This document shows positions 1 through 64,000 of a stretch of DNA of 64,000 bases, in pieces. This DNA comes from Siphonodentalium dalli (lineage: Eukaryota; Mollusca; Scaphopoda; Gadilida; Siphonodentaliidae), in assembly GCA_032622095.1 (NCBI GenBank), contig CP136063.1, positions 11,697,814-11,761,813 on the forward strand. Reading direction: 5' to 3'. Positions within the stretch are counted from its first letter, which is position 1, and the number at the start of each line of letters is the position of its first letter. The notes under the pieces were generated by a model. That model was not told the origin of the DNA. It made no database searches and saw only the letters and a list, made by a program, of their open reading frames with translations. A program made the translations under genes and the position numbers.

Positions 1-522
1 TTACATACCACTAGCGGTTTGTCAGCGATACTAGTAACTATTTATAACGGTATATACAGATATTGTGCGGTATATTGCAAATGTATGGCACAGCATAGAG
101 ACAACTGAAATGAAAATGCGACTTATATCATTTCTGATGTATTTTAAACATGAAGTCCTGGTCGATAGCGAGTCAGACTTATTCTGGCTGGAAAACATAT
201 AATAGTACACGAGTACCCATGCAATACTCCACACAATTAATGCTGAAGCATGCTTGGTGTCTCGTGTGTAATGCGATTTTCTGGGTAAGGGCAAATGACA
301 GCCAATCATATCTGCATACTACACAAAACATTCTTCAGGGTATGAAATAATAACTCACCACATGCATGCTCAATATCCTATGAGTTCCTCAAATATTGCT
401 ACACGATTGGCTAATTCGTTGATTGCTAAAAAATGGGACTGTCACAATGAATTTTTTGCCCATTCGATATCAAACTTATTGTTGCAATATGCCTCCTTCA
501 AGAAACTGTTCTTGCATCAAAC
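1..522. other. no gene recognised
   Basis: Only short open frames without recognisable motifs are seen on either strand. The sequence is AT-rich and may be the 5' flank of the decayed coding region that follows. Confidence 0.4.
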
Positions 523-2070
523 ATGAAGAATTGTCAAGTAACAAAAAGTTCACCATTCACGGGCGAGAACACAAAATGTTTTAAAAATCGGAAACTGAGG
601 GTCTCATTTCTCAAGGGCTGTTACCAGATCGATTTCGATGGTTGTGTACTGCGTGTGTGGAATATTCACAGCATGCAACGACGTGTAGCTAAGCTTCTAA
701 TGCAAGTGTACAACAGGCTGCATTCAGGGAAGTATTGAGTGCTATAAGGGATTGTCAGCTTTCAAACGATGAACTTCAAATGTTAGCATTTGAGTTAGGG
801 AGGAGTCAATGTGATGAAGTTTTGGATGGGACAAAGAACGGTATTATTGATAATTACAATGTTGACTATTTGAAATATTTCTCCGCTTCGGTGTGGTTTA
901 CGTCGCAAAATGAGGTTATGACTAAATTTCTTCTTGGAATAACTGACGCGGAAAATAATACAAAGGAAATTAACTCCTTGTGCTTGGCAATGGAACGCGA
1001 GGCACTTGAACTATGTTGGCCCTTGTTCTTTCATAATAAATTTATTAACTCACTATCTCACTGGAAGCAAGACAATATGTGCACTAAATGGAACTCTTAG
1101 ACCTTCCAGTTCCCACACAAGCATTCGGAAATGGATAAGTGATAATGGCAATGTACCGAATGTCGTTCCCGATGAATGAGATTGCTTTACATTTTTTTAT
1201 AATAGTCAGGTTATTGGGAAAATATGGCGTGTGGAGGACGATTCTAAGCCAGATATAAGCATCACAACAAACATTTTACATTTATTTCCTGGACCTCTTT
1301 CTAATATTCAGTGGAATGAGGATCTATCCCCACGACACTGAAATTTTATTAAAGCAGAAGATCGCCAAAATGTTTTTAATTCACTAACGACCCTTATTGA
1401 AAATGATGAAGCGGTGTTTCGCACAGAACGCTCTAAGTATATTAATTCTGTTTTAAAACAGATTGTGCATGAAAATTCAATGTTGATGAGCACAGACGAT
1501 AAAGGACAATTTGTTGAGTTCAGTGATTTAAATCCTATTTTGAAACAAACACATGACAATAAATCAGATCACTATGCTTTTGTTGATGGCTGCCAATCTG
1601 GTTCGCCGCCCACAGCTGTAGTCGGTGAGCCCATTTTCGAAAATCCGAATGGTTATGAGTCGGTAACAACTATACTTGACAAATTGAATCATGATTTATC
1701 AGCGTCTAGTTGTCGGAAATGGAACATTCTAGGTTGTGATTGGTCGCCATTCACCCTGGTTCATAGACTGATTGACACTTCTTTCATTTGTATACAATGT
1801 TCTAACAACTATATTGGAGAGGAAGTGTTCATACGGCACCAGTTGGAAAGTCATGGTATATGTAACTATAAAATTAAATCTGCTGACATGAAATATGGGG
1901 ACATATTTGTGTTACCTGGATTTGGCCATTTTGAACTGAACCTAGTGAAAGCATTTTTTAAAAATATATTGGGATACAATTCTGAGTCGTGTTGCTAACA
2001 TGTTAGGATTGAGATCACCGAAAGCCATCGCCAGCTGTCTTAGATGTGCCGATCACCACACACTCTTTAA
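523..2070 (+). pseudogene. decayed transposon-type coding region, family unnamed
   Basis: Three open stretches (about 523-738, 735-1100 and 1414-1998) plus readable sequence between them give one broken protein on the plus strand. A frame change lies near 735. Two in-frame TGA codons interrupt it near 1178 and 1339. Another frame change near 1970 lets the protein continue to about 2069 (frame reading ILSRVANMLGLRSPKA). Readable motifs include WKQDNMCTKW, GKIWRVEDDSKPD, WSPFTLVHRLIDTSFICIQC and LPGFGHFELNLVKAFFK. The last motif, followed by a Cys/His segment, resembles large multi-copy invertebrate proteins of the DUF6589-like or transposon-associated type, but I cannot name the family firmly. 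It ends where a palindromic minisatellite begins. I infer an old mobile-element gene rather than a host gene. Confidence 0.55.
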
Positions 2071-2130
2071 AAAATAGGTACTTCAGAGTACATACGTAGT
2101 ACTAAGCTTTGACCCAGGGGGAGTACCAAC

Positions 2131-2550
2131 TGTCTGGTACTCTGGGGTACCAAAAGTGGTACTCTGGAGTACCAAAAGTTTAGGTACTCTGGAGTACCAA
2201 AAGTTTAGGTACTCTGGAGTACCAAAAGTGGTACTCTGGAGTACCAAAAGTGGTACTCTGGAGTACCAAAAGTTTAGGTACTCTAGAGTACCAAAATGAT
2301 TGGTACTCTGAATTACCTTATAAATATTTTGATTCTATCCGGGCATTGTGCATATAATACCCACTCTGCCGTTATGCCACCGAATTCATGACGCACACGA
2401 CAAGAGGTACCAAGAAATACACGCTTTCTTGACACACCCATTATATTATATGAAGTACCGAATATAAAGACAGGTACTCTGAAGTATTTAGGTACTATGC
2501 ATAGTACCTAGCAATTTGGTACTCTAGAGTACCAAACATATAGGTAGTAA
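2131..2550. repeat. palindromic minisatellite GGTACTCTGGAGTACC
   Basis: Between 2131 and 2317 the 16-bp near-palindrome GGTACTCTGGAGTACC recurs about seven times, separated by AAAAGT or AAAAGTTTA spacers, giving 21-25-bp units. Isolated or diverged units follow at about 2473-2550. Each unit is self-complementary and can form a small hairpin. Confidence 0.85.
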
Positions 2551-2889
2551 GTGGAGAACCTGCCCAGATACCAAGCACTCGAAATTACGAAACATGGCCG
2601 ACGGCAAATTTAACAATGTGGCAATTTAGATTCCAAATGAAGCTATGGCGTTTAAACATTGAATAAAGTACAAAACCACTCCATTACATAGTGATAATGA
2701 AATAATCCGAATTATACATGCATTACTTTTATTAGTATAGAACCTTGATCGTGATTTTGTACTTAAATTAAAGTTTAAGATCTCGATTTCAGGATTCCCT
2801 GTTCCCTGCATGTGTAGTAAAATTGGTCTGAATGTCCAAAAATAATTTCTTAATTTGTGTGCAATAATATTAAGTAAACATAAATCAAA
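2551..2889. other. no gene recognised
   Basis: AT-rich spacer between the minisatellite and the satellite array. An 88-codon minus-strand open frame has no recognisable motif and is not supported. Confidence 0.4.
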
Positions 2890-4160
2890 CATCTTGGAAC
2901 TGGTCTGGATGAAACACCGATCGATCTAGAATAGCCCGATAAATAAAAAAACTACATGCGATAAATCGAAAACCTTTGCGATTCGCAAACAACTTTGCAA
3001 CAAGTACCGGTATATATCAGATTTAGTGTAAAGGTTTTCGATTGATTACAAAATGTTTGCGATTAATCGCAATGGTTTGTGATTTATCGCAGATATATTT
3101 TCATGCATTGGCATTAATGGACTTGAATCGTATAAATATAAATATAATCCGACAACTTCAACAGGTCTGGGTAAACCACCAATCGATCTATAATAGCATG
3201 GTTGGGCTAAAATAGACCGATCGTTCTTTGGCAGCAAGCATGCATGTGGTATAAGGCGAGCAAACATTCGCGATAAATCACAAAACAACATTGCGAAAAA
3301 TTACAAACACTTGGCAATAACGCGCAAGCCTTTACGATAAATCTCAGACATCTTTACGAGAACTCTCAGACTGCGTACTGGGTGATTAAATTTTGCGAAT
3401 TATCGCAAACATGTTTGAGATTTGTGGCAAACTTTTTTGGTGCTAAAAATATCTTAATTTGTGTGTAAACATTATAAATCAGCCATCTTAAACAGGTCTC
3501 AGTGAACAATCTATCAATTTATAATTGAATGGTCGGGCTAAAATAGACCGATCAGTCATTCTCAGCCAGATTCAGGAATGTTCAGAGAAGCAAAACTTTG
3601 CGAAAAATCACAAACACCTTCGTGATAACACGCAAACCATTACGATAAATCTCAAACATCTTTACGATAAATCTCAGACTACGTACTCTGTGAATAAATT
3701 TTTTTATCTATCGCAAAGATGTTTGAGATTTGTCGCAAACGATTTTTTGGCACTAATGGGCTTCTGTGAATATTATAAATCAGAAATCTTAAACAGGTCT
3801 GAGTGAACCTATCAATCTATGCCCGGTCGGACTAAAATAGACCGATCAGTCATTCACAGCCAAATGCATGAGTGATGAGGGAGCAAATCTTTGCGATAAA
3901 TCACAAACACTTTTGTGATAACACACAAACCTTTACGATAAATCTCAAAGATCTTTACGATAACTCTCAGACTACGTACTGGGCGATTATATTCTGCGAT
4001 TTATCGCAAAGATGTTTGAGATTTGTCGCAAAGGCTTTTTGCCGATAATGGGCTTCTGTGAACATTATAAATCAGACATCTTAACAGGTCTGAGTGAACA
4101 ACCTATAAATCTATAATTGCCCGGACATGCTAAAATAGACCGATCGGTCATTCACAGCCA
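2890..4160. repeat. satellite of about five ~300-bp units
   Basis: A module reading ACAGGTCTGAGTGAACAA, then TCAATCTATAAT, then CTAAAATAGACCGATC recurs near 2895, 3165, 3495, 3795 and 4085. Between the modules lie many variants of GCGATAAATCRCAAAC and its complement (TTTGCGATTTATCGC). Spacing is about 270-330 bp. The units are diverged from one another, so the array is old. No coding capacity is supported. Confidence 0.8.
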
Positions 4161-4738
4161 ATGGAACAAATCTTTGCGAAAACTCCCAAACCTTTGTAAA
4201 TAGTGTGCGATAAGCAAAATACTCAAAATTGGGGAGACCATTACGGTAACTTTGGTTAATTAACTGTTGTTTGAAAAATACCGCTATAGCGCTCACTAGT
4301 CCTCGCTACAAGGAGATGTTGAATGGGTTACCAGAATTATTATCACTCTCCAAAAAAAATGTGTTTTGTTTATCGTACACTTCCAATGGGCTGTATCAGT
4401 AAATGAACAAATACTAAGATACATGTAACACAAAGAGAGTTTAATGTATTTAATATATGATAAAGTTTGGTAAAGCCATAGCTAATAAATTATTCTCCAT
4501 TCGCATCTATGCGTCAATAAGTCAACACTTGGCATTGCCTGATCACCAGAGCCATATAATGTAGAATGTCGCTAATATGGTTTCCAGTTACAGTGTATGG
4601 ATGAGGTTATTCCTAGCAAAGCGGAAATGACCGAATCGCTCAGAATGATAACCACACATGTAGCCAGACATGTTTTGATAAGAACATGAAGCATCTGGAC
4701 ATTGGAATGGTCTACATGTTCATGTATGTATACAGCTA
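4161..4738. other. no gene recognised
   Basis: AT-rich unique-looking sequence between the satellite and a small MITE. No motif or repeat was recognised. Confidence 0.4.
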
Positions 4739-5108
4739 AGCTCTAATTGACCCCTCCCCCTAAACGACATTGGCCACCAATATCACGAGTAGTTGCGAAT
4801 GATGGTCAGTGACCAACTTTGAATGTTAATTAAATCATAAACAAATTATTAATTGAAATATTGTTTTGTGTATAGTTAATATGGTGCATGGCGCTGGTGA
4901 AAAGGTGGACTGGGTGTTTACAAGGTGTCCATGTGATAAATTAGTGCGAAGTACAGTGGTAGCAAAATATTATTTATAAGACTGTAAGATTATCTGCGGT
5001 TGCCACATATCAACCACTTGACCATGGTTGAACGGCGGTATGGTATAACCGATGTCATTAATGCCCTACAACCTTGTTAAAGTGGGGGGGGGGTGATCAA
5101 TTAGAGCA
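4739..5108. mobile_element. 370-bp MITE with TA target duplication
   Basis: The ends are inverted: the left end reads AGCTCTAATTGACCCC, and the complement of the right end reads TGCTCTAATTGATCACCCC. TA flanks both sides (4737-4738 and 5109-5110). No coding sequence is inside. The TA duplication fits a Tc1/mariner-like source. The match is short, so the exact ends could shift by a base. Confidence 0.6.
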
Positions 5109-5965
5109 TAGCGGTAGTACGTTACTAAAAGCTTGCGATTGCGATTGATTCAGTTATAACGTGGAGCCCAGAATTGGATCCATATCTCCGAGATTATCCA
5201 CCATTCCATAAATATATCAGAACAGTATCACAGGCGTTTCGATCAAAAGAATAGCAGACTTCGTAACTGGGCGACATATGTCATGGCGACATGGTTCTCA
5301 AATCACGTTTCGATGAAAATTGAAGAATATTATCTGTCGTCCTTTGCACAGGTACTTGTACGTTATACCCATCAAACTTGTTGAACTGTGACGTCATGAC
5401 TCTGACTAATTTCTACAGAATCGGATGTCTCGTAATCATAGTCACCAGTGGTTGACGCTTGTGAGTTAATTCAGGTTTATATTGTTGTGAAACTTAAGTA
5501 TCTGTCTTTTGTAATTCACAATACTTTTGTGTTGTGCATGTAACACCACTGCATTCAATGACTTTTCAATTCGGTCTGGTTCGGTTCACCGAATATTTGC
5601 TCTTTCTATAATGTAAACGCCCGTTATTTTTTCGGAGGTTATATATCATCTTGTCCCGTCCATGTACAACCATAATCCAGAGAGTGCTGACAATATTCCA
5701 GGTTATTGAGAAGCCAGTTAGGTCCAATTTCACACACAAAAAATATGTTGATGAATTTCAGAGAAGTTACTTCCCTAATCTTAAATCCACCCAGCGAGCG
5801 AACAACGTCCTAGAAACTGGCATAATACTATAAGGCGTGTAAGTCGACTCCGATTCCAACATAAAATGTCTAAGTCTGAGGTTCGTTTGTCTCTTCGTCC
5901 ATGTTTATAAACTGTGAAAAATCTCAATCATCTCAACTTGAAGTGATGAACGCCGCCATTTTATC
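5109..5965. other. no gene recognised
   Basis: No conserved protein motif. A 60-codon plus-strand open frame at 5651-5833 has no recognisable feature and no splice context that I trust. Confidence 0.35.
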
Positions 5966-6094
5966 GAGATCGGCTAGTACCAAACCAATTATATCACGTG
6001 ATGCCATCACGTGGGTAACACTTGGGTACCGAGATCGCGCTAGTGCCAAATTAATTATCACGTGATGCCATCACGTGGCTAACATTTGGGTTCC
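5966..6094. repeat. 65-bp tandem duplication rich in CACGTG
   Basis: Two adjacent units begin GAGATCGG/GAGATCGCG at 5966 and 6031. Each contains ATCACGTGATGCCATCACGTG (read as 20+1 bases), so each has two CACGTG E-boxes in a self-complementary arrangement. The units have diverged slightly. It could be a regulatory block or a repeat end; nothing distinguishes these. Confidence 0.7.
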
Positions 6095-6543
6095 GATAGT
6101 GGATAATACCAACATGTGTGGTACTATATCAATATTTAGAACCAAATTCTTCTCGGTACCCGTTGGTCTGGTACTAACAGACATATTGGCACTACCTTAG
6201 TACCTATATGGCTTGTTATTTCTAAGTGCGCAAGCCGTGGCTAATGTTGCAAATTGTATTTGAAGGAACGAAGGATGAAATTTTCATGTCACATATTGTT
6301 CTGCGTCTAACGAAACTATAGACTATAATTACTTACAAAATAGTCGAAATTCCAATTTGAAGACAATGTTCACCATGTCATTAACATTTTTATTTGCATT
6401 TAAGCTGTTTCGAGCCGGTATAAGGAGGAACAACAGTTCAATAGCACACGCGGCCTTAACAAAATTGTGTTTGTTATTCTTTTGTACAAATGCACCAAAT
6501 TATAGAGAGATATATGTTAGATGCAGTCTTTTGCGAGTATTGA
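6095..6543. other. left flank of the large palindrome
   Basis: Variants of GGTACCNNTGG-type words recur (6097-6190). An open frame that runs from 6357 into the palindrome arm has no recognisable domain. The sequence up to 6543 has no counterpart at the right end of the palindrome, so this is the flank. Confidence 0.45.
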
Positions 6544-6888
6544 TTGATGATACCGACCCTGTTTGGTGTCATTTCAGGAACGATAACTCTATCCGACCTA
6601 CATTCTCTGCAGTACTACCGTCGGAGTTTGACCTATATTCTCCGCCCACGCGTCGGTCTATTTGTATCGGTTGGACATGTCCGGACATGACCCGCTGGTT
6701 ATATCCAGATTTCTCCATATGAATGGTATATTATCTACATGTATATCACGTGATGATCTCGGTGGGGTAGCTTCAGTCTTGAATATTAAAGGGATACTAG
6801 GCTCTCACTGGGGATGATTATTAAAGTGACACTCACTATGGATGAATGTTAAAGTAACACATGGCGCACACTGTGGGATAATGTTAAA

Positions 6889-7100
6889 GTGACACTCGCA
6901 TTGAAAACTTCCAAAAAGTTCAAAAAGGTCAAAAAGTTCAAAAAGTTCAAAAAGTTCAAAAAGTTCAAAAAGTTCAAAAAGTTCAAAAAGTTCAAAAACT
7001 TACAAAATTTCAAAAATTTCGAAAAACTTCAAAAACTTCAAAAACTTCACAAATTTCACAAATTTCACAAATTTCAAAAAACTTCAAAAATTAAACAAAA
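6889..7100. repeat. TTCAAAAAG tandem repeat (mirrored at about 11576-11790)
   Basis: Nine-base units TTCAAAAAG repeat about nine times and decay into ACTTCAAAAAC-like units. Just upstream, TTAAAGTGACACTC-like units repeat three or four times at roughly 40-bp spacing (6788-6898). The long open frame through this repeat, rich in Lys-Phe-Lys, is a by-product of the 9-bp period and is not called as a gene. The right arm carries one or two more units. Confidence 0.85.
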
Positions 7101-7212
7101 TTCAGGATTTAGTCATAAATGTGACCCGCTATATCAAATCCAGTCGGAAGTCGGGATTTTTTTTATCCTGTGCCAATGCATTCTCTTATCTATGCGAGTC
7201 GACCAGCCGCCC

Positions 7213-7253
<41 letters not shown>

Positions 7254-7349
7254 TGTAATGCGCATGTCAACGCCGCGCCGCCGGCGGCGGCGGCAACTAC
7301 ATAATCCTATGGCATGCAAAGAAATTGGCGGCGGCGGTTAAGGATTTAG

Positions 7350-7380
7350 TCAGTGATGATACTGTTGTTGTTGTTGTTGG

Positions 7381-7414
<34 letters not shown>

Positions 7415-7736
7415 GGTGGTGATGTTGTTGTTGTTGTTGGTGTTGTTGTTGTTGTTGGTGTTGTTGTTGTTGTGGCTGATGATACTGTTGTTGTTGTTGG
7501 TGTTGTTGTTGTTGGTGTTGTTGTTGTTGTTGTTGTTGTTGTGGCTGATGATACTGTTGTTGTTGTTTGTGTTGTTGTTGTTGTTGTTGTTGGTGTTGTT
7601 GTTGTTGTTGTGGCTGATGATACTGTTGTTGTTGTTGTTGTTGTTGTTCTGAAGGCGTGTGTTTAACTTTGATATGACGCTTCAAACTATCTTGCCAAGC
7701 ATAGACACTTAAGCACTCTTCACATTGATACTTCAT
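7350..7736 (-). CDS. single C2H2 finger plus poly-glutamine protein (left arm)
   Basis: A 128-residue protein. Residues 1-26 form one classical C2H2 finger (C-x2-C-x12-H-x4-H, starting YQCEEC and ending HIKVKH). The rest, from about residue 33, is almost all Gln with interspersed His and a repeated QYHQPQQQQ motif, encoded by CAA runs. A lone finger with a low-complexity tail suggests a nucleic-acid-binding factor whose tail mediates protein contacts, but that is inference. The start ATG lies 45 bp downstream of a TATA-like TATATAAATA (complement at 7781-7790). It differs from its right-arm twin by Arg/Cys in the finger helix and by glutamine number. The CAA run itself could be read in any frame, but the finger lies in this one. 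Confidence 0.7.
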
Positions 7737-7780
7737 TTTCCTATATAATCAGTGAAATCGAGCGTTCTTCTATGCACCTA

Positions 7781-7790
7781 TATTTATATA
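7781..7790 (-). promoter_or_regulatory. TATA-like box, left finger/poly-Q gene
   Basis: On the minus strand the sequence reads TATATAAATA, about 45 bp upstream of the start codon at 7736. It is mirrored exactly at 10872-10881. Confidence 0.5.
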
Positions 7791-8412
7791 GAACAGAAAC
7801 AAGGGAAACGTGGTGGACTAGTTAACTAGTTCAGGCTGTCGTTCACAACGTCTCTTAGTGTTGTTTGTACTGGATACAAATTTATCACATTGGCTACAAT
7901 ACAACCTACCTATTCAAATGTCAATGCAATTATGAGTGAATTCAAAATGAGAGTATATATATAAGCATTTGTATCGACATCTCGTGAATCTATCGAAATA
8001 TCTTACTTCTCTTTCCAAATTGCGTAATAATTATGTTGAGGTTCAGTGGGTACGTCCTATATATCCAGCTGAAGGCAGAATGGACAATTGCTTCCTCTGA
8101 TGTACAGTTAGTTTGAATCAGTAAACATATGCACATGATTGTGTCTGTGCAACTTGAAACAATACAATTAAAATCTGGTCGTTTTCGGCGGCGGCCGTAA
8201 TGCGCATGTCAACGCCGCGCCACCGGCGGCGGAGGCGGCGGCGGCGGCGGTGGCGGCGGCGGTTAAGGATTTAGTCACAAATATGGCTTGTTTCCATTCA
8301 TCGGAAAACTATGGGGGTAAGGTGGTGAGCGCCACCGAAAAAAGCAAGTGAGCGAGGGAAAAAAGAGAAAAATAACATGACAAGTGGTACATAGTACAAT
8401 TTATTATATTAA

Positions 8413-8478
8413 CTATTCACTGTCACTTTCGTCCGAATTGTCATCACTTTCGTCAGATGTGTCATTTGTTTCGTCCAT
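8413..8478 (-). CDS. 21-codon acidic Ser/Asp/Glu-rich ORF (left arm)
   Basis: A short open frame beginning MDETND and ending ESDSE, downstream of the Bcl-2-like gene and beyond a TA microsatellite. On the plus-oriented copy the frame stays open upstream through the TA run (LKYRPLLEKF precedes the Met), in a different frame from the Bcl-2-like gene. It could be an independent micro-ORF or an acidic tail joined by splicing. Coding status is not established. Confidence 0.3.
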   Translation of the reverse strand: MDETNDTSDESDDNSDESDSE

Positions 8479-8503
8479 GAACTTTTCTAGCAATGGTCTG
8501 TAC

Positions 8504-8506
<3 letters not shown>

Positions 8507-8540
<34 letters not shown>
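8507..8540. repeat. TA microsatellite, left arm
   Basis: About 17 TA units between the Bcl-2-like gene and the acidic ORF. The mirrored tract in the right arm is longer. Confidence 0.9.
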
Positions 8541-8548
<8 letters not shown>

Positions 8549-8555
8549 ATTGATA

Positions 8556-9167
8556 TTAATATGTTTGCCAATAATTTACACATCCATGAATCGATCTGAA
8601 AACATTATGGTTCATTGTCAACATTTTTGACGAGTAGTTGTCAATATTTAGACATTCCTGGAAGAAATTATCCCAACTGCCTTCCCGTTCGACCCATTGG
8701 TCAGTGTATAATGTCACGATAGTGTGTGCCCATTGCACAATTTCGCTGACCAATGAGAAGTCGTTGTCTTTGTATGCTTTTAAACACATTTTTCCTGTGA
8801 ACAGGAATGCAGCCATTATTCTCTCCCATGTGTAGGGGCCATCTTCCCGAAATATATTGTCCAACAAGTCACTAAATATATAGGGAAAATGATCCCTATC
8901 GTAATTGTCCAATTTCCCTGTCAGCTCATTTAACAGCCACATGTTATAATTTTCCAGCTGTTGAAGTATTCTTCTTGTGCAGTCACGTATTTCATCTAAC
9001 TCTGATAAATAAAAGTTATTAGTGTCTGGGTAATGAAAGCCGTTTCTCAGAATGATATGCCTGACATAACTTTTCATCAAATATTTCGTAACTGCGCCAA
9101 CTTCCATACTGTTCAATTTCTTGAGCTGTGTATCCATTATTATTTTTTTCCCTTCTACGTCAGACAT
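8556..9167 (-). CDS. Bcl-2-family protein (left arm copy)
   Basis: A 203-residue all-helical protein with the family's two signature motifs. A BH1 match lies at about residues 108-127 (NIFREDGPYTWERIMAAFLF, compare the family pattern ELFRDGxxWGRIxAFFxF). A BH2 match lies at about 157-170 (QWVEREGSWDNFFQ, compare W-I-x-x-x-G-G-W-D-x-F). The 45 residues between them align with the helix-5/helix-6 core (TGKMCLKAYKDND). An N-terminal helix (VTKYLMKSYVRHIILRNG) sits where BH4 is expected. A weak BH3 candidate lies around LDEIRDCTRRILQQLENY but lacks the usual Gly-Asp pair. There is no hydrophobic C-terminal anchor. Family members control outer-membrane permeabilisation in apoptosis; retained BH1/BH2 with weak BH3 favours an anti-apoptotic type, by inference. 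It is intronless and duplicated in the other arm, where Arg near residue 61 is Cys. Confidence 0.75.
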   Translation of the reverse strand: MSDVEGKKIIMDTQLKKLNSMEVGAVTKYLMKSYVRHIILRNGFHYPDTNNFYLSELDEIRDCTRRILQQLENYNMWLLNELTGKLDNYDRDHFPYIFSDLLDNIFREDGPYTWERIMAAFLFTGKMCLKAYKDNDFSLVSEIVQWAHTIVTLYTDQWVEREGSWDNFFQECLNIDNYSSKMLTMNHNVFRSIHGCVNYWQTY

Positions 9168-9486
9168 AAAATATCAACAGTCCCTTTATTATGTTGAGTC
9201 AGCTAACCAATCAAAATGCATGATATTAACGTGTTCCGACATGTTTCATTTCTAATTTTAGATGTTAAATGTGCCGACATTGTTCTTTGTTGTTGTAAAA
9301 AAATTGGCGCGGCGGCAGTGAGGGGGTGATGGGGGCCGCACGCGCGCCAATTTTTTTACAACAACAAAGAACAATGTCGGCACATTTAACATCTAAAATT
9401 AGAAATGAAACATGTCGGAACACGTTAATATCATGCATTTTGATTGGTTAGCTGACTCAACATAATAAAGGGACTGTTGATATTTT
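9168..9486. promoter_or_regulatory. shared divergent promoter region between the Bcl-2-like twins
   Basis: The two 203-codon genes start at 9167 (minus) and 9487 (plus) and read outward. Each 140-bp side holds an inverted CCAAT (ATTGGTTAG), an ATAATAAAGGG element about 20-30 bp before the start and GGCGCG near the centre. Because the sides are reverse complements, any promoter present is symmetrical. Function is inferred from position only. Confidence 0.4.
9311..9343. other. 33-bp asymmetric centre of the palindrome
   Basis: The only part of the inverted repeat without a complement. It is G-rich (GGCGGCAGTGAGGGGGTGAT then GGGGGCCGCACG). It would be the loop of a cruciform, or the junction if the palindrome arose by template switching. 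It is not the standard single-molecule sequencing adapter as far as I can tell. Confidence 0.7.
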
Positions 9487-10098
9487 ATGTCTGACGTAGA
9501 AGGGAAAAAAATAATAATGGATACACAGCTCAAGAAATTGAACAGTATGGAAGTTGGCGCAGTTACGAAATATTTGATGAAAAGTTATGTCAGGCATATC
9601 ATTCTGAGAAACGGCTTTCATTACCCAGACACTAATAACTTTTATTTATCAGAGTTAGATGAAATATGTGACTGCACAAGAAGAATACTTCAACAGCTGG
9701 AAAATTATAACATGTGGCTGTTAAATGAGCTGACAGGGAAATTGGACAATTACGATAGGGATCATTTTCCCTATATATTTAGTGACTTGTTGGACAATAT
9801 ATTTCGGGAAGATGGCCCCTACACATGGGAGAGAATAATGGCTGCATTCCTGTTCACAGGAAAAATGTGTTTAAAAGCATACAAAGACAACGACTTCTCA
9901 TTGGTCAGCGAAATTGTGCAATGGGCACACACTATCGTGACATTATACACTGACCAATGGGTCGAACGGGAAGGCAGTTGGGATAATTTCTTCCAGGAAT
10001 GTCTAAATATTGACAACTACTCGTCAAAAATGTTGACAATGAACCATAATGTTTTCAGATCGATTCATGGATGTGTAAATTATTGGCAAACATATTAA
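9487..10098 (+). CDS. Bcl-2-family protein (right arm copy)
   Basis: Twin of the left-arm protein: 203 residues with the same BH1 (FREDGPYTWERIMAAF) and BH2 (WVEREGSWDNFF) motifs and no membrane tail. The only residue difference I see is Cys for Arg near residue 61 (DEICDCTRR). The start Met follows an AATAAAGGG-containing leader shared with the left copy. The C-terminal 30 residues after BH2 (ending CVNYWQTY) are polar, unlike the membrane anchor of cellular Bcl-2 proteins; soluble relatives occur among viral Bcl-2 homologues. After the stop come a long TA microsatellite, an acidic micro-ORF and an AATAAA-like word (ATAATAAATTG, about 10252-10262). Two nearly identical intact copies suggest recent duplication, gene conversion or an artefact. 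Confidence 0.75.
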   Translation: MSDVEGKKIIMDTQLKKLNSMEVGAVTKYLMKSYVRHIILRNGFHYPDTNNFYLSELDEICDCTRRILQQLENYNMWLLNELTGKLDNYDRDHFPYIFSDLLDNIFREDGPYTWERIMAAFLFTGKMCLKAYKDNDFSLVSEIVQWAHTIVTLYTDQWVEREGSWDNFFQECLNIDNYSSKMLTMNHNVFRSIHGCVNYWQTY

Positions 10099-10105
10099 TA
10101 TCAAT

Positions 10106-10113
<8 letters not shown>

Positions 10114-10154
<41 letters not shown>
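10114..10154. repeat. TA microsatellite, right arm
   Basis: About 20 TA units preceded by GTGTGTG. It is longer than its left-arm mirror, one of the clearest length differences between arms. Confidence 0.9.
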
Positions 10155-10158
<4 letters not shown>

Positions 10159-10183
10159 GTACAGACCATTGCTAGAAAAGTTC

Positions 10184-10249
10184 ATGGACGAAACAAATGA
10201 CACATCTGACGAAAGTGATGACAATTCGGACGAAAGTGACAGTGAATAG
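10184..10249 (+). CDS. 21-codon acidic ORF (right arm)
   Basis: Mirror of 8413-8478. The frame begins MDETND and ends with TAG, followed by an AATAAA-like word a few bases on. The frame is also open upstream back to about 10079 through the TA run. Coding status is uncertain. Confidence 0.3.
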   Translation: MDETNDTSDESDDNSDESDSE

Positions 10250-10871
10250 TTAATATAATAAATTGTACTATGTACCACTTGTCATGTTATTTTTCTCTTT
10301 TTTCCCTCGCTCACTTGCTTTTTTCGGTGGCGCTCACCACCTTACCCCCATAGTTTTCCGATGAATGGAAACAAGCCATATTTGTGACTAAATCCTTAAC
10401 CGCCGCCGCCACCGCCGCCGCCGCCGCCTCCGCCGCCGGTGGCGCGGCGTTGACATGCGCATTACGGCCGCCGCCGAAAACGACCAGATTTTAATTGTAT
10501 TGTTTCAAGTTGCACAGACACAATCATGTGCATATGTTTACTGATTCAAACTAACTGTACATCAGAGGAAGCAATTGTCCATTCTGCCTTCAGCTGGATA
10601 TATAGGACGTACCCACTGAACCTCAACATAATTATTACGCAATTTGGAAAGAGAAGTAAGATATTTCGATAGATTCACGAGATGTCGATACAAATGCTTA
10701 TATATATACTCTCATTTTGAATTCACTCATAATTGCATTGACATTTGGATAGGTAGGTTGTATTGTAGCCAATGTGATAAATTTGTATCCAGTACAAACA
10801 ACACTAAGAGACGTTGTGAACGACAGCCTGAACTAGTTAACTAGTCCACCACGTTTCCCTTGTTTCTGTTC

Positions 10872-10881
10872 TATATAAATA
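10872..10881 (+). promoter_or_regulatory. TATA-like box, right finger/poly-Q gene
   Basis: TATATAAATA lies 45 bp upstream of the ATG at 10926. It is the best TATA match near any start in the palindrome. Confidence 0.5.
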
Positions 10882-10925
10882 TAGGTGCATAGAAGAACGC
10901 TCGATTTCACTGATTATATAGGAAA

Positions 10926-11321
10926 ATGAAGTATCAATGTGAAGAGTGCTTAAGTGTCTATGCTTGGCAAGATAGTTTGAAGTGTCATATCAAAGTTAAA
11001 CACACGCCTTCAGAACAACAACAACAACAACAACAACAGTATCATCAGCCACAACAACAACAACAACACCAACAACACCAACAACAACAACAACAACAAC
11101 ACCAACAACAACAACAGTATCATCAGCCACAACAACAACAACAACAACAACACCAACAACACCAACAACAACAACAACAACACCAACAACAACAACAGTA
11201 TCATCAGCCACAACAACACCAACAACAACAACAACACCAACAACAACAACAACATCACCACCAACAACAACAACAACAACAACAACAACACCAACAACAA
11301 CAACAACAGTATCATCACTGA
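10926..11321 (+). CDS. single C2H2 finger plus poly-glutamine protein (right arm)
   Basis: A 131-residue twin of the left-arm protein: an N-terminal C2H2 finger (YQCEEC then HIKVKH) and a Gln/His tail with QYHQPQQQ repeats. In this copy a Cys replaces Arg just before the first zinc-binding His (SLKCHIKVKH). The distribution of His among the Gln runs also differs. The finger's Cys and His ligands are retained in both copies. The tail ends at a TGA that lies inside the GC-rich motif ACTAAATCCTTAACCGCC. It has its own TATA-like box and no intron. A role in controlling its neighbours is possible but not shown. Confidence 0.7.
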   Translation: MKYQCEECLSVYAWQDSLKCHIKVKHTPSEQQQQQQQQYHQPQQQQQHQQHQQQQQQQHQQQQQYHQPQQQQQQQHQQHQQQQQQHQQQQQYHQPQQHQQQQQHQQQQQHHHQQQQQQQQQHQQQQQQYHH

Positions 11322-11417
11322 CTAAATCCTTAACCGCCGCCGCCAATTTCTTTGCATGCCATAGGATTATGTAGTTGCCGCCGCCGCCGGCGGCGCGGCG
11401 TTGACATGCGCATTACA

Positions 11418-11473
<56 letters not shown>

Positions 11474-12142
11474 GGGCGGCTGGTCGACTCGCATAGATAA
11501 GAGAATGCATTGGCACAGGATAAAAAAAATCCCGACTTCCGACTGGATTTGATATAGCGGGTCACATTTATGACTAAATCCTGAATTTTGTTTAATTTTT
11601 GAAGTTTTTTGAAATTTGTGAAATTTGTGAAATTTGTGAAGTTTTTGAAGTTTTTGAAGTTTTTCGAAATTTTTGAAATTTTGTAAGTTTTTGAAATTTT
11701 TGAACTTTTTGAACTTTTTGAACTTTTTGAACTTTTTGAACTTTTTGAACTTTTTGAACTTTTTGAACTTTTTGGAAGTTTTCAATGCGAGTGTCACTTT
11801 AACATTATCCCACAGTGTGCGCCATGTGTTACTTTAACATTCATCCATAGTGAGTGTCACTTTAATAATCATCCCCAGTGAGAGCCTAGTATCCCTTTAA
11901 TATTCAAGACTGAAGCTACCCCACCGAGATCATCACGTGATATACATGTAGATAATATACCATTCATATGGAGAAATCTGGATATAACCAGCGGGTCATG
12001 TCCGGACATGTCCAACCGATACAAATAGACCGACGCGTGGGCGGAGAATATAGGTCAAACTCCGACGGTAGTACTGCAGAGAATGTAGGTCGGATAGAGT
12101 TATCGTTCCTGAAATGACACCAAACAGGGTCGGTATCATCAA

Positions 12143-13064
12143 TTGATGCCAAAATATGTTCGAATTCTCACAGAAAAGAATATTTCATTCGCACTTTCTG
12201 GTCACTCAAGCAAAGCGGAAGGCGGCGACTTCGTGTTGGAAGCCAAAAATAAAAAAAATAAAAGCTTGGCTGCCACCAGGTGTCCCGACAAAGGAAACGT
12301 GCCTGGAGGTTTGTCGCGGCATGGATGACCTGGATAAGGTATGTTATATAAACTAAGTATTTTATATTGAAGAATATTTATTTATCATTTTCCTCGGATA
12401 GTTGGTCGTCGTCCGCGACGACCCCTTCCTCTGTTACCACCACCACCCGTGTTGCGTTGCAACCACCACGTCCTTTCCCGCCATCTCCCCCTGCTGCTAC
12501 CACGACGGTATCTTTAATCAAGTGCGGGCTCTCCTGTCTTCCTGCCTGTACTGCCTCATATTATTCCCGATCTCTTGGAAATGAGAGAACATAATAACAC
12601 ACTTTATTGTAATGATAAGCATCATTTTGCGGCCATTCTGGAAGCCATCTTCCAGTAAATCGTTATATATTATTGGGCTCTAAACTTATTGTTTTTGGAA
12701 TGAGTATATGGTTACATTAGATGCAATTCGATGAATAGTTATGGGTTTACAGCGTGCACCCCCCCCCATGCACACACACATACACACACACCAGTAAATG
12801 AAAAAAAATAGAACAAAATTGTTTAATGATTTTATACATATGCACCAGCAGTCTGCAATTGATTATTCATATGGAGTAGCATTTCCTAATAACACTTTAG
12901 GCAATGCAGTGCAAATGACAATGTAGTTTAAACTGTTTTTGAGTTGAACAATATTTTCTCCTCTCATACATTTTGCACATTATATTCTCAATGTATAAAG
13001 ACATGCTGTATTTACCTGTGAGCAGTGCAGAATAAGTCTATTTGTTCTGTTTGTGGATCAGTCA
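12143..13064. other. right flank of the palindrome; possible small exons
   Basis: A plus-strand frame at 12156-12330 (AWLPPGVPTKETCLEVCRGM) ends at a good donor-like AAG/GTATGT near 12338. On the minus strand, 12590-12385 has frames rich in Gly/Arg (GGGGNRGRGRRGRRPT). Neither shows a domain I recognise. The remainder (12600-13064) has C and CA runs and nothing coding. Confidence 0.3.
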
Positions 13065-13358
13065 TCATCCGACACATTCAGCGTGCACCCAATATTGACA
13101 CTCCCCTTCCGGTGTTCTGTGGTCACACCCAAGCCACCTCTCTTCTACAATGGTTTCTGTTGGCCACAAATCAGCGCATTCTCGGCATATTTTTGGTCCA
13201 GCAAGTGGACTCTCATTCCATTGGGTATGGACATCGATCATTGTGGTAATGTTACTTGGCGATGGAGGCTGCTCCATGCGCTGACTGATATATGTTAACT
13301 CCGAAATTGCAGGAACCCCCAACGGCGTCTCTTCTCTATGTATGGAGTTGTTCTTCAC
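13065..13358 (-). CDS. C-terminal exon with CxxC...C...WVHAEC zinc motif
   Basis: A 97-codon open frame ending in TGA. Its last 40 residues contain KICREC, then WLGCD, then CQYWVHAECVG, a Cys/His spacing of the RING/PHD-like zinc-binding kind. This kind is often seen at the C-terminus of animal pogo/Tigger-type transposases and related proteins (pattern C-x2-C ... W-x-x-C ... W-x-H-x-x-C). Upstream residues (LGVPAISELTYISQRMEQPP) are low in motifs. No DDE catalytic core is seen upstream on this strand, so this is either the last exon of a larger gene or a transposase remnant. The initiating Met need not be real. Confidence 0.4.
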   Translation of the reverse strand: MKNNSIHREETPLGVPAISELTYISQRMEQPPSPSNITTMIDVHTQWNESPLAGPKICRECADLWPTETIVEERWLGCDHRTPEGECQYWVHAECVG

Positions 13359-14393
13359 CTATTTGACAGAACATGACAAGTTGACAACACTTTATGACAT
13401 TATGAAATGTTATTCTTTGTTTCCATATTGAATGTAGATATGAGGATATACATGCATTCCTTTATAAGCGAAATAACTGAGTCGCATATATTGGATCCAC
13501 TCCACGGTTTAAGTGCTGCCATTTAAAGTTCTTGAATATCATTCCATATATGGAATGCTACTCTATAACTTTGAAGTGTGGCACTGGATGCGCGGAACGC
13601 GGCTGGATGGATCCAATATTTTAGCGACTCAGTGATCTCGTTTATTGAACAAACATATGCCTGGATAGTTTAGATGACAGCGTGTACAGATACCATTCTA
13701 AAGACATATTATCAAAACGAATATGTACAGGTATGTACATGTATATATATATTTGAATTGGAAACTTTCATTGATATGTGACAGTTAATCTATTTAAATA
13801 TTTCTCACAAGAAAATCACGACAAAAATATATAATAAAGAAATGTCGAAAGTACTGACCTGGACTCAATGCTGCCTGTCTATCTCCGGCGTAGCCCAGTG
13901 GTAACCCGCCAAACTTGGTGTTTTAATTTCAAGATAGGCTTCAATACCCGTTTGTGTGCAAATTTCATTCAGCTGAAAAGCAATTTCGACTTGAATATAC
14001 ATGTATTTATTATACTCCACTTGACAGATAAGACAAAACCTCGAAGAACAGACTGGGAAATGATGTGACGGACAACGCACAGGGTTGAGGAAAACTGATC
14101 TCGACAAAGAGATATCTCACTGGCGACAAATCCTCAGGAGTGAACATTATGTCACCGATTCACATGTATGTTGTTACAAGTCATATTTCTCTATATATAT
14201 CCCTAATATCATTTTATATGTTCTCCATGTTCATATTTGCGTTATCTTACACATGTGGGCATCAATAAAGTAGATTAACATTCCAAATTTCTTCCTAACA
14301 ACAGACAGGTGTGTCTTCATTTGATAATATGTCAGACATTTAATCAGGGTGGTAGTGTCAGTATATTGTTGTCAAAGATGTTTCATTTTGTAG
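13359..14393. other. no gene; weak tRNA-like SINE signal at 13886-13960
   Basis: At 13886 the sequence GGCGTAGCCCAGTGGTAACC resembles a tRNA A-box. About 50 bp later GGCTTCAATACCC could be a decayed B-box, as in tRNA-derived SINEs. No cloverleaf can be drawn with confidence. The rest, including ATTCCATATATGGAAT at 13541-13556, shows nothing coding. Confidence 0.25.
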
Positions 14394-15373
14394 ATAACAC
14401 GACCAGTTCATGCCATTGGGGTGACCGCATCTATACTTGATGGAGACGTTGCTATTATTCAACGATCGTGCGTCGAAGACAGAAACGTTTTCATAAAACA
14501 TGTATGCGACCAGTGTGATTTCAGAGGCGCCACAATACAGAAAATATTAGTGACGGAGGAAGACAGGGCGAGGGCTGAAAGTGTACATAGCAAAACAAAA
14601 GCCGAAATTAACTGTATCATTAAAGAAAAAATGGAGTTGTTGAAGTCAAGTGGCGCAGACGACCACCACCAACAGTACATAGTAACATGGACATCAGCCA
14701 AACGCGCCAAAAAGGAAGTCCTCGTAAAATTGTTGATGGATATAGAAGATTCATGTGATGAACTGAGGCGACGCTTTGCTAATGATCGTGACTCAAGTAA
14801 GACTGGTAAGTTTAAGTGCTATACTTTGCCACAAACACAGCATGCATGGATGACGTGTTACGGATATGTAGTTATACCTACATGATTGTATAAATTATGC
14901 TTAAATTGTATGCATCTTGCAATTTCATCCAATCATGACTTGGTAGCTCATATTATATTAAATGTCGGTCATTGACATGAATGTATATACTTACGTTTTT
15001 AAACAGAGTTTTCAAACGCTTGTTCAGGCACTGTGCCCGCCTCGAGCTATTGTCGATGTAATCTATTTTCCTGGGACCAGTGGCCTGTTGTTTCGCTTGG
15101 GATTCTTGTCCCTTAACATTGTTTCCTGGGTTTGTCTTCCTGGGCTTCTTGGAACTGTCAAACATCTGAAAATCATAGTTTCGCTTAGACTGAAATATAA
15201 GACAGGATGTTTATTGTTCATCTAGAAATTATTATTTTATGAGAATATTCTTTATTAATTTAGGGTACGACATTTGATTGCTCATGATAAATGTTATATT
15301 TTCAGAAATATCCGACAATGCAGATAATGATGCTGTAATAAAACCTGCACAGACTTCCGACACTGTGGTATAA
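14394..15373 (+). CDS. last two exons of an unrecognised spliced gene
   Basis: Exon A runs from 14394, after a TTTTGTAG acceptor, to 14805, before a GTAAG donor. Exon B runs from 15306, after ATTTTCAG, to the TAA at 15371-15373. The donor leaves one base, and exon B supplies AA, so the frame joins cleanly (phase 1). The product reads ITRPVHAIG at its start and NDAVIKPAQTSDTVV at its end. The central part is charged and helical (EEDRARAESVHSKTKAEINC, ELLKSSGADDHH, KRAKKEVLVKLLMDIED) with HVCDQCDF near the N-terminus. I do not recognise the family; a coiled-coil or transposon-derived adaptor is possible. Upstream exons were not found. Matching splice phase and lack of stops make this one of the few plausible host-type genes here. 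Confidence 0.5.
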
Positions 15374-15482
15374 TCTGGATCGTGCGCCGTTGATATATAG
15401 TTTATTGGATTTTTGGTCTGTATTTATATATATATATATATTCCATTAAAGGATCCGGTTCTGGTTATATATAGACGCACTG

Positions 15483-15486
<4 letters not shown>

Positions 15487-15565
<79 letters not shown>
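15487..15565. repeat. long TA microsatellite
   Basis: About 39 uninterrupted TA units. A shorter tract lies just upstream at 15423-15441. Confidence 0.97.
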
Positions 15566-15567
<2 letters not shown>

Positions 15568-15719
15568 CGCTTACTATAGAATGCGAACATTGAGTTTGAA
15601 AGCATAATATATATACTAGTAGCTGAATACAGCTAGGTTAGCTGAATACAGCTATTGTAGCTGTATTCTCACATTTGCCAGACCTGACAATCTGGACTCG
15701 TACAAGAAAGACACATACT

Positions 15720-16165
15720 GTACACAACATTGTATAATAACTTTATAATATTGATTTTATTTCGAAAATTGCATTGGGTCCGTTTATTTGTCTATTTTTA
15801 GAAACGACCATTCATAGTCTCGTACCTGGCTCAGATACTCCGCTCACTGTTCCGTCCAACTCCACGATGTAGCGGTTCCGCCGTCATTTTCATTACAGGA
15901 ATGTTACGCCCCGGCGTAGTGGAGGCTGAGCGCTAGGAACGAGTCCATACCATATAGCGACAGAGAACATTATGGTGTTCCCATGGCTACGTACCGAGCA
16001 TCAAATATCCCAGATTGATTGCTTGTATTGTTTTATTCCATAGTTAATAAGCGATAATGGGTATAATTAACGTTTATTTGTGACAAAATTACGCAATAAC
16101 ATTTCTGGTCTCAACTATCAGTACCGTAACTACTATTGTTCGTTAGTACAGCTTCACGATTTTGC
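15720..16165 (-). mobile_element. old, diverged member of the TTAA MITE family
   Basis: Aligns with the interior of the 520-bp MITE family described from 32932 (shared words TTGATTTTATTTCGAA, AAACGACCATTC, AAGCGATAATGGGTATAATT, TTATTTGTGACAAAATT, TTTCTGGTCTCAAC) but with many differences and without the terminal repeats. The 86-codon internal frame of young copies is broken here. The twin copy is at 47704-48150. Confidence 0.75.
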
Positions 16166-16862
16166 GGTATTTAGTCATATCGCGATATACCTTTTATACC
16201 GGTTTCGATAAAAATGATAGTCGATATATCGTGGGTGACGATATTCCAATTATTTAGTCTTTTGTTTTTAAATTTAAAATGGCCAAAAATGTATAAATCT
16301 TACTTGAAATGTCTTCCTATAAGCAAGGAGACAAAGATACAGATCAAGGAGACAAAGGAACAGCTGTTTTGGATCAAGTATTACCGGTGTTTCTTTGTTT
16401 TACTGCAAAGGGTTGTATCAGTAATTGAATAGTATCAACATCTTCGTTCACGCGCCTCATCAGAGTGTGTTGTCGGAAGTAACTAAACAATTCCATTGCG
16501 TGTACATCAAAGCCATAATCCAATGTCCTCACAGCAAATTCATTCGTGATACAGCTCATTGAAGTTTGTTTTTTACAAAGGCTAACGTGTGTACACATGG
16601 TGTCGACACATCATGCCATTGCTGGTTTACTTACACCCTGGCCAGTGTGATAACGTAATACGCCGATGGCGATATAATCGCAATGATGTATATATGGTAG
16701 GCTAAGTAAGGCATTCAATAGTCTCAGCAAGAACTTAAAGTCCACCCAAAATAGTGGCCCTTATAATCGTGCATGTTTGAAACCAGAAAAAGTAAATATG
16801 CTGCCATTCTTGGCGGCAAACATGAAGACTTTCTCCTAATTGTTATGTGTAATAGATATATA

Positions 16863-17004
16863 GAATACACCCATAGTAGCCGAGAATAACAGATTTTCAC
16901 CACGAGTGGTATTGTGGTTTTAACCACGAGCCTTTGGCGAGTGGTTAAAACCACAATTCCACGAGTGGTGAAAATTTTGTATTCTCGGCTACTATGGGTG
17001 TATT
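16863..17004. repeat. 142-bp hairpin
   Basis: Nearly perfect inverted repeat: GAATACACCCATAGTAGCCG on the left pairs with CGGCTACTATGGGTGTATT on the right, with internal CCACGAGTGGT and GTGGTTTTAACCACGAG also pairing around the loop CCTTTGGC. It is absent from duplication copy 2, so it arrived with the insertion at about 16857-17762. Confidence 0.85.
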
Positions 17005-17007
17005 TTG

Positions 17008-17761
17008 TTTATACCATAATTATTATTCTTCGGTCGCTTCGTAAATGTATTGCTACTATGTTGGTGACTGTTAACATGTATGTGCACCGAGTGACCCAAC
17101 TATGTTAAGCTATCATGAATGTGGGTCACGCGTAGTAATACATATTTCTAGGAAATTCGGTGATTCGCCACTTTCTTGGGCATCAGTCAGCTGATGTGAA
17201 CACACATTCAGATTTCCCACATTGCAGATACCATTAACAATCTATACGTTGGTGTCAAAATGTAGAGCCGTCGTTCGCTTCACACACGGAAAGGCAGACG
17301 AACACGTGTTTGTTTACATTTCCAACAGCTATCGCCGACATGTATAAAACGTGTACTTTGTCGGTGCATGCACCTATCATAAAACATCATTAAACTAACT
17401 TTAATGTGTCATTTTTTGACAAGTAAACCCAGTAAATGGAATTGGATAGTATATATCTCTGTGTTTAGACCACTTATCGCATTTCAGTGTGTTTTGAGTC
17501 GGAAAAATTGTGTATTTACTTCGCGAAGCGGGCGTGACGAAAAATTGGGCTAAATTTCGACAGCGAGGTCACCAGAGGTCAAATGACGGGTCGTTCTACT
17601 ATGTGTATAAACTTTTAACACATAAAGTGCCGTTGAAACATTTACACAACAGTAGAAATTTATACCAATAGTAGGAATCGTTATACCGACAGTAGGGTGT
17701 AAAGATGAAATTTACAAAACATGTGTTTTACACACAGTAGCATAGCCAATTATGGTATAAA
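17008..17761. mobile_element. 754-bp element with 14-bp inverted ends
   Basis: TTTATACCATAATT at 17008-17021 is complemented by AATTATGGTATAAA at 17748-17761. The interior has no open frame with a recognisable domain. It adjoins the hairpin at 16863, and together the two make up the sequence missing from copy 2. The hairpin may be one end of the same foldback-like element. Confidence 0.5.
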
Positions 17762-18478
17762 TTCTCCTAATTGTTATGTGTAATAACTATTGTTGTTCAA
17801 TATTTTATTTTTGTTTGTTGTGTTCATAAAGACGAAATTTAAATAATATTAGTATGCCATTTTTTTGTAATCGTAAGCGACGCCCTGGCAATTTATGAAT
17901 TTATGAACGTAAGTGACACACCCAATAGTTTTCCAATTTCCATGTTGACGCTGACTCTATGACGCTCGTTGTTCTGCTTTGTTTGCCTTCATGACTGTTA
18001 ACAGTAAAGCGACGTAGCCCCATACAGCCAGTGTCTAGTAAAATTTTGTGTTGGATGCGAATGAGTTCGTCATAAATGCGAAATAATTCAGAAGATTTTG
18101 ACAAATAAAAATGTCCCACGGTATTTAGTCATATCGCGATATACTTTTCAATACCGTAGCCGGTATAACTTGAGTCAATGTCGCGAAGCTCTACATGTAA
18201 GTCATTCATCAGTTTGGCCATGTCCTTCGATTGGTAATCGCCGGCCATGAACCGTACAGCTCTTCTCTGTATTCGCCCCAGGGCGTTGATGTTCTGCTGT
18301 ATCTGTATGTAGTTTGGTGTAGTCGCCTTGATTTGGCTGTAGGTTCACCATTGGACGACTTAAGCTGTTAATGTTGCTATTGATGTTGAATCACATGCGC
18401 TGTCCGTATCTTTCAGGTGGTTCCATTCGATGATTGTTTTCACAAAGTATGAGTTCTTATATTGAGCCGTATTTGTCA

Positions 18479-19519
18479 TTATTGTTTCGTAAGAAAGTGA
18501 GTTGGTACACTCATGCGACTCAATAATGTTTGTTGTTTCAAATCCTGGGATTTAGCAGTTATTTTATGTGTGTCCTTGCTCCTTAATAATGGTGTTAATA
18601 AGTCATGTGTAGGCATAGCCGGAACCGACCCCTCTACTATCTTTCTAAACAGTATCATCCTTTTCACTTCTCTTCTTATTTGCATTGGTGTTAATCCTTC
18701 TATTTCCATCATTTCTGTGACTGCACCTTTTTCTGTTTTTGTAATTGCTGGTGATGAATCTTGTAGCTTTTTTCTGTATTCTTTCGATGTTGTCAATGTC
18801 CTTCTGCAAGCATGGATCCCATATTGCTAGTGATGAATCTTGTAGCTTTTTTCTGTACTCTTTCGATGTTGTCAATGTCCTTCTGCAAGCATGGATCCCC
18901 GTATTCGATTGTATATCTTACCATGGACTCGTAAGCCAGCTTCTTGTCTTTTTATCGGCTTTGCTGATGTTTCTTTTAAGGAATCTCAAGGTGCTGTCAT
19001 GTGTTGGCTCTTTTGACAATTTTATTTATATGGGATGACCAGGTTAGGTTGTTGGTAAAAGTCAGTCCTAGATATGGTGTTTCTTCTACTGACTGAAGGA
19101 TGTAATTGACTAGCTGGTACATGTGGGTTGATTTGCCGCTGGTGGGGATCCCATACAACGCCTGCGTATTCCAACGACGATCTTACACGTGTCTCACACG
19201 CTACGCATTTACTCTTGGGTGGTGCCTTCCTAAGGTTTCCTCTGAGGAATCCGAGCGTGCTTTAAGCCTTCATCATGATCTTGTCTATGTGTGGCGACCA
19301 TTTCATATTGTTTGCGAGCGTGGCTCCCAGATATGGTGTTTGAGTGACACTTTGTAGGATCTGATTTATGAGCTGGTACATGTAGGTCAGTCGTGGTTTA
19401 ATTGACATGATGTAACATTTGCTGGCATTGAATTTCATACCCCAAGTTGTAGCCCAATCTTCTAACGCCATCAAGTCCTTCTGTGGAATAAAATAATACA
19501 AACAATCCATCTGGGACAC
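18479..19519 (-). pseudogene. non-LTR retrotransposon reverse transcriptase C-terminus (copy 1)
   Basis: Reading the minus strand from 19519: LEDWATTWGMKFNASKC, then the thumb-region words TPYLGATLANNMKWSPHIDK. Further on come QKDIDNIERIQKKATRF, EGLTPMQIRREVKR and MILFRKIVEGSVPA. This order is the C-terminal part of Jockey/CR1-type reverse transcriptases. The catalytic palm motif is not present, so this is a 5'-truncated copy. Frames are broken. A 69-bp tandem duplication (18759-18828 and 18829-18898) repeats the DPCLQKDIDNIE segment here but not in copy 2. As in copy 2, two thumb regions from related elements are joined head to tail around 19130-19160. Confidence 0.8.
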
Positions 19520-20259
19520 TTCTCACTCTAGTTCGAGTGGTCTTAAATTCATAACTGAAGTCAAGGGTTGCAATTAAAACACATTATTTGTATAACCATT
19601 AATGCACATCTATTCTGAATGGAATACATTCAAAAATTCCTACGTTTGGTAACTTGGCAACCTTGTGCATCCATTTGTTGTGAGTACAGGTCATTTGGCA
19701 TGTGTTATTTAGACGCAATAACGAGTCTTCACCAATGTAACATCGATTCGAAAATATCCGAATCAGCAGACTGATTTGTGGTCGATCTCGATTCGGATGC
19801 CCGGTATCGACAAGGAATCAAATCACAGAATATTTGCAGTTCCCTAATATAGACGAGTCACAATTATATGGACGATGAAGTATGTCACCAAACGTCGAGT
19901 CACGCTGATGATGGGATTATTTGTCGCACCTACGTTGTTACGGACGATTGTCCATCAGTGGGTCACAATGTGTGGTCGGGTCGCTCCACTGAATAACTGA
20001 TTCTATAACTCAGCAATCCACGTGCCATCGAGTAATATTTTAACCACTCTCTGTCTGTCGTTCATTTCCCAGATATCCTTGTAGTTGCTCAAGTGACACC
20101 TACATGTATATACAAGAACAATTATATTTTGAGCAAGGACAACTACAGGCATACTATTTATTATCTATATAAAAATTATTTGAGAAAGCAACAAATTCGC
20201 AGCTACAAATGCTTTGTGACTCTATTTTAACCCCGCTCCCTCAGCTTTTCGTGGATGCA
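19520..20259. other. no gene recognised
   Basis: Duplicated at 50520-51259. Contains the direct word pair TTGTAGTTGCTCAAG (20080) and its complement CTTGGACAAC-like TGAGCAAGGACAACTA (20131), a loose 50-bp hairpin. Nothing coding. Confidence 0.4.
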
Positions 20260-20464
20260 GCGACGCAATGAAACGTTCCATTGAATACTGGCGCAGGGCA
20301 CTTGACAAGCACGAAAGTGTTGCCGCTGTGACGATGGAAGGTTTTTGATTGTCTACCTCATAATCTTATGTTAGAGAAGCTACGTACATATACTCTTGCG
20401 AATCTTGTGAACAGTCGGTGTCTTATATGGGGAGTTGTCTTTCTGATCCCAGTCTATGCGTTAA

Positions 20465-20824
20465 CCCTTTACCCAACAGAAGGACCCTGTGCCAATGCAT
20501 TCTCTTATATATGCGAGTCGACCATAGGTCGCCTCGCATATATAAGATAATGCATTGGCTTAACACATTACAAATTATAAAATTGTTAAAGAATATAAGA
20601 AAAAATGTTAAAAAGTGTTAAAAAAAGATTTTTTTTAGGCCAATGCATTATCTTATATATGCGAGGCGACCTATGGCACAGGGCATAACTAACTATCACA
20701 ATGTGGTCAAGGAGCCGGTTCCAATTATATCCATATGTGTATGGTTTTATTGAGACAGACCCAAGATAATTTAGGCTGTTGAAGCTTCATTCGGGCGTTT
20801 CTGGGCGTTCTGTTGGGTAAAGGG
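20465..20824. mobile_element. piggyBac-like MITE with CCCTTTACCC ends
   Basis: The left end, TTAA followed by CCCTTTACCCAACAGAA, and the right end TTCTGTTGGGTAAAGGG are 17-bp perfect inverted repeats. TTAA is present on the left (20461-20464), but the right flank is TCCA, so the second target copy or flank has been lost. The corresponding place in copy 2 (about 51470) lacks the element. TTAA plus CCCTTT ends suggest the piggyBac group. It contains another small element at 20485-20683. Confidence 0.75.
20485..20683. mobile_element. 199-bp nested foldback MITE with CCCTGTGCCA ends
   Basis: Begins CCCTGTGCCAATGCATTCTC and ends with CCTATGGCACAGGG. The left 75 bp form a hairpin (TTATATATGCGAGTCGACC against GGTCGCCTCGCATATATAA), and the right end repeats the same module. 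A 39-bp piece of its left end also sits in each arm of the large palindrome (7167-7205). No target duplication was seen. Confidence 0.65.
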
Positions 20825-21900
20825 TCCAATGTGAGTTCCCGGAGAATTACTTCTTCTGCTTTGTAAAGAACTGATCCCTATATAATTGTGCAGACGATAA
20901 TACAATCTCATTCTCTCACAAGGACCCTGATGTTGTTCGGATCACTCTGGAATCTGATAGCCTTCATCTCACTGAGTGGTTCGCACTGAGTGGCGCGAAG
21001 GCAAATCCATAGAAGTTCCAAGCAGTATCATTGGGTCCCAAAAGTAAATCTATAACTGGCACGAATGCATGCTTCACATCTTACCCATCTATCGATGAAG
21101 TGAAATTACTCGGTATAACTCTGGAATTTTAAATGACTCACATTGAATCGCTATGTTAAAAGGCATCAATGCAGCTGAATGTATTACAGAGACGTGGACA
21201 TATGCTGACCCTCCCAGGCAAAAATGTACCTTCAAATCTTTCATCCTCTAAAATTTTAATTACTGCCCTCTTACCTGGCATTTCTGCAGTGTGTCTTCTA
21301 CCGACAGGCTGGAGAAAACTCAGGAAAGAGCCTTTATCTTTATCTATAACGACTACACATCTGATTATGACTTTCTCCTAAAGCTGGAAAACTGTGATCA
21401 TCTACACTTTCAAAGACTCAGACTTATGGCACTCAGAATTTTCAAAATACTAAAGTACATTAGGACCACTTTCTATCTGGGATGCCTGGTGAAACTTACG
21501 GTAGACATAGTTCATACTCTTTCAGAAGTTCTGAAACTGCCATCACCTGATAATACTACTGCCGGTTTAAGCTCGTTTAGATTAATGGCACCTAAAGTGT
21601 GCAATTCTCTTCCAGGGTTATGCAAAACCGCAGAGACGATGAAAGACCTTAAATGGATGTTAACACCTGGAATGGTTTTAAATGTAAATGCAGTAGCTGT
21701 ATCATATCCTAATTACATGTGTATGTTTTGTATTTTTATCCCCACTTTCTGGTCTGGTATCTCCGAATGGAACAAAAGGTGGTATCCAGGAAAGAAATAT
21801 GGACTTGTTGTGCACATTACTGTGTCGTACTTGTGTCTTACGGATTTTGGTCGAGTCAGGGCTACCTGTCTCTTACAATGTTTTAGCTGATATACATATA

Positions 21901-23387
21901 ATTCATTCACCCACTGACCGATGCGCGAAGCAAAGGGTTAAGCGATTATCGCAATAGGATATGGGAACACAGTGTGCGTAACGTAACTATCACAAGTATA
22001 ACGTACTCTGATAACAACTTATCGCCAAATTCGTGCTTCAAACAGTTTAAACATGTCATCTTTGGCTTCTTTTATTTAATTTTTATGAAAATGAATAATA
22101 AATGGTGTGATAAATATGTATAATATGTATATAACGACAAATAGAGTAAAATTAGCCATTTTCCAGTGAAACTAGGATAGAAAAGCCAGGTACAAAAATT
22201 GGTGAAATGTGAGTACGAACGTCAAAGTGTTCCCCATGTCGTATCGTGATAATTGCCAACCGTCACTGCGAAGCCTCCAATAGCGATTATTAATTAATTC
22301 ATTTCGACTGTTCAGTCTTCTAAGCTATTAAAAGTTTCTTGGATATATGGAAGGTGTTTTGGGAGGATTGTTCTTATATATATATATAAATGTTCGATTA
22401 ACCTTCCAAAAAGATGAGTTTGACGCCTGCATTTCTTGGCATGAATATTAACGAGCGCTCGTCTGCAAGTACAAGTAGTCATTGCCGAATTGGCGTGTTT
22501 TTGTGAAAATGTCACCAATATTTCTCCACTCGATTCTCGTACAATGCACTCTAATCGATCAAATTATTTTGATAATTCTATCTAGATACATCTTAGCTAC
22601 TATTCGGATCTGCTGTCCTGGTCTATAAAGGGATAGTTTGACCAAAACGACTATTGACAAAACATTGTTTACAAATTGAGCGCACTCGATGACCCGTCAA
22701 CGCTGCAAATTTATTATCGAAAACAAATTAAATTTCTTCCATCTAAAACATAGTTACGCACTGGACTATGTTATTTTATGAAAATATAAGTATCCCACGC
22801 ACATACACCAAGTCTCAGCTTAAAATTTTGAAAAATGACAGTTTTTTATCGACATACATGTAAATCGATTTTAATGGCAATGCCATGTTAAATTTTATCA
22901 TTGAAAAAAAAATCATTTCTTCCATCTAAAACATAATTGCGTGCTGTACTCTGTCATTTTATGAATATATTAGTACCCACTCACACACACCAAGTCTCGG
23001 CTTGAAATTTCGAAAAATGACAGTCCAGTACAGTCGTGTTACTTTATACGTCAACATTGGTCATTATGACCCAACAAATTTATTGCGATCTATCATATCA
23101 ACCCCTATTTTCTCCCCCATAGCCTGACTAAGTATCAACATTGGTCTTTATCGCTCCACTAATTTGTATCGTTTCATCGGTATGAATTCCATATCTAATT
23201 ATCCACATATAACCAACCCAACCTCAAATCCCGGTCCAATTTATTTATTGCTTTCATCGGTATAGACTATAGTCACATTACGTAATATTTTATCACGTGA
23301 TACTTATATGTCTATGGTATTACTATAGCATACCGTACACGTATATCAATTGCTATTCCTTTCTACTATGTATATAATCCTGGTGCC
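21901..23387. other. duplicated non-coding block with two ~190-bp tandem units
   Basis: Units beginning ATTTCTTCCATCTAAAACAT at about 22730 and 22917 share CACACCAAGTCTC and GAAAAATGACAG and form a diverged tandem pair. The minus-strand frame at 22312-22518 is shared with copy 2 (52964-53170) but has no recognisable motif. Homology with copy 2 stops at 23387, exactly where the next transposon's target site begins. Confidence 0.55.
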
Positions 23388-24231
23388 AATAGTCCAGACA
23401 CCAACTCTGAAAAGAGCTCTATGTTAGGAGTTAGTTCAACCGGCGTGGTAGAAAATATTCATGGTAGCCTAGTCATCGCCCAATGTATCTATTTTAGCGT
23501 CAGGGTGGATGTATGCTCCAAAAGTGTTGCAGTTTTGAGAAAAATCGACTTTTATCACATGCATGCTAAAATAATGGGCATAATTATTGATGGTATGAGG
23601 GTTAGTAAAACATAAATTTTATTGAAATAACGAACTACAGTATGGAATATCAACGCACATTGCGTCGGAATATTATTTCTGTCAATAAAAATATAATAAA
23701 TAATAAGAAAGTTAATCATTTGTCTGAGTTATAGGAAATTAAAGTCACAACATTTGTTGAAATCGCAAAATAAGCGTGTTTTTTAGTGAAAAGTTAGTTT
23801 TCATCACTGCTGGAAATAAACTGTGCAATCCAATGAACTGAAAGTATGTTCAAGTTTTAATATTAGTTATCCGAAACAATTAGAAGTATCATTGCCAAAG
23901 AATACCCATTATTATTATTAACTGGAGCCAAATAAAAATGTGTGACTAATGTTAGAATTTAAGCAAGTCTACATGGGTGTTCACTATGATCCTGCAATAT
24001 ATGATTCTGTGAAGAAAATCTTATTTCTATATCTATGTTTTGAATATTTTTTGATACCAGGATAAAACATGTGTTCTATATCCGAGTATATTCAGGCTCG
24101 CTGTTTGGACGTGACATAACTATATAACATTACAATGCTACTCCAGTATGTCACTAATTGTTCAGAATTGAGCACAACCATGTCACGTTGACCACGTACA
24201 TGTATGCGGAACATAGAATATGCTATATAGC

Positions 24232-27200
24232 CTACAGAGTTTCGTCATCGCTCTCTTCTTCGTCACTCATACAGTTGTTATCACATAGTTCCTGGTCACA
24301 GCCGCATGCATCTGTACATAGGACACCCTCTTTCTTGCAACGGCACCGCCTTGTACTGCAATCTGACTTACACCTACAGATTGTAAGTTCGAGGACAGCA
24401 GTCGGAGCTGGTGGGAGAGACATCATCTCCGGGACAAGCTGTCCATTAGAATTGAGAACCCACCCATTCAATCGTGGTGATGGCAGCATCAGCATTGGGT
24501 AGAGGGCATGTGTCCATATATAAACTTGGTAGTTAACACATTTCAGGTGCAAATTGAATGAGTCCATTGTTGGTGGTAGTTTTTCACTCCTAGTGTTCTT
24601 TTTGCTGAACAATTCATAACGTAAATCATCAAGGGAGGTCAGTTCACGGTTCGCATAAACCAAACAAACTAGAGACACACATGTTGCCTTCACGTGGTCC
24701 TTAATGATAGTCGGGTCCTCTCCCATCTCCAAGAAGGCTGGGAACATTTCTGGGTGATCTTGCAATGTTCGGAACCATTTCAATTTCCCAATAGAACTGA
24801 ACGCGCTTGTCGAGTCGCATCCACTCAATGCATGGATAGCTGGCATAACCATAGCCGATCGACGCCGTTTGCCAACGCCAGTGAGGAAGAATAGCTCTTT
24901 TATGCCCAGTAGTACACAATACATTGGACACATTGTCAGGACGTCGGTATCTCCACTCCACAAAATGAATCTTCCTACTTGTAATTCACTTGCGGCATGT
25001 CCCAGATGTACAAACATCCTAGAATCAGCCTACTCGTGGTCGGACTCAAGATACTCTGACCAACCACATCCATCCTTTGATAAAAAACATAACCTTTTTC
25101 GAATCTGGGAATCCACCGGCAAGGAAAACTTTCCGGTCATTCGATAATAGCAAAGGTATCTTCCGGGACCAGTCATCAAATAAGAAATTGACGATATTTA
25201 TTTTGTTTTTTGGATTGGACAAATATTTCTGTCTTTGTTTTGGAAAAGGTGTAGAGTGTGACGGGTTCCTGATCTCTTGCATCCGTATATCCCCGCGTCT
25301 AGCTCTTTCGCCCGACTTTATGGAGTCTGGCTGTGTATAGCTGTCGCACACATCAGCCAGGAGGTCACATCGGAAACTGAGAACGGCATGCAACAGTTTC
25401 TCAGAAAATCCACCAAATGTAGAACAGTCGGTTGCACTTGCCATTGTCATCTGTAGGAGCATCATGAAGTCAATAATTCCCATCGTGGTTTTCAGAGAAG
25501 ATGGCAAATTATATATAGCTCTATCGCCCTCGGTGTATCCAATGAGGACACTCTTCGTTGTTTTTCTGATAGTTCCATCCAAATTGAATAGGGGGAGTGG
25601 AACAGATGCTATTTCATGTTCCAGGAGAGCTGGTAGATCGACATCTCGGCTTTGTGCAACAACAACCAGTTTTTACTGAATATCTGCCTGTCAATTTCGA
25701 CAGACTTATTAGTATCTTTTTCTTTTGCCACCAGTGGCTTGTTTAGAGTACTAAATGTTTTTAATTTGGGTGTTGATATTTTGTCAAAGAAGTCACATTG
25801 TGTTACACCATTTATGTTGGTTTCGAACCGTTTGGTCACAAACTGAGAAAGTTGTTGGTTCCCCGCAACCCGGACATCACACAACTGTGATTCGATATCA
25901 TGTGTTGCAACCCGAGATGTAGCAATGTTTACGAGTGGTGTGATATTGCTCTCCGAAGCCCCTTGTTCAATAATGAACGGGTTGACCATGCTATCAGATA
26001 CTGTTGCCACAATATGGGAGACGGCTTTTTCGTCGGCGAGCATACGATTTGCGGATGCCTCCTTGTACGAAGATTTATTCGCGTCGTGTAGCCCACTCAT
26101 TTCAAATGTCTGCAACGCAACTGAGGCCTTTAGATGCGCAGTGAGGTAGAACTTTTTCAGAGCCGCGGTGTGACAACACAAACTTCGATGTTTGCCGCAG
26201 TCCTTGTTGATGGATTGTTCAATTGCCATATCATGCCACACGCCAGAGAAAGGCTTGCAAGTGTGGTGAACAGATGTATTCTATTGGAAAACGGCGGATG
26301 CTAATTCAGGCTTCTTCTCGAACATTAGCCTCGATTCAGCTACATTGACTAATCCCCATCGCGCGTAGTTCACATGTTTACACATGAAATCAAGAGGAAG
26401 CATTTCTGCTGATGTCTCTATCTCCATCAATATATTATCACCGCGCTTAGCAGCAATATAATCAAGCAGCAGTTGTGACAAATCAGATACATAGTTGTCC
26501 CAGAACATAAATGTTTTCGACACTTTTCTGCCATGGTCTAGAAACTCGCCAAACTTTACGAACAGAGGCTCTGTACCTGACTGGAATTCAGTGACACATT
26601 TTTGTAAGCTGTGCCTGCTATCATCGTTCAGTTCGCTGAACAAGTCCATCACAGCTTCTGCCTTTGCAGCAATATTGTCCATTATGTGCGACTCAATCTG
26701 TTCTCCGTTGCAGCTAAGTCATTCCAGATATGCCTTCCACCTCAACTGTCCGAATGCTTCGTTCATCAATTTATGCAAGCGAACGCCGCGGTTATACGAT
26801 TTTCCACACATAATCCGATTGACCGTTGCGTTACCATGTACACCAGCCTCTATAACAATGTCCTCGAATCCACTTTCCTGCATAATCTTGCCTATGTCAC
26901 CCATGAAGTTCATGGCTCTGTGCATGCCTCCCAATTCAAACTCGTCGTTCTTAAATTCAGCCGGATTTCTCCATTTAATCATCTGAGCCTTGCAGTATAT
27001 CGCTTCGTCATATGTAACATACGACCAATTCTGCCCTAGAGTCCTGAACAAATTCTGAAACTGTTTCATCATGGTATAGATTGTATCGAAATCAGCTGCT
27101 GAGCCTGGAATCATCGGACAGTATCCAATGTTAGTCTTGGTCACGTTAATTCGATTGGTGACACTCGCGTGATATACAGTCCAACCAGGAACAGATGACG

Positions 27201-30200
27201 ATTTACTAAACTCTACATCAAATATCTTCGTTGGAATTGTACGCAAGAGAACATAGTTTTTGTCAGCCGACCTCAATAATGTATGTTCTGCGGAACACTG
27301 GTTAAACCAACTGATGCGCACATTTCCAATCAAATGTGCGGGGCCCGGTTGTTTCCCTACCATGTTAGGGCTCATAAGTATTGTATTCTCAGACGCGATT
27401 TCCGATTCTCTATGCTGGGCACCCATACTTGGGACGACGCCGAAGAAACCTCTTCTCGTATCCGCTGCCTGATATAATACCATATTCACGACGTCGTGGT
27501 GATAGCCACCAACCGATTCCGTTGCTCTGTTGAAATTATCTCCAGCGCCTCGTGTCACTATTCCATGTGCCATATTCGTTGGCACCGTCAGACCGTCTGT
27601 CTGGATTTTGTCGACCCATGACGTTTCGATCCTTTGAACTTCGTCATAACTGATGCCGTGTCCATGTCTGTTGAGTAGTTGAACCACGTCTTTTGATTGT
27701 GTGATCTGATGCATGGACACGCTCAGACATATGTGCTTCGGGGTACGACATAAACCCTCTAGATGATATATAAATGAGATCTTGGCACACGCTTAGAACT
27801 TGGCGATGGAGGCTACTGTCTGTCTCGCGAACACCAACTGGATCTACACTGACTACGTGTTCCATGCGTTTTGCTGCTAAAATCGTATATATAAACTGAT
27901 AGAGTTTCTGTCCCACGATCGACTCAGCTTCGTTGATAGAAATATAATCAGGGTTTAGATGTTTGACTGTGATTCCGGGTATATCAGCGACCAGCCTTCT
28001 GATGACGAGAGCAGTCATACCCATATAAAAATGTACCATGGTAAACCTAGATATCACCAAGGTTTTACCAAGGTAAATCAATATATACCTCGGTAAACCA
28101 AGTATTACCTCGGTAAACCAATATATACCTAGGTGATACCATGGTAATATGTGATTTACCTTGGTAAGTTTACCAAGATATACCGAGGTAAACCAATATA
28201 TACCTAGGTAAGTCAAGATATACCTTGGTAAGTCAAAATATACCTTGGTAAGTCAAAATATACCTCGGTAAGTCAAAATGTACCTTGGTATATCTCGGTA
28301 TATCTGGACTTACCTCGGTATATATATTAACTTACATTGGTATACCTCGGTAAGTCCGAATATACCTTGGTATATCTCGGTATATCTGGACTTACCTCGG
28401 TATATATATTAACTTACATAGGTATACCTCGGTAAGTCAAAATATACCTTGGTATATCTCAATATTTCTGGACTTACCTCGGTATATATATTAACTTACA
28501 TAGCTATATTTTACATTTGACTATATATGCTTCCACAGTATAATACCATATAACAAGGTACCGTAGGCTTACTCTATTATGAGTATTTAACACAGCATAC
28601 TACCATAGTAAACTTTCCAGTTATCACGGTCAGACTGCTGCCACAGTATTTTCCCCATATATAGTGTAGAATACCATTGTGAAATTACCACCTATACTAT
28701 GTTCTACCATGATAAAAGCAACGTCAATGTGGTCTCATGAAGTCATCTTAGTTACTGAGTTTTCACCAGAATTCTACCATGGTAATTTTCCACTTATTGT
28801 GGTCTACCATGGTAAAAGTTACTTTAATAATGTGTTTACTTTAATAATGTGTTTGTAAACAGGTAAATGTCCATGTATTGTGTGGTGAAGGTAAAATGTC
28901 TCCCTTTGTTTGTTTACCGTGGTAGGCCTAGCTATTACAGTTTCCCAATTAATAATTGTTAATATTACTCTAATTTAATCCAGAAAAAAAAGTACACGAG
29001 TTCAAAACATAAACGAAACGAACCGCGCATAAATTACTGTCCGAAATCGCCATTACGCAATCACGAAAATAAAAAAAACTGATATTTCATGAATTATATA
29101 ACTAGTTGGTTGGTTGATTATTTAATGTGTATACATTATATGATACTAATATGAACTGCTTTAAACATGTTCGTTTTTAATTGTCCGTTTCGCTAATTCT
29201 CAGTTACCGATCGACGACCTCCACTCTTCACTTCCAATGTTTTTGGCGGTATAGATTTTCATTTTGTTTTCGAAGCTAGTAACGAATCATTCTCCTCGTT
29301 ATGTCGAAGGACAAACTTAATTAAACATTATAAACGATACTTGGAGGACCCACTGAGTGAGAATATTCCAAAAAGCACAACTAGACGCTGGATGTGTGAG
29401 GCTGATCGTTTCGATTCGACTGCAAGTGGAACTTCAACTTGTGAACACACAGTGACAGTGAAACTGCCGGCCACAATTCTCAAAGTGAAAGTGTCTCAAA
29501 TACAGTGTCAAATGACTCAGACTTAATTTATTGCAACACCTAATGAAATGGAACAAGTTGAACATAATGATAATGAACAAGTTCAACTAAACATGCTAAA
29601 TGATCAACAAGAAACACAGGATTCAATGGTCCGCGGCCGTCAGTTACGCAGTCAGATATTGAATATGAGCTTCAAGTTGAAGAATATATCGACTCAGAGG
29701 AAGTATGTTTGGAGATTGGTGATAATGTGATATTTCAAGACTACGGATTTGCTAACGATGGAAATGAATCAGTCAAAATCGAACTTGAACAACTTCAAGC
29801 CAGTGACGATGAGCGGGGAATAATCGACATGAACTAGAATTAGAATATTAAACAAAAATTTCTCAATTATACTAATTTATATCATTGTGGTGAATGTCGG
29901 TTTTGGAGAACTTGGCTTTATAATATGTTAACTTTCATGTCTGTACGAACAGAGACCAACTGCGTCAATGTAAACAGAACAGCTACAGTGTGTCAGTATG
30001 CCGTAATTCGTGACCCAGTGTTGTGACCAGAGTGGACAAAGCGGACTGCTCACGGAGTTCTACTCAGCACGCAATGTGTGTGAACTGTGACGCGGTCGGC
30101 TGACCAGGAGAACAATAACATTAGAACTCGGCTATCGATCACAGTCGGATGTGGAGTTGTGGACGTATTTCTAACATCACAGTTCCATCAGGGAGACACC

Positions 30201-32118
30201 AAAAGACATTGACGGTGATATTGTTACCATCTTACATACCTTCATACAATTAAACATCTCATTATTTTAAACACATCGCTGTCACTTCGATACGTTTACC
30301 CCAAATGAATACCATTAGAACTTTGGTCCATCGCAGCTAGAAATCATTATAGGCAAAGTTCTAACATCATTGATCAATTCCCCAAAACTGGCGAGCAATA
30401 TTACATCACAGATGCTCAGTACCAGTGCTAGATATTATAGATGTGTGTATATGGGTTCAATTAAATTAAATGATCGATGTACGTATCTATCAGGGTAGAT
30501 TCCAATATTTATTTACCTATTAATTATCATGGTACTTTCAACTGACATACCCTAGTACTTATTCATTGGTAAATCGATACTCCGTCAAATTTCCTTGGTG
30601 GATTTTTACCATTCTAGATTCACATATACATGTAAACTCTGGTAATACATGTATACCTTGATATATTCAAATTTTTTACTAGGTACTCCAGAAAATACCA
30701 CGGTTAAAGAACCTGGGTAAACTGTTGAAATACCTCAGTATTTTGCCACAGTGAATATAGCGTGGTAAATTTTACTAAGGTGTTCTACCAAGGTCAAATA
30801 CCTTGGTAGAACATCTTGGTAAAATTTATCATGCTAAATTCACCGTGGTAAAAATACAGTAGTATTCCAACAATTTACCGAGGTTCTTTTACCATGGTAT
30901 TTTCACCATGGTAAAGTTTTACCGTGATTTTTTCACCTTGGTAAAATTTACCGACGTGATCAATTGACCAGGGTAAAAAACCATGGTAAAATTTACCTTG
31001 GTAAATACCTTGGTAAATTTTTACCTCGGTAAAGCACTAAAATTTACCTTAGTAAAATTTACCGACGTGATCAATTGACCGTGGTACAAATACCATGGTA
31101 AAATTTACCTTGGTAAATACCTTGGTACATTTTTATATGGGTATACAGAAGTGATTCCTCTGACAGCCACTGCGGATCTAACGACTCTGAAATACTGGAT
31201 GATAACTGTAGTTCTTTAAACATGGCCCTGGTCTTTGCTGCGGTATTGATGGCATCCTTTATATTGAGAGACTTACTGATAACGAGTTCAGGTTTTGAGC
31301 GGGATTGATCAATAAAAAAAACTTTATCTGGGTAATTCTTCTCAATTTTGTCCTTTAATTTTTGCTTAGTGTATGCCATGCCACATGCTGTGTTGTCTAT
31401 ATTCTGTAATATATACAGGAACTGCTTTAGTAGTATACGTGATACCTTCCTCTAAGTTTGGGAGAATCTCACCCATCAGATTATCCAAAGCAACATCGTG
31501 TGCGGTAATCGTGTTGCTGGAATCTGTGGTTCCACGTATATGTTTAATATATTTAATGTGGCACAATCTATGGTATCTTGCTTCAAGGGCAATCAATTTC
31601 GAAAAATCGCACCCAACACGACGCAGCATCTCCTCATCCTCTTTTTCCTTCGCACGGCGTTCCAGTGTCTCACAAAATATAAACGTGCTGACACGAACTA
31701 ACGTCTTGATTCCACAATGAGACAACTGTGTACATATAAGACATTTATTCCTGAAATCAAACGGTTCTCGTCTAACTGTTGTTGTTGTCTGATCAAAAGT
31801 AGCTGACGTTGTATGTTTTACGGCACGGAGATTTGAAGAATTTGTAAATGTGGAGAAGCAATTCTTATGCCAACTTATGTCGAGTTTTTTAATGTCAATT
31901 CCATGTTCTTCTGGAAATGTAGATAACCAAGCCGGTAAATCACACACTGCTGATGATTGGCGAACATCCAACGCAAGAGAGAAGGACTCCAAACCAGGAT
32001 CAGAAGCTTTGCGCAGGTTCTCGTCTTTCAACTTCTGGCAAATTAAACAGCGATTGAAGTTAATCGAAACCTTGCACTTTTTGGCAACACTCATTAACTT
32101 CAGAGGACTCGTCTCCAT
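24232..32118 (-). pseudogene. large XPG-nuclease-like transposon protein, broken
   Basis: About 1,590 codons remain after omitting the nested element. Near the N-terminus there are two zinc-ribbon-like segments (CLICQKLKDE with WHKNCFSTFTNSSNL, and KCLICTQLSH). The middle reads TPKHICLSVSMHQITQSKDV, then LLNRHGHGISYDEV, PFSGVWHDMAIEQSINKD and LPLFNLDGTIRKT. The C-terminal third holds WSGDTDVLTMC and HALSGCDSTSAFSSIGKLK, which look like the acidic and GCD...GIGK parts of XPG/FEN-type nucleases. The tail is a tesmin/TSO1-like Cys-rich CXC motif (CRCKSDCSTRRCRCKKEG). Damage: frame changes near 31375, 27745, 25665 and 25085 (the last in an A/T run); stop codons at 26719-26721, 26281-26283 and 25030-25032; and the insertion at 28018. 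The start ATG at 32118 precedes both zinc segments. Many near-intact segments imply recent activity. Confidence 0.75.
28020..31141. mobile_element. 3,122-bp transposon with TA duplication, inserted in the XPG-like gene
   Basis: Perfect inverted ends CCCATATAAAAATGTACCA (28020) and TGGTACATTTTTATATGGG (31141), flanked by TA on both sides. About 450 bp at each end is packed with near-palindromic 10-mers TACC(T/A)(T/C)GGTA and relatives. The unique middle (29340-29830) has two short plus-strand frames (PLSENIPKSTTRRWM and a Gln/Asn-rich one) resembling the N-terminal part of an unknown transposase or regulatory protein. No complete transposase is present, so the element is probably non-autonomous. 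Confidence 0.9.
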
Positions 32119-32898
32119 CTCAGTTGTGTCAATTAACTATACAAATATATTCATATGATGAACCACTCCGTCTGTCCGTACGCATGTTACATATACATAC
32201 GTTTCAAGAACAATTTGGCTTTTTTATGATTACCTTGCTTAGGAATAATTCGGTTTTAATTTAAATTGCGCTGCAATGGGATGTACGATGAAATCACTTG
32301 ATTGTTCATCATTAAGTAATACGATAGACGTCTGATTAAAATATCTGCAGAAATAATGTAAATTTCCAACTTTTGGGGGTAGGGTTAGGTTTTTTACGAA
32401 AATTCACCCTTTTAGGCAACATATCTACGTGTTGTCCACTAATTTGAATTCCCAGTTCACTCTAGAAAGTTATTAAGCTCTAACATTGGGAATGTGTCTG
32501 CAGATATGCATACGCAGTGGTTTTACTTTGAAAACAAATTTGAAAAGACAGCAACTTTTTGCACAAAAAATGCTCTACATGGCATATTTTTTCAAAACTG
32601 CTTAAACGAGAACGAATTGTTTGCTACTACGTCAAATGACACCGTTGTTGCTCAAATTTAAAAGTCAGTATACGGGATTTGGCCTATATGGACCTCGCAA
32701 ATTCAATTTTTCAATTTATGGTCATTTTCGTCTGGAAACATTTAAAAACGATGGATTAAAAATAAATTGCAACACTTTCAGAGTATACATCCACCCTAGC
32801 TAGGACCGCATTGTGGTCACCGACAACCGACAACAAGTCGAAATTTTCTACTACGCCGGTTGAACAAAACCATTTCCAACTGCACCTAGCGTCTGGAC
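32119..32898. other. 5' region and right end of the 9.5-kb transposon
   Basis: Upstream of the ATG at 32118. The last ~140 bp (about 32760-32899) are the inverted terminal repeat. A 60-codon frame at 32621 has no recognisable motif. Confidence 0.5.
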
Positions 32899-32931
32899 TA
32901 ATAAGCGAAATTACATCCATGTTGCACTTAA

Positions 32932-33451
32932 AGATGGATTATCTCTTTAAATAACAAATTTTAAATAGTTGCGTGGGTATAAAATAATAGATATGAACTG
33001 AAGACCTATGTCCGGAAAAGCTTCTATCAATTAATATTGATTTTATTTCGAATATTAAATCGGGCCCATTTATGTTACTATTTTTAGAACCGACCATTCG
33101 GATGAGACCGGATTGCGATATAGAGCACTGGGCTGTTCCTACGGCTACGCAACGAATGTCAAATGTCACAGATTGGTTGTTTGTACTGTTTTGTTCCACA
33201 GATATAAGCGATAATGAGTATAATTAACGTTTATTTGTGACAAAATTGCACAATATAATTTCTGGTCTCTGTTAACAGTAACCAATATTGTTCGTTAGCT
33301 GAACAAACACACCTTTTTAGACCAGAAAATATTCGAAATAAAATTAATATTAATCGATAGAAGCATTTCCGGACAGGAGTCTTCGATTCAAATCTAATAT
33401 TTTATACCCCGGTAACTATATAATATATGTTTACAAAGAGATAATCCATCT
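32932..33451 (-). mobile_element. 520-bp TTAA MITE, copy 1 (empty site known)
   Basis: Begins AGATGGATTATCTCTTT and ends AAAGAGATAATCCATCT, with ~125-bp imperfect inverted ends and TTAA on both sides (32928-32931, 33452-33455). Copy 2 of the duplication has the intact unoccupied sequence TTGCACTTAAAGGTACTC at 55582. An 86-codon frame (MEQNSTNNQSV, ..., GLIRMVGSKNSNINGPDL) is retained but has no known domain. TTAA targeting fits piggyBac- or Kolobok-type mobilisation. Confidence 0.95.
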
Positions 33452-33455
33452 TTAA

Positions 33456-33906
33456 AGGTACTCAATCCGATAAAACTCCTCTCAATTACTATTTCAATGG
33501 CTTCGGGAGTCAAAAATATTTGATTCGAGTCGAGGAAGTCACCCATCAAAGCTCAGATTTGATAGATATCGATTTTAGAAATCTATTATTTTTCATTATC
33601 GGGAATTCTTTCTGTCCCAGAAGACAGTCAAAATTGGGTATCCTGATAATAGAGTTATCCATCCTTGTCTGTTTGAATAGAGTTTTGGCGTAAAATCTCG
33701 AGCAGGTTACCAAATTGACGGCAGTTATTAGTACTAATCTCGAGCAATTAACAAATTTCAAAAATCAATATCTAATAACTCTGAGCTTTGTTTGATGGAT
33801 TCCTCGACTCGAATCAAATATTTTTTACCCCCAAAGCCAATGAAATAGTGATATAGAACCCTCTGATCGGATTGTTGTTGTTGGAATCTGTTGAGATGTG
33901 GACCCT
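33456..33906. mobile_element. 451-bp MITE of a second TTAA family (copy 1)
   Basis: The left part (CTATTTCAATGGCTTCGGGA, AAATATTTGATTCGAGTCG) is complemented near the right end (CGACTCGAATCAAATATTTT, AAGCCAATGAAATAGTG). The left flank is TTAA; the right flank is GTAA here and TTAA in copy 2 (55591-56040). Another TTAA MITE has inserted directly against its left TTAA. No coding content is supported. Confidence 0.75.
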
Positions 33907-34180
33907 GTAAGCGCGCAACTAATATCTATCTCATTAGATCGCCCTTGTGCAAATAGTAGAATAATCCTATATTTGTCCACCCATTGTACCATGGGAATGG
34001 ACTACACCACCTGAATTATAGGCAGTGTATGTACACTATATACTATATTCCTTATTAAGAGATACCTTATTGAGTTTTATTATCTAAGTGCAATATGACA
34101 ATTCCATCATTGCATTTATACACAGTTAAATACTTCCATATTGCGCTTAAGCACAATAGAGATTCCCATATTACACTTAA

Positions 34181-34700
34181 AGATGGATTATCTCTTTGTA
34201 AACATATATTATATAGTTACCGGGGTATAAAATATTAGATTTGAATCGAAGACTCCTGTCCGGAAATGCTTCTATCGATTAATATTAATTTTATTTCGAA
34301 TATTTTCTGGTCTAAAAAGGTGTGTTTGTTCAGCTAACGAACAATATTGGTTACTGTTAACAGAGACCAGAAATTATATTGTGCAATTTTGTCACAAATA
34401 AACGTTAATTATACTCATTATCGCTTATATCTGTGGAACAAAACAGTACAAACAACCAATCTGTGACATTTGACATTCGTTGCGTAGCCGTAGGAACAGC
34501 CCAGTGCTCTATATCGCAATCCGGTCTCATCCGAATGGTCGGTTCTAAAAATAGTAACATAAATGGGCCCGATTTAATATTCGAAATAAAATCAATATTA
34601 ATTGATAGAAGCTTTTCCGGACATAGGTCTTCAGTTCATATCTATTATTTTATACCCACGCAACTATTTAAAATTTGTTATTTAAAGAGATAATCCATCT
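34181..34700 (+). mobile_element. 520-bp TTAA MITE, opposite orientation (empty site known)
   Basis: Same family and length as 32932-33451 but reversed; its 86-codon frame is identical in sequence to that copy. TTAA lies at 34177-34180 and 34701-34704. The unoccupied site in copy 2 reads TTGCACTTAAGTACAATTAG at about 56307. The two copies flank 33456-34176 as an inverted pair. Confidence 0.95.
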
Positions 34701-34704
34701 TTAA

Positions 34705-35290
34705 GTGTAATTAGCTCTTCGTGTGCTTAATTATTATAGGTGTATTGTAACTATTGTTTCGTCCTTTAATATTTCCCATACATTATGTACACATATATTA
34801 TGCTAGAAAAGTAGTACTATTGTTACTAATATTACTGGTAGTTGTTAATACCACCTCACTGTCAATATTCAAGTTTCAAAATCATAACGTTAATTGTTAT
34901 TACTATCTGTGTATATTGTACATGTACATCAAGTCATCAATTAACAAACTTAAGCAGACCCTGGTTGAATATCTACCATATATGGTAGGTTATTCGCATC
35001 TTAAAGCTGTTGATGTCATTGAGAGACATTCAATGCTATTATGCTATTTTGCATGCGCACTAGTAGACCCTCCAATAGCTTCTCATTACCACTCGGGACG
35101 GTGGGTGTTTTTCCTCAATTAATTGAATTTCTTGTTTTTCAGATAGGTTGTGTTTTATTCACGTTACTGTTTATGTACATTTTAATTATTTTACAAGTCA
35201 GTGAAGAGCTTACTGCTCATGTTTGTAGTTTAATATGCCCGACTTCATAAATAAAGCTTTTGAACTTGATTTTATGTACATATCATATTG
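34705..35290 (+). mobile_element. LINE 3' end remnant
   Basis: The 3' tail GATAGGTTGTGTTTTATTCA ... TAATATGCCCGACTTCATAA ... AAAGCTTTTGAACTT matches the tail after the reverse transcriptase remnant at 43700-43860, so this is probably the 3' untranslated part of the same LINE. The frame at 34754-35122 (VVLLLLILLVVVNTT) is hydrophobic, lacks a known domain and is damaged in the twin at 56364-56729. I do not call it a gene. Confidence 0.5.
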
Positions 35291-35344
35291 ATAAGAACGA
35301 TCCCCATATATTATTATATACACAAGCATACTTACCCTGTGTAT

Positions 35345-36014
35345 TATTATCATGTGAATACTCTTATATGTTTCATCAGGTTACCCATCCGGAAAAAAAA
35401 TTCTCACACACATCGCATTGATCCCGTTCCCCCGTGTGGGCCACCATATGTTCCGTCAGATCACCCGACTGAGCAAATGATGTCTCGCACATATCACAGT
35501 GTTACGGACGATCCCCAAAATGAATCATATTGTGTTTATTCAGGTGACTCGACCGATTATATGATTTCTCGCACACATCGCATTCATACGGGCGATCCCC
35601 CGTGTGAATCCTCGTATGTCTCGTCATGGTAACCGAATGAGTAAATAATTTGTCGCACACATCACATTGATACGGGCGGTCCCCCGTGTGGATCCTCTTA
35701 TGTCTCGTCAAGTTAATCGACCGAGTAAACGATTTCTCGCACAAATCGCATTAATACGGGCGGTCCCCCGTGTGGATCCTCTTATGTCTCGTCAGGGTAA
35801 CCGACGCAGTAAATGATTTCTCGCACACATCACACTGATACGGGCGATCACCAGTGTGGATCCTCATATGATTCACTAAGTCACTGGACCGAACAAACGA
35901 TTTATCACACACATTACATTGATAAGGGCGATCGCCAGTGTGGACCCTCTTATGTGCAGTCAGGCTACTCAACTGGGTAAATGATTTATGTACAGAAGTC
36001 AGCCCAAAAAACAC
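35345..36014 (-). pseudogene. truncated C2H2 zinc-finger gene (copy 1)
   Basis: Before the stop at 35751-35753 there are three intact fingers (FTQLSSLTAHKRVH, FVRSSDLVNHMRIH, FTASVTLTRHKRIH), joined by TGDRPY linkers. After it come further fingers in frame ([49 protein letters not shown]), decaying downstream. Compared with copy 2 the N-terminal region and first five fingers have been deleted. The deletion junction at about 35985-36040 holds some 50 bp of foreign sequence (TGTACAGAAGTCAGCCC), so no proper start remains. C2H2 arrays of this kind bind DNA in the nucleus, but this copy is probably not functional. Confidence 0.85.
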
Positions 36015-36177
36015 CTGTCGTATTTAATCCCAGATATTGCCCGGATGATAACCGGCGACGAAAATAGAAATGTTTCTATCCTGAAACAGGCGTAGGCGTG
36101 TTTAAACAAAAGTGGTTGTTACTAGCGGTGGGCGGAATAGAACAATGTCCTAATACATAGTTAACGAAAGTAATGGA
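36015..36177. other. leader region shared by the three finger genes
   Basis: GATGATAACCGGCGACGAAA, CTATCCTGAAACAGGCG and TACTAGCGGTGGGCGGAATA recur 5' of the finger genes at 46590-46716 and 58446-58567. It probably holds their promoter and first untranslated segment. Confidence 0.45.
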
Positions 36178-37825
36178 ATCACTGTTAGGTTTTGAAGTAA
36201 CTGACCACTTTTGAATTAGGTCTCCACTTTTGAATTAAAAAACGCCTGCTTTTGAAGTAACTCACCACATTTGTTATAAAATAGTCAGCTTTTGTAGTAA
36301 AGTGAGGTCTCCGCTTTTGAAGTAAAAAACGCCAGCTTTTGTAGTAAAAAAAACTAGGTCTCCACTTTTGTAATAACAAAATTACAGCTTTTGAAGTAAA
36401 CTGGCTCAATACATTTTACCGGGCGCTGAACGATTTTCATGACAAAGTCAACCCGATAATCCATAGTGGCTATCGCCCATACGAGTGTGACTTGTGACTG
36501 AATATATTTAGTGGGTCCAGTTCGTGACAAAAGAATCCACACCGTTAATCGACCATACGAGTGTGACGTGGTTTGGATAGCTTTCAGTCATGCCAACACA
36601 AGAGAAATCACACTGTCAATCGCCCATACGTGTGTGACGTGCACCAAAAGGCACCTAGTGAGTCCGGTTCCGTGACAAAAGAATCCACACTGGTATGTGA
36701 CGTGGTTCGAATATACTTCAGTCATACCAACACAGGAGAAATCACACAGTCGATCGCCCATACGCGTGTGACGTGTACCAAAAGGCACTTAGTGAGTCCG
36801 TTTTCCTGTCTAAGCATATGAATACACATAGGTGATCAATCATACGAGTATATAATATTGTTCCCAGTTAGCCCGACAACCCACACTATTGAATGCCCTT
36901 ACAATTGCGACCGTTGTCAGAAGAATTTCGATGCTACGTTGAGTCAGACAAGACTGAAGACGTTTTGTCAGTCCAGTAACATAACGACATATATAGTTGC
37001 TCGAAATTAGGTGATGTATTAGTTCCAACGGAAAATAGTTGGTTTATTTATTATTGGCCTCACTTTTAATTGCATATTCGTACCCTTGAAATTAGGTGAA
37101 CCGACGCGTTAGGGACAGCAGAAAATGTTTGGTTTATTAGATTCGTCTCTGGAAGGCGACATTAACAACAATTTTCAATCATTAGAATTATGTCACATAA
37201 CCGAAGTATTATAACTACGTCAAGCGTGGCCAGCTATAAAACACGGGGCCAGTAATGTGTTGTGTGGAAACCGTTGGGTTCACATACACTCTGATGATTG
37301 AGTATATAAAATAACGGATTCGATGGCATTATGTCGCTACACAGGGAAAGTTAAACTTTCAAATCTGAATGTTCTTGATGCCAAAATGTTCAGTCTCCTT
37401 TCAAAATTTATTCAACACAATATACGAATACAATTAATTATTTTATTGTCAATTGTCAGGCACAGCAATACAAAATGAAACGCATAACATAATTAAGAAT
37501 GAATGGAACGATGTTGTTGATGTAGTTAAATAATAATTAGTCAAATTTATCTTCAACCTCCCCTTAGACGCTATGGTTCTTGGATAGTTATATATACTAT
37601 GGTATATATTCATCCCTTATCGCCTCTCATCCACATCAACAATTCTGCTATCTGAATCTGTTTTGTTTATTATGGTCAACAAATGAAATCAATATTCTAT
37701 CATGAAGACAATATGTGATGGTATACATATTTACTATTGCTATGTTGCACATATCAATTGTGGTCAGACTAAGTGGTTTACTATAGTCAGGGAAGGTTGA
37801 GGTATCTCACGGACTGATAACTTAA

Positions 37826-38041
37826 AGGTGGATTATCTCTTTGTAAACATATATTATATAGTTACCGGGGTATAAAATATTAGATTTGAATCGAAGAATC
37901 CTGTCCGGAAATACTTCTATCGATTAATATTCTTTTTAATTCGAATATGTTCTGGTCTAAAATGGTGTGGTTGTTTAGCTACACGGACAATAGTGGTTAC
38001 TGTTAACAAAGACCAGAAATGTTATGGTGCAATTTTGTCAG
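37826..38041 (+). mobile_element. truncated TTAA MITE fused to the hAT element
   Basis: Starts after TTAA (37822-37825) with AGGTGGATTATCTCTTTG and runs as a normal family member to AATTTTGTCA. It then switches to the hAT end at 38042. The join shares GTCA with the hAT target site, suggesting recombination at a four-base match. Confidence 0.85.
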
Positions 38042-38944
38042 CAGAGACGTGGCTATATGGTTTCCGTTCGGGGGTGTCCACCTTGGGGAAATTCCAACTG
38101 CACCCCCTTTGAATGAGAATCAGACCGACCACAAGTTATGCATAATTCCATTTGTACCCCCCCCCCCTTGTATCGCAGTGCTCTTAGGCCTAATATCACA
38201 TATATCCATAAACCTAAACCATGGTTATATATTCCCGGTATGAGAACATTAAGATATTTTACATTTTTAACTCCATACAGAATCACACGCCTACGGGCAA
38301 GAGACCACAACACACCGGGCTTACCATGGCTGTTCGGCCCGGTGTGAGAACATTTTGAAATTTTCAACAAGAAATTCGCAAATCCTAGCATCTGGACTGG
38401 CCTCAACTGCAGCATTGTAATCTGAACAAGAAAATTGCAAAATCCTAGCATCTAGACAAGCCTCAAGCCCTCCTACAGTTGGAAATTTCCAACCTAACAC
38501 TCAACTTAGGTTGGAACATTTACAACTGATGACAATTCCAATGACAATGTTGACCAAATGTACAGTATGACAATATTGTTTTCTTAAATTAACTAGCAGT
38601 TTTTGACTGGCCATGGCGGAGGGATCAGGACACAAGCTTTCCAACTGTTGTAAATTTCCAACCTGACACCCCCCTGAGGTTGGAAAATTTCCAACTGATG
38701 ACCATGTCAGTCCAAAATTTTTACCAAAAATAAGAAAATTTGCAAATATTGGCCCAAAAACAATTAATTCCCCCCAAGAAATTGTTTGGAATTCAAACTA
38801 CAAGAATATTTTCAACATACGGTTGGTGTGAAATTTCCAACTAATGTATTGGCAGGTATGAAATTTCCAACTGTTGAAAATTTTGACCAAAGTTGGGGGG
38901 TGAGACACCCCCCCCCCCCCAAACCCCCTGTCGCCACGTCTCTG
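38042..38944. mobile_element. hAT-type element (copy 1, rearranged left flank)
   Basis: The ends CAGAGACGTGGC and GCCACGTCTCTG are perfect 12-bp inverted repeats of hAT style. The right flank ATAGTCAG (38945-38952) matches the 8-bp duplication of the twin, but the left flank is MITE sequence. About 190 bp of the middle are missing relative to the twin. The interior has repeated TTGGAAATTTCCAAC words and C-runs and no transposase, so it is non-autonomous. Confidence 0.85.
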
Positions 38945-40827
38945 ATAGTCAGGGAAGGTTGATGTGTCTTACGGGCTGATAACTTAACAAAAAACAATGA
39001 TGAACCATTTTGAGATATCACTGGTCGATCATTATTGATATCTAGATCTACAATGTAGCTCATAATTACTACACTTGTCATTTTCAACTACGTTAGTTAT
39101 AAATGCCCAGACCCTGCGCTGCTCGCAATGTGGTAACCCCTTTCCAAAAAAAAACAAAAACAAACTAAATACCAAATGCAGAACAAAATTACAATAATGA
39201 CTTTATTGATATACTGCAAACCATCGGTGCAAGCTGGGATTGATGAGCAATTATGTATAACACAAAATAGAATATATGCCAGTCCCTTCCCAATAGTATT
39301 GCCCTCGACTCACCAGCAACTTACCGTAACATACCTGCCCTATTCAGGGCAACACCAGTTACTGGCGATTGTGGCCACTGTTGACACTCCACTCGCAGAG
39401 GACTCACATTCAACAATGTAATCGCAGGCATAGCTACCACATACATGTACATATACTGTTGCCATGTTACTGGACTGACAGAACATTTTGTCACCAGCGT
39501 GGATTCTCTTATATATTGTAAGACTCACGGCAAACTTCTTCTAACAAAGGTCGGTCGCCAGTGTGGATCGTCAGATTGACGGACAGACTGGGAAGAACAT
39601 TCCATACTCGTATGATTGACCACCTATGTGTGTTCCCATATGCTTAGGCAAGGAACCGGAGTAACTAAATGCATTTCTGGTACACGTGTGTGGGCGATTG
39701 ACTGTGATTTATCTGGTGTCTGTATGATTGGAGGATATTCAAACCACGTCAAACTCGTATGGTCGATCACCTGTGTGGAATCTTTTGTCACGGAACCGGA
39801 CTCACTAAGTGCCTTTTGGCACAAGACACATGTGTATGGGGGATTGACTGTGATTTATCTTGTGTTGGTATGATTTGGGGCTAGTCAAAACACGTCACAC
39901 TCGTATGGTCGATTACCTGTGTGTATTCTTTTTGTCACAGAACCGGACTCTCTAAGTGTATTTTGGCACACGTCACACGTGTATGGACGATTGACTGTGT
40001 GATTCATCTTGTGATGGTATAACTGAAAGCTATTCAAACCACGTCACACTCGTATGGTCGATTGCCGGTGTAGATTCTTTTGTCGCGGAACCGGACTCAC
40101 TAAATGCCTTTATGTACACGTCACACGTGTATGGGCGATTGATTGTGTGATTTCTTTTGTGTTGGTATGATTGGAGGATATTCGAACCACGTCACATGCA
40201 TATGGTTGATTGCCAGTGTGGATTATTTTGTCATGGAACCGGACTCACTAAGTGCATGTTGGTACACGTCACACGCGTATGGGCGATTGACTATGTGATT
40301 TATCTTTGTGTTGGAATGACTGAAGGCTATTCGAACCACGTCACACTCGCATGGGCGATGGCCACTCTGGATTATCGAGTTGACTTTGTCACGAAAATCG
40401 TTCAGCTCCAGTCAAAATCTATTGAGTCAGTTTACTTCAAAAGCTGTGATTTTGTTATTACAAAAGTGAAGACCTAGTTTTGTTACTACAAACGCTGGCG
40501 TTTTTTTACTTCAAACGCGGAGGCCTCACTTTACTACAAAAGCTGGCGATTTGATTACAAAAGTGGTGAGTTACTTCAAAAGCTGGCGTTTTTTACTTTA
40601 AAAGTGGAGACATACTTCAAAAGTGGTAATTACTTCAAAAGCTGGCGTAACAATCACTGAAGTAAATGGTTTCCCATAGGCGACAGTGTTTTAAAAATAA
40701 ATCCCCAAGTCTACGACAGGGCTATCTCACAGACAAATTTGATCTGGAAAAACCCAGAACTACAGCAGCTAGTTAAATAAATTTCCCGCTCACAAAAATT
40801 CATCCCCCCATTCATTCACCAGTTTAA

Positions 40828-41323
40828 AGATGGATTATCTCTTTAAATAACACATTTTAAATAGTGGGTATAAAACTGAAGACCTATGTCCGGAAAAGCT
40901 TTTATCAATTAATATTGATTTTATTTCGAATATTAAATCGGGTCCGTTTATGTTACTATTTTTAGAACCGACCATTCGGATGAGACCGTATTGCAATATA
41001 AAGCACTGGGCTCTTCCTACGGCTACGCAACTAATGCCAAATGTCACATATTGGTTGTTTGTATTGTTTTGTTCCACAGATATAAGCGATAATGAGTATA
41101 ATTAACGTTTATTTGTGACAAAATTGCAGAATATAATTTCTGGTCTCAACAGTAACTACTATTGTTCGTTAGCTGAACAAACACATTTTTAGACCAGAAC
41201 ATATTCGAAATAAAATTAATATTAATCGATAGAAGCATTTCCGGACAGGAGTCTTCGATTCAAATCTAATATTTTATACCCCGGTAACTATATAATACAT
41301 GTTTACAAAGAGATAACCCACCT
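40828..41323 (-). mobile_element. 496-bp TTAA MITE shared by both duplication copies
   Basis: TTAA lies at 40824-40827 and 41324-41327; ends AGATGGATTATC and AACCCACCT. The same insertion is at 62979-63481, so it predates the segmental duplication, unlike the copies at 32932 and 34181. The 80-codon internal frame differs at several residues from the young copies. Confidence 0.9.
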
Positions 41324-41351
41324 TTAACACTCACATTGAATCGCTATGTTA

Positions 41352-42396
41352 AAGGTGGATTATCTCTTTGTAAACATGTATTATATAGTTACCGGGGTAT
41401 AAAATATTAGATTTGAATCGAAGACTCATGTTCGGAAATGCTTCTATCGATTAATATTAATTTTATTTCGAATACTTTTTGGTCTAAAAAGGCGTGTTTG
41501 TTCAGCTAACGAACAATAGTGGTTACTGTTAACCAAGACCAGAAATTATATTGTGCAATTTTGTCACAAATAAACGTTAATTATACTCATTATCGCTAAT
41601 ATCTGTGGAACAAAACAGTACAAACAATCAATCTGTGAAATTTGGCATTCGTTGCGTAGCCGTAGGAACAGCTCAGTGCTCTATATCGCAATACGGTCTC
41701 ATCCGAATGGTCGGTTCTAAAAATAGTAACATAAATGGGCCCGATTTAAAGATGGATTATCTCTTTAAATAACAAATTTTAAATAGTTGCATGGGTATAA
41801 AATAATAGATATGAACTGAAGACCTATGTCCGGAAAAGCTTCTATCAATTAATATTGATTTTATTTCGAATATTAAATCGGGCCCATTTATGTTACTATT
41901 TTTAGAACAGACCATTTGGATGAGACCGTATTGCGATATAGGGCACTGGGCTGTTCCTACGGCTACGCAACGAATGTCAAATGTCACAGATTGATTGTTT
42001 GTAGTGTTTTGTTCCACATATATAAGCGATAATGAGTATAATTAACGTTTATTTGTGACAAAATTGTACAATATAATTTCTGGTCTCTGTTAACAGTAAC
42101 CACTATTGTTCGTTAGCTGAACAAACACACCTTTTTAGACCAGAAAATATTCGAAATAAAATTAATATTAATCGATAGAAGCATTTCCGGACAGGAGTCT
42201 TCGATTCAAATCTAATATTTTATACACCGGTAACTATATAATACATGTTTACAAAGAGATAATCCACCTTTAATATTCGAAATAATATCAATATTAATTG
42301 ATAGAAGCTTTTCCGCACATATGTGTTCAGTTCATATCTATTATTTTATACCCACGCAACTATTTAAAATTTGTTATTTAAAAAGATAATCCATCT
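41352..42396 (+). mobile_element. TTAA MITE interrupted by another member of its family
   Basis: Outer TTAA at 41348-41351 and 42397-42400. The paralogous LINE copies read GCTATGTTAAAAGGCATC without it (about 21150 and 51805). The element is split at 41746-41749, a TTAA inside its own sequence (CCCGATTTAATATTCG), by the copy at 41750-42269. Confidence 0.95.
41750..42269 (-). mobile_element. nested 520-bp TTAA MITE
   Basis: Inserted in reverse orientation into the MITE at 41352-42396, with TTAA at 41746-41749 and 42270-42273. It retains an 86-codon frame like the other young copies (MEQNTTNNQSV). Confidence 0.95.
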
Positions 42397-43870
42397 TTAA
42401 AAGGCATCAATGCAACTGATTGTCTTAAAGAGACATATGCTGACCCTCTCAGGCAAAAAATGTATCTTCAAATCTTTCATCCTCTCAAATTTTAATTACT
42501 GCCCTCTTACCTGGCATTTCTGCAATGTGTCTTCTACCGACAGACTGGAGAAAATTCAGGAGAGAGCCTTTCGCTTTACCTATAACGACTACACATCTGA
42601 TTATGACTTTCTCCTAAGGCTGGCAAACTGTGAGCATCTACATGCCGAAAGACTCAGACTTATGGCACTCACAGTTTCCAAAATACTATAGAAGGACACT
42701 AGCACTCCTTTATATTTTGATAGCCTGGTGAAACTTACGGTAAACATAGTTCATACCCTTTTAGAGATTCTGAAACTGCCATCACCTGATGCTACCACTG
42801 TCGGTTTAAAGGTGGATTATCTCTTTGTAAACATGTATTATATAGTTACCGGGGTATAAAATATTAGATTTGAATCGGACTCCTGTCCGGAAATGCTTCT
42901 ATCGATTAATATTAATTTTATTTCGAATATTTTCTGGTCTAAAAAGGGGTGTTTGTTCAGCTAACGAACAATAGTGGTTACTGTTAACATAGACCAGAAA
43001 TTATATTGTGCAATTTTGTCACAAATAAACGTTAATTATACTTATTATCGCTTATATCTGTGGAACAAGACAATACAAACAACCAATCTGTGTCATTTGA
43101 CATTCGTTGCGTAGCCGTAGGAACAGCCCAGTGCTCTATATCGCAATACGGTCTCATCCGAATGGTCGGTTCTAAAAATAGTAACATAAATGGGCCCGAT
43201 TTAATATTCGAAATAAAATCAATATTAATTGATAGAAGCTTTTCCGGGCATAGGTTTTCAGTTCATATCTATTATTTTATACCCACGCAACTATTAACAA
43301 AAATTTATTTAAAGAGATAATCCATCTTTAAGCTCGATTAGATTCTCGGCACCTAAAGTGTGGAATTCTCTTCCAGAGTCATGCAGAACCGCAGAGACGA
43401 TGAAAGACTTTGAATGGATGTTAAAATTTGGAATGGCTTTAAATGTAAATGCAGTGCCTGTAGGATGTCCTAATTATATGTATATGTTTTGTATTTTGAT
43501 CCTTACTTTCTGGTCTGGTATCTACGAATGGAACAAATGGTGGTATCCAGGAATGAAATATGGACTTGTTGTGCACATTACTGTGTCGTATATGAATATA
43601 CACACTTATGTCTTACGCTTTTGATCCAGTCAGGGCTACCTGTCCTCAGTGAGTTTATTCGTATGTTACAATGTTTTAGCTAATATACATATAATTTATT
43701 TTTCAGATAGGTTGTGTTTTATTCAAGTTACTGTTTATGTACATTTTAATTATTTTACAAGCTAGTGAAGAGCTTAATGCTCAAGTTTGTAGTTTAATAT
43801 GCCCGACTTCATAACTAAAGCGTTTGAACTTTGAACTTGATTTTATGTACATAGTGTGAATCTTCTTATA
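42397..43870 (+). pseudogene. LINE reverse transcriptase C-terminus and 3' tail (third copy)
   Basis: Reads FNYCPLTWHFCNVSSTDRLE, RAFRFTYNDYTSDYDFLLRL and LRLMALTVSKIL, then after a MITE FRLSAPKVWNSLPESC-like sequence. It matches the remnants at 20260-21900 and 51260-52560. After the coding part the 3' tail (about 43690-43860) ends AAAGCGTTTGAACTTTGAAC, a short TTGAACTT repeat typical of many non-LTR elements. Two MITEs interrupt or abut it (41352-42396 and 42810-43327), each at a TTAA that is intact in the other copies. No catalytic domain remains. Confidence 0.85.
42810..43327 (+). mobile_element. 518-bp TTAA MITE inside the LINE copy
   Basis: TTAA at 42806-42809 and 43328-43331. Paralogues at about 21572 and 52222 show the unoccupied GCCGGTTTAAGCTCG. 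The 86-codon frame is intact (MEQDNTNNQSVSFDIRC). Confidence 0.95.
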
Positions 43871-44269
43871 TAGCGAAAATGATATATGTTGGAAGCAATC
43901 TCTTGATAGTCTTGCAGCAGATATGATTTGAGCTATTATAGCGGCCATTTTGGCAGTCATCTTGAGTATTTAATTGTCGATATTGTCCAGTTTATGTCAT
44001 TTGTCACAGCATGTCATAATGCATACATCGTATCGTATTTATGCTGTCATATATGATGTTATTGATACGGAATTGTCGCTGACAATGGTCAAGGTGTACA
44101 CGCTATTTAAGTCTATTGGGCACTCAGCGGCCATCTTGAATACAAATAGTTCTCCAAAGGTTACACATCCACATCAACCGGAATATCAATAGACACCCCC
44201 GTGATACATTATCAACAGAGAAAAAAACTTTAACAGGGAATATTGGGTTAGACCCCAGTTCTGACCCCA
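43871..44269. other. no gene recognised
   Basis: Spacer between the LINE tail and the 3' relic of the finger gene. Nothing coding was recognised. Confidence 0.4.
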
Positions 44270-44759
<490 letters not shown>

Positions 44760-46415
44760 TTAATACTGGTGGATCCTCTTATGTCTCGTCAGGGTAACCG
44801 ACGCAGTAAATGATTTCTCGCACACATCACATTGATACGGGCGATCACCAGTGTGGATCCTCTTATGATTCAACAAGCCATTGGACCGAGTAAATGATTT
44901 CTCGCACACATCACAATGATACGGGCGATCCCCGGTGTGGACCCTCTTATGCGTCGTGAGGTTACTCGACTGGGTAAATGTTTTGTCACACACATCACAT
45001 TGATACGGGCGATCGGCAGTGTGGATCCTCTTATGTTTCGTCAGGGAATTCGACACGGTGAATGAACTATCGCACATATCACAGTGATATGGCCTATCGC
45101 CTGTATGGATCATCTTATGTATCTTCAGATTACCCAAATGAGTAAATGATTTATCGCACACATCACATTGATACTGGCGATCCCTGGTGTGGGTCCTCTT
45201 ATGCACAGTCAGGTGACTCGACTCAGTAAATGATTTCTCGCACACATCACATTGATACGGGCGATCACCAGTGTGGATCCTCTTATGTCTCGTCAGGTGA
45301 CTCGACTCAGTAAATGATTTCTCGCACACATCACATTGATACGGGCGATCACCAGTGTGGATCCTCTTATGATTCAACAAGTCATTGGACCGAGTAAATG
45401 ATTTATCGCACACATCGCATTGATACGGGCGGTCCCCCGTGTGGATCCTATTATGTCTCGTCAGGTCACTCGACGCAGTAAATGATTTCTCGCACACATC
45501 GCATTGATACGGTCGTTCACCAGTGTGGATCCTCATATGATGCACTAAGTGACTGGGCCGAGCAAATGATTTATCACACACATTACAATGATACGGGCGA
45601 TACGGGCGATCGCCAGTGTGGACCCTCTTATGCGTTGTGAGGTTACCCGACTGGGTAAATGTTTTATCACACACATCACATTGATACGGGCGGTCCCCAG
45701 TGTGGGTCCTCTTATGCACAGTCAGGTGACTCGACTCAGTAAATGATTTCTCGCACACATCACATTGATACGGGCGATCACCAGTGTGAATCCTCTTATG
45801 ATTCAACAAGTCATCGGACCGAGTAAATGATTTATCGCACACATCGCATTGATATGGGCGATCGCCAGTGTGGACCCTCTTATGCGTCGTGAGGTTACTC
45901 GACTGGGTAAATGTTTTATCACACACATCACATTGATACGGGCGATCGCCAGTGTGGACCCTCTTATGTTTCGTCAGGGAACTCGACACGGTGAATGAAC
46001 TATCGCACATATCACAGTGATATGGCCTATCGCCTGTATGGATCATCTTATGTATCTTCAGATTACCCAACTGAGTAAATGATTTCTGGCACACATCACA
46101 TTGATACTGGCGATCCCTGGTGTGGGTCCTTTTATGCACAGTCAGGTGACTCGACACAGTAAATGACTTCTCGCACACATCACATTGATACGGGCGATCC
46201 CCGGTGTGAACACCCGCGGCGATTCTCTTATGTAAGAGCAACTGCCGAGATGAGCCGAATGGTTTCGGCCCATATCGCACGGATGGCCGAACAGACGTGT
46301 GTTTTGTCTTATGGCGCAAACTGCTCAACGAATTAATGCATGTCTGCGAACTTGTCGTAGGTTTGTGTTTATCATCTCGGACATTCTCCATCGGTGGTTC
46401 AACATCCCCATACAT
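44760..46415 (-). CDS. 17-finger C2H2 zinc-finger protein
   Basis: A 551-residue protein on a single uninterrupted exon. The N-terminal ~75 residues (MYGDVEPPMENVRDDKHKPT, then LSSLRHKTKHTSVRPSVRYG) have no KRAB, BTB or SCAN-like motif. From about residue 78 to the end run 17 C2H2 fingers of the pattern YQCDVC-x-KSFT-x7-H-x3-H, with TGDRPY linkers in place of the common TGEKPY. Finger helices repeat in sets (TQSSNLTTH, TRSNDLLNH, TESSHLTVH, TQLGNLKIH, TVSSSLTKH), showing internal block duplication. One linker has a six-base repeat (RPYRPYHC). It is expected to bind DNA in the nucleus, possibly acting on repeats. The reading frame ends at a TAA that replaces the Gln of YQCDLC, with more fingers beyond. 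It is the longest intact gene in the window. Confidence 0.93.
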   Translation of the reverse strand: MYGDVEPPMENVRDDKHKPTTSSQTCINSLSSLRHKTKHTSVRPSVRYGPKPFGSSRQLLLHKRIAAGVHTGDRPYQCDVCEKSFTVSSHLTVHKRTHTRDRQYQCDVCQKSFTQLGNLKIHKMIHTGDRPYHCDMCDSSFTVSSSLTKHKRVHTGDRPYQCDVCDKTFTQSSNLTTHKRVHTGDRPYQCDVCDKSFTRSDDLLNHKRIHTGDRPYQCDVCEKSFTESSHLTVHKRTHTGDRPYQCDVCDKTFTQSGNLTTHKRVHTGDRPYRPYHCNVCDKSFARPSHLVHHMRIHTGERPYQCDVCEKSFTASSDLTRHNRIHTGDRPYQCDVCDKSFTRSNDLLNHKRIHTGDRPYQCDVCEKSFTESSHLTRHKRIHTGDRPYQCDVCEKSFTESSHLTVHKRTHTRDRQYQCDVCDKSFTHLGNLKIHKMIHTGDRPYHCDMCDSSFTVSNSLTKHKRIHTADRPYQCDVCDKTFTQSSNLTTHKRVHTGDRPYHCDVCEKSFTRSNGLLNHKRIHTGDRPYQCDVCEKSFTASVTLTRHKRIHQY

Positions 46416-46716
46416 GATTCAACTGTATGCCTATGTTACAGTACCGGGTATGTAGGCCTATCTGTTCCGTGGAAGACCTAATGTGCACCCGTCTTAGCCT
46501 GCATGGAATTACCTGACTAAAGTGCACATAAATGATCATATAAGAGTTAAATGTATCCGACATACGATCGATGATTAAGTTAAGAAATCGTCGGATGATA
46601 AGCGTCTACGAAAATAGAAATGTTTATATCCTGAAACAGGCGTGTTTAAAAAGTGGTCGTTACTAGCGGTGGGCGGAATAGAACAATGTCCTAATACATA
46701 GTTAACGAAAGTAATG
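46416..46716. promoter_or_regulatory. 5' region of the 17-finger gene
   Basis: Shared with 58285-58567 (and partly 36040-36178). The conserved words are TGTATGCCTATGTTACAGTA, GTGGAAGACCTAATGTGCAC and TACTAGCGGTGGGCGGAATA. No clear TATA box. Homology stops after GTAATGG, where the foldback element begins in the other copies. Confidence 0.45.
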
Positions 46717-47557
46717 GGGCGTTCCAGGGAGGGAGGCCACACCCACAGCGGTAGTACCGGTTGCTTGTACTAATACGTTCTGTTACCCAGATCTACTTCC
46801 TAAGTGAACAGATCAGCACTTGCTTGCTCTTATATTAACTATAACTGAAACATGCAGTCTTATTTGTATTATTCGTACCACTGGGGAAGATCTATTTCTT
46901 GAAATGTGGTGTTCTACCAAATTGTTGAGCAATTTTTATCGTGACATTCCGGTGCTTTACTGGGGATTTTTTATTTTCAGTGCTTTACTGGGGATTTTTT
47001 ATTTTCGCCGAACAACCATTTTGCCAGAAACCATGCGACAATGACAATGACCTATTCAGCTCTGGACGTTTTGCTAACGAACAATAGCGGTTACTGTTGA
47101 ATATGGATTATCTCTTAAAATAGTTGCGTGGGTATAAAATAATCAATGAGACCCCTGTCCGGAAAGGCTTCTATAAATTATTATTAACTAACACCATTTC
47201 CGATTGGCAAAAGCCGCCACGTGATATTCTTGGAAAAGGTCCTATTGGACTCTCGACAGTCATATTGGACTCCGGACTGTACAATATGACTTTCCATATT
47301 GGACTCCGTGACGTCACGAATTAACTCTATTGCGAAATTAATCCGTGAAATTGTGATGCGCGCGCAACATTGATGGATTTTAGCAGACGTTTCACTTCCG
47401 CGTTGAGTTTTTTCTCACTTCCGTGTTTACTTTTCTAAATCATTATTTCTGATGATCAATATACGGTACAGGATTTTATAGAGAATTAAGTGCCGACAAA
47501 TACCAAAAATAACCACAAAATTTTATTTCCAAAATTTGGATGAACATACAGATGGAT
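46717..47557. other. no gene; fragment of TTAA MITE at about 47098-47190
   Basis: GCTAACGAACAATAGCGGTT, GGATTATCTCTTAAAATAGTTGCGTGG-like sequence and CCTGTCCGGAAAGGCTTCTA are MITE pieces in a rearranged order. CATATTGGACTCC-type words repeat between 47240 and 47310. A 28-bp tandem duplication (CAGTGCTTTACTGGGGATTT) lies at 46945-47005. Nothing coding is recognised. Confidence 0.45.
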
Positions 47558-47722
47558 AATAACAATGTCATTATACAATGTTGTGTAGTACAGTATGAGT
47601 ATTTCTTGTACTCGTCCAGGTTGTGGTGAAAAGTCATATTGGCGTGTCCCGTCCAGTATGACTTTCCACCACAATCTGGACTCGTACAAGAAAGACACAT
47701 ACTGTACACAACATTGTATAAT
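47558..47722. repeat. 165-bp palindrome at the start of duplication copy 2
   Basis: AATGTCATTATACAATGTTG on the left pairs with CAACATTGTATAATAACTTT on the right. Inside, CTTGTACTCGTCCAGGTTGT pairs with the right arm ending ACTCGTACAAGAAAG around the loop CGTGTCCCGT. Only the right arm is present at the start of copy 1 (15687), so the duplication boundary falls at or in this palindrome. Confidence 0.85.
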
Positions 47723-48150
47723 AACTTTATAATGTTGATTTTATTTCGAAAATTGCATTGGGTCCGTTTATTTGTCTATTTTTAGAAACGACCATTCATA
47801 GTCTCGTACCTGGCTCAGACACTCCTCTCACTACTCCGTCCAATTCCACGATGTAGTGCTCCCGCCGTCATTTTCATTACAGGAATGTTAGGCCCCGGCG
47901 TGGTGGAGGCTGAGCGATTGGAACGAGTTCATAACATATAGCGACAGAGAACATTATGGTGTTCCCATGGATACGTACCGAGCATCAAATATCCCAGATT
48001 GATTGCCTGTATTGTTTTATTCCATAGTTAATAAGCGATAATGGGTATAATTAACGTTTATTTGTGACAAAATTACGCAATAACATTTCTGGTCTCAACT
48101 ATCAGTACCGTAACTACTATTGTTCGTTAGTACAGCTTCACGAGTTTTCG
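47704..48150 (-). mobile_element. old diverged TTAA-family MITE, twin of 15720-16165
   Basis: Same sequence words as its twin, including AAACGACCATTC and GATAATGGGTATAATTAACG. Terminal repeats are missing. Confidence 0.7.
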
Positions 48151-49552
48151 GTATTTAGTCATATCGCGATATACCTTTTATACCGGTTTCGATAAAAATG
48201 ATAGTCGATATATCGTGGGTGACGATATTCCAATTATTTAGTCGTTTTTTTAAAATTTAAAATGGCCAAAAATGTATAAATTTTACTTGAAATGTCTTCC
48301 TATAAGCAAGGAGATAAAGATACAGATCAAGGAGACAAAGAGACAGCTGTTTTGGATCAAGTAGTACCGGTGTTTCTTTGTTTTACTGCAAAGGGTTGTA
48401 TCAGTAATTGAATAGTATCAACATCTTCGTTCACGCGCGTCATCAGAGTGTGTTGTCGGAAGTAATTAAACAATTCCATTGCGTGTAGATCAAAGCCATA
48501 ATCCAATGTCCTCACAGAGCATTCATTCGTGATCACAGCTCATTGAAGTTTGTTTTTTACAAGCGCTAACGTGTGTACACATGGTGTCGACACATCACGC
48601 CATTGTTGGTTTACTTACACCCTGGCCAGTGTGAGAAACGTAATACGCCGATGGCGATATAATCGCAATGATGTATATATGGTAGGCTAAGTTAGGCATT
48701 CAATAGTCTCAGCTAGAACTTAAAGTCCACCCAAATAGTGGCCCTTATAATCGTGCATGTTTGAAACCAGAAAAAGTCAATATGCTGCCATTCTTGGCGG
48801 CAAACATGTAGACTTTCTCCTAATTGTTATGTGTAATAGATATTCTCCTAATTGTTATGTGTAATAACTATTATTGTTCAATATTTTATTTTTGTTTGTT
48901 GTGTTCATAAAGACGAAATTTAAATAATATTAGTATGTCATTTTTTGTAATCGTAAGCGAAGCCCTGGCAATTTATGAATTTATGAACGTAAGTGACACA
49001 CCCAATAGTTTTCCAATTTCCGTGTTGACGCTGACTCTATGACGCTCGTTGTTCTGCTTTGTTTGCCGTCATGACTGTTAACAGTAAAGCGACGTAGCCC
49101 CATACAGCCAGTGTCTAGTAAAATTTTGTGTTGGATGCGAATGAGTTCGTCATAAATGCGAAATAATTCAGAAGATTTTGACAAATAAAAATTTCCCACG
49201 GTATTTAGTCATATCGCGATATACTTTTCAATACCGTAGTCGGTATAACTTGAGTCAATATCGTGAAGCTCTAAGTCATTCATCAGTTTGGCCATGTCCT
49301 TCGATTGGTAATCGCCGGTCATGAACCGTACAGCTCTTCTCTGTATTCGCTCCAGGGCGTTGATGTTCTGCTGTATCTGTATGTAGTTTGGTGTAGTCGC
49401 CTTGATTTGGCTGTAGGTTCACCATTGGACGACTTAAGCTGTTAATGTTGTTATTGATGTTGAATCACATGCGCTGTCCGTATCCTCCATGTGGTTCCAT
49501 TCGAAGATTGTTTTCACAAAGTATGAGTTCTTATATTGAGCCGTATTTGTCC
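48151..49552. other. duplicated non-coding block
   Basis: Twin of 16166-18478 without the 0.9-kb insertion. At that place a tandem TTCTCCTAATTGTTATGTG pair (48816 and 48844) marks the site. The 72-codon minus-strand frame at 48981-49199 differs from its twin by a few residues only. Confidence 0.4.
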
Positions 49553-50519
49553 TTATTGTTTCGTAAGAAAGTGAGTTGGTACACTCATGCGACTCAATAA
49601 TGTTTGTTGTTTCAAATCCTGGGATTTAACAGTTATTTTACGTGTGTCCTTGCTCCTTAATAATGGTGTTAATAAGTCATGTGTAGGCATAGCCGGAACC
49701 GACCCCTCTACTATCTTTCTAAACAGTATCATCCTTTTCACTTCTCTTCTTATTTGCATTGGTGTTAATCCTTCTATTTCCATCATTTCTGTGACTGCAC
49801 CCTTTTCTCTGTTTTTGTAATTGCTGGTGATGAATCTTGTAGCTTTTTTCTGTACTCTTTCGATGTTGTCAATGTCCTTCTGCAAGCATGGATCCCATAT
49901 TTCTGCCCCGTATTCGATTGTATATCTTACCATGGACTCGTAAGCCAGCTTCTTGTGTTTTTATCGGCTTTACTGGTGTTTCTTTTAAGGAATCTCAAGG
50001 TGCTGTCATGTGTTGGCTCTTTTATTTATATGGGATGACCAGGTTAGGTTGTTGGTAAAAGTCAGTCCTAGATATGGTGTTTCTTCTACTGACTGAAGGA
50101 TGTAATTGACTAGCTGGTACATGTGGGTTGATTTGCCGCTGGTGGGGATCCCACACAACGCCTGCGTATTCCAACGACGATCTTACACGTGTCTCACACG
50201 CTACGCATTTACTCTTGGGTGGTGCCTTCCTAAGGTTTCCTCTGAGGAATCCGAGCGTGCTGTAAGCCTTCATCATGATCTTGTCTATGTGTGGCGACCA
50301 TTTCATATTGTTTGAGAGCGTGACTCCCAGATATGGTGTTTGAGTGACACTTTGTAGGGTCTGATTTCTGAGCTGGTACATGTAGGTCAGTCGTGGTTTA
50401 ATTGACATGATGTAACATTTGCTGGCATTGAATTTCATACCCCAAGTTGTAGCCCAATCTTCTAACGCCATCACGTCCTTCTGTGGAATAAAATAATACA
50501 AACAATCCATCTGGGACAC
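49553..50519 (-). pseudogene. non-LTR reverse transcriptase C-terminus, two fused pieces (copy 2)
   Basis: Minus strand from 50519 downward: LEDWATTWGMKFNASKC, TPYLGVTLSNNMKWSPHIDK, YSTLGFLRGNLRKAPPKSK and SSLEYAGVVWDPHQR. At about 50140 the sequence jumps back to a second, related thumb region, readable in other frames as YILQSVEETPYLGLTFTNN. That leads into MVRYTIEYGAEIWDPCLQKD, IERVQKKATRFITSNYKNR and EGLTPMQIRREVKR. So the EYxxxxWDP step occurs twice. Frames are broken near the join and at about 49950-50030. Type is Jockey/CR1-like. The palm motifs are absent. Confidence 0.85.
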
Positions 50520-51259
50520 TTCTCACTCTAGTTCGAGGGGTCTTAAATTCATAACTGAAGTCAAGGGTTGCAATTGAAACACATAATTTGTATAACCATT
50601 AATGCACATCTATTCTGAATGGAATACATTACAAAATTCCTACCTTTGGTAACTTGGCAACCTTGTGCATCAATTTGTTGTGAGTACAGGTCATTTGGCA
50701 TGTGTTATTTAGACGCAATAACGAGACTTCACCAATGTAACATCGATTCGAAAATATCCGAATCAGCAGACTGATTTGTGGTCGATCTCGATTCGGATGC
50801 CCGGTATCGACAAGGAATCAAATCACAGAATATTTGCAGTTCCCTAATATAGACGAGTCACAATTATATGGACGATGAAGTATGTCACCAAACGTCGAGT
50901 CACGCTGATGATGGGATTATTTCTCGCACCTACGTTGTTACGGACGATTGTCCATCAGTGGGTCACAATGTGTGGTCGGGTCGCTCCACTGAATAACTGA
51001 TTCTATAACTCAGCAATCCACATGCCTTCGAGTAATATTTTAACCACTCTCTGTCTGTCGTTCATTTCCCAGATATCCTTGTAGTTGCTCAAGTGACACC
51101 TACATGTATATACAAGAAAAATTATATTTTGAGCAAGGACAACTACAGGCCTACTATTTATTATCTATATAAAAATTATTTGATAAAGCGACAAATTCGC
51201 AGCTACAAATGCATTGTGACTCTATTTTAACCCCGCTCTCTCAGCTTTTCATGGATGCA
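50520..51259. other. no gene recognised
   Basis: Twin of 19520-20259. Nothing coding. Confidence 0.4.
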
Positions 51260-52560
51260 GCGACGCAATGAAAAGTGCCATTGAATACTGACGCAGGGCA
51301 CTTGACAAGCACGAAAATGTTGCCGCTGTGACGATGGACATGTCAAAGGTTTTTTATTTTCTACCTCATAATCTTATGTTAGAGAAGCTACGTACATATA
51401 ATCTTGCGAATCTTGTGAACAGTCGGTGTCTTATATGGGGAGTTGTCTTTCTGATCGCAGTCTATGCGTTAAACTTGGCTCCAATGTGAGTTCCCGGAGA
51501 ATTACATTTTCTGCTTTGTAAAGAACTGATCCCTATATAATTGTGCAGACGATAATACAATCTCATTCTCTCACAAGGACCCTGCTGTTGTTCGGATCAC
51601 TCTGGCATCTGATAGCCTTCATCGCACTGAGTGGTTCGCACTGAATGGCACGAAGGCAAATCCATAGAAGTTCCAAGCAGTATCATTGGGTCCCAAAAGT
51701 AAATCTATAACTGGCACGAATGCTTCACATCTTACCCATCTATCGAGGAAGTGAAATTACTCGGTATAACTCTGGAATGTTAAATGACTCACAATGAATC
51801 GCTATGTTAAAAGGCATCAATGCAACTGAATGTATTACAGAGACGTGGACATATGCTGACCCTCTCAGGCAAAAATGTACCTTCAAATCTTTCATCCTCT
51901 AAAATTTTAATTACTGCCCTCTTACCTGGCATTTCTGCAGTGTGTCTTCTACCGACAGGCTGGAGAAAATTCAGGAGAGAGCCTTTAGCTTTATCTATAA
52001 CGACTACACATCTGATTATGACTTTGTCCTAAAGCTGGCAAACTGTGATCATCTACACCTCCAAAGACTCAGACTTATGGCACTCAGAATTTTCAAAATA
52101 CTAAAGAAGTACATTAGGACCACTTTCTATTTGGGATGCCTGGTGAAACTTACGGTAAACATAGTTCATACTCTTTCAGAAGTTCTGAAACTGCCATCAC
52201 CTGATACTACTACTGCCGGTTTAAGCTCGTTTAGATTAATGGCACCTAAAGTGTGTAATTCTCTTCCAGGGTCATGCAAAACCGCAGAGACGACGAAAGA
52301 CCTTAAATGGATGTTAAAACCTGGAATGGTTTTAAATGTAAATGCAGTAGCTGTAGCATATCCTAATTACATGTATATGTTTTGTATTTTTATCCCCACT
52401 TTCTGCTCTGGTATCTCCGAATGGAACAAAAGGTGGTATCCAGGAAAGAAATATGGACTTGTTGTGCACATTACTGTGTCGTACTTGTGTCTTACGATTT
52501 TGGTCGAGTCAGGGCTACCTGTCTCTTACGATGTTTTAGCTGATATACATATAATTTATT
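51260..52560 (+). pseudogene. second LINE reverse transcriptase remnant (copy 2)
   Basis: Shows AAVTMDMSKVFYFLPHNLML near 51320-51380 (decayed DLSKAFDCLPHDLL), TEWFALNGTKANP at about 51630, DRLEKIQERAFSFIYNDYTS from 51955 and FRLMAPKVCNSLPGSCKTAE at about 52225. It lacks the MITE pair seen in copy 1 at 20465. The catalytic FADD-type box is not readable. It is a 5'-truncated, damaged Jockey/CR1-like copy. Confidence 0.85.
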
Positions 52561-54033
52561 CACCCACTGACCGATGCGCGAAGCAAAGGGTTAAGCGATT
52601 ATCGCAATAGGATATGGGAACACCGTGTGCGTAACGTAACTATCACAAGTATAACGTACTCTGATATCAACTTATCGCCAAATTCGTGCTTCAAACAGTT
52701 TAAACATGTCATCTTCGGCTTCTTTTATTTTATTTTTATGAAAATGAATAATAAATGGTGTGATAAATATGTATAATATGTATATAACGACAAATAGAGT
52801 AAAATTAGCCATTTTCCCGTGAAACTAGGATAGAAAAGCCAGGTACAAAAATTGGTGAAATGTGAGTACGAACGTCAAAGTGTTCCCCTGTCGTATCGTG
52901 ATAATTGCCAACCGTCACTGCGAAGCCTCCAATAGCGATTGTTAATTAATTCATTTCGGCTGTTCAGTCTTCTAAGCTATTAAAACTTTCTTGGATATAT
53001 GGAAGGTGTTTTGGGAGGATTGTTCTTATAAATATATATAAATGTTGGATTAACCTTCCAAAAAGATGAGTTTGACGCCTGCATTTCTTGGCATGAATAT
53101 TAACGAGCGCTCGTCTGCAAGTGCAAGTAGTCATTGCCGAATTGGCGTGTTTTTGTGAAAATGTCACCAATATTTCTCCACTCGATTCTCTTACAATGCA
53201 CTCTAATCGATCAAATTATTTTGATAATTCTATCTAAATACATCTTAGCTACTATTCGGATCTGCTGTCCCGGTCTAAAAAGGGATAGTTTGACCAAAAC
53301 GACTATTGACAAAACATTGTTTACAAATTGAGCGCACTCGATGACCCGTCAACGCTGCAAATTTATTATCGAAAACAAATTAAATTTCTTCCATCTGAAA
53401 CATAATTACGCACTGGACTATGTTATTTTATGAATATATAAGTATCCCACGCACATACACCAAGTCTCAGCTTAAAATTTTGAAAAATGACAGTTTTATC
53501 GACATAAATCGATTTTAATGGCAATGCCATGTTAAATTTTATCATTGAAAAAAAATCATTTCTTCCATCTAAAACATAATTGCGTGCTGTACTCTGTCAT
53601 TTTAGGAATATATTAGTACCCACTCACACACACCAAGTCTCGGCTTGAAATTTAGAAAAATGACAGTCCAGTACAGTCGTGTTACTTTATACGTCAACAT
53701 TGGTCATTATGACCCAACAAATTTATTTCGATCTATCATATCAACCCCTATTTTCTCCCCCATAGCCTGACTAAGTATCAACATTGGTCTTTATCGCTCC
53801 ACTAATTTGTATCGTTTCATTGGTATGAATTCCATATCCAATTATCCACATATAACCAACCCAACCTCAAATCCCGGTCCAATTTATTTATTTCTTTCAT
53901 CGGTATAGACTATAGTCACATTACGTAATATTTTATCACGTGATACTTATATGTCTATGGTATTACTATAGTATACCGTATACGTATATCAATTGCTATT
54001 CCTTTCTACTATGTATATAATCCTGGTGCCATC
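52561..54033. other. duplicated non-coding block
   Basis: Twin of 21901-23387, including the ~190-bp tandem pair (about 53385 and 53560). Homology stops at GGTGCCA (54033). Confidence 0.5.
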
Positions 54034-55562
54034 TATAGAGATAGAGATAATTTCAGACCCCCTCCAATTTTATATCATTGCTGCTTTAGTACAGTCAGTT
54101 CATCTTAAAGGCCTTTTTCTCCGAGTCCATATTACCAACCCAACATACTATAGAAGTCCATAAATGACTAGTCTGGCACTATATAGAGATGACTAAGATT
54201 CTGACACCCCCTATTTTATAGCCTTGTTGCAACAGTAGAGTTCAGATGCATAATATATCAACATTTGTTTCAACACGTCGAGTTCCGCTGCAGACAATAC
54301 AAAACTGACAACATTTTGAAAAGTAAGCAGGCTTCAAATTCATCTTATCCAAAAAAACTCTGGTTACATAAGAAAGTTGTGTATAAGGTGAATGCGCATT
54401 TGTTGCGTTAAAAACAAAAGGTCCCATGTCAAGGTCCAAATCGCCAACAAACTGATGTGAGGTTTAACTCCATTTACATACAGCAATGTCCAAAGTAATT
54501 GATCACTTAACCAGAGCAAAATAATGGGTATTTTTTCATGATCTTAAATCCTGAAAAATCACCCATAATTATGCTGTGGTTAAGTGATCATTTAATATGG
54601 GTATTATATTGTAACCAATGTAAGGAGTTGAGGTGCAATGATAACTCAATCGTCATACAGTAATGTACAAAGTAATTGACCACTTAACCACAGCAGAATA
54701 ATGGGTAATTTGTCAGGCTTTTAAATGCTGAAAAAAATACCCATAATTCTGCTGTGGTTAAGTGATCAATTACTTTGGGTATTACTGTAACCAATATAAG
54801 GATTTGAGGTTTAATGATAACTCAATCCTCGTACAGTAATGTCCAAAGTAATTGACCACTTGACCACATCATAATTATTGGTAATTTTTCAAGATTTTAA
54901 ATCCTGAAAAATTACCAATAACTCTGATGTGGTTAAGTGGTCAATTACTTTGGGCATTACTGTAACCAATATAAGGATGTGAGGTTTAAAGATAACTCCA
55001 TCCACATAACTAATAACTATGTGTGAAAATTAAACACAAACAAATAAATTCGATGATGGCGTCCAATATGGACTGCCTAATTCTGCTCCAAAACTTGTAA
55101 ATTGAATATATGGATGTTTATTGGGGGAAACCGATTATTTCAATGATATTTTCATTAACTGGGATCCAAAAACCCGACTTACGGGAGTGCGCTTCACGCG
55201 CGACTGTATCTTAAGCATATATGCATATTTAATAAGCCAACAATTGGAATCCCAACATAGAAGATATGGCGTGTCGCCCTTGCGCTTAGACATCATTGAT
55301 GATATCTATGGGAAACCACATTGACATTTAATAGAGAATTTAGATTAAATGCAATAACTTAAGGAATCTCTAATAAGGACTGCACGGTTATGAAAAAAAC
55401 ACCAAATAACTTATTATTTAACTAACCGAACAACTAATTGCACTCAAGCCCAATAAGAAAATTCCTTAAGTTATTGTTAGAGATACCTTATTGCGCTTAA
55501 ACACAATATGATATTCCTGTGCAATAAGGAATATTCTTATTACACATTCCCTATTACACATA
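54034..55562. other. 1.53-kb segment found only in copy 2
   Basis: Lies between GGTGCCA and ATAAGCGAAATTAC. In copy 1 the same flanks enclose the 9.5-kb transposon. It contains the hairpin array described next and a 67-codon plus-strand frame at 55121-55324 (RYGVSPLRLDIIDDIYGKPH) with no recognised domain. The right end has repeated ATTGCGCTTAA and AATAAGGAAT words. No inverted termini were found. Confidence 0.5.
54480..54985. repeat. tandem array of three ~175-bp hairpin units
   Basis: Arms at 54489-54602, 54667-54779 and 54841-54954 each pair CCAAAGTAATTGACCACTTA with TAAGTGATCAATTACTTTGG across a short loop (GCTTTTAAATGC or GATTTTAAATCC). Between units lies ATTACTGTAACCAATATAAGG plus GATAACTCAATC (given here as separate words). 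The internal stem words differ between units but change together on both sides (for example CACAGCAGAAT/ATTCTGCTGTG and CACATCATAAT/ACTCTGATGTG). Confidence 0.9.
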
Positions 55563-55590
55563 AGCGAAATTACATCCATGTTGCACTTAA

Positions 55591-56040
55591 AGGTACTCAA
55601 TCCGATAAAACTCCTCTCAATTACTATTTCAATGGCTTCGGGGTCAAAAATATTTGATTCGAGTCGAGGAAGTCACCCATCAAAGCTCAGATTTGATAGA
55701 TATCGATTTTAGAAATCTATTATTTTTCATTATCGGGAATTCTTTCTGTCCCAGAAGACAGTCAAAATTGGGTACCCTGATTATAGATTTATCCATCCTT
55801 GTCTGTTTGAATAGAGTTTTGGCGTAAAATCTCGAGCAGGTTACCAAATTGACGGCAGTTATTAGTACTCATCTCGAGCAATTAACAAATTTCAAAAATC
55901 AATATCTAATAACTCTGAGCTTTGTTTGATGGGTTCCTCGACTCGAATCAAATATTTTTTACCCCCAAAGCCAAAGAAATAGTGATATAGGACCCTCTAA
56001 TCGGATTGTTGTTGTTGGAATCTGTTGAGATGGGGACCCT
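55591..56040. mobile_element. 450-bp MITE of the second TTAA family (copy 2)
   Basis: Flanked by intact TTAA on both sides (55587-55590 and 56041-56044), which confirms the target preference. Starts AGGTACTCAATCCG and ends ATGGGGACCCT. The internal inverted region matches 33456-33906. Confidence 0.8.
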
Positions 56041-56900
56041 TTAAGCGCGCAACTAATATCTATCTCATTAGATCGCCCTTGTGCAAATAGTAGAATAATC
56101 CTATATTTGTCCACCCATTGTACCATGGGAATGGACTACACCACCTGAATTATATGCAGTGTATGTACACTATATACTATATTCCTTTCTAAGAGATACC
56201 TTATTGAGTTTTATTATCTAAGTGCAATATGACAATTCCATCATTGCATTTATACACAGTTAAATACTTCCATATTGCGCTTAAGCACAATAGAGATTCC
56301 CATATTGCACTTAAGTACAATTAGCTCTTCTTGTGCGTAATTGTTATAAGTGTATTGTAACTATTGTTTCGTCCTTTAATATTTCCCATACATTATGTAC
56401 ACATATATTATGCTAGAAAAGTAGTACTATTGTTACTAATATTACTCGTAGTTGTTAATACCACCTTACTGTCAATATTCAAGTTTCAAAATCATAACGT
56501 TAATTGTTATTACTATCTGTGTATATTGTACATGTACATCAAGTCATCAATTAACAAACTTAAGCAGACCCTGGTTGAATATCTACCATATATGGTAGGT
56601 TATTCCCATCTTAAAGCTGTTGATGTCATTGAGACATTCAATGCTATTATGCTATTTTGCATGCGAACTAGTAGACCCTCCAATAGCTTCTCATTACCAC
56701 TCGGGACAGTGGGTGTTTTCCTCAATTAATTGAATTTCTTGTTTTTCAGATAGGTTGTGTTTTATTCACGTTACTGTTTATGTACATTTTAATTATTTTA
56801 CAAGTCAGTGAAGAGCTTAATGCTCATGTTTGCAGTTCAATATGCCCGACTTCATAAATAAAGCTTTTGAACTTTGAACTTGATTTTATGTACATAAAAT
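56041..56900 (+). mobile_element. LINE 3' end remnant (copy 2) and flank
   Basis: Twin of 33907-35290 without the MITE. The 3' tail from 56744 ends AAAGCTTTTGAACTTTGAAC. The frame at 56364-56729 is interrupted relative to the twin, which argues against a conserved protein. Confidence 0.5.
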
Positions 56901-57009
56901 CATATTTTATGTACATAAAATCATATTGATACGAACGATCCCCATGTATTATTATATACACAAGCATACTAGCCTGTGCCCATGTATTATTATTATGTGA
57001 ATACTCTTA

Positions 57010-57393
57010 TATGTTTCATCAGGTTAGTCGTCCGGGAAAATTTTTTATCACACACATCGCATTGATCCCGTTCCCCCGTGTGGACCACCATATGTTCCGT
57101 CAGATCACCCGACTGAGCAAATTATGTCTCGCACATATCACAGTGTTACGGACGATCCCCAAAATGAATCATATTGTGTTTATTCAGGTAACTCGACCGG
57201 TTAAATGATTTCTCGCACACATCGCATTCATACGGGCGATCCCCCGTGTGAATCCTCGTATGTCTCGTCAGGGTAACCGAATGAGTAAATAATTTCTCGC
57301 ACACATCACATTGATACGGGCGGTCCCCCGTGTGGATCCTCTTTGTCTCGTCAAGTTAATCGACCGAGTAAACGATTTCTCGCACAGATCGCA
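57010..57393 (-). pseudogene. finger-coding sequence after the stop of the 8-finger gene
   Basis: Fingers continue beyond the TAA at 57394-57396 ([16 protein letters not shown]), but a one-base deletion near 57341 (CTCTTTGTCTCG, against CTCTTATGTCTCG in the paralogues) breaks the frame. This indicates the stretch is not under selection as protein. Confidence 0.75.
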
Positions 57394-58284
57394 TTAATAC
57401 GGGCGGTCCCCCGTGTGGATCCTCGTATGTCTCGTCAGGGTAACCGACGCAGTAAATGATTTCTCGCACACATCACATTGATACGGGCGATCACCAGTGT
57501 GGATCCTCATATGATTCACTAAATCACTGGACCGAACAAACGATTTATCACACACATTACATTGATAAGGGCGATCGCCAGTGTGGACCCTCTTATGCGC
57601 AGTCAGGCTACTCAACTGGGTAAATGATTTATCACACATATCACATTGATACGGGCGATCGCCAGTGTGGACCCTCTTATGTTTCGTCAGGGAACTCGAT
57701 TCGGTGAATAAACTATCGCACACATCACATTGATATGGCCTATCGCCTGTATGGATCATCTTATGTATCTTCAGATTATCCAACCGAGCAAATGATTTCT
57801 CGCACACATCACATTGATACGGGCGATCACTGGTGTGGGTCCTCTCGTGCACAGTCAGGTGACTCGACAGTATAAATGATTTCTCGCACACCTCACATTG
57901 ATACGGCCGGTCCCCGATGTGAATCTTTTTATGCCTCGTCAGGCTACCCATCTGAGTAAATGATTTATCGCACACATCACATTGGTGTGGCCGATCTCCC
58001 GCGTGGATCATCTTATGTCTCGTCAGACTAAGCATCTGAGTAAATGATTTCTCGCACACATCACATTGATACGGGCTACCACTTGCGTCGATTCTCTTAT
58101 GTAAGAGCAACTGCGCAGATGTGGCGCATGGTTTCGGCCCATATCGCACGGATGACCGAACAGACATGAGTTTTGTCTTATGGCGCAAACTGCTCAACGA
58201 ATTAATGCATGTCTGCGAACTTTTCGTAGGTTTGTGTTTATCATCTCGGACATTCTCCATTGGTGGTTCAACCTCCCCATACAT
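57394..58284 (-). CDS. 8-finger C2H2 zinc-finger protein
   Basis: A 296-residue single-exon paralogue of the 17-finger gene, with the same N-terminal region (MYGEVEPPMENVRDDKHKPT, LSSLRHKTKLMSVRSSVRYG). Eight C2H2 fingers run from about residue 72 to the end, with helices TQMLSLTRH, TQMGSLTRH, ILSSHLTVH, ARLDNLKIH, TESSSLTKH, TQLSSLTAH, VRSSDLVNH and TASVTLTRH, and linkers of the type TGDRPY. All zinc ligands are present. The frame ends at the same Gln-to-TAA position as its paralogues. Nuclear DNA binding is expected. The finger set differs from the 17-finger gene, so targets should differ. The 5' flank is shared with 46416-46716, then comes the foldback element. Confidence 0.92.
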   Translation of the reverse strand: MYGEVEPPMENVRDDKHKPTKSSQTCINSLSSLRHKTKLMSVRSSVRYGPKPCATSAQLLLHKRIDASGSPYQCDVCEKSFTQMLSLTRHKMIHAGDRPHQCDVCDKSFTQMGSLTRHKKIHIGDRPYQCEVCEKSFILSSHLTVHERTHTSDRPYQCDVCEKSFARLDNLKIHKMIHTGDRPYQCDVCDSLFTESSSLTKHKRVHTGDRPYQCDMCDKSFTQLSSLTAHKRVHTGDRPYQCNVCDKSFVRSSDLVNHMRIHTGDRPYQCDVCEKSFTASVTLTRHTRIHTGDRPY

Positions 58285-58567
58285 GACTCAACTGTATGCC
58301 TATGTTACAGTATGTAGACCTATTTGTTTCCGTGGAAGACCTAATGTGCACGAGGCTTAGAATTACCTGACTAAAGTGAACATCAATTATCATATAAGAG
58401 TTAAATGTATCCGACAGCCGATCGATGGATAAGTTAAGAAACCGTCGGATGATAACCGGCGACGAAAATAGAAATATTTCTATCCTGAAACAGGCGTGTT
58501 TAAAAAGTGGTTGTTACTAGCGGTGGGCGGAATAGAACAATGTCCTAATACATAGTTAACGAAAGTA
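58285..58567. promoter_or_regulatory. 5' region of the 8-finger gene
   Basis: Collinear with 46416-46716. Same GTGGAAGACCTAATGTGCAC and TACTAGCGGTGGGCGGAATA words, no obvious TATA box. The foldback element starts at its far end. Confidence 0.45.
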
Positions 58568-61500
58568 ATGGAATCACTGTTAGCTTATGAAGTAACTGAC
58601 CACTTTTGAAGTAGGTCTCCACTTTTGAATTAAAAAACGCCTGCTTTTGAAGTAACTCACCACTTTTGTTATAAAATCGTCAGCTTTTGTAGTAAAGTGA
58701 GGTCTCCGCTTTTGAAGTAAAAAACGCCAGCTTTTGTAGTAAAAAAAACTAGGTCTCCACTTTTGTAATAACAAAATTACAGCTTTGAAGTAAACTGACT
58801 CAATACATTTTGACGGGCGCTGAACGATTTTCATGACAAAGTCAACCCGATAATCCATAGTGGCTATCGCCCATACGAGTGTGACTTGTGACTGAATATA
58901 TTTAGTGGGTCCAGTTTCGTGACAAAAGAATCCACACCGTTAATCGACCATACGAGTGTGACGTGGTTTGGATAGCTTTCAGTCATACCAACACAAGAGA
59001 AATCACACTGTCAATCGCCCATACGTGTGTGACGTGCACCAAAAGGCACCTAGTGAGTCCGGTTCCGTGACAAAAGAATCCATACCGGTAATCGACCATA
59101 TGCATGTACGAGGTTCGAATGTCGTTCAATCATACCAACACAAGAGCGACCGTTGTCAGAAGAATTTCGATGCTACGTTGAGTCAGACAAGACTGAAGAC
59201 GTTTTGTCAGTCCAGTAACATAACGACATATATAGTTGCTCGAAATTAGGTGATGTATTAGTTCCAACGGAAAATAGTTGGTATATTTATTATTGGCCTC
59301 ACTTTTAATTGCATATTCGTACCCTTGAAATTAGGTGAACCGCATCTGCCTAAACAGCAGAAAATGTTTGGTTTATTAGATTCGTCTCTGGAAGGCGACA
59401 TTAACAACAATTTTCAATCATTAGAATTATGTCACATAACCGAAGTATTATAACTACGTCAAACGTGGCCAGCTATAAAACACGGGGGCCAATAATGTGT
59501 TGTGTGGAAACCGTTGGGTTCACATACACTCTGATGATTGAATATATAAAATAACGGATTTGATGGCATTATGTCGCTATACAGGGAAAGTTAAACTTTC
59601 AAATCTGAATGTTCTTGATGCCAAAATGTTCAGTCTCCTTTCAAAATTTATTCAACACAATATACGAATACAATTAATTATTTTATTGTCAATTGTCAGG
59701 CACAGCAATACAAAATGAAACGCATAACATAAAATTAAGAATGAATGGAACGATGTTGTTGATGTAGTTAAATAATAATTAGTCAAATTTATCTTCAACC
59801 TCCCCTTAGACGCTATGGTTCTTGAATAGTTATATATACTATGGTATATCTTCATCCCTTATCGCCTCTCATCCACATCAACAATTCTGCTATCTGAATC
59901 TGTTTTGTTTATTATGGTCAACAAATGAAATCAATATTCTATCATGAAGACAATATGTGATGGTATACATATTTACTATTGCTATGTTGCACATATCAAT
60001 TGTGGTCAGACTAAGTGGTGTACTATAGTCAGCAGAGACGTGGCTAGAGGTTTTCCGTTCGGGGGTGTCCACCTTGGGGAAATTCCAACTGCACCCCCCT
60101 TGAATCAGAATCAGACCGACCACAAGTTATGCATAATTCCATGTGTACCCCCCCCCTTGTATCTCAGTGCTCTTATGCCTAATATCACATATATCCATAA
60201 ACCTAAACCATGGTTATATATTCCCGGTATGAGAACATTCAGATATTTAACATTTTTAACTCCATACAGAATCACACGCCTACGGGCAAGAGACCACACC
60301 ACACCGGGCTTACCATGGCTGTTCGGCCCGGTGTGAGAAAATTTTGAAATTTGAAACAAGAAAATCGCAAATCCTAGCATCTGGACTGGCCTCAACTGCA
60401 GCTTTCCTATAGTGTTGGAAATTTCAAACCTCATACTCCCCATCAGGTTGGACAACTGAATACCATTTGAGTCCACAAAGTTGACCAAATATAGTGCAAC
60501 ATTGATACACTTAATAGCATTTTTGTATTAACCACGGGGGAGACACAATTACACACCGGGCCGACCATGGTTCGGCCCGGTGTGGGAAAATTTTGTAATC
60601 TGAACAAGAAAATTGCAAAATCCTAGCATCTAGACTAGCCTCAAGCCCTCCTACAGTTGGAAATTTCCAACCTAACACTCCACTTAGGTTGGAACATTTA
60701 CAACTGATGACAATTCCAATGACAATGTTGACCAAATGTACAAAATGACAATATTGTTTTCTTAAATTAACTAGCAGTTTTTGACTGGCCATGGCGGAGG
60801 GATCAGGACACAAGCTTTCCAACTGTTGTAAATTTCCAACCTGACACCCCCCTGAGGTTGGAAAATTTCCAACTGATGACCATTTCAGTCCAAAAATTTT
60901 ACCAAAAATAAGAAAATTTGCAAATATTGGTCCAAAAACAATTAATTCCCCCCAAGAAATTGTTTGGAATTCAAACTACAAGAATATTTTCAACATACGG
61001 TTGGTGTGAAATTTCCAACTAATGTATTGGCAGGTATGAAATTTCCAACTGTTGAAAATTTTGACCAAAGTTGGGGGGTGAGACACCCCCCCCCCCCCCA
61101 AACCCCCCCCTTTCGCCACGTCTCTGATAGTCAGGGAAGGTTGAGGTGTCTCACGGGCTGATAACTTAACATAAAAACAATGATGAATTATTTTGAGATA
61201 TCACTGGTCGATCATTATTGATATCTAGATCTACAATGTAGCTCATAATTACTACACTTCTCATTTTCAACTACGTTAGTTATAAACGCACAGACCGTGC
61301 GCTGCTCGCAATGTGGTAACCCCTTTCCAAAAAAAACAAAACAAACTAAATACCAAATGCAGAACAAAATTACAACAATGACTTTATTGATATACTGCAA
61401 ACCATCGGTGCAAGCTGGGATTGATTAGCAATTATGTATAACACAAAATAGAATATATGCCAGTCCCTTCCCAATAGTATTGCCCTCGACTCACCAGCAA

Positions 61501-62807
61501 CTTACCGTAACATACCTGCCCTATTCAGGGCAACACCAGTTACTGGCGATTGTGGCCAATGTTGACACCCCACTCGCAGAGGACTCACATTCAACAATGT
61601 AATCGCAGGCATAGCTACCACATACATGTACATATACTGTTGCCATGTTACTGGACTGACAGAACATCTTGTCACCAGCGTGGATTCTCTTATATATTGT
61701 AAGACTCACGGTCACGGCAAACTTCTTCTAACAAACGTCGCACCTATAAGGTCGGTCGCCAGTGTGGATCGTCAGATTGACGGACAGACTGGGAACAACA
61801 TTCCATACTCGTATGATTGACCACCTATGTGTGTTCTCATATGCTTAGGCAAGGAACCGGAGTAACTAAATGCATTTCTGGTACACGTGTGTGGGCGATT
61901 GACTGTGATTTATCTGGTGTTTGTATGATTGGGGGTATTCAAACCACGTCAAACTCGTATGGTCGATCACCTGTGTGGAATCTTTTGTCACGGAACCGGA
62001 CTCACTAAGTGCCTTTTGGTACAAGCCACACGTGTATGGGCGATTGACTGTGATGTATCTTGTGTTGGTATGATTGGGGGCTAGTCAAAACACGTCACAC
62101 TCGTATGGTCGATTACCTGTGTGTATTCTTTTTGTCACGGAACCGGACTCACTAAGTGTCTTTTGGTACACGTCACACGTGTATGGACGATTGACTGTGT
62201 GATTCATCTTGTGATGGTATAACTGAAAGCTATTCAAACCACGTCACACTCGTATGGTCGATTGCCGGTGTGGATTCTTTTGTCGCGGAACCGGACTCAC
62301 TAAATGCCTTTATATACACGTTACACGTGTATGGGCGATTGATTGTGTGATTTATTTTGGGTTGGTATGATTGGAGGATATTCGAACCACGTCACATGCA
62401 TATGGTCGATTGCCAGTGTGGATTCTTTTGTCACGGAACCGGACTCACTAAGTGCATGTTGGTACACGTCACACGCGTATGGGCGATTGACTGTGTGATT
62501 TCTCTTTGTGTTGGTATGAATGAAGGCTATTCGAACCACGTCACACTCGCATGGGCGATGGCCACTCTGGATTATCGAGTTGACTTTGTCACGAAAATCG
62601 TTTTGTTATTACAAAAGTGAAGACCTAGTTTTGTTACTACAAAAGCTGGCGTTTTTTTACTTCAAACGCGGAGACCTCACTTTACTACAAAAGCTGGCGA
62701 TTTGATTACAAAAGTGGTGAGTTACTTCAAAAGCTGGCGTTTTTTACTTTAAAAGTGGAGACATACTTCAAAAGTGGTAATTACTTCAAAAGCTGGCGTA
62801 ACAATCA
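58568..62807. mobile_element. foldback-like element with zinc-finger-derived arms (copy 2)
   Basis: Twin of 36178-40665. The left arm (58820-59250) is shorter than in copy 1 by one finger pair (joining near 59130, where ACACAAGAGCGACCGTTGTC replaces about 190 bp). The right arm (61650-62590) keeps more finger pairs and a GTCGCACCTATAAGGTCGG piece that copy 1 has lost. Terminal units of the ACTTCAAAAGCTGGCG type are retained at 62600-62800. Confidence 0.7.
60033..61126. mobile_element. hAT-type element (copy 2, intact flanks)
   Basis: Ends CAGAGACGTGGC and GCCACGTCTCTG; the perfect 8-bp target duplication ATAGTCAG lies at 60025-60032 and 61127-61134. It is 1,094 bp long with TTGGAAATTTCCAAC-type repeats and C-runs and no transposase, so it is a non-autonomous hAT derivative. 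Confidence 0.95.
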
Positions 62808-62978
62808 CTGAAGTAAATGGTTTCCCATAGGCGACAGTGTTTTAAAAATAAATCCCCAAGTCTACGACAGGGCTATCTCACAGACAAATTTGATCTGGAA
62901 AAACCCAGAACTACAGCAGCTAGTTAAATAAATTTCCCGCTCACAAAAATTCATCCCTCCATTCATTCACCAGTTTAA

Positions 62979-63481
62979 AGATGGATTATCTCTTTAAATA
63001 ACACATTTTAAATAGTTGCGTGGGTATAAAACTGAAGACCTATGTCCGGAAAAGCTTCTATCAATTAATATTGATTTTATTTCGAATATTAAATCGGGTC
63101 CGTTTATGTTACTATTTTTAGAACCGACCATTCGGATGAGACCGTATTGCAATATAAAGCACTGGGCCCTTCCTACGGCTACGCAACTAATGTCAAATGT
63201 CACATATTGGTTGTTTGTATTGTTTTGTTCCACAGATATAAGCGATAATGAGTATAATTAACGTTTATTTGTGACAAAATTGCAGAATATAATTTCTGGT
63301 CTCAACAGTAACCACTATTGTTCGTTAGCTGAACAAACACACCTTTTTAGACCAGAACATATTCGAAATAAAATTAATATTAATCGATAGAAGCATTTCC
63401 GGACAGGGGTCTTCGATTCAAATCTAATATTTTATACCCCGGTAACTATATAATACATGTTTACAAAGAGATAACCCACAT
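62979..63481 (-). mobile_element. 503-bp TTAA MITE shared with copy 1
   Basis: TTAA at 62975-62978 and 63482-63485; same insertion as 40828-41323. Confidence 0.92.
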
Positions 63482-63511
63482 TTAACACTCACATTGAATC
63501 GCTATGTTAAA

Positions 63512-63963
63512 GGTTACACTGGTGTAAATGTTTTCCATAGGCCTCAGTGCTAACGTTTTAGCGTATAGTGTTGGCAATATAAATGTTTGGTCCAAAATTT
63601 TCTTTAAATCTGAAAAATTGACATTTTGGGAAACGTTTTACACAAAAAAAATCATGTCTGTCTAGCAGGGAATTCGCCTTTAAATCTTATGTTTTCGTAA
63701 CTAGTGTCAGAACCGCATAAAAAAATACAGTCATATTTTAGACCACACCAAAAAATTCAAACTTCACTACAAAGGGTTAATTCCTGTGCCAATGGTTATT
63801 TTACCTATGGGAAATCATAGGGAAGAGGTGTGATGATTTTTTTATGTGAAAAGCACACAAGGCTATTGACCAATCAGGGCCCAGTGTCTATTTTATTCTC
63901 TCCTATATATTCCTCCCGCATCCGCTAGATGTCACTCGGAACCTTATTTACACCAGTGTAACC
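63512..63963. mobile_element. 452-bp MITE with GGTTACACTGG ends
   Basis: GGTTACACTGGTGTAAAT at the left is complemented by ATTTACACCAGTGTAACC at the right (18 bp, near-perfect). TAAA flanks both sides (63508-63511 and 63964-63967). No coding content. The subterminal GTGTAAA also makes each end locally self-complementary (TTACACTGGTGTAA). Confidence 0.88.
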
Positions 63964-64000
63964 TAAAGCGATAGCCCGCTTTTTCGCGGAATAATTGTAA

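Follow-up and report, generated by a model that had tools for sequence, protein, structure and literature searches.

A dispersed family of palindromic mobile elements with Bcl-2-type cargo in the scaphopod Siphonodentalium dalli

Structure of the palindrome

The window, a stretch of 64,000 nucleotides from contig CP136063.1 of Siphonodentalium dalli, holds a large palindrome with inverted arms at 6543-9311 and 9343-12143 and a 31-nt centre between them (Table 1). The arms are 97.4-97.8% identical when microsatellites are counted in, and when five segments away from the main repeats were aligned, 3 substitutions in 2,016 bases separated them. Tandem repeats are present inside the arms. The region from 6545 to 12141 is one insertion flanked by a 6-bp target site duplication (TSD); a 4-bp TSD was ruled out, since the exact duplications are 6 bp. 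Folding predicted an imperfect hairpin at the centre (z = -7.6). The GC-rich, hairpin-like character of the centre was as originally described, but its length was measured as 31 nt and not 33 bp.

Table 1. Coordinates of the palindromic insertion and its features in the window
Feature	Position	Strand	Remarks
Whole palindromic element	6545..12141	.	5597 bp
Left target site duplication ATTGAT	6539..6544	.	identical to 12142-12147 over all 6 bp
Right target site duplication ATTGAT	12142..12147	.	exact 6-bp match with 6539-6544
Left terminal region	6545..7100	+	begins TGATGATACC; common to elements with other cargo
Right terminal region	11586..12141	-	mirror image of left terminal region
31-nt centre	9312..9342	.	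imperfect GC-rich hairpin; GGCCGCACGCGCGCCAATTTTT overlaps right edge
Predicted Bcl-2 family protein, left arm	8556..9167	-	203 aa; PF00452 3.3e-14
Predicted Bcl-2 family protein, right arm	9487..10098	+	203 aa; PF00452 3.4e-14; PDB Bcl-xL 8.2e-9
C2H2/poly-Q ORF, left arm	7350..7736	-	resembles N-terminus of L041 packaging-ATPase protein
C2H2/poly-Q ORF, right arm	10926..11321	+	resembles N-terminus of L041 packaging-ATPase protein
3' remnant of packaging-ATPase gene, left arm	8413..8511	-	32 codons; mirrors right-arm remnant
3' remnant of packaging-ATPase gene, right arm	10151..10249	+	32 codons; 31/32 residues as in L041 C-terminus

Genes on the arms

On sequence evidence the 203-aa protein encoded on each arm belongs to the Bcl-2 family, and the original call was thereby confirmed by profile. 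Its match to PF00452 (E = 3e-14) exceeds the Pfam cut-off, and the alignment to Bcl-xL in the PDB (E 8.2e-9) spans residues 97-170, which we take to be BH1-BH2. The best PDB matches of the single-sequence fold were Bcl-xL, but these had E >0.001 and the fold was of low confidence (pLDDT 47), which is weak taken alone. None of 25 candidates from the protein database reached E <= 0.1, and relatives of the protein were absent from the viral contigs scanned (IMG/VR).

The C2H2/poly-Q ORF in its right-arm form shares 39% identity across 87 aa, some of them of low complexity, with the N-terminus of the packaging ATPase found on another element with the same ends (L041, see below); its Pfam C2H2 match is weak (E 0.21, under the cut-off). 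The acidic micro-ORF that had been listed as a gene of its own turned out to be the last 32 codons of a packaging-ATPase gene. This remnant and the N-terminal look-alike are all that was found of a packaging ATPase in the window element. No integrase was present among its ORFs, and no polymerase, capsid or transposase was recognised in the palindrome itself. The last result agrees with the original statement that none of these lies nearby; an integrase is, however, encoded on an end-sharing element elsewhere in the genome.

Dispersed copies of the Bcl-2-type element

A search for other genomic copies gave 24 further palindromic loci. As similar palindromes recur in this way, the Bcl-2 palindrome is not due to chance or a one-off artefact. 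The two-armed structure is real, and the ORFs named originally lie on both arms. The 25 Bcl-2-type loci read, window included, lie on eight of nine contigs; such copy numbers are lower bounds, with 27 of 5,315 candidates scored in one scan and 40 of 1,481 in another. Both ends were present in 23 of the 25, and an exact 6-bp TSD was found in 22 of these, the remaining one matching at 5/6. The insertions with TSDs measure about 4.3-6.7 kb, the family has one recurring centre, and an AT-specific target was not seen in the 20 TSDs tabulated. We conclude that the Bcl-2 palindromes are a recently active, dispersed mobile family, and the reading of the locus as a cargo-carrying foldback element holds.

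A usable Bcl-2 ORF was counted on 37 of the 42 arms. In L032 it is gone from one arm, in L031 it is partial there and in L030 interrupted. The 44 Bcl-2 substitutions counted, many of them due to a misaligned start in L026, are too few for dN/dS.

Concerted arms and mosaic ends

The outer ends of each element were alike in all 23 two-ended members, while from copy to copy the ends differ as a mosaic of short blocks. The first 40 nt were identical between both ends in 20/20 members, in a comparison limited to pairs with a likeness of 34/40 or more and favouring TSD matches; ends read without that condition agree. Over the first 150 nt the two ends were identical in 18 of 20 members, plus 3/3 further members, and the mean divergence of end segment s1 was 0.06% within 16 copies versus 4.3% between copies. 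Further, nonsense mutations in the C2H2 ORF are mirrored on both arms in three copies (L014, L023 and L025), and internal duplications in two (L020 and L027). From the matching ends and these mirrored changes it follows that the palindrome is either rebuilt from a single arm prior to insertion or homogenised, perhaps by gene conversion after insertion.

The concerted signal is weak in the inner part, where 5 of 21 copies have another copy nearer than their own second arm, the nearest comparisons for these five being mostly without the end segment. Arm pairs came out as sisters in 15/21 cases in the inner tree versus 14/16 in the end-segment tree. The Bcl-2 segment has 36 single-arm changes versus 6 shared private ones, which is the pattern expected from later mutation, and over five segments 62 single-arm differences stay unconverted.

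Elements with the same ends and other cargo

The end pattern was found genome-wide at 366 forward and 370 reverse sites (736), as against 0 and 0 in the control. Pairing of end sites drew on the first 100 of the 736 and gave 40 convergent pairs <20 kb, 35 of them with identical 22-mers (chance expectation 14%). The longest of the 40 is 14.44 kb; the search for pairs extended to 20 kb and covered one contig and part of another.

These ends were also found with five other cargo types, of which three proved palindromic as far as read: a 14.35-kb element, L033/L042, and L040 at its centre. The ends of the 14.35-kb element are ~94% identical to the window ends over some 550 bp, and GGCCGCACGCGCGCCAATTTTT lies on both sides of its centre. 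L040 encodes a retroviral-type integrase core (PF00665) along with a TBP-like protein, and its first 70 nt equal those of the Bcl-2 copy L023. L041 carries a 574-aa packaging-ATPase ORF, for which Pox_A32 exceeds the cut-off, and its first 53 nt equal those of the Bcl-2 copy L021. This ATPase element and a PC4-like element are not palindromic in the middle, therefore the palindrome is not the sole form, a finding that counts against the reading we prefer below.

The 275-aa ORF of L040, presumed by us to be a possible capsid gene, matched no Pfam family, and its best PDB match (E 0.98) was not a capsid. An F-box identity for the 199-aa ORF of L033 was dropped for want of Pfam support. IMG/VR scans with the ATPase protein, the 275-aa protein and the centre motif gave no match, and a single end-pattern match there (L038) was taken as chance. 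On the elements read, most of them in part, we found no fold-back type transposase. DNA polymerase B, protease and a proven capsid were likewise not found on the elements read, which also counts against the preferred reading.

Origin of the element

Among the open-licence literature matches listed, no such element is described in titles or openings. Mavericks are characterised by 6-bp TSDs, an integrase and a packaging ATPase (PMC8097293, in part). The window element is similar to Polinton/Maverick elements and adintoviruses in its 6-bp TSD and terminal inverted repeats, and the elements sharing its ends add the integrase (L040) and the packaging ATPase (L041). On the other hand, vertebrate Mavericks end in AG or AGT repeats (same source, in part), whereas the window element ends in TGATGATA, and this counts against the preferred reading. 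The window element is also a full palindrome carrying Bcl-2, without a recognised replication or capsid gene, and the genes found here are spread over several short elements.

We consider it probable that the window element belongs, as a non-autonomous and fully palindromic satellite or segment, to a Polinton/adintovirus-type element, that it is integrated in trans and that snap-back keeps it symmetric. The integrase of the end-sharing relatives would insert the palindrome in trans. Copying may start at the TGATGA-repeat ends by the replication machinery of the relatives, for which a protein-primed polymerase would be the simplest candidate. The displaced single strand would then snap back at the central hairpin, and the first arm would serve as the template for copying or repairing the second. 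We propose such snap-back copying as the reason why the arms are concerted and the ends recombine between copies. The Bcl-2 protein might serve host-cell survival during replication of the element.

In snap-back or incomplete genomes of the adenovirus-like, protein-primed kind the terminal region is duplicated in inverted orientation, and a helper is required. The inverted duplication is similar here, as would be the need for a helper, but the present elements are dispersed chromosomal insertions with a gene of their own.

It is possible, and we suggest it tentatively, that the elements together make up a multipartite Polinton-type virus or element, its genome split into segments that integrate independently and have common ends (integrase with TBP, ATPase, PC4-like, Bcl-2 and others). 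Several segments would be perfectly palindromic and replicate through hairpins formed at the centre, swapping ends by template switching, and one would be anti-apoptotic.

Somewhat doubtful is the explanation, overlapping with the satellite reading, that the palindromes are defective derivatives, formed by independent snap-back deletions of a full-length non-palindromic Polinton that persists in the genome and carrying cargo without a biological role. The non-palindromic middle of the ATPase element, the ATPase gene scraps in the window element and the snap-back genomes of adenovirus-like replication fit this, but the Bcl-2 ORF is usable in most arms, the Bcl-2 type is a family with one recurring centre and not a set of one-off breakpoints, and no pair above 14.44 kb was seen among the 40 within the range and contigs given above.

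Fold-back transposons (FB, TU, Galileo, Tetris) are known for long inverted repeats, and the long arms with tandem repeats inside are similar to these. In contrast, the window arms meet at the 31-nt centre with no middle segment, and the element has coding cargo on both arms, a 6-bp TSD and virus-like relatives. Ginger2 has 6-bp AT-rich targets and an integrase that groups with that of Polinton (PMC2836005, in part), which also speaks for a cut-and-paste transposon, FB/TU/Galileo-like or Ginger2-like, that captured Bcl-2 and underwent gene conversion between the arms after insertion. We find this unlikely, as the same-end relatives have, besides an integrase, genes for a packaging ATPase and a TBP-like protein, the outermost 40 nt match in every copy compared, where conversion tracts should fail, the single-arm differences were left unconverted, and the tabulated TSDs have no AT-specific target.

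Poxviruses have a hairpin telomere and Bcl-2 homologues (PMC8956199 and PMC4358236, both in part), and the imperfect GC-rich hairpin centre with twin Bcl-2-type genes in inverted repeats is similar to this. The difference is that the one poxvirus-type gene recognised was an A32-type packaging ATPase on a relative, and that the window family inserts with TSDs. The original prediction of a captured viral terminus was right in its viral link (integrase, packaging ATPase, 6-bp TSD), but what lies here is a dispersed mobile family and not a single terminus, and dispersed copies with TSDs rule out a one-off capture. The link to poxvirus termini was not borne out, as the relatives with the same ends point to Polinton/adintovirus-type elements. 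A captured terminus or concatemer junction of a poxvirus-like, hairpin-ended large DNA virus is hence very improbable: TSDs and fixed ends mean insertion and not random capture, the same ends occur on five other cargo types, and the viral contigs scanned held no relative of the Bcl-2 protein. Assembly or library fold-back is known to yield long, almost perfect palindromes as artefacts, but this explanation is hardly credible here, as 22 two-ended loci besides the window have different flanks and TSDs (exact in 21, 5/6 in one) and each arm has its own substitutions.

Implications

Polinton-type elements have been described as single elements with one gene set each. Here we find a recently active family in which Polinton-type genes are distributed over several elements with common ends, and some of these elements are complete palindromes with arms copied from one another. 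Polinton-type elements are believed to stand close to the origin of many DNA viruses (PMC7805220, in part). With the present family, hairpin-based replication of an integrating element becomes testable through genome comparison alone. That a mobile element has a Bcl-2-type gene as its chief cargo also points to an effect of such satellites on the death of host cells, and if the multipartite reading is true, one segment would be dedicated to the block of apoptosis.

Dispersed copies of the window palindrome

With the window element as query, the same palindrome was found at many places in the host assembly (2.23 Gb in 9 contigs); as 27 of the 5,315 candidates were scored, all copy numbers are to be read as at least those given here. 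The original prediction had proposed to look for further genomic copies, and they exist: of the 26 loci fetched besides the window, 24 are of the Bcl-2 type and two (L033 and L034) have only the outer arm in common with it. Including the window this gives at least 25 Bcl-2 loci on 8 of the 9 contigs. Both ends are present in 23 of them; L022 is without the right end and L029 consists of one arm and a stub. The ends start with TGATGATA, and exact 6-bp duplications flank 22 of the 23 two-ended members, with five of six bases matching in L025. It should be noted that the script used for ends and target site duplications (TSDs) sought TGATGATA-type ends with at least 34 of 40 end bases alike and favoured TSD matches; the ends located by alignment alone agree with it. 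The 20 target sites tabulated display no strong preference. The window palindrome is a mobile element.

Both arms of the window palindrome carry the same outward-oriented set of Bcl-2, acidic and C2H2/poly-Q ORFs, as first described, and the profile matches confirm the Bcl-2 family assignment. The structure prediction is too weak to stand by itself: Bcl-xL gave the best PDB matches to the predicted fold, but with E-values above 0.001, and the fold, predicted without alignment, is of low confidence (pLDDT 47). Over 2,016 aligned bases, taken from five segments that avoid the main repeats, the arms differ at 3. Two of these differences fall inside the Bcl-2 and C2H2 ORFs; in each case a CpG site of the right arm has a change of the C-to-T type and the left arm keeps the state of the other copies. 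The two arms have thus evolved separately since formation.

The unmatched core is 26-32 nt long in the copies and has two main forms; the hairpin predicted for the window centre has -28.9 kcal/mol and z -7.6. Of 38 loci, some of which are repeats of the same place, 31 contain the edge motif GGCCGCACGCGCGCCAATTTTT. The motif also flanks both sides of the centre in a 14.35-kb element whose cargo is quite unlike that of the window. The L033/L042 type has a different and less GC-rich centre, hence the motif is not universal.

Elsewhere in the window, the similar regions listed first among the other features suggest a large direct duplication, with the copies about 22 kb apart. The minus-strand ORF run presumably resembles a protein of another mobile element.

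Features of the window and of elements with the same ends
Feature	Location	Arrangement	Content
Palindrome arms	6543-9311; 9343-12143	31-nt centre between	
Bcl-2 protein, 203 aa	one per arm	pointing away from centre	Pfam E=3e-14; PDB Bcl-xL E=8e-9, residues 97-170
Short acidic ORF	one per arm	pointing away from centre	
C2H2/poly-Q ORF	one per arm	pointing away from centre	
Similar regions	34751-40641; 56361-62792	same order	similar ORFs (e.g. 34751/56361) and tandem-repeat arrays (e.g. 39682/61883)
Long C2H2 zinc-finger ORFs	44760-46418; 57394-58287		552 and 297 aa, many similar fingers
ORF run	24232-28252	minus strand	up to 357 aa, ends in cysteine-rich CXC-like stretch
Tandem arrays	2120-2317; 28056-28508; 30887-31135		units with short palindromic pieces around GGTA/TACC
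Type 1, 14.35 kb	C3:54808057-54822411 (contig C3)	palindromic; 99.7% agreement between arms in the 4.5 kb compared; ORFs mirrored and centre present in middle piece	TSD TAGATA
Type 2, 6.48 and 6.31 kb	L033; L042	palindromic where read	199-aa and 119-aa ORFs, no family above cut-off
Type 3, 8.28 kb	L040 (half)	centre self-complementary, 89.6% over 501 nt	TBP-like ORF (1.5e-14); integrase core (5.7e-11) with chromodomain match below cut-off
Type 4, 6.93 kb	L041 (half)	middle not palindromic	574-aa ORF: C2H2 fingers and Pox_A32-type packaging ATPase (26.5 bits, cut-off 22.8)
Type 5, 10.2 kb	L039 (half)	middle not palindromic; inner inverted repeats	PC4-like ORF just below Pfam cut-off

Concerted change of the two arms

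The first 40 nt are equal at both ends in all 20 members compared, and the first 150 nt in 18 of the 20 along with three of three further ones. Compared between copies, the ends form a patchwork of short alternative blocks. Mean divergence of the end segment is 0.06% within a copy (16 copies) against 4.3% between copies, and the end-segment tree places the two arms of a copy as sisters for 14 of 16 pairs. For the Bcl-2 segment the corresponding divergences are 0.22% and 0.41%; the inner-part tree does so for 15 of 21 pairs, and the own second arm is not the nearest in 5 of 21 copies, in comparisons made mostly without the end segment. The Bcl-2 segment holds 36 single-arm and 6 shared private changes; later single-arm mutations dominate the inner part since it is nearly uniform across the family. 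Summed over the five segments, 62 differences affect a single arm and 66 private changes are common to both arms; the end segment holds 39 of these 66. The arms change in concert, with the clearest signal at the ends and a weaker contrast inside.

Damage to the genes can also be mirrored. An identical nonsense mutation of the C2H2 ORF is found in both arms of L014, L023 and L025, extra internal duplications are mirrored between the arms of the Bcl-2 copies L020 and L027, and a one-base length change is the same in both Bcl-2 frames of L027. Other damage is confined to one arm: nonsense mutations in the C2H2 ORF of L026 and in Bcl-2 of L017, and, for the Bcl-2 ORF, loss in L032, a partial frame in L031 and an interruption in L030. 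Some changes thus reach both arms, and others, presumably later in origin, do not. This pattern fits a palindrome re-made from a single arm prior to insertion. Gene conversion after insertion might also keep the arms alike, but is disfavoured: identity extends to the very ends of the element, yet numerous single-arm differences have remained.

Within the aligned segments a copy has 0-0.43% of single-arm differences, which suggests that the insertions are recent. In 21 copies 37 of 42 Bcl-2 frames are usable (the script gave 38 as intact, and the left arm of L026, with its start lost, was discounted); the five unusable ones comprise the nonsense arm of L017 and the two arms each of L026 and L027.

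Relatives with the same ends

The end pattern has 366 forward and 370 reverse matches genome-wide, and the control has 0 and 0. Pairs less than 20 kb apart were sought among the first 100 listed sites, which cover one contig and part of a second, and gave 40 convergent pairs of 1.6 to 14.4 kb, two of them having their right end in common at one nested site. Both 22-mers are identical in 35 of the 40 pairs, compared with 14% expected at random, and 16 of the 40 are 13.9-14.5 kb long.

Five other cargo types, each read in part, are listed in the table. The 14.35-kb element has little open frame except a C2H2-like 102-aa ORF below the Pfam cut-off, and L034 has its outer arm in common with the L033/L042 type. 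No Pfam family was found for the 135-aa and 275-aa ORFs that follow the integrase in L040.

The first 70 nt are identical between L040 and the Bcl-2 copy L023, as are the first 53 nt between L041 and L021; in the comparison of five further non-Bcl-2 members, no shared run exceeds 11-24 nt. From the shared end variants it appears that ends are exchanged between cargo types. The end of L041 seems to hold, at 101-210, a second and internally placed set of terminal blocks, as if the template had switched during copying.

The acidic micro-ORF of the original prediction is present on both arms, but it is the last 32 codons of a packaging-ATPase gene, 31 of 32 being identical to L041. The C2H2/poly-Q ORF of the window resembles the N-terminus of the same ATPase (39% over 87 aa, aided by low complexity). 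The Bcl-2 element is thus built partly on packaging-gene remains.

Proposed mechanism and classification

The mechanism that we propose builds on the 6-bp duplications, the common and matched ends, the presence of an integrase and of a packaging ATPase on relatives with the same ends, and the mirrored changes, all of which are observed. An integrase like that of L040 would insert the element in trans. Copying would be done by the replicase of a Polinton-like relative, in the simplest case primed by a protein at the TGATGA repeats. If the displaced strand then folds on the central hairpin, one arm could serve as template for its partner, and the end blocks would be shuffled where co-replicating elements switch templates. 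The Bcl-2 product would delay the death of the host cell.

Adenovirus-like genomes show snap-back behaviour. The explanation of the palindromes as snap-back deletion products of a full-length Polinton overlaps with the mechanism proposed here. PMC12090768 does not settle the snap-back behaviour. Features for comparison came from PMC8097293 (Mavericks) and PMC2836005 (Ginger). The element ORFs read, which for L040 and L041 come from the left half, include no polymerase, no protease and no proven capsid, and the putative label Polinton-type rests on the integrase, the ATPase, the TSD and the ends. The elements may constitute a multipartite system or a helper with satellites.
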